This document shows, piece after piece, positions 1 to 64,000 of a stretch of DNA of 64,000 nucleotides (position 1 is its first letter; each line of letters opens with the position of its first letter). Location: NCBI RefSeq assembly GCF_037038585.1, contig NC_092524.1, positions 68,348,552 through 68,412,551 of the forward strand, given 5' to 3'. A model generated the notes under the pieces. It was not told the origin of the DNA. It made no database searches and was given only the letters and a program-made list of their open reading frames with translations. A program made the translations under genes and the position numbers. The DNA is from Patagioenas fasciata (taxonomy: Eukaryota > Chordata > Aves > Columbiformes > Columbidae).

Positions 1-2710
1 CAAGTTCTTATGTTTTTATTTGCATTGAAAAAAAATCATTCTTCAAGAACACCAACTCCTTCCTGCCCTCTGTGCACACGCAAACAGAACACAATACCAA
101 ATCACGTTAATAAATTAGAGGACTTGTAAAAACACAGCTTATTTTTCCAGCCTACAACAAAGCCATTTTCCCCCAATTGTAGACAACATAATTACACACA
201 CATCCACACCCCCTCTCAGGCATTCGTTTGGCTGCCAGCCCATTAAATGCCCATGTTCCAGGAGGGAGCATTAGGAAGGCAGCATTTTAACAGATTGCAT
301 GAACATTAAAAGGCATATTCGTATTTTGGATAGTACTTTCCTGCATTCAGAAGCCACTGGAAATATTTGCCCGAATTACATGCTAGAAAAGCTCTAAATG
401 AAAATTAGAGTTCCCCACCCCATCCCAATCCAACTTGTATTGTAAAGTAAACTTACTGACAACGTCGCCTTCTCTAGAAATAGAAACTCTTTCACTGTGC
501 ATGCTGAGGGTTTTTAAAGGAAGGGGAAAGGGAAAGCTCACACCAGCGATAAATCTGGTCAGTAAAATTCTTTTATTCTTTTTAGTAGAAGGGCTTATAC
601 AATTGAGTATAAAGATATATGAAGAACATGGAAATGAAATGAGAAAAGTGTCTGGAGGGAATTCTTTTTATTGAGGAACAGTTTACATGTCTAAGTTTAA
701 GTATTCACCTACTTTTTGCTGTCCCCTGTTAACAGGCATAATGAAAATATTGCAATGAGCATATGCATGGAAAACACAGCTAATAAAGCGAGAAATATGG
801 TAAATACGGTTCATACGACCTTAAAGTAAGTCAAACAATCACACAACAAATTCTGAAGCACTTCCGTGATCCGCAATCTCAAGATGTCCACTGGTCTGGA
901 GTGTTTACAAATTGACACTTGTTTTTGTAGAAAGGTTTTGTATTGGTTAAGAAAACCACAGCCTGAAAATTGTTGGCTTTCGGTTACAGAGGTAACAGAG
1001 GTATCATCTGAATTCACATCAGAAAGAAAAATAAATGGCAGCAGTACAAGCATGTGCCTCCTCCAGTGTCCAAAACTCTTTGAGGCTTTGCCATGGCCAA
1101 GGAATAAAGCTACGGAGCCCAACAAAGCAGCCAGTCTCTCCAAATACTCGGACACAGTCTGGCATCCTTGCTCTTGTTTACTGATATAATGCTCTGCTAA
1201 ATCGAAAACGAAGCAGAAGAACCTCAACTAACCAAGAGAAGTTCCACACAAGCCTGTCGATATTCACTACACCTGGGAAGTCGTTAAGAAACAGGAAAAT
1301 CATTTAGAAATAATTAGAAATGCTGCTCTCAAGATGGGAGAGAAGGAAGTTTCCGTAACACACGCTGAGCACACAGTAGAAATAAAGTGTCACAGCAGAT
1401 CTGTTCAGTGATGATACAAGTCAGACTGAAGACACAAACCACAGCAGCTCCTACCTGGTTTTCCACAAGAGCTCACTCTGAACAAAGCTCTATTTACAAC
1501 AGCCCCGAACTGCTTGTGGAAAAGCTACCCCAGATGTTTCAAACACCACCGTTGCTTCAATTTGCTGGATGCGCACTATGGGTCCATCTCTGAACCACCC
1601 TGAATAAACGCTGCAGCGAAACAGACACAAAAGTAGCCTGTCCGCAATGTTAAAATTGTGATCCGTGGAAGAGAAGCTTTCGCACGCTTCATCATTTGAT
1701 ATTGCTCAGGTACTGTGGATCAATTACCTTCAGTACAGGAATTTTCAGCTCGAGCTTTTTGCTGGAGCCGCTCTCCGTTCCGCCCGCATCTGCACAACTT
1801 GGCCACATTTTATCCTCATTATAATCTGAATTTATTTACATACAAAACAAGAGACAGGAGAAAATTCTCTTGTATCAACCTGACAATGGGCATTTCCAGC
1901 TTGTAATAAGAACACCTTAGACAAGGCAGCTGCATTTAATTTAGGAGCATATATAAAATTCAGTGTGCCAGTGTCAGAAACAAGAACGTCAGATCGTACG
2001 ATGCCAATACATTCTGGTGGGCCCTTGACTGTTAAGTGCAAAAAAACGCCAAAGTCAAAGAACCAAAAAGACCCCCCAAACTTTTCACCACTTTAGTTCT
2101 GTTTAGAATGCTACACAATGAATAAATTACATCTTTCTGGGATAGCGCTGCATTTACTCCTACATCTCAAAGAAATTCCAAGCTAATTAATTAGAGAAAA
2201 AAATTACATTGAGCAGGATGTTTTAAATGAAAGAAATTACTTAGAAACACCAATCAAAGATAATTTGATGATGATTAGCTGTGTTGAAGTCTAAGTCATT
2301 AAAATTGATGGACAATGTTTTTACACTGGTCTATTTATTCTATGTAATCCATTACCTACACTATGCTCTGCAGTTCAAGTCTAACAAATGGTATCTGATA
2401 ATTCAATATTGAAGACTAAAATACTTTCAGTGCACCACTTGCTTTCCTACACCAACATTTCCAATTCAAAAAAGATCAGTAGCAAGTAGATTTGCAATAT
2501 TCTTTACTGGGACAACTTTAGTTTATAGGAAATACCCTTCAGATTTTCACCTGCTCACCTTCTACATGACCATGTTTAAATATGGCTGCTGCTTTATTCT
2601 GAACAGTCACTATCCCACAAAAGTTACAACCATGGGTTGGTAAGAAATCATTCCCTGTGCTTTCTAACAACTGAGATCTGCCCAAAAGTACATCATCTCC
2701 TCCCATGATC
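1..2710 (-). other. EXOC5: EXOC5 3' UTR / downstream flank
   Basis: No coding sequence is recognised here. On the minus strand AATAAA occurs at 2593-2598, 2334-2339, 1831-1836, 667-672, 572-577 and 15-20, so the transcript could end at several points. The nearest would give a 3' UTR of only about 130 nt, while the last would carry it to the window edge. Sequence alone does not decide which is used. Short open frames here carry no recognisable protein. Confidence 0.5.
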
Positions 2711-2899
2711 TCAGCTGAAGTGACGAGCAAGACGAGCAGATCTATAATCAACACGCAGCTGAACAAAGGAGTGAAGGATGTTCTTGTCCAGATTAGCAAG
2801 TTGTTCTCCTGAGCAAACTTGCTTTAAGTTATCCGGGGCTACCACCAAAAGATTGCAAAGTGCATGCAAGGTATCGAAGAGCTGTAACACCAACGCAAT
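2711..2899 (-). CDS. EXOC5: EXOC5 terminal coding exon 18 (residues 646-707 and stop)
   Basis: From [16 protein letters not shown] to [12 protein letters not shown], then TGA at 2713-2711. The acceptor ends CACAG. Mammals have IPMVLHLF at the start of the exon, so this edge is slightly diverged. Confidence 0.96.
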   Translation of the reverse strand: MALVLQLFDTLHALCNLLVVAPDNLKQVCSGEQLANLDKNILHSFVQLRVDYRSARLARHFS

Positions 2900-5800
2900 C
2901 TGTGGGTGAGAGAAAAACAGAGAAAGATATTCAGAGTTTGAGCTGAAGTCTTATGTTCACCTACATTCTCAAAATACTTCCTCCCTACAATTTACACTCA
3001 TCATTCGCTCCTCATGTGTGGGGAAAAATGCCCAGACACACACACGTATACATCTGTACACACACAAAGTCATGCATAGAACACATAATAATGCAAATTT
3101 GATACTTCAATAAACACACCTAGCCTGCAAGCAATAAAACTGCATCAGGAAACTGCTCTTGAGGACATTATAAAGAACTGCTAGTATAGTAACAATATAT
3201 AACACGAGGTTTTATTAATTAGTACAAATAGAAACCAACTATTTTTATGAAGATATCTGATTAAAAATAGACTCCTGCTACTCATTTCAACCTGGCTGTA
3301 CGTGACCAACCTGCACACGCTTACCTTGAAGTCTTTGGCACACTTTCTATATTCTGCCACGTCACAAATAGCCAACATGCCTCCCATGCAGCTGTAGGAA
3401 TATTGCTGGAGGTGTTCGTAGATGAGTCGATGAAAGCGAACTCCAAGTTCCATCAACACTGTGTCCACATTCTTACCATCCATAGAGTTTCTTATCTTTT
3501 CCACCTGCTTTCTAACGTAGCCACAGACTTTAACACAAGCCTAAATAAAAAAAGAAAAAGAAAGAAAGAAAAGCGTTAGGTAACTTTCTAGAAATCCGTT
3601 CTTCTCAAAGTGGCTTCCACATCGTAAACTGAACATCAGTCATTAAGTCTTTAAACTTCACACAACGCATCATTGGAATTCATCATTTTCCAATTAATAA
3701 TTTTCCAAGAGTTTTTTATTTGCCACATAAAGATGCAAAAAATGTGAGGAGAAAGATGGATGCAACGCAATATTCAATTAAGTTATAGCTGATACCAGCT
3801 CAGAACAGAACAGTTTAATTTGGGCTTTTAATTCAAACAATGATCAGGCAGGGGGACTGTGTGGGGGGAGGATTTGCTTGGTGCAAAATGGGATAGCAAA
3901 GCAAATTAATCAAACACACTTGTTGTCTAATGCGAGCTTGGTAAGGATGTATCTGATAACGCTTATGAACATTGGAGGCTATAGGATGAGCTGGGACTTA
4001 GTTTACTTACATTTGTATATTGAATCAAAACATTGTTTTCATCTTCTGGTTTAAAATCTGTCTTCTTTTGCTCTGCAGCCAAGATGTGCTTCATCTGTCC
4101 AATCATACAATTCAGTGTCCTTTAAAGTTACAAATACAGACAGGGTTTGGAAAGGAGCATTTTAATTGCCTTTATTTTTGTATCTACTTATACTGATACA
4201 ATTCTATGCAAAAGTAAGCAGTATAAAACAATGAGGAGCACCCCATCAATCCCTAACATTCGAGTAATCTACAGAAGATATAATAAATGTTTGCTTTTAG
4301 TGTAAGAAGCAAGCGATGCTAGGACATTATCAAAGGAAATACTCATTTAACAGACATCCACACACGCACATGGACTCTTCTGAAGTAGCAATGCAATTCT
4401 CTCAAAAAGATAAGCGTGATTTTATATGAAAAAATGAGAATCAGATTAATAAACAACCAGCAACCCTAAAAATACTCTTTCCTGCAAGTGCAGTGGTTGG
4501 AGCGGAGCACACAGCAGGCTGGCCAGCTGGTTTGAACGGGGACACATTAATTGTCAAGTAATCCATTCAAATCCAGCTCTTCAGAGAAACTGGATGGAAT
4601 TCTTCAATGCCGAGGGAATCAGCAAAGGGAGGGTTCCAAAGAGTTTAGCAGAATGAGATCGCATTGCGTATTACTCAGAAGCAAGCACCAGAACACACTT
4701 GGAAAATGAAGGGAGGGGGGAAGAAAAACCTCTTCCTCCACCAGAGCCTGATATTTCTTTTGTTCCCAGAAATCCAATAGAGTTTTACAGTGTCATTTAT
4801 TTCTCCCTCGCAGGTTTTATCTTCTCAGAACATTATCTAGGGTCAAGACCCTGGTTTACTTGAAGTCCGAACTAAAGGTCAAACAGCAAAGCAAGGCGAG
4901 AGGCTCCACACCTCCCTCAGTGCTGACCTTGGCCAAGAACCTCTCATCTCTTCTTCTTTTCCCCCTTCCCTTTTCTTCACCCCCCCTCACTCCTCCTTAC
5001 ACGGAAATACTGAAAGAAAATAAGTTGAAATAATTTTGTTTGGCTAATAAATCACTTTCAGAGGCGGACAACAGCTATGAACACTATTCAACAAGTTGCT
5101 GTTGGACTTCTTCAGACTGGATAACACTGAAACCATCCATGTTGAGAAATTTGCTTTTAGTTTTAAACTAGATCATTCCTTTAAGCAAGAAAATCAATTC
5201 TCAACAGCATCAGTGGCATGTAAACCGGCACAGAAACATTTTACATGTTACATTCATCTCAAAACTAATCTGTCTTTTCTATGTGCCAAAGCACAAACAC
5301 TTTCTTGAAGTTTGTGTCCACAAACCTTTGAACAGACCATTTTCCAGCAGGGACTTGAAGGGGCAACGAAGATGATTAAGGGTGTGGAGCATCTCCCGTG
5401 TGAGGAAAGGCTGAGGGAGCTGGGGCTCTGGAGCTGGACAAGAGGAGACTGAGGGGGGACTCATTCATGGGGATCAATATGGAAAGGGGGAGTGTCAGGA
5501 GGATGGAGCCAGGCTCTTCTCAGTGACAACCAATGATAGAACAAGGGGTAATGGGTACAAACTGGAACACAGGAGGTTCCACTTAAATTTGAGAAGAAAC
5601 TTCTTCCTGGTGAGGGTGGCAGAGCCTGGCCCAGGCTGCCCAGGGAGGTTGTGGAGTCTCCTTCTGTGCAGCCATTCAAACCCGCCTGGACACCTTCCTG
5701 TGGAACCTCAGCTGGGTGTTCCTGCTCCATGGGGGGATTGCACTGCATGAGCTTTCCAGGGCCCTTCCAACCCCTGACACTCTGGGATTCTGTGATTCCT

Positions 5801-8800
5801 AAGTGTTACTGTCACTTTTAAGAGATGAATTATTTCACACAAACAGTTGCAAACTGTTGTAATGCTATGACCAAGCTACGTCTGTCTATTAACAGACCTA
5901 ATCCTATGGCCTCAACGGTTCAAATATTTCAAACTTGGTGTTTAAACCTTTAAGGTCACTCCCAGCAGGAGCAGCTAAAATCTCAGTTGTCACTTCCACA
6001 CCCTCCACATTTCTTCTTCCACCTACAGAAAACGTGGGTGCACATAATGTATCCATTCTCCTCTTCACCTCTCCGCAGAAAGTAGCCAGTAGGACACAAA
6101 TGCAAAGCCTGCTTTTCCTACACTGTTCTCATGCCTCTCCGGTATGGTGCGATCCTTACAAAAACCTCAATATTAATTTGCAGAGTAGCCCTCGTTACCC
6201 ACAGGACAGCTTATTCCTGTTACTGCAGAGAGAAAACAGGCACAGAAAGTTCATGTAACATGCTCTAGGTTGACTAATTTCACCTTGAAATATAGGAATA
6301 CAACGTGCTTTCCGGACCAAAGTAGGGTATCGCACAACACCTCCATTTCCTAATGTTAAGCTTGTTGGTTTTTTATTTTCCTCTGCTGTAAAATGAGTCA
6401 CTCACAACCTCAAAGCAAGTCAACGTCAGAATCAAAGCTATTCCAGGTCTACAGACTCGTATGACTGGGTCTAATCCATGGCACCGCACAGATTCAAGCA
6501 AATCATCTAACCTATTTTTGTCAAACTTTGCTCCTAATGGAAATACTGTAAGTCTTTAACCTATTTCAATCATCACTCCTTTCCCTAAAGTAGAAAAAAG
6601 TAGTTTGAGACAGTAAGGTAAAACCAAATTACTGCACTCTTTCAACTTCAACAAATACTTGAAGATCCTCCTAGAAGTACTTATGGGTCAGAAACCTGCC
6701 ATGGGAAATAAGACGCTCTAACTAACCAATGAATCTAAATTTCCTATGCACAATAAAGCATACTTACAGATCTAAAGTAATAATAATAATTAAAAATTTT
6801 GTCTTCAGAAACAACTCATCCTTAAAAGGAAAGCTAACAGGCATCACAAAGGAGTTTTCTAAAAAATGATGATGAACAGAAGGTTTAAATCTCTACTTGC
6901 CTATCGATACCCATATCCAGCTTCACTTCCATTTGCTCTATGATGTCCTTTTTCTTCTGAAGGCATTCGGACAGTTTAGGAGAAGAACTGCAACAGTATA
7001 AAGGGTTGAGTGTGTGACAGAGCATTAAAATAACACAAATCTGCCTGCTGGGTCTGCTAATTACAACACAACTGAGGAAATGCTAATCAAAATAAGGTAC
7101 CTGATCAATGGCATCAGATGATCGTTGAACTGCTTGTCAAATAAATGGAAAATGGTATTGGCCTGGTGGACAACATCCAAGAAATAAAGGTTTGCGTTCT
7201 TTGAATCAGAAGAGGGAATGCCTAAAGCCAAGAAGGTTTCATTAGGATTGTAATGACACGCAGTCCTTATAATTAGCATGATGATTTTTTAAATATGCGG
7301 AATTTTTCCATGAATGCTTAAATCACAGGCTTAGAGTTCCAAATATTTACCATGGTGCCATATATAGCATACTTCTCCGAGCTATAGCAGGTAATAACCA
7401 TAAGCATAGAAGTATATTGCTTTTCAAGTTTCTGAAAGCAAAATGGAGCAGCCAATTTAAATATTTCTTTAGAACTCAAGTTTTGTGCTTTCATATGGGA
7501 AAAGAGGGGGGCTGAATATCAAGATTTTCGCTTCTTTAATACAAGCAGTTTTCCTATTTACTGTCACTTCTTAAAACGCACAGGTATCCAAACAAGCATG
7601 GACTTCTTATAAAATGTAAGACACTAAAAGCCTTAATATAAATATATTCTCCTGCTGTGGCACGGAGAACAATTAAAAGAGGCAGATAGTGCTGATGTCC
7701 CAGTTTTCGTGACATAAACGTGCTTGAAGACAGCAGCACGTTTTTCTGTGTGCATCAAGTCCCCAAATGGAAGTTCCACTTCAGAAGACATTAAATACCG
7801 ACTCCCAAACACATTAAAACGCATTTCATTTAACTAGTACGTTCTAAATAAGGCCAATCAATAAGGCACAGCAAGGACCCGCAAAGATCACCTGCCCAAA
7901 AAGGCCAACGAGATGAAATGCTCCGAAGGTATTATACTCACCAGCAAGGCCTGTTTCTAATGCATAATCAATGTGTTCAGTGCATAAGAACTCCACAAGC
8001 ATAGAAAAGATTCTGAAAGCGTTCTTCGGTAAATCAGATGGATCAGAGAGCTTTAAAGACGAAAAAAAATATCCCAAAGGTCAGTTCTACGTACATTTGA
8101 AAGTTTATCTGATATTGCATAGGGGTTAAGCTTAAAATGTAACAAGTATTCCAGAATAATTGGAATTTTGTTCTAAATTAAAAGCATCCATATAGAGAAC
8201 TATGCAGGAATGAATGAAAAAAAACCTTCATCAGCAACAAGTAAAGTGAAAAACGTACCACAGGATGATACAGAATGTAAAAGTATAAAGAGTTTCTACT
8301 AATAATAGTGTTACTAAAGGTAGAGATTGTTTAATGGTCATTAAAATGCCTTTTTTCTCTTTTACTGAGCTTCTGCCACTGGCCAGAGGCAGGAGCCTGG
8401 GTTAGATGGAGCTTCTCAAGCACGCAGGGCAGCTGCTCTTGGATCACTTCGGCAGCAAAAAAACCCCAACAACCAAACATGGTTACAGAGGTTTCCAACC
8501 ACCACAATATTCCGATAGACGGTTACACTCCAAATCAACAACTGATTTTTCCTAAAGCAGTCACAGCTGGGACACACGGTGTATCCGCATGCATCTGTCA
8601 CCTAATATCAATATGACAATTAGTTACCCAGGGACACGTTTGACTTCTTTTGCACAGTTTGTCCTGACCACAAACAAAACCCCAGAGGCGCGTATGATAA
8701 TGGAGAAGTTACAACCTTATAATTCTAAAAATCTCCTTACCCGCCAATGTTTGGTTTCTACCCAAATACATCCACTTGTTGTTAGAACAAGCATGAAAAA

Positions 8801-11800
8801 TATCTGATCCCAACAGGAAAGAAAATAATAAACAACCAAACTTGTGCACAACTGCAAAACGTTAGTTTATATCACTAATTTAACAATTTCTAGCAGCTAC
8901 TGTATTGAGAAAAATCATCTACCTGTTCATCTTGCAGTCATTGACTTCCACCACTGAGCAGGTTTTTACCCCAGTGTGTGCAGGTTACAGCCCTGTATTT
9001 GTATTTTGTTACATCTTTGGCCTCTCTAAGTTCATAAAATATTAAAACTTCTTAATATCTGAAATGTTAATTTTTCATGCACTGAGCTAATTTAGAATTA
9101 AAATTCGTTAGAAATCAGCGTGTTTAGTTACTAAAATATTCCTAGTTTGCAACTAAATTTCAAGGGGTTTCATCTATACTAAAGTACCAAATGCTAATTG
9201 ACAGGCAGTCAAACTAGCAATTTAATCAGAAGGGAAACACCTTTTTTCTCTTCTTGTTAGATTAAAGTGTTTAAAGAACAACACAGAGTTAACAAGGTGA
9301 AACAATGTTAAAGGTTATTCCTCCCAGCATTTTATTGGTGATATTCTCTAATGCCCAAAGAAACGGCACTTGACAACAACTGTTGAACAGTTCTCTATAT
9401 TTTTAAAGCAGGATAAAGAAATTACACTAAAGGCTTCTCAAGCCTCGGGTCTGATTTAGTAAGAAAAGCAATGAAGATAATAGGTTTAACCCTCCTCCCT
9501 TCTTCTAAAAATAGTATTAAAACTCATATAATACAACTAGACCCACACTCAAAAAGCAAATACTTGGACTCCACCATGACCCTGATACAGTGAAAAAATA
9601 GACACGAGAATGAATTTGTTTAATAATGCCCATCCTTTCTTCCAATCACGCTTGAATCAAAACTCGAACCTGGAGATTTAATTCCACACAGAAAAATTCC
9701 ATCGCTAATGGAGATCACGGGAAGCAAACTCACCCTGTGACACCTTTCAAAAGCTTGTTTCGTCTCTTGCAGAAGGTTAACCACCACTTCTTGCGACAGA
9801 AAAGTCTCTCCGTGCGTGTCAATGCTCGGCCCCAGCGGTAAGTTTGTACGTTGCCTTATTCTCTCTTTGAGGTCTTGAATACTGGAGCAAAGACATAGCA
9901 CAAGGAGATTTGACCGGGTGGCAATTTTGATGCTCAAATTCAACAATGACTTTGGATGTTTTAGTTGTTGACTTCAAAAACAGAACTCAAGACACGGTTT
10001 AGGATACGCAAGCATTAAGACAGTCTTGCAAGCTTAACAAAAATTGCCGGTAAATGTAAAACTATCGCGTCTGATGGCATGGTCAGCTGTGTTGTACCAC
10101 GGCACCAGCTGCTCCCCATGGGGAATAAGAGTCATTTTAATCAAATCCTGCGGCACTTATGGTCTGTGGACAAAGTTCAGCCTCCATATATTCTGTCATA
10201 TATTGTATTGATACTTTCAGAGCACTAATGAGAGCTTTCTATCTCTGCCATACCCACAAATCCTCTCATCCTCATCCACTGTCTCAGCGGTCTTGATTTA
10301 GTCAAGCATGCTCCAACACATTTCCATGCACAAAACAACCCACGAAGTCGGTCACTATGATCAATTTAATTTTCCCCAAGAAAATTAAATTTTCATCTTT
10401 GTTTTTTAATTCATTTCACTACTTCGCTGCTGCTGTTCTCTCCAAATCACTTCTCATTCTTGACACACTGAACCCAGTAGCTCTTTGAAAGGTGCAATAT
10501 TCTTATCACCTCTGCTTCACACAAGTTGTAATTCTTCCTTTCCCACTTCTTGCTACTCCTTTATTAGAGTTTCTCTACCCTGAGGATAATGAAGTCTTGT
10601 TTTACCTTTCTCTAAGTCCATTGCATCTTCTGGGCTCATTAAGAGCTTTCTCACTGACACTGCTATGGTCTTTTCCCCTTCCTAGGTCTTGGGAGGGGAC
10701 CACAAGACCTGGGCAGGTGAAAAAAACATGTATGTTTTTAGATACACACATATACATGCTTTAGGTACCTTAATTTTGCTTCAGTCCTTTTGTGGATCTG
10801 GATCCTAAGTTGAAACATAAGTTTAACTGGTATTTTTCATTTCCCACGAGCATATAAATATCATGCATCACCTTTCACATGTACCGAGAGCAAGACACTT
10901 TTTAGCAGAAGTTAACAAAGTGACAGCAAATTCTAAAAAGCTGTAGGTCATTTTAGACCCCTGCTCTCTTGCAGTTCATCATCTGACGTGGCAAACACTG
11001 TTTTTCCCCTTACCGCCCCCCCTTTCATTTCAAAAGCAAGAAACTTGACAGAAGAAACTCACCCTCCAGTGCCAATGGACCTTTTCTGGTGGTTTTTGGA
11101 ATCATAATAGCGTTGCAGAATCATAGCGCTCCGACTTTTCAAGTAACCAATTTCCACCTCAATGTAATTCTCCAAGTAGGAAATGAAAATGGATTTGATA
11201 AGCTTAGACAAGAAAGTCTGCTTATCAGTACCCAAGTTAAACTCCATCAGTTTGCTTGACAGATTAGTAGTTCTTTATGCAAAAGAAACAAAGAAAGGGA
11301 GAGGAGGAAAGCGTTGAATTTGTATGAATTACAGTATTACATGTTTGTAAAGCACGTAGCACAACAGAATCCTGATTGCGATTAAGATTTCTAGCAGCTC
11401 TACATTTAAGTTGAGAATTTTGCATAATTCGTGTTCAATTCTATATGGTACAATTGCAATAAATGAGTCACTGGTGAGATGCAGACGACTGGCTTTGGCA
11501 CACTTCTAAAATTACTCTCAAAGATCACTATACTAAATACTTGCCATGAAAAATAATAACCACAATTTTAAATTTTCTTCAGGAAAGCAAGCACTGTCAA
11601 AGTTAATGTCCATCAAAAAATATCCATTTCACAGAATCACAGAATGGACTGGGTTGGAAAAGACCTCAGAGATCATCCAGTCCAACCCTTGGTCCAACTC
11701 CAGTCCATTGACCAGATCACGGCACTAAGTACCATGGCCAATCTCAGTTTAAAACCCTCCAGGGCCGGTGAGTCCAGCACCTCCCTGGGCAGCCATTCCA

Positions 11801-14800
11801 ATGCTGACCACTCTCTCTGCACAGAATTGCTTTCTCATCTCCAGCCTCAATTTCCCCTGGCAGAGTTGAAGCCCATGCCCCCTTGTCCTATTGCTGACTG
11901 CCTGGGAGAAGAGCCCAATCCCCCCTGGCTAGAACTGCCCTTCAGGTCGTTCTAGAGAGTGCTGAGCTCACCTCTAAGCCTCCTCTGCTCCAGACTGAAC
12001 AAGCCCAGCTCCCTCAGCCTCTCCCCATAGCTCTTGTGTTCATTTTTAGGAGAAGTTTACACTTGGCTTCTCTTCCCACATCTTGATAATAAATCAGCAT
12101 ACTACAAGAGAATATTTACAACAATAATTTCATCATCAATACCAAAATACCTTGTATATAGATCATAGAGGTTCTTAAGATACTGTTCTGCATCTGATTT
12201 CCTGTGTTCCTCCAGCTGGTCCTTCACATAACTCTGTAAAATTTGGGTACATCTGTTAGAAGATTAACTAGCAACCACAGATCATACTCGTGATTCCCTA
12301 GATTATATGTAATTTACTGCAAAGTGTACATCTTCCTTAAGGTAATTCATATATTCTTTGGTTTAAAATCTCTAATTTACAGCTCTATAGAGTTAAATGC
12401 ATCTGTTAGAAGAAAATTATTTAGTAATACAAAGCAGTAGCGTGTGAAGCAAAGACAGAGACAGATCGGTTCGAAAATATGCTTGACCAACAATAACGAA
12501 GTCTCCTCTTTTTAAGGATAAAACACACCAGAGGCCTAGGGGCATTTCTGCAGGTGACAGTAAGCAAAGGAGACGCTTACATATTCACTTCTTGTAATGC
12601 ATACAGAAAGCAGATACAAGCTTAGAGCCTTCTTGTAATTAATATTTGTCCAAATAGTCAATGACCTCACAATACTAAGTCAAACCCAACACACAGATTT
12701 GGGGGTGAAAACACAAGCTCGATCTCTACACCATAAGGAGAACTATGTCTACAGAGATAGTGCTTTTTGCAACGAATAGTCACGTTGTTGACTTCACACA
12801 TTAAAGTGACTGTATTTGCAGGATGGGAAACTTAATATTTCCAACTATTCCAGGCTTTCACATAAATACTACAGTAGCTGTGAGACGGTATTCACAACAT
12901 GAGCTATTTTGGCTTGTTTGTTGCTAACCTTATACATGAAACTCAGTTCCAAGGATGAACAATTAAACATGAAACTTCCTGACATTCTTGGTAGGGGGCA
13001 TCCAGTGGAAATTAAATATGCATCTTGTGAATTAGCTAATGAACACATTGATTTCCTTATAATTTTACATATTGAACTTGACTATTTTCAGTCGCACTGT
13101 GTTCAAAGTACAAGCAGCTTTATTTTATACAGGCTTGATTATCTGTCTGAATTGTTACAGAGCAATCAGCTGTGACTCCACATTCTCATCCAAGATAACA
13201 AATATTATCAATTCTCGTTAATTGTTACTACTAGATACAATGCTTTTTAATGAAAAGTTACCTCAACGAACTTCAATGTTTTAAAAATCTAAAATATACC
13301 TGAAGTTTAACTTCAAAGATATTTTGGATGAGTTTGGCTAGCACAGTCTCCGGATTGCTAAAGACTTCTCCAACTTGCTTATTCACTCGTAGGCAGAGGA
13401 TGGCTGCATCTTCAAAGACGTCATTCCTCAGGAATGCACCCTAGGGTTTCAGAAGCACATTTTGTCATATATTTAGAACTATACGATAAATAAGTTCAAC
13501 ACACAAAGAGATACATAAAAAACAAAACGCATTTACCTCTTGACACTGTTTTATGTACACGTCAACGCAATGGGAATAGCCCTGTGGAAGGAGCAAAACA
13601 ACTTGGTGTTAAAGCAGGTTCTCTGTGTTTTCATTAAAGAATGAAATGAAGGGAACAATCCTTGTTACTGAACAAAAAACCAGATTCATTGAAAGCGTAG
13701 ACTCTTTTAAACCCATTTTTGTCACAAGCCTAACGTAACGTCACTTTTCACCACTCTATGTGGATACACATCACAAGTCTCAACACACTTTCTTGAGCAT
13801 GGAAGTCAGTTCACACATATACAAGAAAATATTATCTTGGAATAGTCTCTACTGACACCACCTCCAATCCCCCATCGTCTGCCTCCTTTATTCCCCTGCA
13901 CTTGATTTCAGATGGAACATCTCAGTATTTTTAAAGTTATTCACGTTATCTGGTGTGGCGGTTGTGCCCATGCAAACATGTCCACTTAAAACAAGCACTT
14001 GGTGTATCATGGGTTGTTTTATTTATGTATTTAAATGGAAACCTTTGGTTTTTACCTTAAAATGAAGCAAAACTGCTGCTACTTCTCTCATTCTGGAGAT
14101 TTCGCCTCTCCGCTGTGCGCTGGTGAACTCCTGAATTAGCTGGCACTCTAAATCATGGTACTTACCTGGAAAGGGGATAACAACAAAAATCCATCAGGCT
14201 ACGTAACGCAAGCACCGACCAAAACTGTAACACCGACAGTATTGCGTACTTCTTTAATCATATTTAACAACTCAAATACAGGAACACAGACTGAACAGAA
14301 CTGATAACTTACTTGCTATCTTTGATTTCACTTCAGAAAACCTGTTAACAAAAAAAAAAATACCACGATTAAATTCAAATCCACATCACGAGAAGAATCA
14401 CAGCCATCCTAGATCATGAATAACAGTCAGTCCGCTTCAGAATGAAAACATGTAACACAAAGATGACAGAACAGTTACACATTATATATCCATAAAAACC
14501 TACAAGCATCTAATTCAAATCTAACACTAAGTCAGCACAGCAAAATTATCCCATTTAAAGTCTGCTAAGCAGTTTAGGATGTGTATGTAAGGATGATCCT
14601 ACAACACGAGCGCGCGAACGTAAGTTTGAGAATAGAAGAAAGAAATAAGCACACAATCCATCTTAAAGGCTACGTGAGTCACTAAGTAAAGCACCAAAAA
14701 AGTAGACAAGGGAAGCATGAGAAAATTATAGTTATGGGATGATTTTTTTTCCCCTAAAGAAGTTCAGATAGACTTGTACCTGTCAAAAGGCAGTTCCTGG

Positions 14801-17800
14801 GCGATCAAATGCAGTTTCTGAATAATATCAGCTGCCTCTTTAATCTGTTAAGAGTAAAACATGACAGAATTAGCAAAGAAGGTCTGATCATGGGTTATTC
14901 CTTTCCTCCTCCTCCACTGCCTAATTTTTATACGTGCAGTTGATGCACCCATGGAAGAAACCACCCACTTAAAGTCCCGGTATGTTCTTTTATGATGCTT
15001 AAAGTTTTGGGGTTTGTTTTTGTTTTAGTTTGTTTGGTTTGATTTTGTGTTGTGTTGGGGGGAGGGTTGTTTTTGTAGTTGTTGGTTTGTGTGGGGTTTT
15101 GTTTGGTTGGTTTTTAACATAAAATTACATAGGTCAAAAGATGATAAAAAGTCTTCAGTTATGTGTTCACATGGAGCTTGTCTGTGTAGGTGTCTAAGTT
15201 ACCTGGATAGATGGCTCATCACCACACTGTGCCAACCAAAGATTCCTCAGGGCTGATTAGATCAGAATGTAACTAGAGCAACCTCAGGAAAATTGTCACC
15301 TTCCCATTCGGGAATCAAATATATAACTGTAACACAGACCTGGCCAAACAGCAGCATTATAAGGGATTAGGATAAAAGACTTATTGACTCACACCCAAGC
15401 AGAAGAAAACTCTGTTGAACTCAAAAGTGAAATGGTTAGCAACCCTTGCAGACATGGCTCACAGAATCCCAGAATGCCAGGGATTGGAAGGGACCTGGAA
15501 AGCTCATCCAGTGCAATCCCCCCATGGAGCAGGAACACCCAGATAAGGTTCCACAGGAAGGTGTCCAGGCGGGTTTGAATGGCTGCAGAGAAGGAGACTC
15601 CACAACCTCCCTGGGCAGCCTGGGCCAGTGTTCTGTTACCCTTACTGAGAAGAAGTTTCTTCTCAAATTTAAGTGGAACCTCTTGTGTTTCAGTTTGAAT
15701 CCATTACCCCTTGTCCTGTCATTGGTTGTCACCAAGAAGAGCCTGTCTCCATCCTCCTGACACTCACCCTTTATATATCTGTAAACACGAATGAGGTCAC
15801 CCCTCAGTCTCCTCCAGCTCCAGAGCCCCAGCTCCCTCAGCCTTTCCTCACACGGGAGATGCTCCACTCCCTTCAGCATCTTGGTGGCTGCGCTGGACTC
15901 TCTCCAGCAGTTCCCTGTCCTTCTAGAACTGAGGGGCCACAACTGGACACAATATTCCAGGTGTGGTCTCCCCAGGGCAGAGCAGAGGGGCAGGAGAACC
16001 TCTCTGACCTGCTGACCACCCCCTTCTTATCCACCCCAGGTACCATTGGCCTTCCTGGCCACAAGGGCCAAGTGCTGGCTTATGGTCATCCTGCTGTCCA
16101 CCAGGACCCCCAGGTCCCTTTCCCCTTGATGGAATCGGCTGTATCCAAAAAAAGTCACAACAGTGCTCACCATGAAGAGGAGAGGAAGGGGAGAAAGGGG
16201 ATCAAAGCAGAGTATAGTTGGGAGTATGTCATATTCTCCCAAGGAAGGAGAAATTTCCCTATTAGAAATGACAAACTCTGAGGGCCAAAGCAAAAATCAA
16301 GATGGAAGTTAATCATGCATCTACAAAACATGAATAGCTGCACAAATACAAAAGCTAACAAATAAAGTTAACGCAGCATACAAATCACTGCTCTGTCCTG
16401 GCCAGCAAAACCTTTTATCACTTTTTTTTCCCCCCACAACCAATCAGCATGGGAAGTGTAGCCAAGTACCAGTTAGTGGCTGCTTCACCGTCTGACAAAC
16501 TACAGAAAACGCTGTTGCTTTTGAAAACGTGGAGAACGCAGCTGGTTGCAACTGAAGTTCAGAGGATTGAAGTGAACAGTGTTGACCAGCTCACGCCAGA
16601 CACAGCTCTGGGATGGTTTTCCAGGCTTTCTGATGCCATCTGGGTGGCTGGTGGACAACCCCAGGGGCACGATGGAAGCTCCAGCTACGACATTCAAGCA
16701 AAACCTTTACAAGCTGACCCAAGGGAGAATGTGCAGTTGATCTTGTTCTTCTGTTGGTCGTGTTCCAGGGAATGGCAGCGAGAGGAAAGGAAGAAATGAA
16801 AGGCTATCCTCCCGCCACTTGGAGCAGGTTGGGATTGAAACTTTCTAAGAACAGAACAAGACCCGTAGGTTGGTTGTTCAGCAAAAATAGGTTGTTCAGC
16901 TCTCGTAAAGTATCTCCATTCTGCTTATTAAGAGCAGCTTATGTTTTGAACAATAGCCTCTTGAGTCAAAAGCCGCTACATATGCTCCTCAAATAAATCC
17001 AATGAAACAGCAGTTACTTCTATTAGCCTACAGCAACCTTAATACCTACCAATTGTGATCAATACTGATGCCATTAGTCTACATATCAGAAGTTATTCAC
17101 TGATTTACAGAAAATAAACAATAAACTGCAACATTGTCTTCTCTTCACACAATAGCTGTTAAATAACTTTGTATTGAATTCAGGACCTCTTCTTATGCAC
17201 ATCAGAAGACATGACAAATCAGTTCTCCATGGTTTCTGCTTAAATCTGGACATATTTCATTTTTAATTGAATAGGGCTTCTGTAAACTATTAAATGAAAA
17301 TACATATAGATTCTGGAAAATACAAATAAAGGCTCTAACGTGAAAAAAAAACACAACAGGAAAATCTTGGACAAATAATGACAATTTTAACACTAAATAT
17401 TTTTATGAACAAATTAAAAGGCATAATCAAATAATGTTGACATCATGGATGGGGCAAAGCATGAAATAGTAATAGCAAACACAAGACAATGCTGTTGCAT
17501 GATAAACAACTGAGCTGCTCTACCATTTTGAGAGTTTAATTGTTTTAACTGGAGTGATTTGCTCACTTCAAGACTCATACAGGAGAGGGACTCGTTAGCT
17601 GGCAGTGAAATGGTAAAGATTCAGAGGATGAAGACGATACATGGAATGGGACAAGACCGCAAGGAAAAACCTTCACAGAGATGATTAGTTAGAAATTGCT
17701 CAGTACAGCTAGGAGAAAGAAATGTGGTAAGCAACAATCTGAGAGTAGGAAAAGAAAGAATCCAACCAGTTTAAAGAACTGACAGAGAAAAATACTAATT

Positions 17801-20800
17801 CCCTAGGAAAGAACTGCATTATAACTACTTCCTTGACTCTCCTTTCATAGTTATCCCCTGCCTTCAGTGTCTCAAAGAAAAACTCACGCCTGTGAGGGAT
17901 GGCATAGGACAAAAATAATTATAACATCCTCCAAAATACTATCTAAAATCCAATCAGATTGAGGACTCTGACAAAGCATTAAGGTTTCACATTTAAGAGC
18001 ATTTGTTCCTACCTCATACTTTAGAACTATCTGTAGTCCAAAGACGCATGAAGTTGTGGTAGCACATGTCTCAGTAGGTTCTTTTATAAACACTCTTCTA
18101 CTTACTATTTAAAGTAGGAGGCAAAAAGTTCGAGAATGGTACTACCCCACCCTGACTGAAATTCGTCTCCAAGATAACTTGCATCCAGAAAATCTTGTTT
18201 ATGTTCCCACACATTTCCTCTGCAGATTGGCACAAGATTTCTGACCTTTATTACGTTCATCTTCCTCCAGATTTGCTGCATGTCTTACTATTCTTCAAGA
18301 TTAATTTGTTTACCGATTTCCAGGTTTACCCTACGTATCTACCAGATTTTTCAGCTCCTTCAACAGAAGGTATTATGAAACTTCAAGTTATAAGTGAAAG
18401 TTTAATTCTATATGCAGGTCTGGAAAAGGCTGTCCATAGAAGAACTTCTGTTATGTGAAACCTTCCTGTTTCCCTTGGAAGTCAGAGAAGTTTTTATGTG
18501 CTCCCTCTTTGATTAGGGCAAACTATCAACTGGCACTTAATCCAGAGACCATCAATCAAAAGTCACTATGCAACTGACTTCTTGGGAATACAACTACCTG
18601 AAATTATTAGTTTTTTTCATTTCTCTGACAGATACTTTCAGCTCAGTAGAGAGGGGATGACTAACCTAGTCTTGGTTCCTTTATGAGCTGCATTTCAAGC
18701 ACGTAGCTTTTGTTGAATGTGCAAACCAAGTTTTTACTGTTTCCACGTACTGGAATATTTTTCCTGACTACAACCACACCACTGCACAGAACTGGAGAAG
18801 AGTGGGAAGATTCTTCAGGACACACCTCAAACCCCCCAAAACAAAACAAAACACAAATACAACACAACAGCAAAAAACCCACAAAACAAAACAAACCAAA
18901 AAGGTAACAACAAAAAAACCCCACAACACTTTACTGTTCTTTCAAACTGCAGTGGGAAATATAACATGTGCCCTTTTGCTTACAGCTGAACACTTTTCCT
19001 TCAATATATTTCTATTAGCCACACCACTCAGATTACGTTTGCTTTATGAACAAACTCTTGAAGCAGAAGAAAAACAAAATGCTTTCAGGTTTCTTTGAAG
19101 TTTCCCTGCCTGCTTCCTCTAAATTCAGAGGGTGGAGACATAACCACAGGACTACACAAAGCCCAAAGGCATGCTGTGACAAAAAGGTATCCAAGGCCAG
19201 TGGACTGACCCAACAGAGTAAAGTTTCACAAAGAAGTTGTATTCAGAAACATTCTGCGTTACAGGGTGGATTGGAGGCAAGGGGTTCAAAGGAAAAAGGC
19301 AGATATTGTACGTACTCTAAAGTTTCCTTTCCAGCATTTCTCAAATCTCCGATAATTTCATAAAATTAAAAAAGCCAACATTGCCACATTAAGCATCATG
19401 GAATACAAATGCTTTATCAGCGATCTGCAGCCTAGTGTTGTTAATTTCCATTTCAGAACAATGAAACTTTAACAAGTCAGCCACTCACTGGTTTGAAGCC
19501 TGACCATGGTAAGTCATGGTAGCAGCTTGTAATTAGGGCAGTACTGCTTATTGCTTTGAACTGCTTTCATCCCGCTGACAGCTCTTACCTTTTCAGAGTT
19601 TGTAAAAACATCAGACTTCAGCTCTCCATCCAGAAACTCATTAAAGTATTTCATCAGCTTCTGAGCCTCCACGGCCCGTTGCCGTGGCGTGTTTACCCCC
19701 TCCAGTTGGTCACCAAGGTGACAGACCTTAGTTGCTACATAGCTGATGTGCTCATCTAGTTCTTGGAAATGTTGGAAGGCAACCTGGGAGAACACAGACA
19801 CAGAACTCACAATTTCCATTTACTGTGCTTTAGGAAACACCAGAGTTACTTCAGTAAAAAGCACGACGAACGCAGGCACCAGCTTTGCGGGTGCTGTATC
19901 TCAGAACTACAGAACTACTCAGAACCGCTAATTAAGTATACACAACTGCTTAAGGTTTAGTGTCTTCCTTTTAACTATTGTGAAGAGTTTTAGAACAGCT
20001 ACCGCTCGTTAACGGAACACGTAGATAAGCCCCCTTTGACAGGGGAAACTGTTTTTCATCAAACTCTTTGTTTTTATCTCAAACAGTAGCACGCTGTACC
20101 AAGAAATGTGAATAGCCCATGTGATGCTTTTAAAACTTGCACAGCATAGCACCGACTATAGTCTTTAGATTTTACCTGGTTGCTTTTCTGCAGCTCTTGT
20201 ACTTTCTTGGCAAATTCCTTGGCTTCCTTCTGGCATTGCTGTTCTAGTTTCTCCACCTTCCTCTGAATCCTTTCATCCATTACCTGTAATTCTTGGATAT
20301 GATTTACAAATTCTTCCAATAATCTGATTTAAAATAAAATACAGTAAAGCAGACTTTAGTTTGAAACACATTGTCTTCTGCACAGAGCTTAAAAAACCTC
20401 AAAGAAATAAGAACTTGCCTATGAGGCTCATGTCTAACTTACAAATGCTATTTTGTTTTAAACTACATCACCCTAGTTGTGCAGAACTCTATGCCTACAT
20501 AAACACTGTATGACCATACACACGCTATGCTGGGGCTGAGGGGAAAACCTAAATACCAATTACTCAAGAACATGCCTCTACCACAGGTATAAAAATCCCT
20601 ACACACCCATCTTTCCTAAATAAGTCTCAACAGGGCAAAGAGAGCCGAGGCTACTACATCCCCCTTCAATGCAAAAGCTGTAACAGGAAAACATTTTCTA
20701 CTGTCCTGTAGATGTTACTGTAAACTTATAAATCAGCATTCCATTAATAGGCAATTAATACAATCAGGTAGTCTCATAATGTTGCTTTGGTTATAACCAC

Positions 20801-23800
20801 GTTGTTTCCTGACTTCACTTCTTCCAGTAACATAAGCCATGTGAAGGTTTTTCTCCTGTCCTTTCCCATCACTTCGATTTTTCTTGCACTCTCATATTTT
20901 ACCCTTTGGGACAAACACAGTAAGTACATTGGAAGGCTTTCTTAACTTTCCTCAATTCTTTTCCATTCCATTCCATTCCCAAGATCTCTCTCTTCCTCAT
21001 TCCTGTTTTTGTCCATTCTGTCCCATTCCAGTCATCTTTTCAGCTTATACTTTTCTAAACATCCCAGTCACTGATGCTCAGGGAATGGATTATTCCCAGA
21101 TCCTCCATGGCGATAAAACTCACGGCGATAACTGAAAACATATGAAAGATCCGAGAACTCTGCTGTCCAGGTTTAATGCCAAGGGACAGAATATGGGAAT
21201 CCCTTCTAGGGAGCTATTTCTAGACCGCTCAGGCATCTGCATTTTCACATATAATCTGTTCAGAAGGTATACAGGGAATGTGAAGCCCTTCCCACCTCTA
21301 CATTTATACAACCCTAAAATTACATTCGGCCCTCTGGGGGCAACTACCAGGCTGACGTGGCCCCTGTGAAAGTGAGTTCGACGCCCCTGATCTAGAGCTT
21401 TCTCCAAGCAATAGCAAAATGATACTAATGTGATTCTCTTTAATTGCGTGGAGGATCACTGAATTTCAGTTTTAACTTCTGCTGCTAAAATGACCGGCTT
21501 TCCCTGCTGCTTGGTGCACATCAACCACCTTCTGCTCACTGTGTTGGTCTAAAAACCTATTTCAAGTAGTATCTTTACAACAGAAAGTGACTTAAAGGCA
21601 CAACTTAGAGAAAACTGGATTGGGGCAGATGTTTATAACTTCTTTCCTCTAGTTCCTGCTCAGCAGAAGCTCAAGAGTAAGCACATTACATTCTATTCCA
21701 CAGAAGACCACAAGGAAGAAAAGGAAAGAATGCTCAAGTAGAAGAGGTAGCTCTTAGTCAGGTGTCTTGGAACAGAAATAAAGAATCCAACATTCTACCA
21801 AAAAAAAGCATCACCTTCTAAAAACAAAAAAGAAAAAGCATACACCAAAAGGTCCGTTACTTTTTGATATTAATCTTGGCTCCCTACCCAATACTACAAG
21901 ATCCCACAAGAAAAATATTTACTGTTGCAGGATTCTCCCACTTGTCTTGAAAAAAACACCAAAGTGCCATCACAGAAGTTAACACAAGCAAACCAGCAGA
22001 AATATAGAAAATGAGTTAAACTGAGTTGGTATTGGTACAAACCATTAACTAAAGTATATAATGTAGAATAAGAGCTACAGGAAGCAATGTGTATTTCCAG
22101 GTTTCTTGCTGCTTAAATCATGTGTAAAGCTCTGCATAGGATACAGGCCTCAGACTGAATATCATGGGCTCAGCATCTTGCTAGAACTCCAACAATATCC
22201 TTCCCTCTTGTTGCTCACCCCTAAAAAGCCAGACAGCTCCAGAAGGAATATCCTTTGACCACACTAACGAAGCTTTTTCATATTTGCTGTTGAATAACAA
22301 CACCTCATCTATGAAGTCAGTAACTCCTAAACTTCTCAAGAGTTCTAGCTCAGGTTACTACAAACAATCTCAATCTGGAATAATATTATATGGACAAGCA
22401 GTCAATAAAGAACAGCTGTTGCACTTTGAATTTACACCATCATAATCTAAATTAACATTCAGGTATCTAGATTTCTTGTTGACTCTGCTAGCTCAACAGC
22501 ATTCCAATATCTATAACACGAAGAAGGTCAAGCTCATCTCCCTAAGTTATAATCACATGAAAAATGAAAACACTTGAGTTAATTATGTCTCTAGAAAGAC
22601 CATCAATACTGGTACAAAAGCTGTGAAGTAGCACTATTTGAGAGAGTCACTCCTTCCAAAATAAAAGATCCAGAGGTCTGGAGTACAGAAGCTCTGGGTG
22701 TTGAAAACCACCGTTTAAAATGGTGCATCTGAGTTACCAAACCACAGAGCTGGCTTCTTAGGCTGAGCACAACCAAGCCAGCAAACAAGTGCAGGACAAA
22801 CAGGTCCCAAACCACCTCCTCCCCTACCCTACACTTGCTCCTTTCTATACCTACATTCCTTCTCACCACCTGCTCAGAGACACACAATCTCTTTCCTCTG
22901 CACCTGCTTCCAGGCTCTTCCAGTCCCCCAAAATTGCTAATCCAACTTAAAAAGATTATTTCTTTCTCATCAGGTTAGTTTTCTGACTTAGCATGGGATC
23001 ACACACCTAGAACATGCTCAAGATGAGCCACCACAGTGCGTAGCTAACAGCAAAAGGGGCACAAGCCCTTCTCCATTGGGCAGCAGACTTTGGTTCAGAC
23101 TACACAAATTCAGTTTAAAATCATCTAAGTCAACATTGCCAGGTTCCTGCCTTTCTTCCCATCCTACTTGTTTGTGCCTTTTATTTCAGCCAGGACTGTA
23201 AGCCACTGGGTCTTAAAACAAGGCAGCTCAGGAAGCTAAACTAGCAAGAAACTCATTAAATTGACTTAACTATCATAGCACTGAAGCCTCATATTATGCT
23301 TTAATCCAGCAACTCCAGTGCTTTGAAACATTCATGTCTGACAAAGACAAGCAACGTCAATTCTCCTTCATCCAAAAGGTCTAAATCGGAAAGTGACTTT
23401 CCCTGCTCTTGTTACTGAATAATTGGTTCTGAATAATTGGCTCATGGTCACAAATTCTAGCAATTCTCCCAAATGAAAACCTCCTTGGACACACACCAAC
23501 ACTACATACAGGCTTTTTGTTACATGTGTAATAAAACAGTACAATTAGAGATACATTCACTTTGACCATTATGCGATTTCATTTTACCTTTTCGGATCAA
23601 AAGCTTCTCCACCTCTGGAACCTCCTCCAGGTGTTCTCCATGCCAGGCGTTCAATGTATTCATCTGCCACAAAAGGCTCCTGGCCACAGAATAAAAACTC
23701 CTTACAATGTGCCACAGCAGGTCAGTCCTTAAGCAGCTGCTTACACATCATTTTGAAAGCATTCGGAAGCTTTACCACAACCGAGAGCAAGTACAAGTGT

Positions 23801-26800
23801 TGACAATCACCCCGTCACCTCTTATGTTTATGTATTTAATATAGAGAACTTTGTTCCTCATGTGGTGGGTTTGAACATCTAGTCTAGAGATTGCCAAACA
23901 AGTAGCAAACAAATTGCTGTGGGTCTCTGAAGAGCTGGCTCTAAATTACCCGTCCTTATTTCCAGGTGACCTTACACTTGTCATTACAAAGTGTCCCAAC
24001 CGGGCAGCAGCTACACTGATGTGAGATACTCCATCGCGAATCACACAGGAGAACTGATCTGCCTAAAAAATTCCGCTGCAAATTAAGTTTTCTTTGCAGT
24101 CGCTCAGATCTCTGATGAAGTTCGCAACACGGCATCACAAGCAGAACTGACCGAGGTAGCAAAAACAGCGCGAGATTGGCACTGGACACTACGCAACATC
24201 AAACCGCAGCTGCAGAAACAAAGCAGATCAAAAGGAAAAAGAACCCACCAAAACAAGCACAAAAACAGATGACGGACCCTGACTTTCCCAAGAAAGGAAA
24301 ACAAGGTATAAGTGATGCTAAAAAACACAAGGTTACTGAAGTTTCATAATATTTGCTGGATCTTCCATAAATATACCGCACAATGGTAAACAGTTAAGAT
24401 TACTTTTCCACCCTACAGTGTTTTCTGAAGGCAGAGACCTCATAATAAAGCCAAGAGCTCCTATTTTAGTTGGCCTAACATTTAATCCAGCTCAAACATT
24501 TCTTCACATAGTTAATTGCAAATACCCCAAACACAGTCCGCCACCTATACTTTAAAAACCAACTATTTATCATTTCAGTTTCATTGGGAAAGGATACACA
24601 AAGTATCCTCCCAGCCACCAGGATTTCACGGAAAACTTTACAACTCCATGTAGCAATGGTTCTAACTGTGAAACATCACCCGACACAGAGCTGGGAGCAG
24701 CTCTGGTTAACAGTGGCATTTACCACAACTCATCTGTGATCATGAAACGTGAACGTGGTACCAGTGCTTTTGATAAAGCTTGGTTTAAAAAAATTAATCA
24801 AAACCAAACAGACCTGCACAGGTATCAAATCTGCTCTTGTATCAATAGGTCTAAGACCTTCCAGAAGTAACAGAGAGGGGAAAACCAGCATTATGGTGCT
24901 AATCACTAGAAACAAGGGTTGGAAAGAAAATATTGCCAGTTCAAGATTTGTCATTCCTCAAAAACACATTCTACTCTATTGAGTCAGGTCCGGCTATTAA
25001 ACAGAAATATAAAAGTTCTTTAAATATACTTTGCAACATGCTGAATCCTGCTAGACAGGATGGAAGTTCCACCCTTTCAAGAGATGACCCAGTCACTCCT
25101 CATTCAAAAACTGACCAGAGTAACTGTGTTCTGCTCACCCTCCGTGGTTAAACTTGAAAAATAACTGGATGATACCACGTACAAACAGTTTCTCTACAGG
25201 TCACTCATCTCTAACCCACTTCTTCCTGATACACAACGATAAGTTTCCTTTACAGGAATCCTTTCCAACAAAAGTCACAATGCAGTGTTGTCATATCAAG
25301 TGTAAATTCTCTCCTTATCTCACCTTTACATCTAAATATTTGGGAACGAGCCATTCAATACAGTAACATTCCCTCCAGGGGAGCCCTCCAGCTTCCCAAT
25401 TGCCTTATGGTTCTTCTCAGCATTTCTCCTGTTCTCTATTATTTGAAAAATATTAACTGTGGGGATACCATTATAGGTAAAATACTGACCAACAGAGGGG
25501 GAAAAAAAAAAAAAAAAAGAGCTTTTTCTTCCAAATTTTCACAAAGGGTGTGCTAAAAATAACCCACTTGATTTATAAAGAACAAATTAAGTTCAACAGT
25601 GTCTTTTAAGACCTGACTTAACGCGTTCCACTGCAAATCCAAAACTTTTTAGTTTTGTTTGTATATCTAATCTTCCCTATACATTTGCTCTTTTTAATGT
25701 CATCTTGATAATAGGGTTACCTATAGCTGACCACCTAATTCCTATTTTAAGTCTCCTATCCAGTTCTGCAGAAAATGCTGGAAATCAGTTATTACAAATG
25801 TCATTTGCAAGTCCTTTGCCTGTTATCAGATGAGCCCCAACAGTCAATTTCTTCACAGCTTTGAACTCCCCTCTAGCCATAGATGAATTAACGGGATCCC
25901 ATCTATTGAGCCAATACTACTGATTTAATAAGAGATATGCCTGAAGGAGGTGATAACCTGGTTTGATCTGGTCTGTATAAATGAAACTAAACTGGACCAA
26001 GCCACATTAAAATCCAGTTTAGAAGCAATTGTTGTAAAATTACACAAAGGAGAATTGAGTCCATATTGGGTTCATTTTCAGCACAGATCTTTCTACACAA
26101 CATCACATAACTATATTGAAAATGACTTTCAAATACACTTTCATGTGAATATTTCAGGCAAATAACACCCTCAGTAGGCAGCTCAGGCTTACTCCCATAA
26201 TTAGAACATGTTTTCACATACTAACCCTTCATGGCAGTGACTTCAAACTAACAGAGTAGGCAACATGAATTTAGTGAATAGCAACAAAACATCTCTTGCA
26301 TTGGAGTGAAAGAGGAGAGAAAGAAATACTGGTTTCCATATTGGAAAACATAATTCCAAGCCCCATCTCTGGGTAAAGGTCTCACCTACTTTGCAATTAC
26401 ATTTATTGGTGTTGCAAAATGGAACAAACTGTTGTAGGGCCCAAACCAGCCCAAACATACAGTTTCATTTCCACATCCAAATTATCTCACATTCCACATC
26501 CCACAAAGAACAGAACTGCCTTGTCATCACGTTGAGAAATCAACATAGCCCTAGGATGGCTAGAGACATGTAGAGAAGGCACAAAACCTGGCACTGAGCT
26601 ACTTCACATGTAATATATTAGTCTTCCTATTTTTTTAAACCATGCAAGCTGAAAGATGTGAGTCATAACACTCATGTGTTGTAAGAGCGATTCATAAATA
26701 AAAGCACACACAATGCATTGATATAAACCACGGAGAAAGGATCTTCCACAGAAACAGGAAGACCTTTCGTGCAGGCTGGGCAAAGCGTGTCCCAGTGCGA

Positions 26801-27744
26801 ACACACCAAACCAACAACCGGCTCCTGAGTGACTCAGAGAGCAAACACAGGGTACATAGCAACATCACATCCCCACAAACCGGCCAGGGGGGCAAACACA
26901 GGTCACATCATGAAAGCCTGTGGTCCACTCCAGGGGAGAAGAATTTCCCAGACTCTTCCTAGAGAATCATAGAATCATTTTGGTTGGAAGAGACTCTTAA
27001 GATCATCGAGTCCAACCTAACTCTAGCACTAACCCACGGCCCTAAGAGCCTCATCTCCATGTCTGTCCAACCCCTGCAGGGATGGTGACTCCACCACTGC
27101 CCTGGGCAGCCTGTTCCAATGTCCAACAGCCCTTTCCATGAAGAAATGTTTCCTAACATTCAATCTATATTCCTTCCCTGCTCACGTGTGGTCCTGGGCA
27201 AGTTATTAGGCTTTTTTGCACCTCTGTTCCACTGCAGCAAAAGGGAGAGCAAAGTTATTTCCTTATTTCAGAGAAGCCGAAGCTGCACTGACACACCAGG
27301 CGCTGAGGTCAACTGAGTGTGTGCCTTGAGGAGCACAGGAGCCACGTTATCTGCTTGTCGGTGGGGCCTGGCCTGGCCTGTCACCCTGCCCAGAGCAGCA
27401 CCCATCTGCTGCAGAGCCCCGGGGAAGGAGACCCAGGCATAAAATGGACCGAAACCCCCTTGGCCTTAGGGAAGGAAGGGGCTGCAGCCCTCCCGGGGCA
27501 GCTCTCCTCAGCCCCCCAGTTCCCTCGGTTCCCCCATTGCGCCGCTCGCCCCCCTACACCCCCTCACCCCGGGCGGGAGGGCCCATTTCCATCCCCGCCC
27601 GAGCAGGAGCTCGGCCAGGGGCGGAGGATGAGGCCACGCATCCCTTCAGAGCGCCGGCCGGCCGCAAAACCGCCTCCCACCCCCGGGCCCAGCGCGGTCC
27701 GCTCCGCTCGCACCCACCTCGAAGAGCTCGGCTGTGGTGGCCAT
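2711..27744 (-). CDS. EXOC5: EXOC5 (exocyst subunit Sec10), complete 18-exon gene
   Basis: Encodes Sec10, one of the eight subunits of the exocyst, which tethers secretory vesicles to the plasma membrane before SNARE fusion; it pairs with Sec15/EXOC6 and is needed for ciliogenesis and polarised traffic (family knowledge). Joining 18 exons gives 2124 nt, 707 residues plus stop; the human protein is 708, and this copy lacks one proline in the Gly/Pro loop near residue 34. All exon phases match and every intron is GT-AG except intron 15 (GC-AG). The protein starts [12 protein letters not shown] and ends [10 protein letters not shown]. Residues about 40-100 are heptad-rich coiled coil (exon 3), followed by the long helical Sec10 region. 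The start ATG (27744-27742) has G at -3 and +4 and lies in a CpG island. Introns are short; intron 1 (4.0 kb) and intron 4 (4.7 kb) are the largest. The identification rests on near-complete residue agreement with vertebrate Sec10 as I remember it. Confidence 0.97.
3325..3540 (-). CDS. EXOC5: EXOC5 coding exon 17 (residues 574-645)
   Basis: 72 codons from [17 protein letters not shown] to [13 protein letters not shown]. The acceptor ends TTTAG and the donor is GTAAGCGT. Confidence 0.96.
4011..4119 (-). CDS. EXOC5: EXOC5 coding exon 16 (residues 537-573)
   Basis: From [17 protein letters not shown] to [10 protein letters not shown]. The acceptor ends TAAAG, the donor is GTAAGTAA, and the exon ends in phase 0. 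Confidence 0.95.
5341..5798 (+). repeat. CR1 LINE 3' fragment
   Basis: Truncated at the 5' end, with a 3' tail ending GGGATTCTGTGATTC. Lies in EXOC5 intron 15, antisense to the gene. Shares long stretches (GGAGCATCTCCCGTGTGAGG) with other copies in the window. Confidence 0.9.
6901..6987 (-). CDS. EXOC5: EXOC5 coding exon 15 (residues 508-537), GC donor
   Basis: From [14 protein letters not shown] to EVKLDMGID plus two bases of Arg537. The acceptor ends TGCAG. The donor reads AG|GCAAGT: a GC-AG intron with an otherwise ideal U1 match. Phase into exon 16 confirms the site. Confidence 0.94.
7101..7221 (-). CDS. EXOC5: EXOC5 coding exon 14 (residues 468-508)
   Basis: From [17 protein letters not shown] to [11 protein letters not shown] plus two bases of Ser508. 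The acceptor ends TTTAG and the donor is GTACCTTA. Confidence 0.96.
7942..8050 (-). CDS. EXOC5: EXOC5 coding exon 13 (residues 432-468)
   Basis: From [15 protein letters not shown] to [12 protein letters not shown] plus one base of Gly468. The acceptor ends TAAAG and the donor is GTGAGTAT. Confidence 0.96.
9734..9881 (-). CDS. EXOC5: EXOC5 coding exon 12 (residues 382-431)
   Basis: From [17 protein letters not shown] to [14 protein letters not shown]. The acceptor ends TCCAG, the donor is GTGAGTTT, and the exon ends in phase 0. Confidence 0.96.
11063..11272 (-). CDS. EXOC5: EXOC5 coding exon 11 (residues 312-382)
   Basis: From [19 protein letters not shown] to [11 protein letters not shown] plus two bases of Gly382. 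The acceptor ends TAAAG and the donor is GTGAGTTT. Confidence 0.96.
11631..12040 (-). repeat. CR1 LINE 3' fragment, older subfamily
   Basis: In reverse orientation; starts CACAGAATCACAGAATGG and runs to CCCCATAGCTC. Its sequence differs from the main subfamily here. Lies in EXOC5 intron 10. Confidence 0.85.
12151..12233 (-). CDS. EXOC5: EXOC5 coding exon 10 (residues 285-312)
   Basis: Encodes [17 protein letters not shown] to NLYDLYT plus two bases of Arg312. The acceptor ends TACAG and the donor is GTATTTTG. Confidence 0.95.
13300..13440 (-). CDS. EXOC5: EXOC5 coding exon 9 (residues 238-284)
   Basis: 47 codons from [16 protein letters not shown] to [10 protein letters not shown], phase 0. 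The acceptor ends CCTAG and the donor is GTATATTT. It carries a few conservative changes relative to mammals (for example V for I). Confidence 0.95.
13537..13581 (-). CDS. EXOC5: EXOC5 coding exon 8 (residues 223-237)
   Basis: A 45-nt exon encoding [15 protein letters not shown], phase 0 on both sides. The acceptor ends CACAG and the donor is GTAAATGC. Confidence 0.95.
14056..14165 (-). CDS. EXOC5: EXOC5 coding exon 7 (residues 186-222)
   Basis: Encodes [18 protein letters not shown] through [10 protein letters not shown]. The acceptor ends TCCAG and the donor is GTAAAAAC. Ends in phase 0. Confidence 0.96.
14313..14341 (-). CDS. EXOC5: EXOC5 coding exon 6, 29-nt microexon (residues 176-186)
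   Basis: Encodes [10 protein letters not shown] plus the first base of Ser186. The exon is only 29 nt. Its place is fixed by phase on both sides (acceptor AACAG, donor GTAAGTTA). Confidence 0.93.
14780..14844 (-). CDS. EXOC5: EXOC5 coding exon 5 (residues 155-176)
   Basis: Encodes [21 protein letters not shown] plus two bases of Arg176. Flanked by acceptor AACAG and donor GTACAAGT. Confidence 0.95.
15007..15118. repeat. G/T-rich low-complexity tract in EXOC5 intron 4
   Basis: Built from GGTTT/GTTTT-like units with runs of G. Complementary in composition to the C/A tract at 18832. Confidence 0.8.
15459..16130 (-). repeat. CR1 LINE 3' fragment
   Basis: In reverse orientation, one of the longer copies (about 670 bp), in EXOC5 intron 4. 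The 3' tail (CACAGAATCCCAGAATG) is at the low coordinate. Confidence 0.9.
18832..18925. repeat. C/A-rich low-complexity tract in EXOC5 intron 4
   Basis: Built from CAAAA/AAACC-like units including a run of six C. Confidence 0.8.
19589..19783 (-). CDS. EXOC5: EXOC5 coding exon 4 (residues 90-154)
   Basis: An exact 65-codon exon from [16 protein letters not shown] to DVFTNSEK. The acceptor ends CCCAG and the donor is GTAAGAGC. Confidence 0.96.
20176..20323 (-). CDS. EXOC5: EXOC5 coding exon 3 (residues 40-89), coiled coil
   Basis: Encodes the heptad-rich helix running from [13 protein letters not shown] to VQELQKSNQ. In Sec10 this N-terminal coiled coil packs with partner exocyst subunits. 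The acceptor ends ATCAG, the donor is GTAAAA, and the exon ends in phase 0. Confidence 0.96.
21265..21368. repeat. Possible DNA-transposon remnant in EXOC5 intron 2
   Basis: GGCCCTCTGGGGGCAACTAC and GTGAGTTCGACGCCCCTGAT resemble a pattern common in old non-autonomous vertebrate DNA transposons. Family not assigned. Confidence 0.3.
23588..23679 (-). CDS. EXOC5: EXOC5 coding exon 2 (residues 10-40)
   Basis: Starts [14 protein letters not shown] and continues through a glycine-rich loop to FDPK plus a split Arg codon. The acceptor ends CCAG and the donor is GTAAAA. One residue (Pro) shorter than the human exon. Confidence 0.95.
25500..25519. repeat. Poly(A) run in EXOC5 intron 1
   Basis: A run of about 17 A after GGGG. 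No retrocopy was recognised beside it. Confidence 0.6.
25962..26040 (+). repeat. Unassigned repeat, copy A (EXOC5 intron 1)
   Basis: About 80 bp, over 90% identical to 28549-28630 in the same orientation. Core CTGTATAAATGAAACTAAAC. Both copies lie in open reading frames containing CINETKLD and [10 protein letters not shown]. Not recognised as CR1. Confidence 0.7.
26961..27175 (-). repeat. CR1 LINE 3' fragment
   Basis: In reverse orientation; begins GAATCATAGAATCATTTTGG and includes CTGGGCAGCCTGTTCCAATG. Lies in EXOC5 intron 1. Confidence 0.88.
27718..27744 (-). CDS. EXOC5: EXOC5 coding exon 1 (residues 1-9)
   Basis: Encodes MATTAELFE and is followed by donor GTGGGTG. It sits inside the CpG-rich block. 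The exon ends in phase 0. Confidence 0.95.
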
Positions 27745-27869
27745 GGCCACAGGGAGGGCGGCGAGGCTCCTCAGCGGCCCGCTACCACCTCCCCACCGCG
27801 GCCGCCCATTGTGTCCTGCCGCCCCGGCAGGAGCAGCAGCCGCCGCGGCGCCGCCTCCGCCCGCCGGAA

Positions 27870-28005
27870 ATGGGCCTGCGCCGGGCGGCCGGGCCGGGGA
27901 GGGGCCGGCAGCTGCGCGCCGAGGCGGCCGCTGTCAGCGCCGGCACCGCCGCGGGGCTACGGCTGCGGCTGCTCATGCTCATGGCGGCGTCGGGCACCTC
28001 CCCAG
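27870..28005 (+). other. Possible short first exon on the AP5M1 side
   Basis: In-frame ATGs at 27870 and 27981 lead to a good donor, CCCAG|GTACCG, at 28005/28006. The peptide does not resemble the AP5M1 N-terminus I know. The phase at the donor (1) does not match what the AP5M1 exon at 32223 needs (2). It may be a non-coding or decayed first exon, or chance in G+C-rich DNA. Confidence 0.2.
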
Positions 28006-28330
28006 GTACCGGCGGGCGTGTGGAGAACCGGGGGGGGACACCGGCCGGGCTGGGTGTCCGTAGGAGCTCGGCGAGGGATTACGGCCGCCGCCTCTCCCCG
28101 CAGCCCGTCGGGAGCGTCTGGCCCCGGTTAAAGGGGGAGAGAGAGAAAAGTCCGCGGGTTCGGGTCGGAGCCGCCGGTGCTTTCAGAGCGGCCGGGGCCG
28201 CGAAACAAACAATAGTTTGATGTCTTATAAATCCCTTCGCTCCTCAGAGCAGCCCCGGCCGCTGGACATTTGTGAACCTGGGTTTGAAAATGTCTACGTT
28301 CAGATAACGTGCTTTTCACAACCGCCTAAA

Positions 28331-28505
28331 TCTGTTTTGGTTTTGGTTTTGTTTGGTTTGCGTTTTTTGTTGTTTTGGTTTTTGTGTGTTTGTTTGGGTT
28401 TTGTTGCTTGTTTCTGTTTCGTGGGGTTGATTGGTTTATTTTTCTTTTCACTTTTGTTTGCTTGGTTCAGTTTGGTTTGGGTTTTGTTGTTTGTTTGTTT
28501 CTCTT
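28331..28505. repeat. G/T-rich low-complexity tract beside the CpG island
   Basis: About 175 bp of TTTTGG/GTTTG-like units on the plus strand. Confidence 0.8.
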
Positions 28506-28548
28506 TCTGCATTTTGCACGACTCTCATTTCCTCTGATCCTCTCTCTA

Positions 28549-28630
28549 TTTGATCTGCTCTGTATAAATGAAACTAAACTGGACCGAGCCACGTTAAAAT
28601 CCAGTTTAGAAGCAATCATTGTTAAAGATT
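28549..28630 (+). repeat. Unassigned repeat, copy B (other side of EXOC5 exon 1)
   Basis: Partner of 25962-26040, differing at a handful of positions. It lies just past a G/T-rich tract outside the CpG island. Confidence 0.7.
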
Positions 28631-31618
28631 TTACCGAGCTCTCGCTGTCCCTACGTGGCAAAGGATAAGGTGGGGATTATGAAGTGATTAGGCCAACAAA
28701 ATGGGCAAAGTGGAAAAGGTGTATTTTGCTTCTGTTTTGCTTATATTCTCTTTACATTGTTCCATACTTGAACTAAAAGTTCAGTATTTTCAGGCTGGAA
28801 TTTAACTTTCCATTTGATTTTAATTTTTGCATAGAAGGACCAGTCTATAAGTAACTTCCCTTATATTGTCTTAGAAATAGCATATTTAGTAGAGTAGCAA
28901 AGCTGTAGTAGTAGCATGCTATAAGTAAAAAGCTGTTGTAATTGAATTTTATTTCAATTTTTACATTCAAGGACAGGGTTTTTTAAGGTAGCGAAGCAAA
29001 GGAGGAATTGATTCAGAACTCTTACAGAGTTTTAAGTGGGCAGGCTGCTTTTGTTGGGCTGGTGAAGTTTGTTGCCGTTTCCATGCGTGATTTTGATGGA
29101 CCCAGTTCCGAAGAGCGAGAGGAAAAACAACTTGGGAGGTAGGAAAAGGGAAAATAGTGAGACTTGGCCAAAGAGACACGACCTACAGTCCTAGTCTGAA
29201 TTCGGTAAAACTGAAAAGGGAACCAAGAAGGATTAACAAAAAAAAAGAGCAAGTAGGCTATCTTCCATCTTCAGGTGCAGACAGATCTCCACGTTGGACA
29301 TTCCTCTGATTGTTTTAGGATTAGTATTATAGTCCTTGTATTACCTACGAGACTAGAGATGAGGCCTCCCCTCTACAAACACAGAGAAAGAGAAAGCCTT
29401 GTCCCAAAAATCTGAGAGTGTAATCGCCATGGAGGAAAAGGGGGGGTAGTGACAGGGATATGTGAAGTAACTTGTCACACAGTAAGTGGCAGAGACAAGG
29501 AGTAGCCCCTTTGAAAAGGGCAAACTCGACTTGATGCTTGAAGTGATTTCCAGACTTAGATCTTTCACGTTCCCAGAGGAAATAATAGGGCTGTGGAAAC
29601 CCCAAGTTTATCCTCCTAACTGACCTTAAATTCAACAAAGCGCGCAGACAATATAAAGAATGCGGGATCGCATGGAAACTGTTGGTTTCGGGACTTACGC
29701 ACTCAGCTGGAGATACGTGAGCCCTGATCTTTAACCTCGGAGAAGACATCTGGGACATCAAAGCATTCCGCTTTTTCTTTTTGAGCCGATCATAACTTAA
29801 TTCGGGCAACAAGTACGGGCTCTCTCTTGAATCACCAAAGCTCATTCATCCCTGGAAACTGTCATCTTTTTAAGTTTTCATCACTTTCTAGAAGGGAATA
29901 CTGAAGAACCGAGATCCGAAGGGCTAAATCATCATCTAATGATTCAGCTGAAGCTGGGGAGATCCAGCAGGAGGAGGAGAAGATTGCGGTGGTGTGGGGA
30001 CAGCTTCAGCAAATGGAGCAGACAGGTTGGTACATAAGTAAGACAAAACTAGACTGAAATATCACCCCTTCCTTTGTTTCGGGAACATTGACTGAGATGC
30101 TTGCCAAAGTTACGTGTAGCCTCTTATCAACAGCCTTGCTCTGGGAGTCCTCCTGAATTTTCAAGCTGCAAAACCACTCTCTTTGCTCTTCAAAATAGAC
30201 ATGAGGCTGTAAGGAGGCGTTTTACTGTCGTCTTTATCCTGTTTATGGATCTCGTGCCTCTGGCTTCTCTCTGCCTGTGCTTGCTTTTTCCTTACTGAAA
30301 AAAATAAATAACATAAAAAAGCCCTAGATGCCTGATTAAGAATCAAAGAAAAAAAGCACAGTCGCTGCAAATAAGCCTGAGGAAACGAAGCTGCCTCCAG
30401 CAAGAGACTCTGCTGCTCAGTTGAGAAAAGCTGGTGTAGGTGGGACTTAGAGGTAACGGGGTAAGAACCGTGCAAGTGTTGAGGAGCAGACGGGGAGCGC
30501 TCCATATGGAGGTTAGAGATAAACCAAAGTGCCACGTTGCTGGCATTACAAGTTCCATGGCAATTTAAGCAGCAGACTGTGGATGTGTCTTTAAAAAGAG
30601 ACGCTCAGTTCCAAGAAAGGATGAAAAACAATGCATTTGTGGAAGTAATAGTTTTTCTTTTCTCATTTATTAAAAGACAGCTTTCCAGTTCCTCTTGATA
30701 GATTGAGGTTAGCTTGAGCAGAAATTCATCCCTCTCTCCTTTAAAAAGTAATACCGCTTCAGAAGAAAAATATCCCAGATGGAGCATTAACAGCTAGTAT
30801 GACTTTTCTCAAACATTATCTCTAGGGAATTTGAAATTAAATATATACATTGGTGCGGCATAGCAGTTTTAAAATGTACAAAATTTGTGTCTCCGTGACA
30901 TGGTTACATCTTAAATACTCAAAAAAATATTGAAATGATTAAACAGTCATAAAAGCCTTAAGTCACATATGTTGCACTTGCAGGGTGGAATCCATTTCTC
31001 TCCCCCGTTAAAACCAGCTCTTGCTGGAAAAAATTGACTTGCGCACAGTAAAATATTTATAATATTGTAAAGATTTTAGTTGAATTTGATTATGTGGGAC
31101 ATCAGTTTTCTTAAATGGCTGAAAACTTGTCTGCAATGTGATTTGGCCTCTTAGAAACATCTCGCTGTTGAAGTTTCCCTGCACTGGTGTGAATCGTCCT
31201 TGGGTTCATTGGTGCCATTTAAACACCTTTTACCTTTGTGCAACAGGAAGGGTGAACACACAAATTCACATTTTATTAAAAAAATGAGTGAATGGATTTG
31301 CTCAAAGTTTCCACTAGAAATCCACCAGCTAGAATGAATATTAATTACATGTGAAATAGCTTTATTGGCAATAACTTAGATGCTGACCCTGTCACTCTTT
31401 CCATTGGGACACTGATGGATTCCACTTGAACGAGGTTACTTTGAGGTCCGGGAGGCCTTTTGGAGTTATTTGAATACCTAAGAGAAACCCATCCTTGATT
31501 GTATCAATATTCCAAACACTTTTATAATGTTTTTGTATTCTCTGACAGCCAGCAAAGGGATTGAGTCTAGAAACTCTGCTGGTATGGTATTTTGGGTGGG
31601 AAAAGAGTCTCCTCTGAG

Positions 31619-31738
31619 ACATTCAAACCCGCCTGGACCCACCTGTGTGATCTGCTCTGGGACCCTGCGTGAGCAGGGGGGTTGGACTGGGGGATCTACA
31701 GAGGTCCCTTCAACCCCAACCGCTCTGTGATTCTGTGA
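31619..31738 (+). repeat. Short CR1 3' end
   Basis: A 120-bp plus-strand piece ending CTCTGTGATTCTGTG, facing the minus-strand CR1 that starts about 35 bp further on (tail to tail). Confidence 0.75.
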
Positions 31739-31771
31739 AAAGATGAGTTATGCTAAGATGCTCTTATTTCA

Positions 31772-32202
31772 CAGAATCCCAGAATGTCAGGGGTTGGAAG
31801 GGACCTGGAAAGCTCATCCAGTGCAATCCCCCCATGGAGCAGGAACACCCAGCTGAGGTTCCACAGGAAGGTGTCCAGGCGGGTTTGAATGGCTGCACAG
31901 AAGGAGACTCCACAACCTCCCTGGGCAGCCTGGGCCAGGCTCTGACACCCTCACCAGGAACAAGTTTCTTCTCAAATTTAAGTGGAACCTCCTGTGTTCC
32001 AGTTTGCACCCATTGCCCCTTGTCCTACCCTTGGTTGTCACCAGGAAGAGCCTGGCTCCATCCTCCTGACACTCCCCCTTTCCATATTGATCCCCAGGAA
32101 TGAGTCCCCCCTCAGTCTCCTCTTCTCCAGCTCCAGAGCCCCAGCTCCCTCAGCCTTTCCTCACACGGGAGATGCTCCACTCCCTTCAGCATCTTGGTGG
32201 CT
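31772..32202 (-). repeat. CR1 LINE next to AP5M1 pseudo-exon 2
   Basis: In reverse orientation with its 3' tail at 31772. Its 5' truncation point at 32202 lies about 20 bp before the AP5M1 exon that starts at 32223, so the element occupies where the polypyrimidine tract should be. Confidence 0.9.
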
Positions 32203-32222
32203 CTAAATGACACATGTCACAG

Positions 32223-32615
32223 GTGTTACCCCACCGTTGAAATACACTCCAAGACCTTCAACAGGTCAACACGTGCCTGCACCATCAGACAGCACCTTTC
32301 TTAAAGCTTTGCTTTTGGAACTGCAACTTAGAGATGACCATATTTTTGTGGAGCGTCAATCGTTCGTCGGTTTATTCAGTTCACGACAAAGGAGGGGACC
32401 TCTGGCCCATGCTTGCTTTTCAGAAGAGTGGTCTGATAAATGAGTGTCTTTCGCTAATTGAGGAGACCTTGGAGCCACGGCCTCCCCTCCTTACCATCAG
32501 TGGGCTCTTGCAAGGACCAGCTCTTCTCTTAGGCCCTGTGGATGACAGCTCTACAAGTTGGAAAAATGAAACCGGGTGTGAGAATAAGAGCAAAAAACTG
32601 TTACAAATTAAAATG
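32223..32615 (+). pseudogene. AP5M1: AP5M1 pseudo-exon 2 (truncated, two frameshifts)
   Basis: Begins after acceptor CACAG with CYPTVE (RYPTVE in mammals). One extra base near 32263 moves the frame to HVPAPSDSTFLKALLLELQL. A second shift near 32350 moves it to GGDLWPMLAFQKSG and LEPRPPLLTISG. Similarity fades after about 32615, leaving some 75 residues of the mammalian exon unaccounted for. Confidence 0.88.
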
Positions 32616-33911
32616 ACGTGTCAGCAGTGCTTTTTTTCCCCTATTTTGATCTTCACTGTTTTTTCCTGGATCGTTCAAGCATTTTTTCAGTAACTATGAA
32701 ATGTAAATTTCCAGCAGTAGCTACATTGCATGTATTTTCCCAAATTTTTCTTATTTTAAATGAAATAGGGAGAAATGATTTTGTAAAGTCTTGGCGTATA
32801 GAGACTAAGAAACAGCAGTGCTAACACCAAGTTTATCTCTAGCTAACTAATAAGCAATGTGTTAAATAATTATTAGAAATGGAATTTCTGAGTGAGTCTT
32901 CTATAAGTGTCTTCACATGACCATTTTTAATTAATTTTCCTACCAAATGAAAGTTCAATCTTCTACCCTACTTTATTCTATTACGGCAACCTTTTGAATC
33001 CACAAGTGCCGTTTGTTGGACCGATGTAAAAACTGTTGATACAGAACCTGGTGAAAGAATCTGGTTGTGTAATTACTTTGAATTGTTTTGTACGTGACAG
33101 CGGTTTTCATTGGTCAATACTGGAATTTGGGGCATACTGGCTGAATAGATAATTATGGAATACATTCATATTTGTGTTTTCTATAATTGGTGTATTTAGG
33201 ATTCTTTGTCATGGATTATGCGTAGGAAGCACACTACATCATCACAGTGCGCTGTATTTGTAACTACCAGTGTTTTAAGAGGAAAAAGACCTAATAAAGG
33301 GGATCACAGTAATTTAATTATTTGCAAGAGAAGGGATACTCATCTCTGAAGGAAACCAACGCAGGTATTGCCCTTCCGAAGACAGGGTGACTTCCCACCA
33401 GCCATGATGGTTGAGATCATGGGGATGAACAGGTTCCTGCTCACAGAGCAACACATTTCTAGGTTGACTTGTTGAGTGGATGACCTTATATTTAAAAGAA
33501 AGAGAAGCCCAGGAGAAAGCTGACGTGGGACCACAGTGGCCATTAATAGCGCACTTCAATACATTAGGTGGATGTTTGAGAAGTCACTGAATTAATTAGA
33601 CAATCCCCAAGTGTGTTTATGTGACATTCATTACAGCGTAGATGTACAGTAAGTCCGTGGCTTGCTTATCTGCTCTTTTCTTGCTAAAGAGTCCTTGGTA
33701 ATTAAGAGGTGTTTAGCTAAGACGGCCTCACTAGCACTGCTGTGCAAAAGGCTGCAGAAATGGGGAGGGACTGTTTTGGAAGTGTTTGTCAGTACTCATG
33801 TTTGAAAAACATTAGTGTGATTTTTTTTACACTCTTGTATTCCATTTTTTAACATCTAATTCTGGCTTGAGGGGAAAATTCAAGAATAACTTCTTGACTT
33901 CATTTTTTCAG

Positions 33912-34132
33912 GTGTGACGTAGAGGGATCTGCACCAAACGCAGCCCAAAGCTTGAATGTCCCGACGAATGGTCCTCCAGTCCAAGATACCGTGGTCCATC
34001 ACTTCTGTTGACCCTGCCATGCTGATGTCCAGCAGTGCTGAGCCCCTGGATGATTCTGCGTATAACAGACCATAAAAGTTTCCTTTCATTCCTCCTTCAG
34101 ATTCATTCAACTTGCATTACCACACTTCCCAG
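33912..34132 (+). pseudogene. AP5M1: AP5M1 pseudo-exon 3 (frameshift and stop)
   Basis: After TTTTTTCAG it reads [20 protein letters not shown] in one frame. It shifts at 34000-34006 into DPAMLMSSSAEPLDDSA, hits TAA at 34073, then continues KFPFIPPSDSFNLHYHTSQ to a donor GTAATA. Matches the start of the mu-homology region. Confidence 0.9.
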
Positions 34133-34562
34133 GTAATAACATCCCTGACCTGTGTTATTTTCCAGTCTCCCAACAGAAATAAAAATACCTGTGTTGTTGA
34201 ATGTGTCTGAATGAATCTCAATCTGATACAGGTGGGTAAAATGGTTTTTATATAATAAACTGCTTGGAAGGTGCTTCAGGGCTTGAGTCATCTGAGTCAC
34301 CTTCAGGACGGGCTGGTACCTTTGACTGCTTGACTCTACTGATCTTAATTTAAATGAACTACTTAGACAAAATATATCCAGGCTGAGATATAAAGTGGAT
34401 ATACCACAAATCTACTTATCGCAAGCAGCCTCAAGAGTTTGGTACAGTCAACAATTAATACGTTTGTTATTTTTTAAAGTACTTTAGCAAATTAAACAGT
34501 GTATAACAGATCTTGTGATGATGGTGTTAATTTATCTTGGGAACTAATACGGTTTTTTCCAG

Positions 34563-34703
34563 GTTCCTGTTCCACCAATTTTGAGATGTTATCAACTCAT
34601 CAAAGAGGATTCACAGTTAAAAATAACAGTTAATTTAAAGCTTCATAAAAGCATGAGGAGTTCTTTTTGAGTATTGTGAAGCTCCTATACCTTTTTTCAA
34701 CAG
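34563..34703 (+). pseudogene. AP5M1: AP5M1 pseudo-exon 4 (one-base insertion)
   Basis: Reads [16 protein letters not shown] then [14 protein letters not shown] five-T run at 34664-34668 appears to carry an extra base. Beyond it the frame that matches is [12 protein letters not shown], ending at donor GTAAGA. Confidence 0.9.
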
Positions 34704-35447
34704 GTAAGAATAAAGAAATCCTAACCAAATTTCTTCCATTTCTCTGTGGTCTTCCTGAAATTAACAGGAGTGAATACGACAGATGATGCTCCATCAAAAT
34801 ACTACCAGTAGACACTGACCTTGCATATGTCAGGCAGCCCCCTTGGGATTCTTGTAATTTCCAGAATACAGAATCATACCAGAATATTTAGTAACGTTCT
34901 GAATACTTGCGTTGCGCATCCTGTTCCCCTGTGGTATATTTTCATTGAAACCCTGGCACAGTCCTTCAGGTGGATTAAGTCTTGAGATCACTAACAACCC
35001 GGGGTTACCTGTTCCTTAAGACTGCTAATCCTAGCTACAGATCAGCTTAGCCAAAATACAGTTATTTAAAATTAAAACGATAGTTTTCATTTAAGCCTCT
35101 CCGGCAACTGCAATGGCTATGCCGTCACATAATTATCATCGAAATTATAAAGATGGGATGATACAAAGTTGATGATGCTGATCATAGCATTAGTAAAACA
35201 CTATCAGTGAACTAAAGACAGTAAAATATCAACAGCTCTTTTATGATTACTAGCTTGAGACCATGGTGATTTCCTCCTGCTCTGTAATTTCTTTCCACAA
35301 ATTAGCGGTGTGCTCAGATAAGTGTGATTTGTCTGTATGCGCATAAATAACGTCTTTCAGCGTTTTGTTGCTTTAACAAAATGGGTGTTAACAAATACTG
35401 AATGATACTAATTCCAGTGGTTTTATTTCTCCTCTGTTATACTGCAG

Positions 35448-35533
35448 GGGCCCAATCGCTTAATTAGAGTCCCAAGTTAGTTATGGCCAACTGGATTTGT
35501 CATGAGAGAAGAGCCTACTGGTTTGGGTCGTCG
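35448..35533 (+). pseudogene. AP5M1: AP5M1 pseudo-exon 5 (two stops)
   Basis: One continuous frame GPIA*LESQVSYGQLDLS*EK then SLLVWVVG. TAA at 35461 replaces the expected His. TGA at 35503 replaces an Arg, as expected from a CGA to TGA CpG transition. The donor GTAAGC is intact. Confidence 0.9.
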
Positions 35534-35634
35534 GTAAGCAGAATACCCCATGCGTTCTTAATTCCTCCCCAGTCGGTTTTGTGTGGTGTAGGCACAGCTG
35601 TAGAATTTCTTACAAATGTTGTTTCTGGCTTTAG

Positions 35635-35742
35635 GACAGAAGTTCCCTAAATCTTTGGAAGTTTCTATAACTGTCTTTTGGCACTGTGGGCAAATAGCAC
35701 CCAACTGGTTATGTTTGCACTGGGAACACTGCTTACGTAAAA
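35635..35742 (+). pseudogene. AP5M1: AP5M1 pseudo-exon 6 (frameshift)
   Basis: After TTTAG it reads QKFPKSLEVSITV. The matching frame at the far end is VCTGNTAYVK, displaced by one base. The donor is GTAAGT. Confidence 0.88.
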
Positions 35743-35993
35743 GTAAGTCACAGGCTGTGAAAAGAGGCCTTAGTAGTAATTTTTTTAATTATCATAAATA
35801 GCCTATGAAAATATGTTGATTTTAAATCAAACATAATTGGTAACCTCTTTGTGCTGAGCATGGAATCTTCTGTTTTCTTGCTTACGGGATTTGACCTCCT
35901 GTCATTTTGGAGTACTCTTGTACACCAAGCGCACGTAACACAGATTGCCAGTATGACAATGTGCATCTGGTCATGTTTTCCTTCTTTCTGCAG

Positions 35994-36090
35994 CTGTATT
36001 TTAGGATCCCAGATTTCACACTTACTGGATGTTATGTAGACCAACATTCTATTCAGATCTTCGCACCAGGAAAACCCAAAATTACTGCAT
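35994..36090 (+). pseudogene. AP5M1: AP5M1 pseudo-exon 7 (still open)
   Basis: After CTGCAG it reads [17 protein letters not shown] then [15 protein letters not shown] with no lesion. It ends in phase 1 at donor GTGAGT. Strong match to the C-terminal part of the mu-homology domain. Confidence 0.92.
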
Positions 36091-36145
36091 GTGAGTTGCT
36101 CAAAATGTCGTTTATTTAACTGAAACTGCATATTGAAGTTATGAA

Positions 36146-36585
36146 TCACAGAATGTCAGGGGTTGGAAGGGCCCTGGAAAGCTCATCCAGTGCAATCCCC
36201 CCATGGAGCAGGAACACCCAGCTGAGGTTCCACAGGAAGGGGTCCAGGCGGGTTTGAATGGCTGCACAGAAGGAGACTCCACAACCTCCCTGGGCAGCCT
36301 AGGCCAGGCTCTGCCACCCTCACCAGGAACAAGTTTCTTCTCAAATTTAAGTGGAACCTCCTGTGTTCCAGTTTGAACCCATTGCCCCTTGTCCTACCAT
36401 TGGTTGTCACCAGGAAGAGCCTGGCTCCATCCTCCTGACACTCCCCCTTTCCATATTGATCCCCAGGAATGAGTCCCCCCTCAGTCTCCTCTTCTCCAGC
36501 TCCAGAGCCCCAGCTCCCTCAGCCTTTCCTCACACGGGAGATGCTCCACTCCATTCATCACCTTCGTTGCCCCATCCTGAACTGG
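36146..36585 (-). repeat. CR1 LINE 3' fragment
   Basis: In reverse orientation, inserted in the last intron of the AP5M1 pseudogene. Very similar to the copies at 31772 and 53162. Confidence 0.9.
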
Positions 36586-37576
36586 ATGTCAATGCCTAAA
36601 ATTCAGTAGTTAAAATTGGACAAAGGTTTACTTGTTCCAGGTTTGCTTGGAGCATCCCATAAATTTTGTTTTCTGCTTCGTATTTTTTTTCTTGTGATGC
36701 TTAATGCATCCCTGGAGGAGGTGCTGGCATCTCCCTTTCACATGAAAGCTCAGGCTCTCTCTTGGGCTCTCTCCCCTTCACCCTGTGGTGTTTTACTGTG
36801 CTCTGCATGGCAGAATTTTTACTGGGGGGGCAGAGAATCTCTCTCCATGGTCTGGCCTCTTGGTTAGGAAGCTTTTGTCAGAGATACGATACGTGGATTG
36901 GAAATACCCAGATACAGAACCAGCTCCCCTATGCAAGGTCAGCGTGGTGGCACCAGCATCCCTTGGTGGACGTGGCACTACGTAAAATCCGTGGAGCAGA
37001 AACCAAATCTGCTTATGCTTGACTTAACTCATGCCTGCTTCCAAGTCTGCCAAAATACACAAACTGGGAATACAATGAGCGCTCGTTAAATCTGAGCAGC
37101 GCTACTTAATGGAACCATTTTTTCATTTGTTGCTGTCTATCTACTGCAACTTCTGTCAGTCATGCTAACAGAAGTCTGTAAAAACCTTTCGAAAACTGTC
37201 ATCTACACTTAATTTTGCGACGGGTCACACTCAGTCCTAAATTGTAACACAAAAATCAACATTTTCATAGTGTATGTTTAACATCGAGTACGCAATTTAT
37301 ATTCATTGAACAAAATCCAAGCCACTCACCTGCCTTGGACTTAACCTCTGTTTGAATTTTAAGCTCATACCTTGGTAAAGGTAATTGAAGCTGAGACTTG
37401 AAATTGCTCATTATCAGAAATTATTTTCAAATAATAATAAGAGTCTTAGAGTTCAAAGAGGCCATTATACCTTTCCTGTAAACTGGTATAGATGGATTAG
37501 TAGTCTCTTAACTTGGATGAGGGAATGTCTGATTATAAGCACCTTGTAATGCTTGTTTTTCTTGCTTGTTTTTCAG

Positions 37577-37644
37577 TCCTGGAACTAATTTCTTCCCATT
37601 ACTACATCTGGACCAGCACCTATGGTGTACAAAGCCCTAACTGA
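37577..37644 (+). pseudogene. AP5M1: AP5M1 pseudo-exon 8 (terminal, open, shortened)
   Basis: After TTTTCAG it completes the split codon of exon 7 and reads LELISSHYYIWTSTYGVQ before TGA (37642-37644). The mammalian tail is longer and differs after YYIW, so the end is probably altered by a small deletion or shift. Confidence 0.8.
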
Positions 37645-37719
37645 CTCATTTGCTTGTGAATTATTTTTGTATTTAAACAAAATGGACAGCTAATGAGAGT
37701 AACTTCATGATACAGTGAA

Positions 37720-37725
37720 AATAAA
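37720..37725 (+). terminator. AP5M1: Relic AP5M1 poly(A) signal AATAAA
   Basis: AATAAA 75 bp after the last pseudo-exon stop, in the position expected for a short AP5M1 3' UTR. Confidence 0.5.
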
Positions 37726-37799
37726 CATCCTCCAGCACTTGTAGTTTGCATGTTTGCTTAACAATTTTTTTGAGGAAAAACAAAAGAAATCACTTCTCT

Positions 37800-40700
37800 T
37801 AAAAGCATTAGTTGGCTTTAAGTTGCTTAGTTGTGGATAACAGCCCAGAGAAGACAATTTGAAATGTACTTACCGTGGCTATTTTTACTTTCCCTTCTAA
37901 CATTAACTGGTACAAAAGAAGCACCCAGTGGTACAGATGTGTCATGAGGTCACAAGAATCTGATTAGACCCCAGATTAATAGGACAGTTAAGAGCAAGAC
38001 TTCTGCTATTTTCACAAGATGCTTACAGAATACATACGAGTCAAGAATTTACAGGATTTGGGGGGGTGGGGGGAGTATGGCATGAGCAGAGCTTCTAAAA
38101 GAGAGGATAATAGAGGGGGTTTTATTGCTCTGTCAGTGATGAGTTGCGTTTCATACAAGCCAGCGAACTGCATTGTTCTGAAACCCAGAATTAGTGACGA
38201 TCCAGAGGTGTGAAGCTGGTTCTATCAAATCCCAGGCCTAGCTCTGAGCAGGTCAAACCAGCCAAGTTTGCTGGAGGTTCCAAAACAACATTGCCGAGCC
38301 ATTTTCCCTGGAAAAAAAAACAAGGCATAAAAGAAAAGGACTCTGTTTACAGAGGCAGAGCTAATTTTGAGAAGAGATTTGGTATCTGCAGGAACACAGG
38401 AAATTCACATTAAAAAAGTTATCGGGAAACGAGCAAATTGTGAAAGGCTGGTGAAAAACATGAAGGAACCTGAAGAGCAGCACAAAAGAAGAGAAGAACA
38501 CCATTGAATAACCAAGCACACCGGCTACTCCGGTACCTCTTGTTTAACTCTACGATAAGTGATTATGTAAGGAGAAAAGTTTAAGCTATAATTTAAAAAA
38601 TGCTTAGATTGAGATGGTAATCTAACAGGTTGGCTAAATGTTCTAAGGGGTGGATTAATTCACGTGAAACATGTCGTTCAGCTGAACCTATAAAACAGAG
38701 CTATGCTCTGACTCGTTTCACACAGGTGGTGTGTCCATTTTAATCAGCAAAAGGTGAATTAATGATTGTTTTTCCCAGATTCCAGCCCCTACCTGTTACA
38801 GTCAGTGTGTCTGGACACCACGATGTGAGCGGGGAGAGGGGATCTCTCTGTGAAAGGTTTTAGATCACGTTCTGTTTGTCAGGATCTTGGGGTGGGTAAT
38901 GTTTCTCTTCTAGCCCTGAGCAGTTTTCTATAACTTCATGCCACCCATTGCCTGTTTTGATTTATTAGAAGGGTTTGCTCCATAAACCTCTGGATTGTAC
39001 TGTTTCCCCAAAAATAAGCCCTACCCCAAAAATAAGCCCTAGCATGATTTTTTCAGGATTTTTGAGGATGCTCAAAATATAAGCCCTACTCCAAAAATAA
39101 GCCCTAGTCACAGTTCATAAAGAAAGTCAATTTAAATAGCATCCAGTCAGCTATACATGTAAAAAAGCAAGCATCTTTTGGAGCAAAAAATTAATGTAAG
39201 ACCCTGTCATATGCAGCATGGAAAGCACCCACGAATGAGTCAGGCAGCAAAACATGAGGTTATATTGGCACGTGTCTTAATCCAACAGGTTTGTGCAACA
39301 ACTCTGGTTATTGGACAAGGTTGTTGGATCAGTTGGTGGTGAAACAGATGATGCCTTTCTCTTGACCTGATGGCTACGCTTGGCTTTTGGGAAGAGCCCA
39401 TTCTCATGGATGTTTTGTAAGTCTTCGTAAGCCGGTAAGCTAGTAAAGTGAGCTTAGTAATGAACTTCGTGAGCTTAGTAAGTACATTGTAGCAACTCAG
39501 GTCTATCACAACTGAGGTACCTTTAGGTGAGACCTGGAGAACACAGGGAGAGAAATGAGTGATGGGTCTGGAGTTCAAGGAGTTAAAAATGATTGAACCC
39601 TTCTGTGTGTCCCTTGGAGTTCCCCAGACAATTTTGCTGCTTCTCTACACACTCTGAGCACTTTCCCTGTTTTAAAAGGGAGAAAAAAACACTTTAAAAA
39701 CTAAATCGAGGAAAGATTGAGAGCTCACATGAGCCTGAGGACTCTGTGGCAGAGGTGGCATCTAACAGTAGTTCTGGTGGGTTCTGAAGGTGGTTAAGCC
39801 CTGTGTCTCTGGTATTCCTTTAGCTCTTTAAAAAAAAACAAGTTCTCTGAAGATAATACAACAGTTACTTAAAAATAATCTGTGTTAAATGGAAAAAAAA
39901 TAACAATATACTCTTTTGGTCCAAGAGTCTTTGCTGCTTGAAATGCTTATAATTGTGTCACAAGTATCAACTCTATGAGATCTACACTGATAGATTTGCA
40001 CAAAGAGGTGGCCAAAGAGTTCTCCAGGCTTAGTAAAGGCCTAGAAGAAAACTAACAAGCAAACCCTGGAAAAGAACAAACTTAAATAAATACTGGCTTG
40101 TCAACCCAACTTTTTTCCCAAATAAAATAATGGGTATAAATAAGAAGTTAGGATAGAACTCACTTCATTATTAAAATGAACTTCATTAAAATTTTGGGGT
40201 AATGTAACTAATGCCAACTGACATGAATTTAAAGCAAATATGTACTGTCAAACTTTTTAGATGAGTCTGTACATTAAATTGGCAAAGAGAACTGAAGTAA
40301 CGGACCTTCAAAATTAAGGAACACTCTTGGCATTTCTAAATACAGTGGCAACGGGGAAGCACCACCAAACATGTTTTGAAGCCTGACTGTGTTATTTAAC
40401 TCTTTCTAGAAGGTGTGGAAGGAAATGGAGAATTTGCATTGATGCTGGTGCAGTGGCTGAGAAGCAGCAGTTACTGAAGGTGCTGAAGGCCTCATCAAAC
40501 CCTGATGGTTTGGATGTCTCAGAAAAAAACAACTTTTAAAGACTTCCAGCACAAGCAGGTGCAAAGGTGTGGATCTGAGAACAGGTGCTATTGGTAGAGA
40601 GTGAGAGAAAATGGTGGTCGAGTGTCAAAGAGACTTAGAGTAGGTAGAAGAACCAGCTGAATGCACAAGAAGGAAAAATTCAGGATGAATACCTGGCACT

Positions 40701-40950
40701 GGTGTGATGCTTACAACCCACATGGCCGCATTTCTAGAAAAACATCCAGACTCTGAAGCTTCTTAGAGCTCCTGAGCTTCTCATCAAAAATCTCCCTTGT
40801 TCTTCACCCCCGCTCCCTTGCTACCTTGGTGTATCCTGCCTGTCCCTCAGCATGGTCCATCCAAAGGGTTGTACCGAGGTGCCATGGAAAGGAGAGGGAT
40901 CTCAGGCACCACGTGAAATCAGATCTCCTCAGATGTCACATGAACTTAGG
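37800..40950. other. Intergenic, no gene recognised
   Basis: A+T-rich unique sequence past the AP5M1 pseudogene. Apart from the 38998-39209 repeat and a G run near 38060-38075, I see no exon, RNA gene or repeat. Confidence 0.5.
38998..39209. repeat. DNA-transposon-like interspersed repeat
   Basis: Contains four close copies of CCAAAAATAAGCCCTA around a central segment, then GGAGCAAAAAATTAATGTAA and GACCCTGTC. The left edge TGTTTCCCCAAAAATAAG looks like a terminal inverted repeat whose partner on the right is missing. I do not assign a family. Confidence 0.5.
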
Positions 40951-40954
40951 GGAG

Positions 40955-41508
40955 GGATAGTTAGTAGTCAGGGAGATTCTTCTTCCCCTCTTGTCTGCCC
41001 TGGTGAGACCACACCTGGAATATTGTGTCCAGTTGTGGCCCCTCAGTTCCAGAAGGACAGGGAACTGCTGGAGAGAGTCCAGCGCAGCCACCAAGATGCT
41101 GAAGGGAGTGGAGCATCTCCCGTGTGAGGAAAGGCTGAGGGAGCTGGGGCTCTGGAGCTTGGAGGAGACTGAAGAGCAACCTCATTAATGTTTGTAAAGT
41201 GTGAGTGTCAGGAGGATGGAGCCAGGGTCTTCTCGGTGACAACCAATGATAGGACAAGGGGCAATGGATTAAAACTGAAACACAAGAGGTTCCACTTAAA
41301 TTTGAGAAGAAACTTCTTCTCAGTGAGGGTAACAGAACACTGGCCCAGGCTGCCCAGGGAGGTTGTGGAGTCTCCTTCTCTGCAGCCATTCAAACCCGCC
41401 TGGACACCTCCCTGTGGAACCTCAGCTGGGTGTTCCTGCTCCATGGGGGGATTGCACTGGATGAGCTTTACAGGGCCCTTCCAACCCCTGACACTCTGGG
41501 ATTCTGTG
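40955..41508 (+). repeat. CR1 LINE 3' fragment
   Basis: Plus strand, from the TGGTGAGACCACACCTGGAA region to the GGGATTCTGTGA tail. Confidence 0.9.
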
Positions 41509-41509
41509 A

Positions 41510-43585
41510 CCTCCTCAGGTATCATGTAAACTTAGAGGCATCTCCTCGGGTGTCCTGTGAACTCCCCCTCCAAATCCTGAATCATACCAGAAGCAAGACG
41601 GGACCAGGAAGCCCACCATCCCTCAGCTGGGGAACATCATCCCACCAGTCACCTCCGCCATATCTCCTGAGCTTGCCAGTCATATTGGGAGACACAGTGC
41701 CCACGTGTGAGACAGCAGGTGCCACCCCCAGATTCACAAGGTCTGTTCCTCTCACCACAGAAGGGAATTAGTTCACCTAACGTGGTTCGATGTTGTCAAA
41801 TCTGTGCTGGCTGTCACGTATCGCTGCTCAGCAATTTGGTGCTTTTCTTGTTTTCTGGAAACTCTTCCCTCCTACCAGGTTCCCAAGGTAGTTGGTGACA
41901 GCACCAAGGTGTATCTGCCAGTTCCTCAAGTACTTTGGGGTAAATCCTGTTACTTCAGCTAATTTGTAAACAGCTACTTCTTGTGCATAACTTAGCCTTC
42001 CCTTCTCTGCATTTTTATCCTGTTTTTGCCAGTGTTAACTCCTTTGGTCATTTGTTAATGAGTTGAACGTTGAAACAACAACGCATTAAACATTTAATAG
42101 CAGTTTTCCTGTATGTATTCATGCTTTCTGAGAAATTTGTCACACTTTGTCCTATTTGTACATGCCCTGCTGAGTTTTAAGTCATAAAAGAGCTTGTATG
42201 TCCAAGTTTGTCCTCCAGTACTTTTGCTGTCTCCTTCACCACCACCTTGTTCTCCCATCATTTAGAAGATGACAACATGTTAGAAAAACCTGCCCTCCTG
42301 GGCAGCCTTCTATCTGACTTATAGCCCATAGGCTCCCACTTACCAGCTTTCTAAACACACTGAAATTTGGTCCTATTCCTCCTCTTTCCCATGGCTGGAG
42401 TTCTCCAAGCCTTATTTTACTGTCACCATCTCCCTACATGGCCTCCTGCTATCCCATCATACATTGGCACCCCAGACTGGGTTCTGAACCTGGACCACAT
42501 TGTATCTGCAGCAAGAATTTGCCGAAGAATCAGCATGAACAAAATACAAGGTACTACCAACAGCACCTTTTAGGGTGGAGAAAACCAAGCCCACCCATAG
42601 CCGTGTCAATCCTGAGAGCACCATGGCAGGAGATCCCCACAGCCTTCAATCCCAAAAGAGCCGTTAGAGTTTTGTGGCTCCTAGTTTGGGAAGTTCAAGC
42701 TTCATTGGAAGAGCTGCTATAGCACCATATGGATGTCAGTGGGAATCCCAAAGGGGCACCTTGGGGTTGTTCCCAAACTCCCTTCCCTTTGAGCCACCCC
42801 AAGTTATTCAGGTGCAGAAGACACAGAATGGAGCCTTAACTCTCAAGTCTGACTCCCGTTGATATCAACGCTAAATATTCCTTAGGCACGAGTATGAGCC
42901 TGTACAAGCCCAGCACAGGCCACTTAGATAGGTGCATCTCCTCAATTATCTAAAATTTCCCTTTGTTATGTCCACAAATCTAATTTTGCCCTTCGATGTA
43001 CCGATCTGCCAGTTTTTGCAGGAATAAGATGATGATTCATGCAGGGGAGCAGGATCTGAGAGAAAAAGGCTCTTTTTCCTGAAAACAAGAATTCTCTCTC
43101 TTGTGAGCAAAGTGGCAATAAAGCCATGGGCGCTCTCCAACCACATGCAGATCTAAAGGACCAGAGGTTCATCGCTTCCTCCAGCCCTTCCAGGAGACAG
43201 GACAACCAGCAGTGTGTTCCCAAGAGAATTTCAGGAGGAACCAGCATCCTTGGAAACACGAGTGCTGGTTCATAAGGGGCTGTCTGATGTGCAGGATGCC
43301 CGGAGGGACAGCAGTCCCATCAGTCCATCCCAAGGCAATGGGGCCAGGAATGAGCTGGAAAATCAAGGAGCTGGAAAATCAAGGAGCTGTGCTTCTCCTG
43401 AGGGAAGGGCCACTGTGCCCCAAACCTCACCTCTCCACCCACCAAGGGGCTGAAGGCCGCTCCCAAAAGGCTTCCCATCTGAGACATGCCCATTCGCACA
43501 GATGCCTCATCCCAAAATGCTGATGGGGAAGTCTCAACCCTCATGTTTTGGGTTGTTTTTTTTTCAGGGACTCATGACCCACAAT
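41510..43585. other. Intergenic, no gene recognised
   Basis: Short open frames only; none has a recognisable protein. An 18-bp unit GAGCTGGAAAATCAAGGA is tandemly doubled near 43352-43388. Confidence 0.5.
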
Positions 43586-43589
43586 GCAA

Positions 43590-43986
43590 CTAAAAGGTTG
43601 AGAGAGTTGGGGTGTTCAGCTGGAGAAGAGAAGCTCCAGGGAGACCTTATTGTGGCCTTGTGAACTTAAAAGGGGTCCATAAGAAAGATGGGGACAGACT
43701 TTTGAGCAGGGCCTGTTGTGATAGGACAAGGGGTGATGGTTTTAAACGAAAGGAGGGAGATTCAGGCTGGACATGGGGAAGAAATTGTTGTCCCTGAGGG
43801 TGGTGAGAGCCTGGCCCAGGTTGGGCAGAGAGGTGGTGGCTGAACCATCCCTGGAGACATCCCAGGCCAGGCTGGACGGGGCTCTGAGCAACCTGAGCTG
43901 GTGAAGATGTCCCTGCTCATGGCAGGGGTGGCACTAGGTGACCTAAAAAGGTCCCTTCCAACCCAAACCATTCTATGATTCTATAC
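43590..43986 (+). repeat. CR1 LINE 3' fragment, different subfamily
   Basis: Plus strand; ends CCATTCTATGATTCTATA, the classic CR1 tail, unlike the GGGATTCTGTGA tail of most copies here. Confidence 0.88.
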
Positions 43987-43989
43987 AAA

Positions 43990-45080
43990 TCAGATCTTTT
44001 AAGGCAAAGGCCTGCCCCCTTTTCCCCTTCTTGCTTTCACAGAGACCCCTAGAGACCTGGTTGAGCTCTAGGTAATTTTTTGAAAGCCCGATGCCATCTG
44101 TAGCGACACGTAACAGCAGACAACTAAACCCAACCCATTTTCTTCCCAATAAGATCAGCTGGTGGCTTTTGCTTTTCTCTAGAAACCTATCTCTTCAGGA
44201 TCTTTTTTTTTTTTTCCTTTTTTTCTTTTTTATTGTTTTATTTTTGAAGTCAAAGTCTGTTTCCCTTTTGGTAGGTGACCTGTTTAATGTTTTCCCTGTG
44301 TCTGGGAACTCCTTAGTGTAATTAGCGACCTTTGAACTCCGCAACTAATCCTGAGCTATTTTGTATTCCTTACTCATCTTAAAGGCTGGACCTTTCTTTT
44401 CTTTTGAGTCCGCTGCCACAATTAAAGAAGAAACAGCTGCATTTCAAAGGGATTCCAATTCCAGAAGCTTAATCGTGATTGACATGTTCTTATTCTAAGC
44501 TATAAGAAACTCTAAGAGTCCTTTCTTGGGTTAAAACTTCAATCATTTTCTAAAAAATTATCTCAATATGGATTTTATTCATTTTCTTTGATAACCATTC
44601 TTTGCGATTTTTTTAACTTGAAAGATGCTTTGAGTTTGCGATGAATATGAACGGCGCCCCCTGAAAGAATGAATGGTGTCAGGCACAGGCTGGATGCAGA
44701 AGTGGCTAAATTCCATTTATTGTCAAAATCTGATTATGAAACCTGATGTCTGCCATGTAGCTCAACACCCTTCCATATGCCCAAAAGGTAGGAAAGGTGT
44801 AAGCGTTTGCAAATGAGCCCCAGGAAGGCTGGGGAGGGAGTTGGTATAAAGCATTCTCTAGAAATCGACATTTTTTTAACTGTTTTTCCCAATTTTTATA
44901 GATTAAAAAGCCATTGCCTTCCAGCCCTGGAAGAGCCCTTCTTCTCTCTTCAAGAAATGAATTCTCCATGAGAAGTCACAGCAAGAAAACAACTGCAATA
45001 AAACAGAAATTGTTCAGTTTAAAATCACTGCCAAAACTGCACAACAAATACTGAACAAGACTTAAATCTCTTCCGAGGGC
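43990..45080. other. Intergenic, partly conserved-looking
   Basis: A T-rich tract at about 44200-44250, then unique sequence at 44310-44480 that looks non-repetitive and rich in TAAT/ATTA cores. No coding potential recognised. Confidence 0.35.
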
Positions 45081-45810
45081 TGATCCTTCAAAATAATGGC
45101 AGCCTGTTGGGTCCCGTTATTTAATTATCTCCGTCTCACATTCGAATTCAGGGTGACCTACAAAAAGATGATCTTTGAAGAATAAAAGACTGAAAATTGG
45201 TTTGTGTGCCTGTGTTTGGTGGGCACAATGAGCCACGGGCATCGCTCGCATGTGCGGGTATAAACCTGGACTAAACGATCCCAAAAGCCCCGGATAAGGC
45301 AGCAGGCAAGAGCCGGTGTTTCTAAGACAAAGGTCAAATAAAAAAAGGATGTTAATAAACAGCCCTTCGGTTTAAAAGGGACTTTTTTTAAGGATTACAT
45401 CTTAAATTCCAACAAATCAGATTTAGGAGTTACTGAAAGTGAAATTGATCCATCCCTCAGCCAAACTTTGCAATACTTTCCTGTTCTGACATCATTTAGA
45501 TAGTTAGCTGTATTATCAGATTAAAAACCATTGTACAGGGCCGCTGAAAGGAAAAGGAGCCAAAAAGCTAAACACTGCCTGAATTCTGAACCTTTTAACC
45601 TGGCTGAAGTACGTTGGTCCCTGTTATGCAAATACCTTCAATCCTCTGCTAAGTTCAGTGGAAATAATTTTCTTGAATGACAGGTTTATTCAGCAAGGAT
45701 TCAGTTGGCGATTAATCCCCCTTTGATCTAAGGTATTTCACTTAACTACCAGTTACCTCGTCCTGACAAAGTGCAACCGAGATTAGGGAGATCACTAGAA
45801 CACGACCAGG
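45080..45810. promoter_or_regulatory. Candidate regulatory element with OTX-like and TCF-like sites
   Basis: Unique sequence with GATTAATCCCC (45710-45720, containing the K50 homeodomain core TAATCC) directly joined to CTTTGATCT (TCF/LEF-like, from 45721), and TGACAG (MEIS-like) about 30 bp before. No reading frame of note. Its role is inferred only from motifs. Confidence 0.3.
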
Positions 45811-46862
45811 GTGCGCGTTTATTCTCCCCAACCGTTCAAAGCGAAGGGCCAAGAATGCAATCTATTTTCAGTATTTGAAGATGGAAAGTCCTGTCTCCCA
45901 ATTTAGAAAGTCAATTGAATACCAAGCGGTGTTTGGTCCTGCTGGAACGGGCCGGCCGGCCGAGGTAACGTCTTCAAACCCAAGATATTCCCACTCACTG
46001 TGATTTTTGCGACGTCCAGACCTTGTTTTGCGGGCAGGTTTCTCCTCACGCTTACAAAGCCGCCGCTTTATTTCAGATCGGTGCGTGGCACGCGTGGATC
46101 TCTGCTTTTGAAAAAGCACATAAGGCACAAACATTTTAATCTGTTCAAAGCTATTCCTTGGGATTCCTCTTGCTTTTCGCTAAAAATCCCTTTTCCGCTT
46201 CTCCAGCAAGTGCAATATTGTGCCAAAACCTGTTTAGGAAGGAAAATACATCACGACAGATTAGAGAAGTCATTCACCAAAATACAAAAATTTAGGCAAC
46301 TCATCTGTGGCTGCCTGACATCTCAAGTAAGATATTTTTCCTTGCTTTCCCACTCACCAATATGTTGCCTTTTAGCTAAATTATGCCATCATTTTGTAGA
46401 AGTGTAACCTGCACAAACGCTGCCGCAACCCAGACGGCACCACGGGAGCGCGGTCCTGATCCAGGGCTTAGTTGGGTCAGGCCGTGAGAAGCTGATTAGG
46501 GGATTGGGCGCAAAGCTGTATTTTCTTATTGCGAGTGGAAAGGCGGAACAATATCATTTGCAGGATCCTCTTTTTTTTTGGTTAAAGTGGCCGCCAGGAT
46601 TTTCACTCTAAATTCTGATTTTAGGGGGGTTGTTTGTATGTAATTATGCCTGAGAAAGGGGAGAAAAATTATTATATTCCACTTTTAGGACTTTACCCAC
46701 CCTGAGATATTCGACATTTACTTAAACAAATACCTTATTTGTAGGATCTGTTAAAATTAACCTCCTAAAGTGAAACTGTGTATATATGTCCTTGCAGAAT
46801 CGGGGCTGTATTTGGGAATTTCTACATTCTACAAGCACGCTTTAAACCATCCTTCTGATGTG

Positions 46863-46925
46863 CTATTATTATTATTATTACTATTATTATTATTATCATT
46901 ATTATTATTATTATTATTATTATAT
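46863..46925. repeat. (ATT)n microsatellite
   Basis: About 20 trinucleotide units with two interruptions (ACT, ATC). Confidence 0.95.
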
Positions 46926-46929
46926 ATTC

Positions 46930-48980
46930 CTTTATATTAAATACATCTGCATTTTGCAAAAGCTGCTCCAGGAGATGAGCACTTGCATGTGAAGGTGCTG
47001 TGGTCTAACCTGGGGTTTCCCCACCCCAGTTCCACCCCTCCTCATTTACTCCCATTTCCAATGATCATTTCTCAAGTGTTTCCTTACAACACTTGCCTGC
47101 AAAATTCCCCCCGAGGGCTCATCGAAGGCCCCCATCACACTTGATCGGGTCAATAATACACAAACTAAGAAGGATTTGCACTCAAGACAGTAACAGCTTC
47201 TTAAGAGCCATTACAGTGTAGTGGGTTTAAGAAAGAAATCCCTTTTAAGAAATGCCAAAATCTGGAGTAACGTGATAGTCTGTAAGGCTTTAGGGTCTTT
47301 CTTGCAAATATAATGTTACATGTACTTACGGTTCGGTAAAAATAAAAAGGGAGAATTTAAAAATATTTTCTATATTGACTATATAGCAGGGAAAGAAAGA
47401 AATTAAGCTTTGCAAATAAGCCCAAACTGTTGTCTACCCAATGTTCTAGCACAACAAATACGACAGGGTGACCACAAGCAATCAAAGCAAAGACCCGCGA
47501 GCCCCATGCTGCTCTCTGTGCTGCCTCGTTGGTGATGGATAATTGATGACTCGATTTAGATAATGACTACATTACATTATTTAGGAAGATTGGGTCGTAT
47601 TTATATGAGGTATAGAAAATGCCTCAACTGCATCACCTGGATTTTGAGCAAAAAGAAAAATGTGGAGGGGGTGTTTTTTATTTGCGGTGGTTGTGTGAGT
47701 CTGTGTTCATGTATATACACTATATACGGATATATAAGTATATAGTATAAACAAGATGGGAAATATATTAAGGCAAAGTATCTGAATGGCAATCCATCAG
47801 TTTTGGTGGCTGTTTTTCCCAAATCAAGAAATAACAAACATTCATCAAATACATAATATAGGACGATATTCTGTTCTGATTACATTAAAAGCTATTTCCT
47901 AATTAATCATAGTAATCTGTGGTTTAATTTCTTAAGAAACGGGGGTTTGTTCAAAAACAGACAGCACCCCTAATATGCAGATAATTTCTGTTTTCAGCCC
48001 TCAGCGGCATTTGTAGAGAATAAATACCTTAAACCACTGCGCAGAGCTCTGTTTTAAAGGTGAAGTACAATAGGTCAACCTCCTAATTTCAATAAAGGGC
48101 AGGGATATATTCATAAAAGAAGAACTTGATTTACTTCAGCAACACTGCAGTTCTCACGGGCAAAGCCGATATTCTTCAAAGGCCTTTTCTGCCCTCCTGT
48201 GGTGGCACTAAAGGCAAAACCATCGCTTCAGCTGCAAAACCCAGCCTGGCAGGAAGGGATGGCTTCTTACTTGTCATTTCTCTATGCTGCTTATTATATA
48301 TATGGTGTGGGTTTCCCAGCAGGCTGCTGGTTCGCTGGTGTAACTGGTTTGCTGCACCATTGCAAACTCTGCTGCCTTGGATTTGGCCATCCCATTCTTC
48401 ACCTTTTATTTTTTATATTTCATTTATTGCTCCTCTAGGTGGATGTTTCCTCAGAGTCTGGCACGGTGTAGCTTAGTTTTAGGGCTGGAAGAGGGTTGGG
48501 AATGACTTTGTTACTGAAACTTGGCCTTTAAAAGTATTTAGGCTCATTCTCAGCTCCCGTCCCATCCAAGCCCAGAGCAGCCACATCTTCAGCAGCATCC
48601 TGGGATGGTCCAGGTGAGCAGAGATACATCGTGCTGGGAAAAAACACCCTGATGACTACAACAAGCTGTGCAAAGCTTTGAAATGGTCTCAGGGTTATAT
48701 TCTCAAGTTGCTATGAAATCACTTTGCCACTTGCAGGGCTTCTCCAAGGTTTATTTCAATTTACAAATGCCACACCTGCAAGGCTTGGGAGTACAATATT
48801 ATGCACCTTTCACATCTAATTCTCATTAAAAACGCAATAGCAAGCATAAACTATGACTTTGTTTCCATTTATCTACTTACTGGTAGAAAAAAGTGTGTCC
48901 ATACTTCACCCTGAGCTTAATTGAAAGCCAATAGAAACAAAGTCAGGCTCCAGTTGTATTTATTGATACCAGTGGGTGAG
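46930..48980. other. Intergenic, no gene recognised
   Basis: Unique A+T-rich DNA after the (ATT)n array. The open frames at 48126-48476 are hydrophobic but have no recognised family, start context or splice structure, and are likely chance. Confidence 0.45.
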
Positions 48981-49810
48981 CTGAGATTGAGGACTAAACA
49001 ATTAGAAAAATAACACTGCTAAAAATAACGTTGCTAAAACAGACTCATTTGGCCTCAAGCCACAGAGAGAACAACCGGCATCAATCCGTTCCTACAAAAT
49101 CACTTTCCAAATCGCTGCGCTCCCAATCCTTGCTCCAATGCATCGATCACGCTTCTCGGTCCCATTTGTGTTTGTCCAAGGAGCAAGCTGGAGAATAACC
49201 GGTGCCAGATGAAGGGAGTTTTATTGTCTGACTAATTTGAGAGGAGAATTGGGGGCTATCACGGGGGGAATAAGTCATCTCTAGACATTTCTTCACCTTC
49301 TCAACATGTGCATGGATCTGTTTCTGCAGCCAAAGGGAGCTGCTTTCCTACATGAAACCGTAGATCCGCAGGCAAGCTCCCGGTGGCACTTCTAATTCAA
49401 TTAACTTACTCATTGGAACTACCGGAGAAACTAAATATGACGAGAACAAGAGGAGAGGCTGGGCCAAATTAATAGGACGAGATCCTTTTACCGGCTGGCC
49501 AGCAATCCTGATCAGCAGCCCTGAAAAGTAAATTGGAACAAGCAAATTGCTGTTGAAAAATTCTTTCAGCACTCGGCTGTTGCTCCTCAGCCGGTTATTG
49601 CCCGGGAGTCAGAGGTTGAAAAATCCCAGGTCGGTGCTGACAATGGAGGCATTATTATAACAAACATTTACATTTGATTTATTGAAGTGTTGGAGGTAGA
49701 TTAGTCTCATCTTCAGCTGCTCTGGATGGTCTGCACCATTCTGAGGGAAGACTAAGGGAAACAAGCATTTTATTGTGGGAAAAAAAGCAATCATATTTCC
49801 CACTTCCAGC
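48980..49810. promoter_or_regulatory. Candidate conserved non-coding element
   Basis: Non-repetitive sequence of mixed composition with several homeodomain cores (CTAATTCAATTAA near 49393, AAATTAATAGG near 49468). No reading frame is recognised. It looks like constrained vertebrate enhancer DNA, but this was judged by eye. Confidence 0.28.
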
Positions 49811-49959
49811 CTAATGAAGGGAAACTCAGGTTTTGAAGATTACACTCAGAAGAAAGCTTTTCCCCCACTTTTTAGGACAAGCACAGTACGGGGGATTTTT
49901 TTCCTGTTTCCAAATCAAGCTATCTTAAAAATAATGTCGTTTTATGCATATACCTGACT

Positions 49960-52900
49960 TGACATGTGTTTTATCCAAAAGTCTTGCAGCTTTTCTTCAT
50001 GGAGAACATGGTACGCAGCAAACAACCCATTCGAAGTGTCCAACTGTAGCTTCATACAGATGCAAACTAGTGTGTGAATATTGTTTAAGTGGTTGTGTAA
50101 TCAAATATAGCGATCATATATGCACGGGATATTCAGTAGCTCGTAAAAAGGATAATTGTGTTTTCATAGCTGTGATTTTCGGTGAACCTTTTGACTTTAA
50201 ATGAGGAGGAGGAGAGGGAGGGGAAGCTGAGCTGGGGGAGCACACATGCACATCATGAAACATCCTTCTTCTGATTTACATCCCCAATTTTAGTTTATAG
50301 ACAATGAAGCACTGATGCATCTGTAGAATAAAATATTGGGAAAGAAAAGGGAAATGTGCCCCGAAGCAGCAGCTCGTGTTATGGGGGCTCTGACCCCAGA
50401 TGGCCAAGCGGGGGGCACCGTCTCCAGGAGTTTTGCTTTGCAAAAGCATGATCATGTACGGAAGGAACTATTCCACCCATTTGAGATGGGACGAGCGATA
50501 CATCTTTATTGATCCCTGGAGAATGGGTGTAGGATCCCTTTACACACCCTTGTAAGCCTAACGCAACCCTTGCAGTGTGAATAGGTGGACTACTCATACC
50601 TAGTCCAAAGAGTAAGGTCAACGTATTAAATTCCTTGCACCCTTTCGATTCCAGTGACTTTATTTAAAGCATTCAATATTTTCCATCATTTTTGTTTCAA
50701 CTTATTTTTAGCCTTATTTTTTTTCACTGTCAAATGTATTGAAGCTGACATAATTATCGCTCTGGCTTCCCCAAAGGCATGTATTTACCTACTTGTTAAA
50801 AGGCTTTTTCCATGCTGCCATGCTGTTGCTGTGACAAGATGACTTTGAAGGCACAGTAGGTAAAATAATATTGTATATTGCACAGCAACCCCAACAACGA
50901 AATGTTAATTTAACCAATAAAGTAACCACATCATAATTATAATAATCACTATTCCTTATCTCTTAACAGGGCTAAAAGTGGAATTCAGATTTGCCACGTA
51001 GTGCTTGTCAGCTCTGAAATTACTACACAAATCACTCAGAGCAGTGAAGTTTTTAGCCCCACTGCCTCTAAGGCATGGAAAGGGAGGAAAAGATTCTCTG
51101 AGGAGATGGATGTGGTCTCATAGCCACCATCTTCCTCCTCCAACTCCCTCCTGCTCCAGTTTCCCCACCTGCTGTGATTGTCCTTGTCAATGAATGGGAT
51201 ATTTGGGTGGATATCTGAGATTTTCTATCTTAGTACTTCTTCAGCTGCTGTTAATACATCCCTCTGCTCCATAGTCAAGCAAAAGGGCCTTCTCTAAAGC
51301 AACCAAATCCAAGGTATGAACCCTGAGGAGCAGGCCAAGGGCAACATCGTCACCCATGGAGCAAGGGGAGCTCTCAGTTCGGCCAAGCCCAGCTGGTGGC
51401 ACAGGTTGGACCTACATTTCCCCACGTTCTGTGCTGGGCCATGCATGGTCATCCTCACCATCCAGACTGGGCCAAACCTGGGGACCATGTGGCCATAAAT
51501 CTGCTTTATGCGTTTTCATCTTCCATCAAAATGGAGGTTCAAGTGCAGCAGGTCCCGCTCTGGTTGCAGGTCATCCAGGGGGTGTGCTGGGACAGGCTCT
51601 CTGCTCAGGTAATTTGAAATCAGCCACAGAATTTAGCCACCATTCTTTTGTGCTTCTAAACCTCTCTGCTGGCTTTGAAAGTCCCACCCTGAAGCTCATT
51701 CCCAGTGTCACATAAATACACGGATGCCAAGTTCTCTTTTAGACTCAGAAATGAGTTACTGAAAATACGGTAAATCCGGAGCACTGATGGACATTTAGGA
51801 AGGCAAGGAGCTTACAGTGGGAAAGAAAGGGAATGAGAGGGAGAGTCTTTTTGTGTCTGTAGGCATGGCAAAGAGATACGGCAATGCTGCAAAAACTGTG
51901 CTTGCCCTTTCGCTAAGCAGCAAGTTAGAAAAACTGTGGTTCAGCGTAGCTGGAGGGAGGATGATCTGAAGCTGTACAAGGGAATTAGCAAGTCTTAATC
52001 CGTGGCTGCTCCCCAAAATGGCAAGACAGGAACCATCTGAGGGTGTTTATCTCAGGCCTGGCAAGGAGGAGTCTGGCACTGCAGATCTCACTGCTGGGAC
52101 CAGGGCAATTGGGCCCAGCCTGTGCTCAGGGTCTCACACATGGTGTGGAGAGTCCCACAAGCAAAGCCAAGAAGTCCAGGGACTGGGCTGAGCTTGGGAA
52201 CCATGTCCAGCTCAAGCGAAAGGGTCCTGCCCTTACCACCCTTTCCATGGCAGAGACAGGATGGTCCAGCCAAGCACGAGCTCAGCCCTCAGCAAGGCCA
52301 AGCTCAAAAGCCACAAACCCTCCTGAGATGTGGAGCGAGAATTTTAGCTCAAATAGACCTGCACAGGCTGGACAGGAGGCAGCTACAGGCAGAAGAACCC
52401 ATAGATCTGTCAACATGGTGCTAAGCTTGGGCTAATATCTGATCCTGTTCCAGGACGCAGATGCCCGGGATCCTGCCAACCTGGACCCTCTGCTGTTGTC
52501 CTCCTGATCTGCAGGTGATCCCAGGAAGGTCTCACCATCCTCTACAGAGGGGCTTTCTGAGGATAATCACGTTACAGGCTGAGCAGTGTTGAGACACTCC
52601 AGCACCACAAGCCTGTGTGAAGTCCAAAACCAGATTTTTCCCTTCTCACGTTTTATGGGGTGTGGAAATAAAGCCAACCCACGTGCCAGGCCGCATCCCC
52701 CAGATAGATGCCAATCTGGCTCCTGACATGGATCCTCAAGCTAAAACCAACTTGCCACAGAGGCAACAGCAAAAATGCAAAAACGTGAAGAGAGGGCCTG
52801 AGTCCATGCTAGTGTAAGATTTGAATTTCCCTCCAGAATTTTTGACGTGAAAATTGAGCTATGACTTTCCAACACACCTTAGGCACCACCATTAAAAATC

Positions 52901-53160
52901 AGCACGCCTGACACTTGCTACAGGCAGGTTTTCAGGACACCATATTCCTTCCCTTGCCTTAAAAAAAGCCATAGAAACGGCAATATTTCAGGCAGGATGG
53001 TGCAGTAAACCTTGGTAAATCCTGGGCTGCAGTCCTTAAATGGCACTGACTGCAAGAAATGAAGCAGCTCTTGATGAGGCCAGTGGCTACTTTACGCAAG
53101 AGTTCAAGTTGTCCTTTTGCACTACTAGCCAATATGAATCCAGCAAGATATTTTCTATAT
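49960..53160. other. Intergenic, no gene recognised
   Basis: Apart from a T-rich, possibly constrained stretch at 50650-50830, I see no element. Open frames at 51356-51715 and 52043-52435 have no recognised product. Confidence 0.45.
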
Positions 53161-53161
53161 A

Positions 53162-53870
53162 GAATCATAGAATGCTAGGGATTGGAAGGGCCCTGGAAAG
53201 CTCATCCAGTGCAATCCCCCCATGGAGCAGGAACACCCAGCTGAGGTTCCACAGGAAGGTGTCCAGGCGGGTTTGAATGGCTGCACAGAAGGAGACTCCA
53301 CAACCTCCCTGGGCAGCCTGGGCCAGGCTCTGACACCCTCACCAGGAACAAGTTTCTTCTCACGTTTAAGTGGAACCTCTTATGTTCCAGCTTAAACCCA
53401 TTACCCCTTGTCCTACCATTGGTTGTCACCGAGAAGAGCCTGGCTCCATCCTCCTGACACTCCCCCTTTCCATATTGATCCCCAGGAATGAGTCAGCCCT
53501 CATTCTCCCCTTCTCCAGCTCCAGAGCCCCAGCTCCCTCAGCCTTTCCTCACACGGGAGATGCTCCACTCCCTTCAGCATCTTGGTGGCTGCGCTGGACT
53601 CTCTCCAGCAGTTCCCTGTCCTTCTGGAACTGAGGGGCCACAACTGGACACAATATTCCAGGTGTGGTCTCCCCAGGGCAGAGCAGAGGGGCAGGAGAAC
53701 CTCTCTGACCTACTGACCACCCCTTCTAACCCACCCCAGGTACCATTGGCCTTCCTGGCCACAAGGGCCCAGTGCTGGCTCATGCTCACCCTGCTGTCCC
53801 TAGGACCCCCAGGTCCCTTTCCCCTACACTGCTCTATAATAGGTCATTCCCCAACTTATACTGGAACACT
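53162..53870 (-). repeat. CR1 LINE 3' fragment (longest copy)
   Basis: In reverse orientation, about 700 bp, with the 3' tail at 53162. Extends further 5' than most copies. Confidence 0.9.
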
Positions 53871-54114
53871 GTTCCTTCCAAAGCTGGTCTTCCTTCTTTC
53901 TTCCCCTCCAGGGATATCGCAGGGGGTGGACACCAGAAAATAACCCACAGCGAATCCATCCTTTCCTCTGACTAATGAGGAAATGTGCCAGTAACTCTTT
54001 CCTCTGTGTTAAAAGAAGGGGTTTAAGCCATCTCCACACGCCTTCTTGTCACTCCAGTGCTCCCAAGAGCTTTTAACACCAAATCCACAACACACATGGC
54101 ATTTCCTAGGAGAA

Positions 54115-54515
54115 ATCTTCATTGTCACTGGCAAATGCCACATTCGATATTCTGGGGACTAATGGTGGGAAAATGTAACCGTGCCTCTTTTTAATTTTCT
54201 CATCAGGTTAAAGGCATGTACATCATAGGGGTTAATTGTCAGAAACTTTAATTGTTGCCCTATGACTCCTGCTTCCCTTGTGTGTTAGTGGCACGCAGTC
54301 AGGGCTAATAGTGAGAAAATTTGACTGTAGCTCTGCCACACTCTCTTCATTAGGCTAATGGAACATTTTCCTCTCATTTTCTCCCTAGGGTAGCTGTAGG
54401 AGTGCTACCTTATAATTGTTGCTCTTACTGTAATTGGCAGTAGTAGGAGGATGTATAATCTCATTGTCTTTCCTGTGCGGTGGTAGATTTATTTATGACC
54501 TATTGACAATTCCCA
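54115..54515. promoter_or_regulatory. Candidate enhancer with clustered SOX-type sites
   Basis: Six ATTGT[C/T]-type cores in about 390 bp: 54121-54126, 54235-54240, 54251-54256, 54415-54420, 54463-54468 and, reversed, 54505-54510. Several TAAT cores lie between them. It sits between two CR1 copies but is itself unique and non-coding. Confidence 0.35.
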
Positions 54516-54830
54516 GCCAGCAGCTGTAGCGCAGTGAGTATTGCATTAGCCTTTCCCCCCAGCAAAGGGGCGACTACACAAAGGCTGTTATTAACCAGAA
54601 AGAACATGAACCCAAGATGTCCCACAGGACCAAATATTAACATCACCAACTGCAAACAAAGGCATTGCTGACCCCAAAGATACATCGGTGCCTTATTCCC
54701 AGGAATAAGACCAAGCTTTGTGGATTTGCTTGGTTTCTGGCATGCCTCATCTCACCGGTAAAACACAACTGGTTGAATTCATCTCCAGAATTGCTCCAGC
54801 AAATTGATTCAGCAAATTGATTCAGCAAAT

Positions 54831-55386
54831 TCTCAAATTTAAGTGGAACCTCCTGTGTTCCAGTTTGCACCCATTGCCCCTTGTCCTACCATTGGTTGTC
54901 ACCGAGAAGAGCCTGGCTCCATCCTCCTGACACTCCCCCTTTCCATATTGATCCCCAGGAATGAGTCCCCCCTCAGTCTCCTCCAGCTCCAGAGCCCCAG
55001 CTCCCTCAGCCTTTCCTCACACGGGAGATGCTCCACTCCCTTCAGCATCTTGGTGGCTGCGCTGGACTCTCTCCAGCAGTTCCCTGTCCTTCTGGAACTG
55101 AGGGGCCACAACTGGACACAATATTCCAGGTGTGGTCTCCCCAGGGCAGAGCAGAGGGGCAGGAGAACCTCTCTGACCTACTGACCACCCCCTTCTAACC
55201 CACCCCAGGTACCATTGGCTTCCTGGCCACAAGGGCCCAGTGCTGGCTCATGGTCACCCTGCTGTCCCCAGGACCCCCAGGTCCCTTTCCCCTACACTGC
55301 TCTCTAACAGGTCTTTCTCCAACTTATAGGAACTCCATAGGAACCTGGGGTTGTTCCTACCCAGATGCAAGACTCTACACTTGCCC
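54831..55386 (-). repeat. CR1 LINE lacking its 3' end
   Basis: Reverse orientation and nearly identical to 53378-53870 plus further 5' sequence (GACTCTACACTTGCCC). The last ~220 bp of the element, including the tail, are absent. The low edge abuts two copies of TTGATTCAGCAAA. Confidence 0.88.
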
Positions 55387-55560
55387 GATTTAGTTTAAAA
55401 CCATCACCCCTTGTCCTATCACAACAGGCCCTGTTCAAAAGTCTGTCCCCATCTCTCTTATGGGCCACTTTTAAGTACAGAAAGGCCACAATAAGGTCTC
55501 CCTGGAGCTTCTCTTCTCCAGCTGAACACCCCAGCTCAGCCTGTCCCTCCCAGTTCGAGC
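55387..55560 (-). repeat. Second CR1 fragment abutting the first
   Basis: Reverse orientation. Joins the preceding CR1 at about 55387 but matches a region near the 3' end of the 43590-type subfamily (CCCCTTGTCCTATCACAACA), so two elements are fused. Confidence 0.75.
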
Positions 55561-55564
55561 CTCA

Positions 55565-57985
55565 CTGGTGCCAGGGGAAGTTTTGCTTGCACAGGAGGGA
55601 AAACCAGCCCTTATCAGGAGAGGATCAGACCCCACCAACAGCAGCACACACATACCGACAGACAGGATGGATTTTTGGTGTCAGAAGAGTGGTTTTGCTT
55701 ATCTTCCACCGCACGCAGATGAGCTTATTAAAGCAAAGTAGGTCAGGCACATGATACGACAGTATGATCTATGTAAAAGGCACTGGGAGGTGTTCATTGT
55801 GCTGAGACACTCCACTCCTGACAGATTTATTCCTCTTTGTATGAAAAGACTTGACCAGAGTCAAATCTTCCCAACAAAGCCAGCAGCAAGCTCCCCACTA
55901 ACTTCAGTGAGACCAAGATTTCAGCATCATTCACTGGTTCGTGCAGAGAATATTTTCACCAGTCCACAAAAGGAATTTCTCCCTCGGGAAATAATGGAAA
56001 AAAAGAAGAAATAGAATTTTTGTTTTAAAGCCTGTAAATAAAAGCCAGAGCTCATGGATGTCTTCAGAAGGAGGATGAGTTTATTTCTCCAAGTTACAAC
56101 AGTTCACGTCACTATTGAACAGAGTTGCTGTTGCTCTGTTGGACCCAATCTAGCAAACCCAGGGTGACCGTGTGTTTCAGAATCACGCCTGGAAAAAAAC
56201 AACATCTTACAGTTTTCCAGGCTCCTGAATCCAGGAAAAATGATATTGCAGTGTATGAGACTCATCTACATTGCGGTCGGGCCTCATTCTTCCCGGCGCA
56301 GCTGCAGGGACGTGAGCGGCCACATCTGCCCCGTCATCCAGCTGAAAATAACCAGGTTTGTTCTCAACTGCATCCTCTCCCCGACCTGGCTGGCAACAGC
56401 GTGGGTGCTGGTACAAGCCTGCAGGATGGATATGGCCCAGGACTTCATTTCACCTCCTAGACAGGAGATTATTCTCATCTAGGTATTAGCTGGAAGTGGT
56501 TCCCCCTTCGGTTGGTGTTGGATCCAGCAGAAGATCCATCGGCTGGTGGAGATAATCTCTGTCCTATGTGCTCCCCAGCGACACGCACCATCCAACATCC
56601 TCAAATCCAGCTGCTTCGCGTGACGAGCTCTTGCTCAATCAGCAGCTTATTTAGAAAAGTCGGTTTGCTAATTGAGAAAAGTTTAATGAATTTTTGGTGC
56701 AGGAAAAAAAAAATAATGATTACTTTATATTACCAATGTGTTCATTTGAAAAATTCATTACATTTATGTATTGTGTTTTCATGTAAATACCCCTTCCAAA
56801 ATGTATTAGCAAAGAATACAATATTATGGTTCATGGTTCATGTGGTATCTGAAAGGAATAATTGTATAACTAATCAGTGAAAACAAAGTAAATGTTCCTC
56901 TTGAGCTTGTACAATAAAAAAACCCTGAATTAAAACTATTCAGGCTCAAAAATGCAAATATGCCATGTTTCCCATCAGCAAGAAAATAAAATATTAATAT
57001 TTAGAAACCTTACAGGAGATCCAAGGTGTCTGAGATTTCCTGGCAGTATCATCACAAGGCACTGGCCCAGTCTTTGTTCAAACCATAACACCATCCTACA
57101 GCCCCCCCCAAACCTTCCAGGGCTGCTTTGCTTTTGGGTAGTTTAGTTTTGGGGTGCTTTTTAATTGCAAATTTGTCAAATGATGTCTCCAGTGTCAGGG
57201 CAGAATGGGAGCAAGGTGTCCCAGGGAAACAACCCCGGGGGTCTCTCAGAGAACAACCTGCTGTTGAAGGAGATGTTTGAATATTAAGATATTCAAAGCA
57301 GGCAACTAATACCGGTATTTGTACTTCAGAGTCAATCCTAGGGGAAGAGAGCTGGGGGAGGTGAGTCCAGCCTGAGCTGCTGTCACCACGACCAAGTCTG
57401 AAATGGGGTAGAGTTAAGAGACCCCAAATTTGTGCTCTGCTCCGGGTGCTGCTGCATCTCAACCCAGCACAGACAGCATCTCCCACCTAAACCCTCCAGA
57501 GTTATCTGGGGTTACCTGTAAAATAGAGCTAGGAAGCAACCAGCAATACCTCCAAGTAGGAATATTGATCAGTTAAAGTAATTTCCCGGTTATTTCTCAT
57601 TCAGATCTCTCTTTTCACGTCTGTATGTTGCTCACACTGGAAGTATGAGACAGTTTTTCTCAGTGATCTCAAGGAGATCCCTGTCCCTACACAGGATGCT
57701 CTGAAAAATCACACATCAGAGCTCTATCAGGATGGGTGTTTTTGGAAGCAGAGAAGCTGGATGAGCAGCACAGCCCATATAAATGGTACAGCAGGGACAC
57801 AGCCTCTGTGTTTTCTAGATGACAGAGGGATGTGGCGAGCAAGTCAGAAGGAGGGAACAAACCAAGGGGTGTCCTGACCTTGGGCACTCCCAAAAAGCAG
57901 GAAAAAGGAAGTTTTGCTCAGTCTACAGAGAACTCAGTGTGGGCACTGAGGCTGTGTCTCCAATGGACCCCAGCATCTCAGACAA
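55565..57985. other. Intergenic, no gene recognised
   Basis: Mostly unique sequence. Overlapping open frames on both strands at 56200-56480 were examined, but no family was recognised. Confidence 0.4.
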
Positions 57986-57989
57986 TCAC

Positions 57990-58241
57990 AGAATCACAGG
58001 ATATCAGGGGTTGGAAGGGACCTGGAAAGCTCATGCAGTGCAATCCCCCATGGAGCAGGAACACCCAGCTGAGGTTCCACAGGAAGGTGTCCAGGCGGGT
58101 TTGAATGGCTGCAGAGAAGGAGACTCCACAGCCTCCCTGGGCAGCCTGGGCCAGGCTCTGACACCCTCACCAGGAACAAGTTTCTTCTCATATTTAAGTG
58201 GAACCTTTTGTGTTCCAGTTTGCACCCATTACCCCTTGTCC
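57990..58241 (-). repeat. CR1 LINE 3' fragment
   Basis: Reverse orientation, about 250 bp, ending abruptly after ACCCCTTGTCC. Confidence 0.9.
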
Positions 58242-58244
58242 ATG

Positions 58245-58980
58245 CACAATGCACAGCATGGAGCCTCCTGGATGGGATCTGTGTGTCCTGGCAGCAAAAA
58301 AAGAAAAGCATGAAGCAAAGGAAAAAATAAAACACTTTCAGCACCACTTTGGGTCTTTCTGATTTTCACAGACAAGTGCCAACACTGTTTTCATCACTCA
58401 GGTACTGATGAGCTTCGGCCAGGCTGCCAGCAAAACCACAAGAAGCAGAGGTAGAGGAGATTCAGCACAGCTAAACCAGCTGCTAAGGCCATAGGGTATG
58501 AGATGGAGAGCATCCAAAGCTGCTCACCTGGGGGGATGTGTAGGCAGAGCTGCCTGTTCCCAAGATAAATCAAGTCATCCAGGATGCCCTGTGTGGGGTG
58601 ACATGAACCACATCCCCTCTAACTGAGTGGGGACCCCGAACCCCCAGCCCTCAGTCCAGCAGCTGGCGTGTCCCCTTCCCCAGAACCAGGCTCATTCCTG
58701 CAGAAAGGTTTATATCCACAGTGGTAAATTATTAACTGTCCCAGGGCACACACGGCTGCCCTGAGCCGAAGCCGGATAAAAGCACTCACGCAGGCTTTTA
58801 AAGCAATTTTGGCTACTGCTGCAGTAGCGTTTATCATTATGGATGCTGTGGCTGAAATGTAGTAGCTGGTGCCTTCTCAGTGGGGTGAGTTCAGTGTCCG
58901 CTGCCATCCTGTGACCTGAATGGGCAGGACAAGCCACAAGGGCCACCTCAGCTTCTCTGGGCTGCTTTGTGCAGAAATGG
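58245..58980. other. Intergenic between two CR1 fragments
   Basis: Unique sequence. 58700-58870 has constrained-looking A+T/G+C mixing with a GGATAAAAG stretch, but no clear function. Confidence 0.3.
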
Positions 58981-58984
58981 CCCC

Positions 58985-59128
58985 GTTCATCCCTGGAGAC
59001 ATCCCAGGCCAGGCTGGACGGGGCTCTGAGCAACCTGAGCTGGTGAAGATGTCCCTGCTCACGGCAGTGGGCTTGCACTAGGTGACCCTGAAAGGTCCCT
59101 TCCAACTCAAACTATTGTACTATTCTCT
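58985..59128 (+). repeat. CR1 LINE 3' end
   Basis: Plus strand, about 145 bp; matches the 3' part of the 43590 copy (CAGGCTGGACGGGGCTCTGA). Confidence 0.85.
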
Positions 59129-59129
59129 A

Positions 59130-60930
59130 AGTGTGCACTAGCTCTCTTTAACCACAAGAGTGTGCCTGGACCACAGTTTTGGGAAAACGTAAGCATTTGG
59201 CTAAGATGATGTGAAAACCTTTCCCTCTCATCTGCAAGCAAAGGGTCCTGGCTCTACCCTCCTATCCACACGAGATCTCCCAAAACATCGGTGTCATCTC
59301 CAGAAGCCACTTCGCTTCATTACTGTTCCCATCTTGCACCCGCTCTGCCCACAGAAAAGCTGCGTTTTGCCTGAGCTACCAAGATGAGGTGTAGGTGTTC
59401 TGGGAGAGTCTCAGCCCTCCTTTCATCAAAGGACCAGCCAGGATCCTCTGTAGGCTTGGAGAGATGAACCAGACTGATAAAAGTGATTGCTGATCTGCAT
59501 ATGGTTGGGAGTTTTCAGAACACCCAGCTCCATGTGGTGGGATCACACCGAGGATCTGAGGTCTGATTTGGAGCTGAACACTCACATTCCATGGGGATTT
59601 GGGCAAAACTGCTTGGGAGACACTTCAGGAATCAAGCCAAGCTGCCAAGTCTTGGGTTTGGTGCAAAGCTGAGTTCTCTCAAAGCAGAGGTGATGGGGAA
59701 GATGGATTTGGGTTGGCAACAAATCCCCATCACTTTCAATTTGTTAATGAAGACCAGACTCTGCCAGCAGCTGCCATCTCTATCAGTCTGCTTGGACACA
59801 GCCATTTCTCTGCTTGGGATCCAGGCAAAAGAAGACAGCCGAGATAAATATTTGGTTCTAAAGTGCTCATAGCTTACCAGGGGCAAAATGACATATTGCT
59901 CATCTGACGGACAGGGTTCCTCCTGGCGCAGTCTTAACCTCTCCAAAATGGGAATGGTGGATTGCCCTGTCTGTGCATTGCTCTTGACATCACCTTTTCT
60001 TAAGCAGATGGGTGGGAGGATTGATCATCGCATCCATGCTATGAAAACACTAGAGCAAAGAACATTTTGGAAGCTACCTGGCTATTTCAGCAGCGGTGGT
60101 TTCCTGGCTCTCCATCTACGTGGCTGCTCAAATAATTGAACCGCTTTGGTTGTGTTCATTCAGCAGAGGTGTTTCTGTGGGCCTTTGTTGGGGGGAGGTT
60201 GTTGGTGGCCTCTGTACACGCACGTACATGCTTTCTCTGTCTGCTTCGGGGTGCAGAAGACTTGGGGAGCATATTCTGCCCAGGCTTCCCAGCTCCAATC
60301 TGCCCCTCCCAGCAAAGGATATATTTGGAGAATTTTTCTTTCCTTCATCCCACTTACACAAGAGTCAAATATTGTAGCCAATAAACTAACCATGGTGACT
60401 TTTTTTTTCCATATAAATACATATACATTACTTTCAAGTGGCTCGAATTATAATTACAGATGAGCTTGTGCTGTCTGGACTAGAGCAACGGTTTTATTCA
60501 ACAAGCACATGTGGAATAGAAACAAGGCTGAAAACTGGGTACTAAATGCCTATTAGTTATCCTAACAGTCTTTACAAATGTGGATTATATTAGGAGACAG
60601 ATTCTGCCTTCTCTTTCTCTGCTTAGTATATTACTTATCTTCAATTTTACCGGGAACTGAATTTTTGTTTCCACAGAACTATCAATACTGCATAGAACTA
60701 TCAATACAAATAGATTTCTTTCCTGAGCAGGTAAGAGCCATTAGAGTCTATCATTACATATACATACTTAGTTATTTTTCTTGTGTTTATAATTTGGTGC
60801 TTATCAGAGCTTCCCTGGAGTTTACCCGACAGTCATTAGGTATTGGGATCTGTTTTCTTCAATAGACATTAATCTTTAGCTTTGACTATCCCATGTAATT
60901 GTGTACTACCAGCAAGCTGTGGCATCTCAG
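59130..60930. other. Intergenic, no gene recognised
   Basis: Overlapping open frames on both strands at 59590-60390 have no recognisable product. I see nothing else. Confidence 0.4.
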
Positions 60931-60933
60931 AAA

Positions 60934-61467
60934 TGCCCTGGTGAGACCACACCTGGAATATTGTGTCCAGTTGTGGCCCCTCAGTTCCAGAAGGACAGGG
61001 AACTGCTGGAGAGAGTCCAGCGCAGCCACCAAGATGCTGAAGGGAGTGGAGCATCTCCCGTGTGAGGAAAGGCTGAGGGAGCTGGGGCTCTGGAGCTGGA
61101 GAAGAGGAGACTGAGGGGGGACTCATTCATGGGGATCAATATGGAAAGGGGCAGTGTCAGGAGGATGGAGCCAGGCTCTTCTCGGTGACAACCAGTGACA
61201 GGACAAGGGGCAATGGGTTCAAACTGGAACACAAGAGGTTCCACTTAAATATGAGAAGAAACTTGTTCCTGGTGAGGGTGTCAGAGCCTGGCCCAGGCTG
61301 CCCAGGGAGGTTGTGGAGTCTCCTTCTGTGCAGCCATTCAAACCCGCCTGGACACCTTCCTGTGGAACCTCAGCTGGGTGTTCCTGCTCCATGGGGGGAT
61401 TGCACTGGATGAGCTTTCCAGGGCCCTTCCAGTCCCTCACATTCTGGGATTCTGTGACTCTGTGAAA
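60934..61467 (+). repeat. CR1 LINE 3' fragment
   Basis: Plus strand, about 530 bp, near-identical to the 40955 copy, with tail GGGATTCTGTGACTCTGTGA. Confidence 0.9.
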
Positions 61468-61469
61468 TC

Positions 61470-62515
61470 CCTTTTTTTTCTGGTCAGCTGCAAATATTCT
61501 GAACAGTTTGAGCAGACCTTTAGGCAACCCTGCTTGATAACCCCTCCATGGTGAAAAATGATCATTATTTCTATATTTTCTTTCCTCTCTTTAAAAAAAA
61601 TAGTAATTACTGACGCAGCTTCCCTCTTATCCCATGATAATGTAATTTCTTCAATAATTTATTGTGATAAATCTGCTAAAAAGATTTTGTAGTGACTGAT
61701 CTTCCCCAGTCTTCAATATTACCAAGTATTCTAGTGTAAAATTCCCTAACACATCTTGCCAATTTGCCTGCTACACAAACGAGCCTTGCCAGTCTGTGGT
61801 TTCCAGGGTAGCCCTTGCATCGCCCAGCACCAGAACCACACCACACCAGGCTGATTCAACCCACACTTGCTTTATAACTTGTCTCCTGCATGGGCCAAAT
61901 TGAACATCAAGGAAAAGAACAGGATGAACATAAAGTGTGTTTTCTCTGACACTGTCTCAGTCTACAACGATTTGCCTCTTTGGAACTACCGAAGCCAAAG
62001 ATGTTTGCGGATAGAAGCTCTCAGTTGATGCTTCTCTCTGGCCTCTTGAACCCACATACATGTTGTAATTCACAATTCCACTTGATCTACAGCCTTTTGC
62101 CATCCCACTATACATATATATAGATATGTTTACATATCCCCCTCTATATCCATAAATGAACCAGAACTGATATACTCAAGATGGAGCGAGCCATAGACTT
62201 AGATCATGACATGAAAATGTTAAAATCTGGTGTCACATCTATCACTTCCCATTTTTCTGGTAGGTATCACTGCGTTCATAAGACTTTTTGGTTACATTTC
62301 TATGCTTATTTTTTCTCTTTATAATATTCAAATTCAGGAAGTTTGACATTTTCTACCCTCAGTGTTCCAAAGGATGCTGGAAAACATCCAGTACTCATTT
62401 TATCACTTTACTTTTTGGCCAGATTTCAGTGTAGCCTTTTTCATGCGGAATTAAAAGATCATACAACAGATTCATTTTTCATATGTTTCATTGTTTTAAA
62501 TAATTAGTTCAATTT
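61470..62515. other. Intergenic, nothing recognised
   Basis: A+T-rich unique DNA without features I can name. Confidence 0.45.
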
Positions 62516-62519
62516 AGGG

Positions 62520-62960
62520 TCTTTTTTGTGTTCTCTTTTCAGAGACTTCGCAATCAATATGTTTACTACCAACTGAAGACATCATGAATATATGTGCGCA
62601 TTAGCGGATAAATGCAAAAATTACATTTCGAATTCACTGTCACAAGCACTCACCCCTACAACACTCTTTTGAGGGTTTAATCAAGAAACAAAAACTTGTG
62701 AACCCAAAGAAAACATCTCGACTTTCTAATTTCATCTGCTAAATACTCACCCGGGCTGTATATGAATGAATTACCGACCTGAAATTATGCACATAAATTA
62801 TTCGGCAAACAAGGCTGAGTAATGAACAAATGTGAGTGAATTGCTGTGTTGGGGAAAAGAAAGCGAGGCACAATTCATTCAATCACCTACTCGTTATGGC
62901 TGATTCCCTAGGCTCAAATTAGGCAATAATCAAGGATCCTTCAGCACGGCGTTGCTGGGG
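62520..62960. promoter_or_regulatory. Candidate conserved non-coding element
   Basis: Non-repetitive, with a FOX-type TGTTTAC (62560-62566), an octamer-like ATGCACAT, AP-1-like TGAGTAA and several homeodomain cores in about 400 bp. No reading frame is recognised. Assignment by appearance only. Confidence 0.3.
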
Positions 62961-63106
62961 CCTCCGACTCTCATTCATAGCACTAAAAGCCCTGATAGAA
63001 ACACTTGGACACCCCACATGCATCAAGAAACTGCAATGCTTGATTTCACTTCAAAATACTCTCAGGTGTCTTTGTGCCAAACAATACTCAATGTGTGGCC
63101 TAATCC

Positions 63107-63345
63107 AGAATCATAGAGTCATTTCAGTTGGAAGAGACACTCATTGAGTCCAACCATAACCTAACCCAACTCTAGCACAAAACCATGTCCCTAGGAACCT
63201 CGTCTAAACACCTTTTAAACCCCTCCAGGGATGGTGACTCCACCACTGCCCTGGGCAGTCTGTTCCAATGCCCGACAACTCCTTCCGGGAAGAATTTCTT
63301 CCTAATATCCAATCTAAACCACCCCTGGTGTAACTTGAGGCCAAA
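63107..63345 (-). repeat. CR1 LINE 3' fragment
   Basis: Reverse orientation; begins CAGAATCATAGAGTCATTTC and resembles the 26961 copy. The plus-strand CR1 that starts near 63410 points away from it. Confidence 0.87.
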
Positions 63346-63409
63346 CTTGAGACCAACTGCTATCTTGTAGTGTAAACAGGGTAATGACATCAGCACAGGT
63401 AAAACCCTG

Positions 63410-64000
63410 AGGAGAAGGAATTGGGGTGTTGGTTGATGAGAAGCTCAACACGACCCGACAACGTGCCATCACAGCCCAGATCAATTATATCTTGGGCTGT
63501 ATCCCCAACCCTATGGGCAGCAGGTGGAGGGAGGTGATTCTGCCCCTCTGCCGCGCTCTGGTGAGACCCCCCTGCAGTGCTGGTCCAGCTCTGGGTCCTC
63601 AGCACAGGACACACATGGACCTGCTGGAGAGGGGCCAGAGGAGCCACAGGAATGATCTGAGGCTGGAACAGCTCTGCTGGGAGGACAGGCTGAGAGAGTT
63701 GGGGTGTTCAGCTGCAGAAGAGAAGCTCCAGGGAGACGTTATAGCAGCCTGCCAGTACATAAAGGGGACCTACAGGAAAGCTGGAGAGGGACTTTTTACA
63801 AGAACATGTAGTGATAGGACAAGGGGTAATGGCTTTAAACAGAAATAGGGGAGATTTAGATTAGATATAAGGAAGAAATTCTTGCCCAGGAGGGTGCTGA
63901 GGCCCTGGCACAGGCTGCCCAGAGAAGCTGTGGATGCCCCATCCCTGGAAGTGTTCAAGCCCAGGCTGGATGGGACTTTGAGCAACCTGGTCTGGTTGGA
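63410..64000 (+). repeat. CR1 LINE fragment running off the window
   Basis: Plus strand, a more 5' part of CR1 (TTGGTTGATGAGAAGCTCAA) through to the region before the tail; continues past the window end. Confidence 0.87.

Follow-up and report, generated by a model that had tools for sequence, protein, structure and literature searches.

The adaptor complex AP-5 is described as a set of four subunits whose partners are SPG11 and SPG15, and in humans the loss of SPG11, SPG15 or AP5Z1 results in hereditary spastic paraplegia (PMC7814351). Across eukaryotes, AP-5 has been lost repeatedly; mu5 and beta5 co-occur or are both absent, and in most of these losses all six proteins are absent together (PMC3191125). 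An egg-laying vertebrate without working mu5 is available in the zebrafish over easy (ap5m1) mutants, in which eggs are opaque, yolk globules are smaller and yolk protein cleavage fails (PMC11302925). A study of genes missing in birds contains in its main text no AP5-, MUDENG, C14orf108 or EXOC5 word (PMC4290089), and a published table in which AP5M1 stands with the figure 2868 next to a SNP at Chr5:58018667 shows annotation only (PMC6121843). Among open-licence papers, the titles and abstract openings of the best-ranked matches describe no loss of AP5M1, AP5B1 or AP-5 in birds.

In this work, we analyse a 64-kb window (the whole stretch of 64,000 nucleotides) of the Patagioenas fasciata assembly, in which AP5M1 is a unitary pseudogene. 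Like ordinary unitary pseudogenes, the remnant is syntenic, intron-bearing, multiply broken and single-copy, but here just half of the remaining complex appears to be lost. With AP5M1 dead and AP5B1 unfound in this one assembly, mu5 and beta5 may have gone together, as in the eukaryotic losses. In contrast to those losses, in which the four AP-5 subunits, SPG11 and SPG15 are mostly all absent, zeta, sigma5, SPG11 and SPG15 remain, the reading frames of AP5Z1, AP5S1, SPG11 and ZFYVE26 being open, and a pseudogene still marks one of the losses at its original site. In contrast to the zebrafish case, it is the sequenced animal that has lost the gene. Unlike the genes missing in birds, AP5M1 lies on a 71.7-Mb contig and its lesions can be read, whereas AP5B1 would be a further unfound gene of a small GC-rich chromosome.

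Structure of the AP5M1 remnant

Two AP5M1 proteins were used as queries: the sequence of PDB chain 8yab_E, which we take to be mouse, and the human protein. In tblastn, both match 32221-37626 of the forward strand collinearly; the last exon alone is a weak match (E 0.65-0.85). The exon map in Table 1 was obtained by splice- and frameshift-aware protein alignment with three penalty settings, and codon numbers refer to the human protein. Exons 2-8 are found in order, as the preliminary description had proposed for seven exons, and all five introns from exon 3 to exon 8 have GT-AG boundaries.

Table 1. Features of the AP5M1 locus (positions in the window)
Feature	Position	Strand	Remarks
EXOC5, intact neighbour	2714..27744	-	18 exons; 0 frameshifts, 0 stops
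Interval expected to hold AP5M1 exon 1	27745..32222	+	from EXOC5 to exon 2
Young CR1-like repeat copy	31776..32205		stops ~20 bases 5' of AP5M1 exon 2 acceptor
AP5M1 exon 2 remnant	32223..32650	+	codons 25 to ~173; frameshifts near 32272, 32355
AP5M1 exon 3 remnant	33912..34132	+	codons 240-316; frameshift ~34000; TAA 34073-34075
AP5M1 exon 4 remnant	34563..34703	+	codons 316-363; one-base frameshift ~34660-34666, in T run
AP5M1 exon 5 remnant	35448..35533	+	codons 363-392; TAA 35461-35463, TGA 35503-35505
AP5M1 exon 6 remnant	35635..35742	+	codons 392-431; frameshift ~35676 by four-T run; TAG 35695-35697
AP5M1 exon 7 remnant	35994..36090	+	codons 431-464; internally lesion-free
Second CR1-like repeat copy	36145..36564		AP5M1 intron 7; 97.6% identity to 31776 copy
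AP5M1 exon 8 remnant	37577..~37644	+	codons 464 to ~488; probable frameshift ~37612

The damage described earlier (at least five frameshifts, three in-frame stops and about 75 missing codons) is confirmed, and the figures are refined to 5-6, 3-4 and ~65, respectively. Whatever the penalty setting, frameshifts are recovered near codons 42, 78, 272, 351 and 408. Another one, near codon 479, is probable; it is called only with the most permissive setting, and past this point the downstream frame reads PAPMVYKAL, compared with human PAPVTYGSL. By eye, the frameshift at codon 351 is located within a run of T and the one at codon 408 next to such a run, while this holds for none of those at 42, 78 and 272. 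The number of stops is three or four, the TAG in exon 6 being swallowed by an insertion with the strictest setting.

The missing part is the 3' portion of exon 2, which is unrecognisable together with its donor site: in the alignment, codons ~174-240 of the human protein have no convincing counterpart, and the aligner threads them through 32650-32817 or further at low identity. Further frameshifts (codons 173, 174, 178 and 217) and stops (codons 212 and 220), each called with one or two settings, fall inside the unalignable codons ~173-240 and are not counted. Exon 1 (codons 1-25) was not recognised in 27001-32222, where the best score is 19.0 and eight shuffles give 8.5-19.0; an early exon-1 alignment containing a stop was spurious and was discarded.

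Neighbouring gene and copy number

EXOC5 is indeed next door, as had been stated: human codons 1-708 are covered (707 aligned and one missing), with 95.9% identity to human EXOC5. The AP5M1 remnant adjoins it in divergent orientation, and we take this adjacency, which is that of human, to be the ancestral arrangement. The search for an intact AP5M1 elsewhere, suggested in the preliminary description, was run on the assembly (1.45 Gb, 359 contigs), and neither protein nor DNA searches found an intact gene or a second copy. The protein search gives six matches at E <= 1, every one of which is at the EXOC5-side locus, and the DNA search with 32000-38000 gives, besides itself, repeat matches only (42 rows). 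A processed or duplicated copy was rejected in view of the introns and of these searches of the assembly. Because of the EXOC5-side position, the kept introns, the many independent lesions and the lack of another copy in the assembly, the remnant is classified as a unitary pseudogene, as originally proposed.

Partner genes

In spliced alignment, AP5Z1 is complete (807/807 codons in 17 exons) and free of lesions. The same is true of AP5S1, of which human codons 1-193 are covered and 185 aligned; its locus has 66.5% GC, yet it is assembled. Both genes are also found by family searches, with matches above the family cut-offs. The reading frames of SPG11 and ZFYVE26 are open across nearly the whole aligned length, the ZFYVE26 alignment leaving out codons 1-2 and also the last 49, the latter lying beyond the DNA covered. 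Several candidate lesions were rejected. In SPG11, an apparent frameshift and stop at codons 14-18 lie 5' of an ATG at which the conserved frame begins, and what seemed to be a non-GT donor close to codon 815 resolves to GTAACG..TTGCAG. In ZFYVE26, a non-AG acceptor has a CAG three bases further on, and stops in the match pieces disappear in the spliced alignment and are read as run-over into introns.

The preliminary description had forecast that the other AP-5 genes and the SPG partners may be relaxed or lost. Because AP5Z1, AP5S1, SPG11 and ZFYVE26 are open, this forecast is mostly wrong and fits only AP5B1; the loss check that it proposed for AP5B1, AP5Z1 and AP5S1 likewise leaves AP5B1 as the one unfound gene.

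Search for AP5B1

Three genome queries (the human protein and two Pfam families) give no AP5B1 match at E <= 1. In the family searches, control genomes are equally without a match, and the empty answer alone shows nothing. The site expected for AP5B1 is presumably marked by OVOL1 and RNASEH2C, its neighbours in human. KAT5, OVOL1 and a divergent RNASEH2C are grouped on one contig (C46), where the OVOL1-RNASEH2C interval measures 2,067 bases and contains no N. RNASEH2C is aligned poorly (37.7%, two frameshift calls) and is used as a marker only.

Within this interval, tblastn gives no AP5B1 row at E <= 10, and over the surrounding 40 kb it gives two, with E 0.69 and E 8.9, both in repeat-like sequence. 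Spliced alignment to the interval region reaches 66.9 on one strand and 63.7 on the other, compared with 47.4-63.7 for reversed or shuffled protein, so that the controls are exceeded marginally and on one strand only. These searches suggest that beta5 is truly gone rather than unassembled.

Interpretation

We consider it probable that AP5M1 and AP5B1 have been lost while AP5Z1, AP5S1, SPG11 and ZFYVE26 are functional and do a job that is independent of mu5. The assembly contains a dead mu5 in the expected place without a second copy, four open partner genes, and no AP5B1 match, either at large or in the gapless interval between the expected neighbours. Since mu5 binds beta5 and is destabilised by beta5 knockdown (PMC3191125), a possible course is that beta5 was lost first, from a small, GC-rich and repeat-ridden chromosome, that mu5 then decayed, and that the zeta/sigma5 half remained with SPG11 and SPG15, with which it would form a working complex without mu5.

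Whether zeta, sigma5, SPG11 and SPG15 act in this way, with cargo and membrane choice made through SPG15, its PI3P-binding FYVE domain and Rag GTPases, and with mu5 dispensable in a large-yolk egg-layer, we regard as evenly balanced. It speaks for the loss of one half with survival of the other that the cargo receptor CIMPR can be captured with a portion of SPG15 (PMC5806898) and that joint knockdown of AP5Z1 and AP5M1 has little effect on the localisation of SPG15-GFP (PMC7814351). On the other hand, the four AP-5 subunits have been reported as one complex in which knockdown of any gives a similar phenotype, and partial AP-5 gene sets have been attributed to likely failed searches (PMC3191125).

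The most serious rival, although an unlikely one, is that only AP5M1 is dead and that AP5B1 still exists but was not assembled, has moved or has diverged too far to be matched, leaving AP-5 minus mu alone. A missing match is no proof of absence, and AP5B1 could be a case of a failed search because GC-rich genes often drop out of bird assemblies (PMC9516821, PMC11061957); however, the three queries came back empty while the sister families were matched above their cut-offs, the expected interval is N-free and merely 2 kb long, and AP5S1 was assembled despite its GC content. We give still less weight to the idea that the entire pathway is dying, mu5 and beta5 having gone first and zeta and sigma5 being released but still lesion-free, as the joint loss of AP-5 genes in most surveyed lineages (PMC3191125) might lead one to expect. 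Assuming that AP5Z1 and AP5S1 were released from selection as long ago as AP5M1, the probability of no lesion in their 992 aligned codons would be 2e-6, 8e-6 or 3e-5 with 10, 9 or 8 AP5M1 lesions, respectively; it would be 0.006 if they had been free for a quarter of that time, and ~0.04, which is compatible with no lesion, for the last 14%. We therefore infer that zeta and sigma5 are held by selection, in this one genome.

Their retention would also be accounted for if another mu or beta subunit replaced mu5 and beta5 in a hybrid complex, but AP-5 subunits are strongly diverged from their AP-1 to AP-4 counterparts, and we hold this to be very improbable. Least credible of all is an assembly or haplotype artefact in an animal with an intact AP5M1. 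Such errors could be suspected at the frameshift in a T run and at the one beside such a run, but not readily at the 3-4 stops and several deletions outside runs, and no other AP5M1 copy is present in the assembly. In ~6,570 codons of EXOC5, AP5Z1, AP5S1, SPG11 and ZFYVE26 there are no real lesions, while AP5M1 has 8-10 in 370 readable codons (P 6e-11 to 2e-13 for an even spread over AP5M1 and the five control genes); assembly error is therefore unlikely and was rejected as the source of the lesions.

If the loss of mu5 and beta5 with retention of the other half is true, a machine that has been regarded as all-or-nothing may survive here as a half. A lineage without mu5, and apparently without beta5, would separate the roles of the SPG11/SPG15/zeta core from those of the other half, and allows a direct test by comparison and by biochemistry. 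Whether egg-layers need mu5 for yolk handling, as was proposed from zebrafish (PMC11302925), is a further question that such a lineage touches.

Minor observations and age of the loss

NAA30 was not found within the window. The two repeat copies in Table 1 presumably belong to CR1. On the contig of the expected AP5B1 site, the KAT5 match pieces contain listed stops. Four stops in 370 AP5M1 codons correspond to a neutral divergence of ~0.12 (0.03-0.32), which is a rough figure, and the lower part of this range is favoured because five GT-AG introns are kept. At avian rates, the death of AP5M1 would be very roughly tens of millions of years old.

AP5M1 remnant and its lesions

A remnant of AP5M1, which encodes the mu subunit of AP-5 (mu5), adjoins EXOC5 in the window (C5:68348552-68412551). 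Its lesions were called by aligning two AP5M1 sequences, PDB 8yab_E, which we take to be mouse, and the human one, with introns and frameshifts allowed at three penalty settings. Frameshifts near codons 42, 78, 272, 351 and 408 appeared at all three settings, and a sixth, near codon 479, only at the most permissive one; a T run contains the codon-351 frameshift, and a T run adjoins that at codon 408. Some 65 codons that should close exon 2 could not be matched convincingly, and exon 1 is not recognisable. The donor site of exon 2 is gone; from exon 3 to exon 8, GT-AG ends are kept in all five intervening introns.

Coordinates of the features (C46, the contig carrying KAT5)
Feature	Location	Strand	Remarks
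AP5M1 remnant	window 32223-37644	+	seven exons, in order
In-frame stop TAA	window 34073	+	spliced alignment
In-frame stop TAA	window 35461	+	spliced alignment
In-frame stop TGA	window 35503	+	spliced alignment
In-frame stop TAG	window 35695	+	swallowed by insertion at strictest setting
EXOC5	window 27744 to 2714	-	intact: 18 exons, 0 frameshifts, 0 stops
CR1-like copies	window 31776-32205, 36145-36564, 61024-61450, 5363-5788, 53164-53590		and four more
OVOL1	C46, first exon at 1301834		spliced alignment
RNASEH2C	C46:1303902-1305849		divergent; start apparent
Partial OVOL1 exon 4 copies	C46:~1294124-1295685		in intron 3
Repeat arrays	C46:1286001-1306000		half of the 40 kb adjoining KAT5

When the 1.454-Gb, 359-contig assembly was searched with AP5M1 protein for a second copy, each of the six matches at E ≤ 1 fell within the window locus. 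Among the matches listed by a DNA search with window positions 32000-38000, all except the query itself were to a repeat. The preliminary description had reported broken AP5M1 exons beside EXOC5, called the gene a unitary pseudogene and proposed a genome search for an intact copy. The exons are indeed broken, the search found nothing beyond the window locus, and AP5M1 stands as a unitary pseudogene in the Patagioenas fasciata assembly.

Error control and partner genes

EXOC5 spans codons 1-708 of human EXOC5 (707 aligned, 1 absent, 95.9% identity). AP5Z1 (zeta; contig C19) aligned over 807/807 codons in 17 exons at 56.9% identity, and AP5S1 (sigma5; C4) spans human codons 1-193 (185 aligned, 50.8%), both without lesion. 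SPG11 (C16) is open across nearly all of its 2,443 codons, and ZFYVE26 (SPG15; C5, at 35.3 Mb) across codons 3-2490; an apparent frameshift with a stop and one odd donor in SPG11 were dismissed on reading the DNA, and one odd acceptor in ZFYVE26 was resolved as no lesion. No real lesion is left in the roughly 6,570 codons of these five genes together, whereas the 370 readable codons of AP5M1 carry eight to ten. With errors spread evenly, the probability that all would fall in AP5M1 by chance is 6e-11 (eight) to 2e-13 (ten). The earlier suggestion that the remaining AP-5 genes, SPG11 and ZFYVE26 might be relaxed or lost thus fails for all four open partners, including AP5Z1 and AP5S1, for which a test of loss had been proposed; AP5B1 (beta5), which was not found, is the exception.

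Search for AP5B1

Searching the assembly with the human AP5B1 protein and the Pfam families AP5B1_middle and AP5B1_C gave no match at E ≤ 1; by the same method, the AP5Z1 and AP5S1 families gave matches above the cut-offs. Since an empty answer alone is not proof, the KAT5 neighbourhood on C46 (1.68 Mb) was examined. The adjoining 40 kb has a GC content of 63.5% and contains no N. In the human gene order, AP5B1 lies between RNASEH2C and OVOL1; on C46 these are separated by 2,067 bases rich in tandem repeats, in which tblastn with AP5B1 gave no row at E ≤ 10. In spliced alignment to this region, AP5B1 reached 66.9 on one strand and 63.7 on the other, not clearly above reversed and shuffled protein controls (47.4, 61.9, 59.0 and 63.7). 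AP5B1 may nevertheless be present but unassembled.

RNASEH2C is highly divergent (37.7% to the human sequence), and the last part of exon 1 is seemingly repeated as a minisatellite. In OVOL1 intron 3, a minisatellite contains three or more additional partial copies of the beginning of exon 4, with the sequence AGVRPYKCSLCDKAL or one close to it. In the long simple-repeat and minisatellite arrays, open frames occur on either strand and run to as much as hundreds of codons; such frames would mislead gene-finding programs.

Probable loss by halves of the complex

The loss would appear to follow the halves of AP-5, with beta5/mu5 gone and zeta/sigma5 retained together with SPG11/SPG15, a reading based on one genome. 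According to PMC3191125, beta5 is bound by mu5, beta5 knockdown destabilises mu5, and the two genes co-occur or are both absent. In most losses described there, all six proteins are gone, partial sets being ascribed to likely failed searches, whereas here zeta, sigma5, SPG11 and SPG15 are kept. The same paper reports a similar phenotype from knockdown of any single AP-5 subunit, which counts against loss by halves.

If AP5Z1 and AP5S1 had been free for as long as mu5, the probability of no lesion in their 992 codons would be 2e-6 with ten AP5M1 lesions, 8e-6 with nine and 3e-5 with eight. Release during only the last 14% of that time is compatible with their intactness, at a probability of 0.04. 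The retained proteins probably have a job that can be done without mu5. Such a job is plausible because a portion of SPG15 can pull down CIMPR, a cargo receptor (PMC5806898), recruitment requires PI3P and Rag GTPases, and joint knockdown of AP5Z1 and AP5M1 changes SPG15-GFP location little (PMC7814351). As to the order of events, our guess is that beta5, on a small chromosome in decay, was lost before mu5. In PMC11302925, zebrafish ap5m1 mutants have opaque eggs and failed yolk processing; AP5M1 loss is thus unexpected in an egg-layer, yet this is no argument against the sequence.

Age of the loss and local repeats

From the four AP5M1 stops, the neutral divergence gathered since the gene was lost is estimated at about 0.12 (0.03-0.32), or tens of millions of years at avian rates. 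The repeat copy adjoining exon 2 and the one in intron 7 share 97.6% identity and so are probably younger than the loss. This young CR1-like repeat has nine copies (two partial) in the 64-kb window, and pairwise identity among 11 copies is 93.6-97.6%. With 40 of 3,450 candidates scored genome-wide, 23 of the 40 near-full-length matches listed (query excluded) lie within C5:67.5-70.3 Mb, two of them in the window; among the matches listed, the copies around the window form a strong local cluster.
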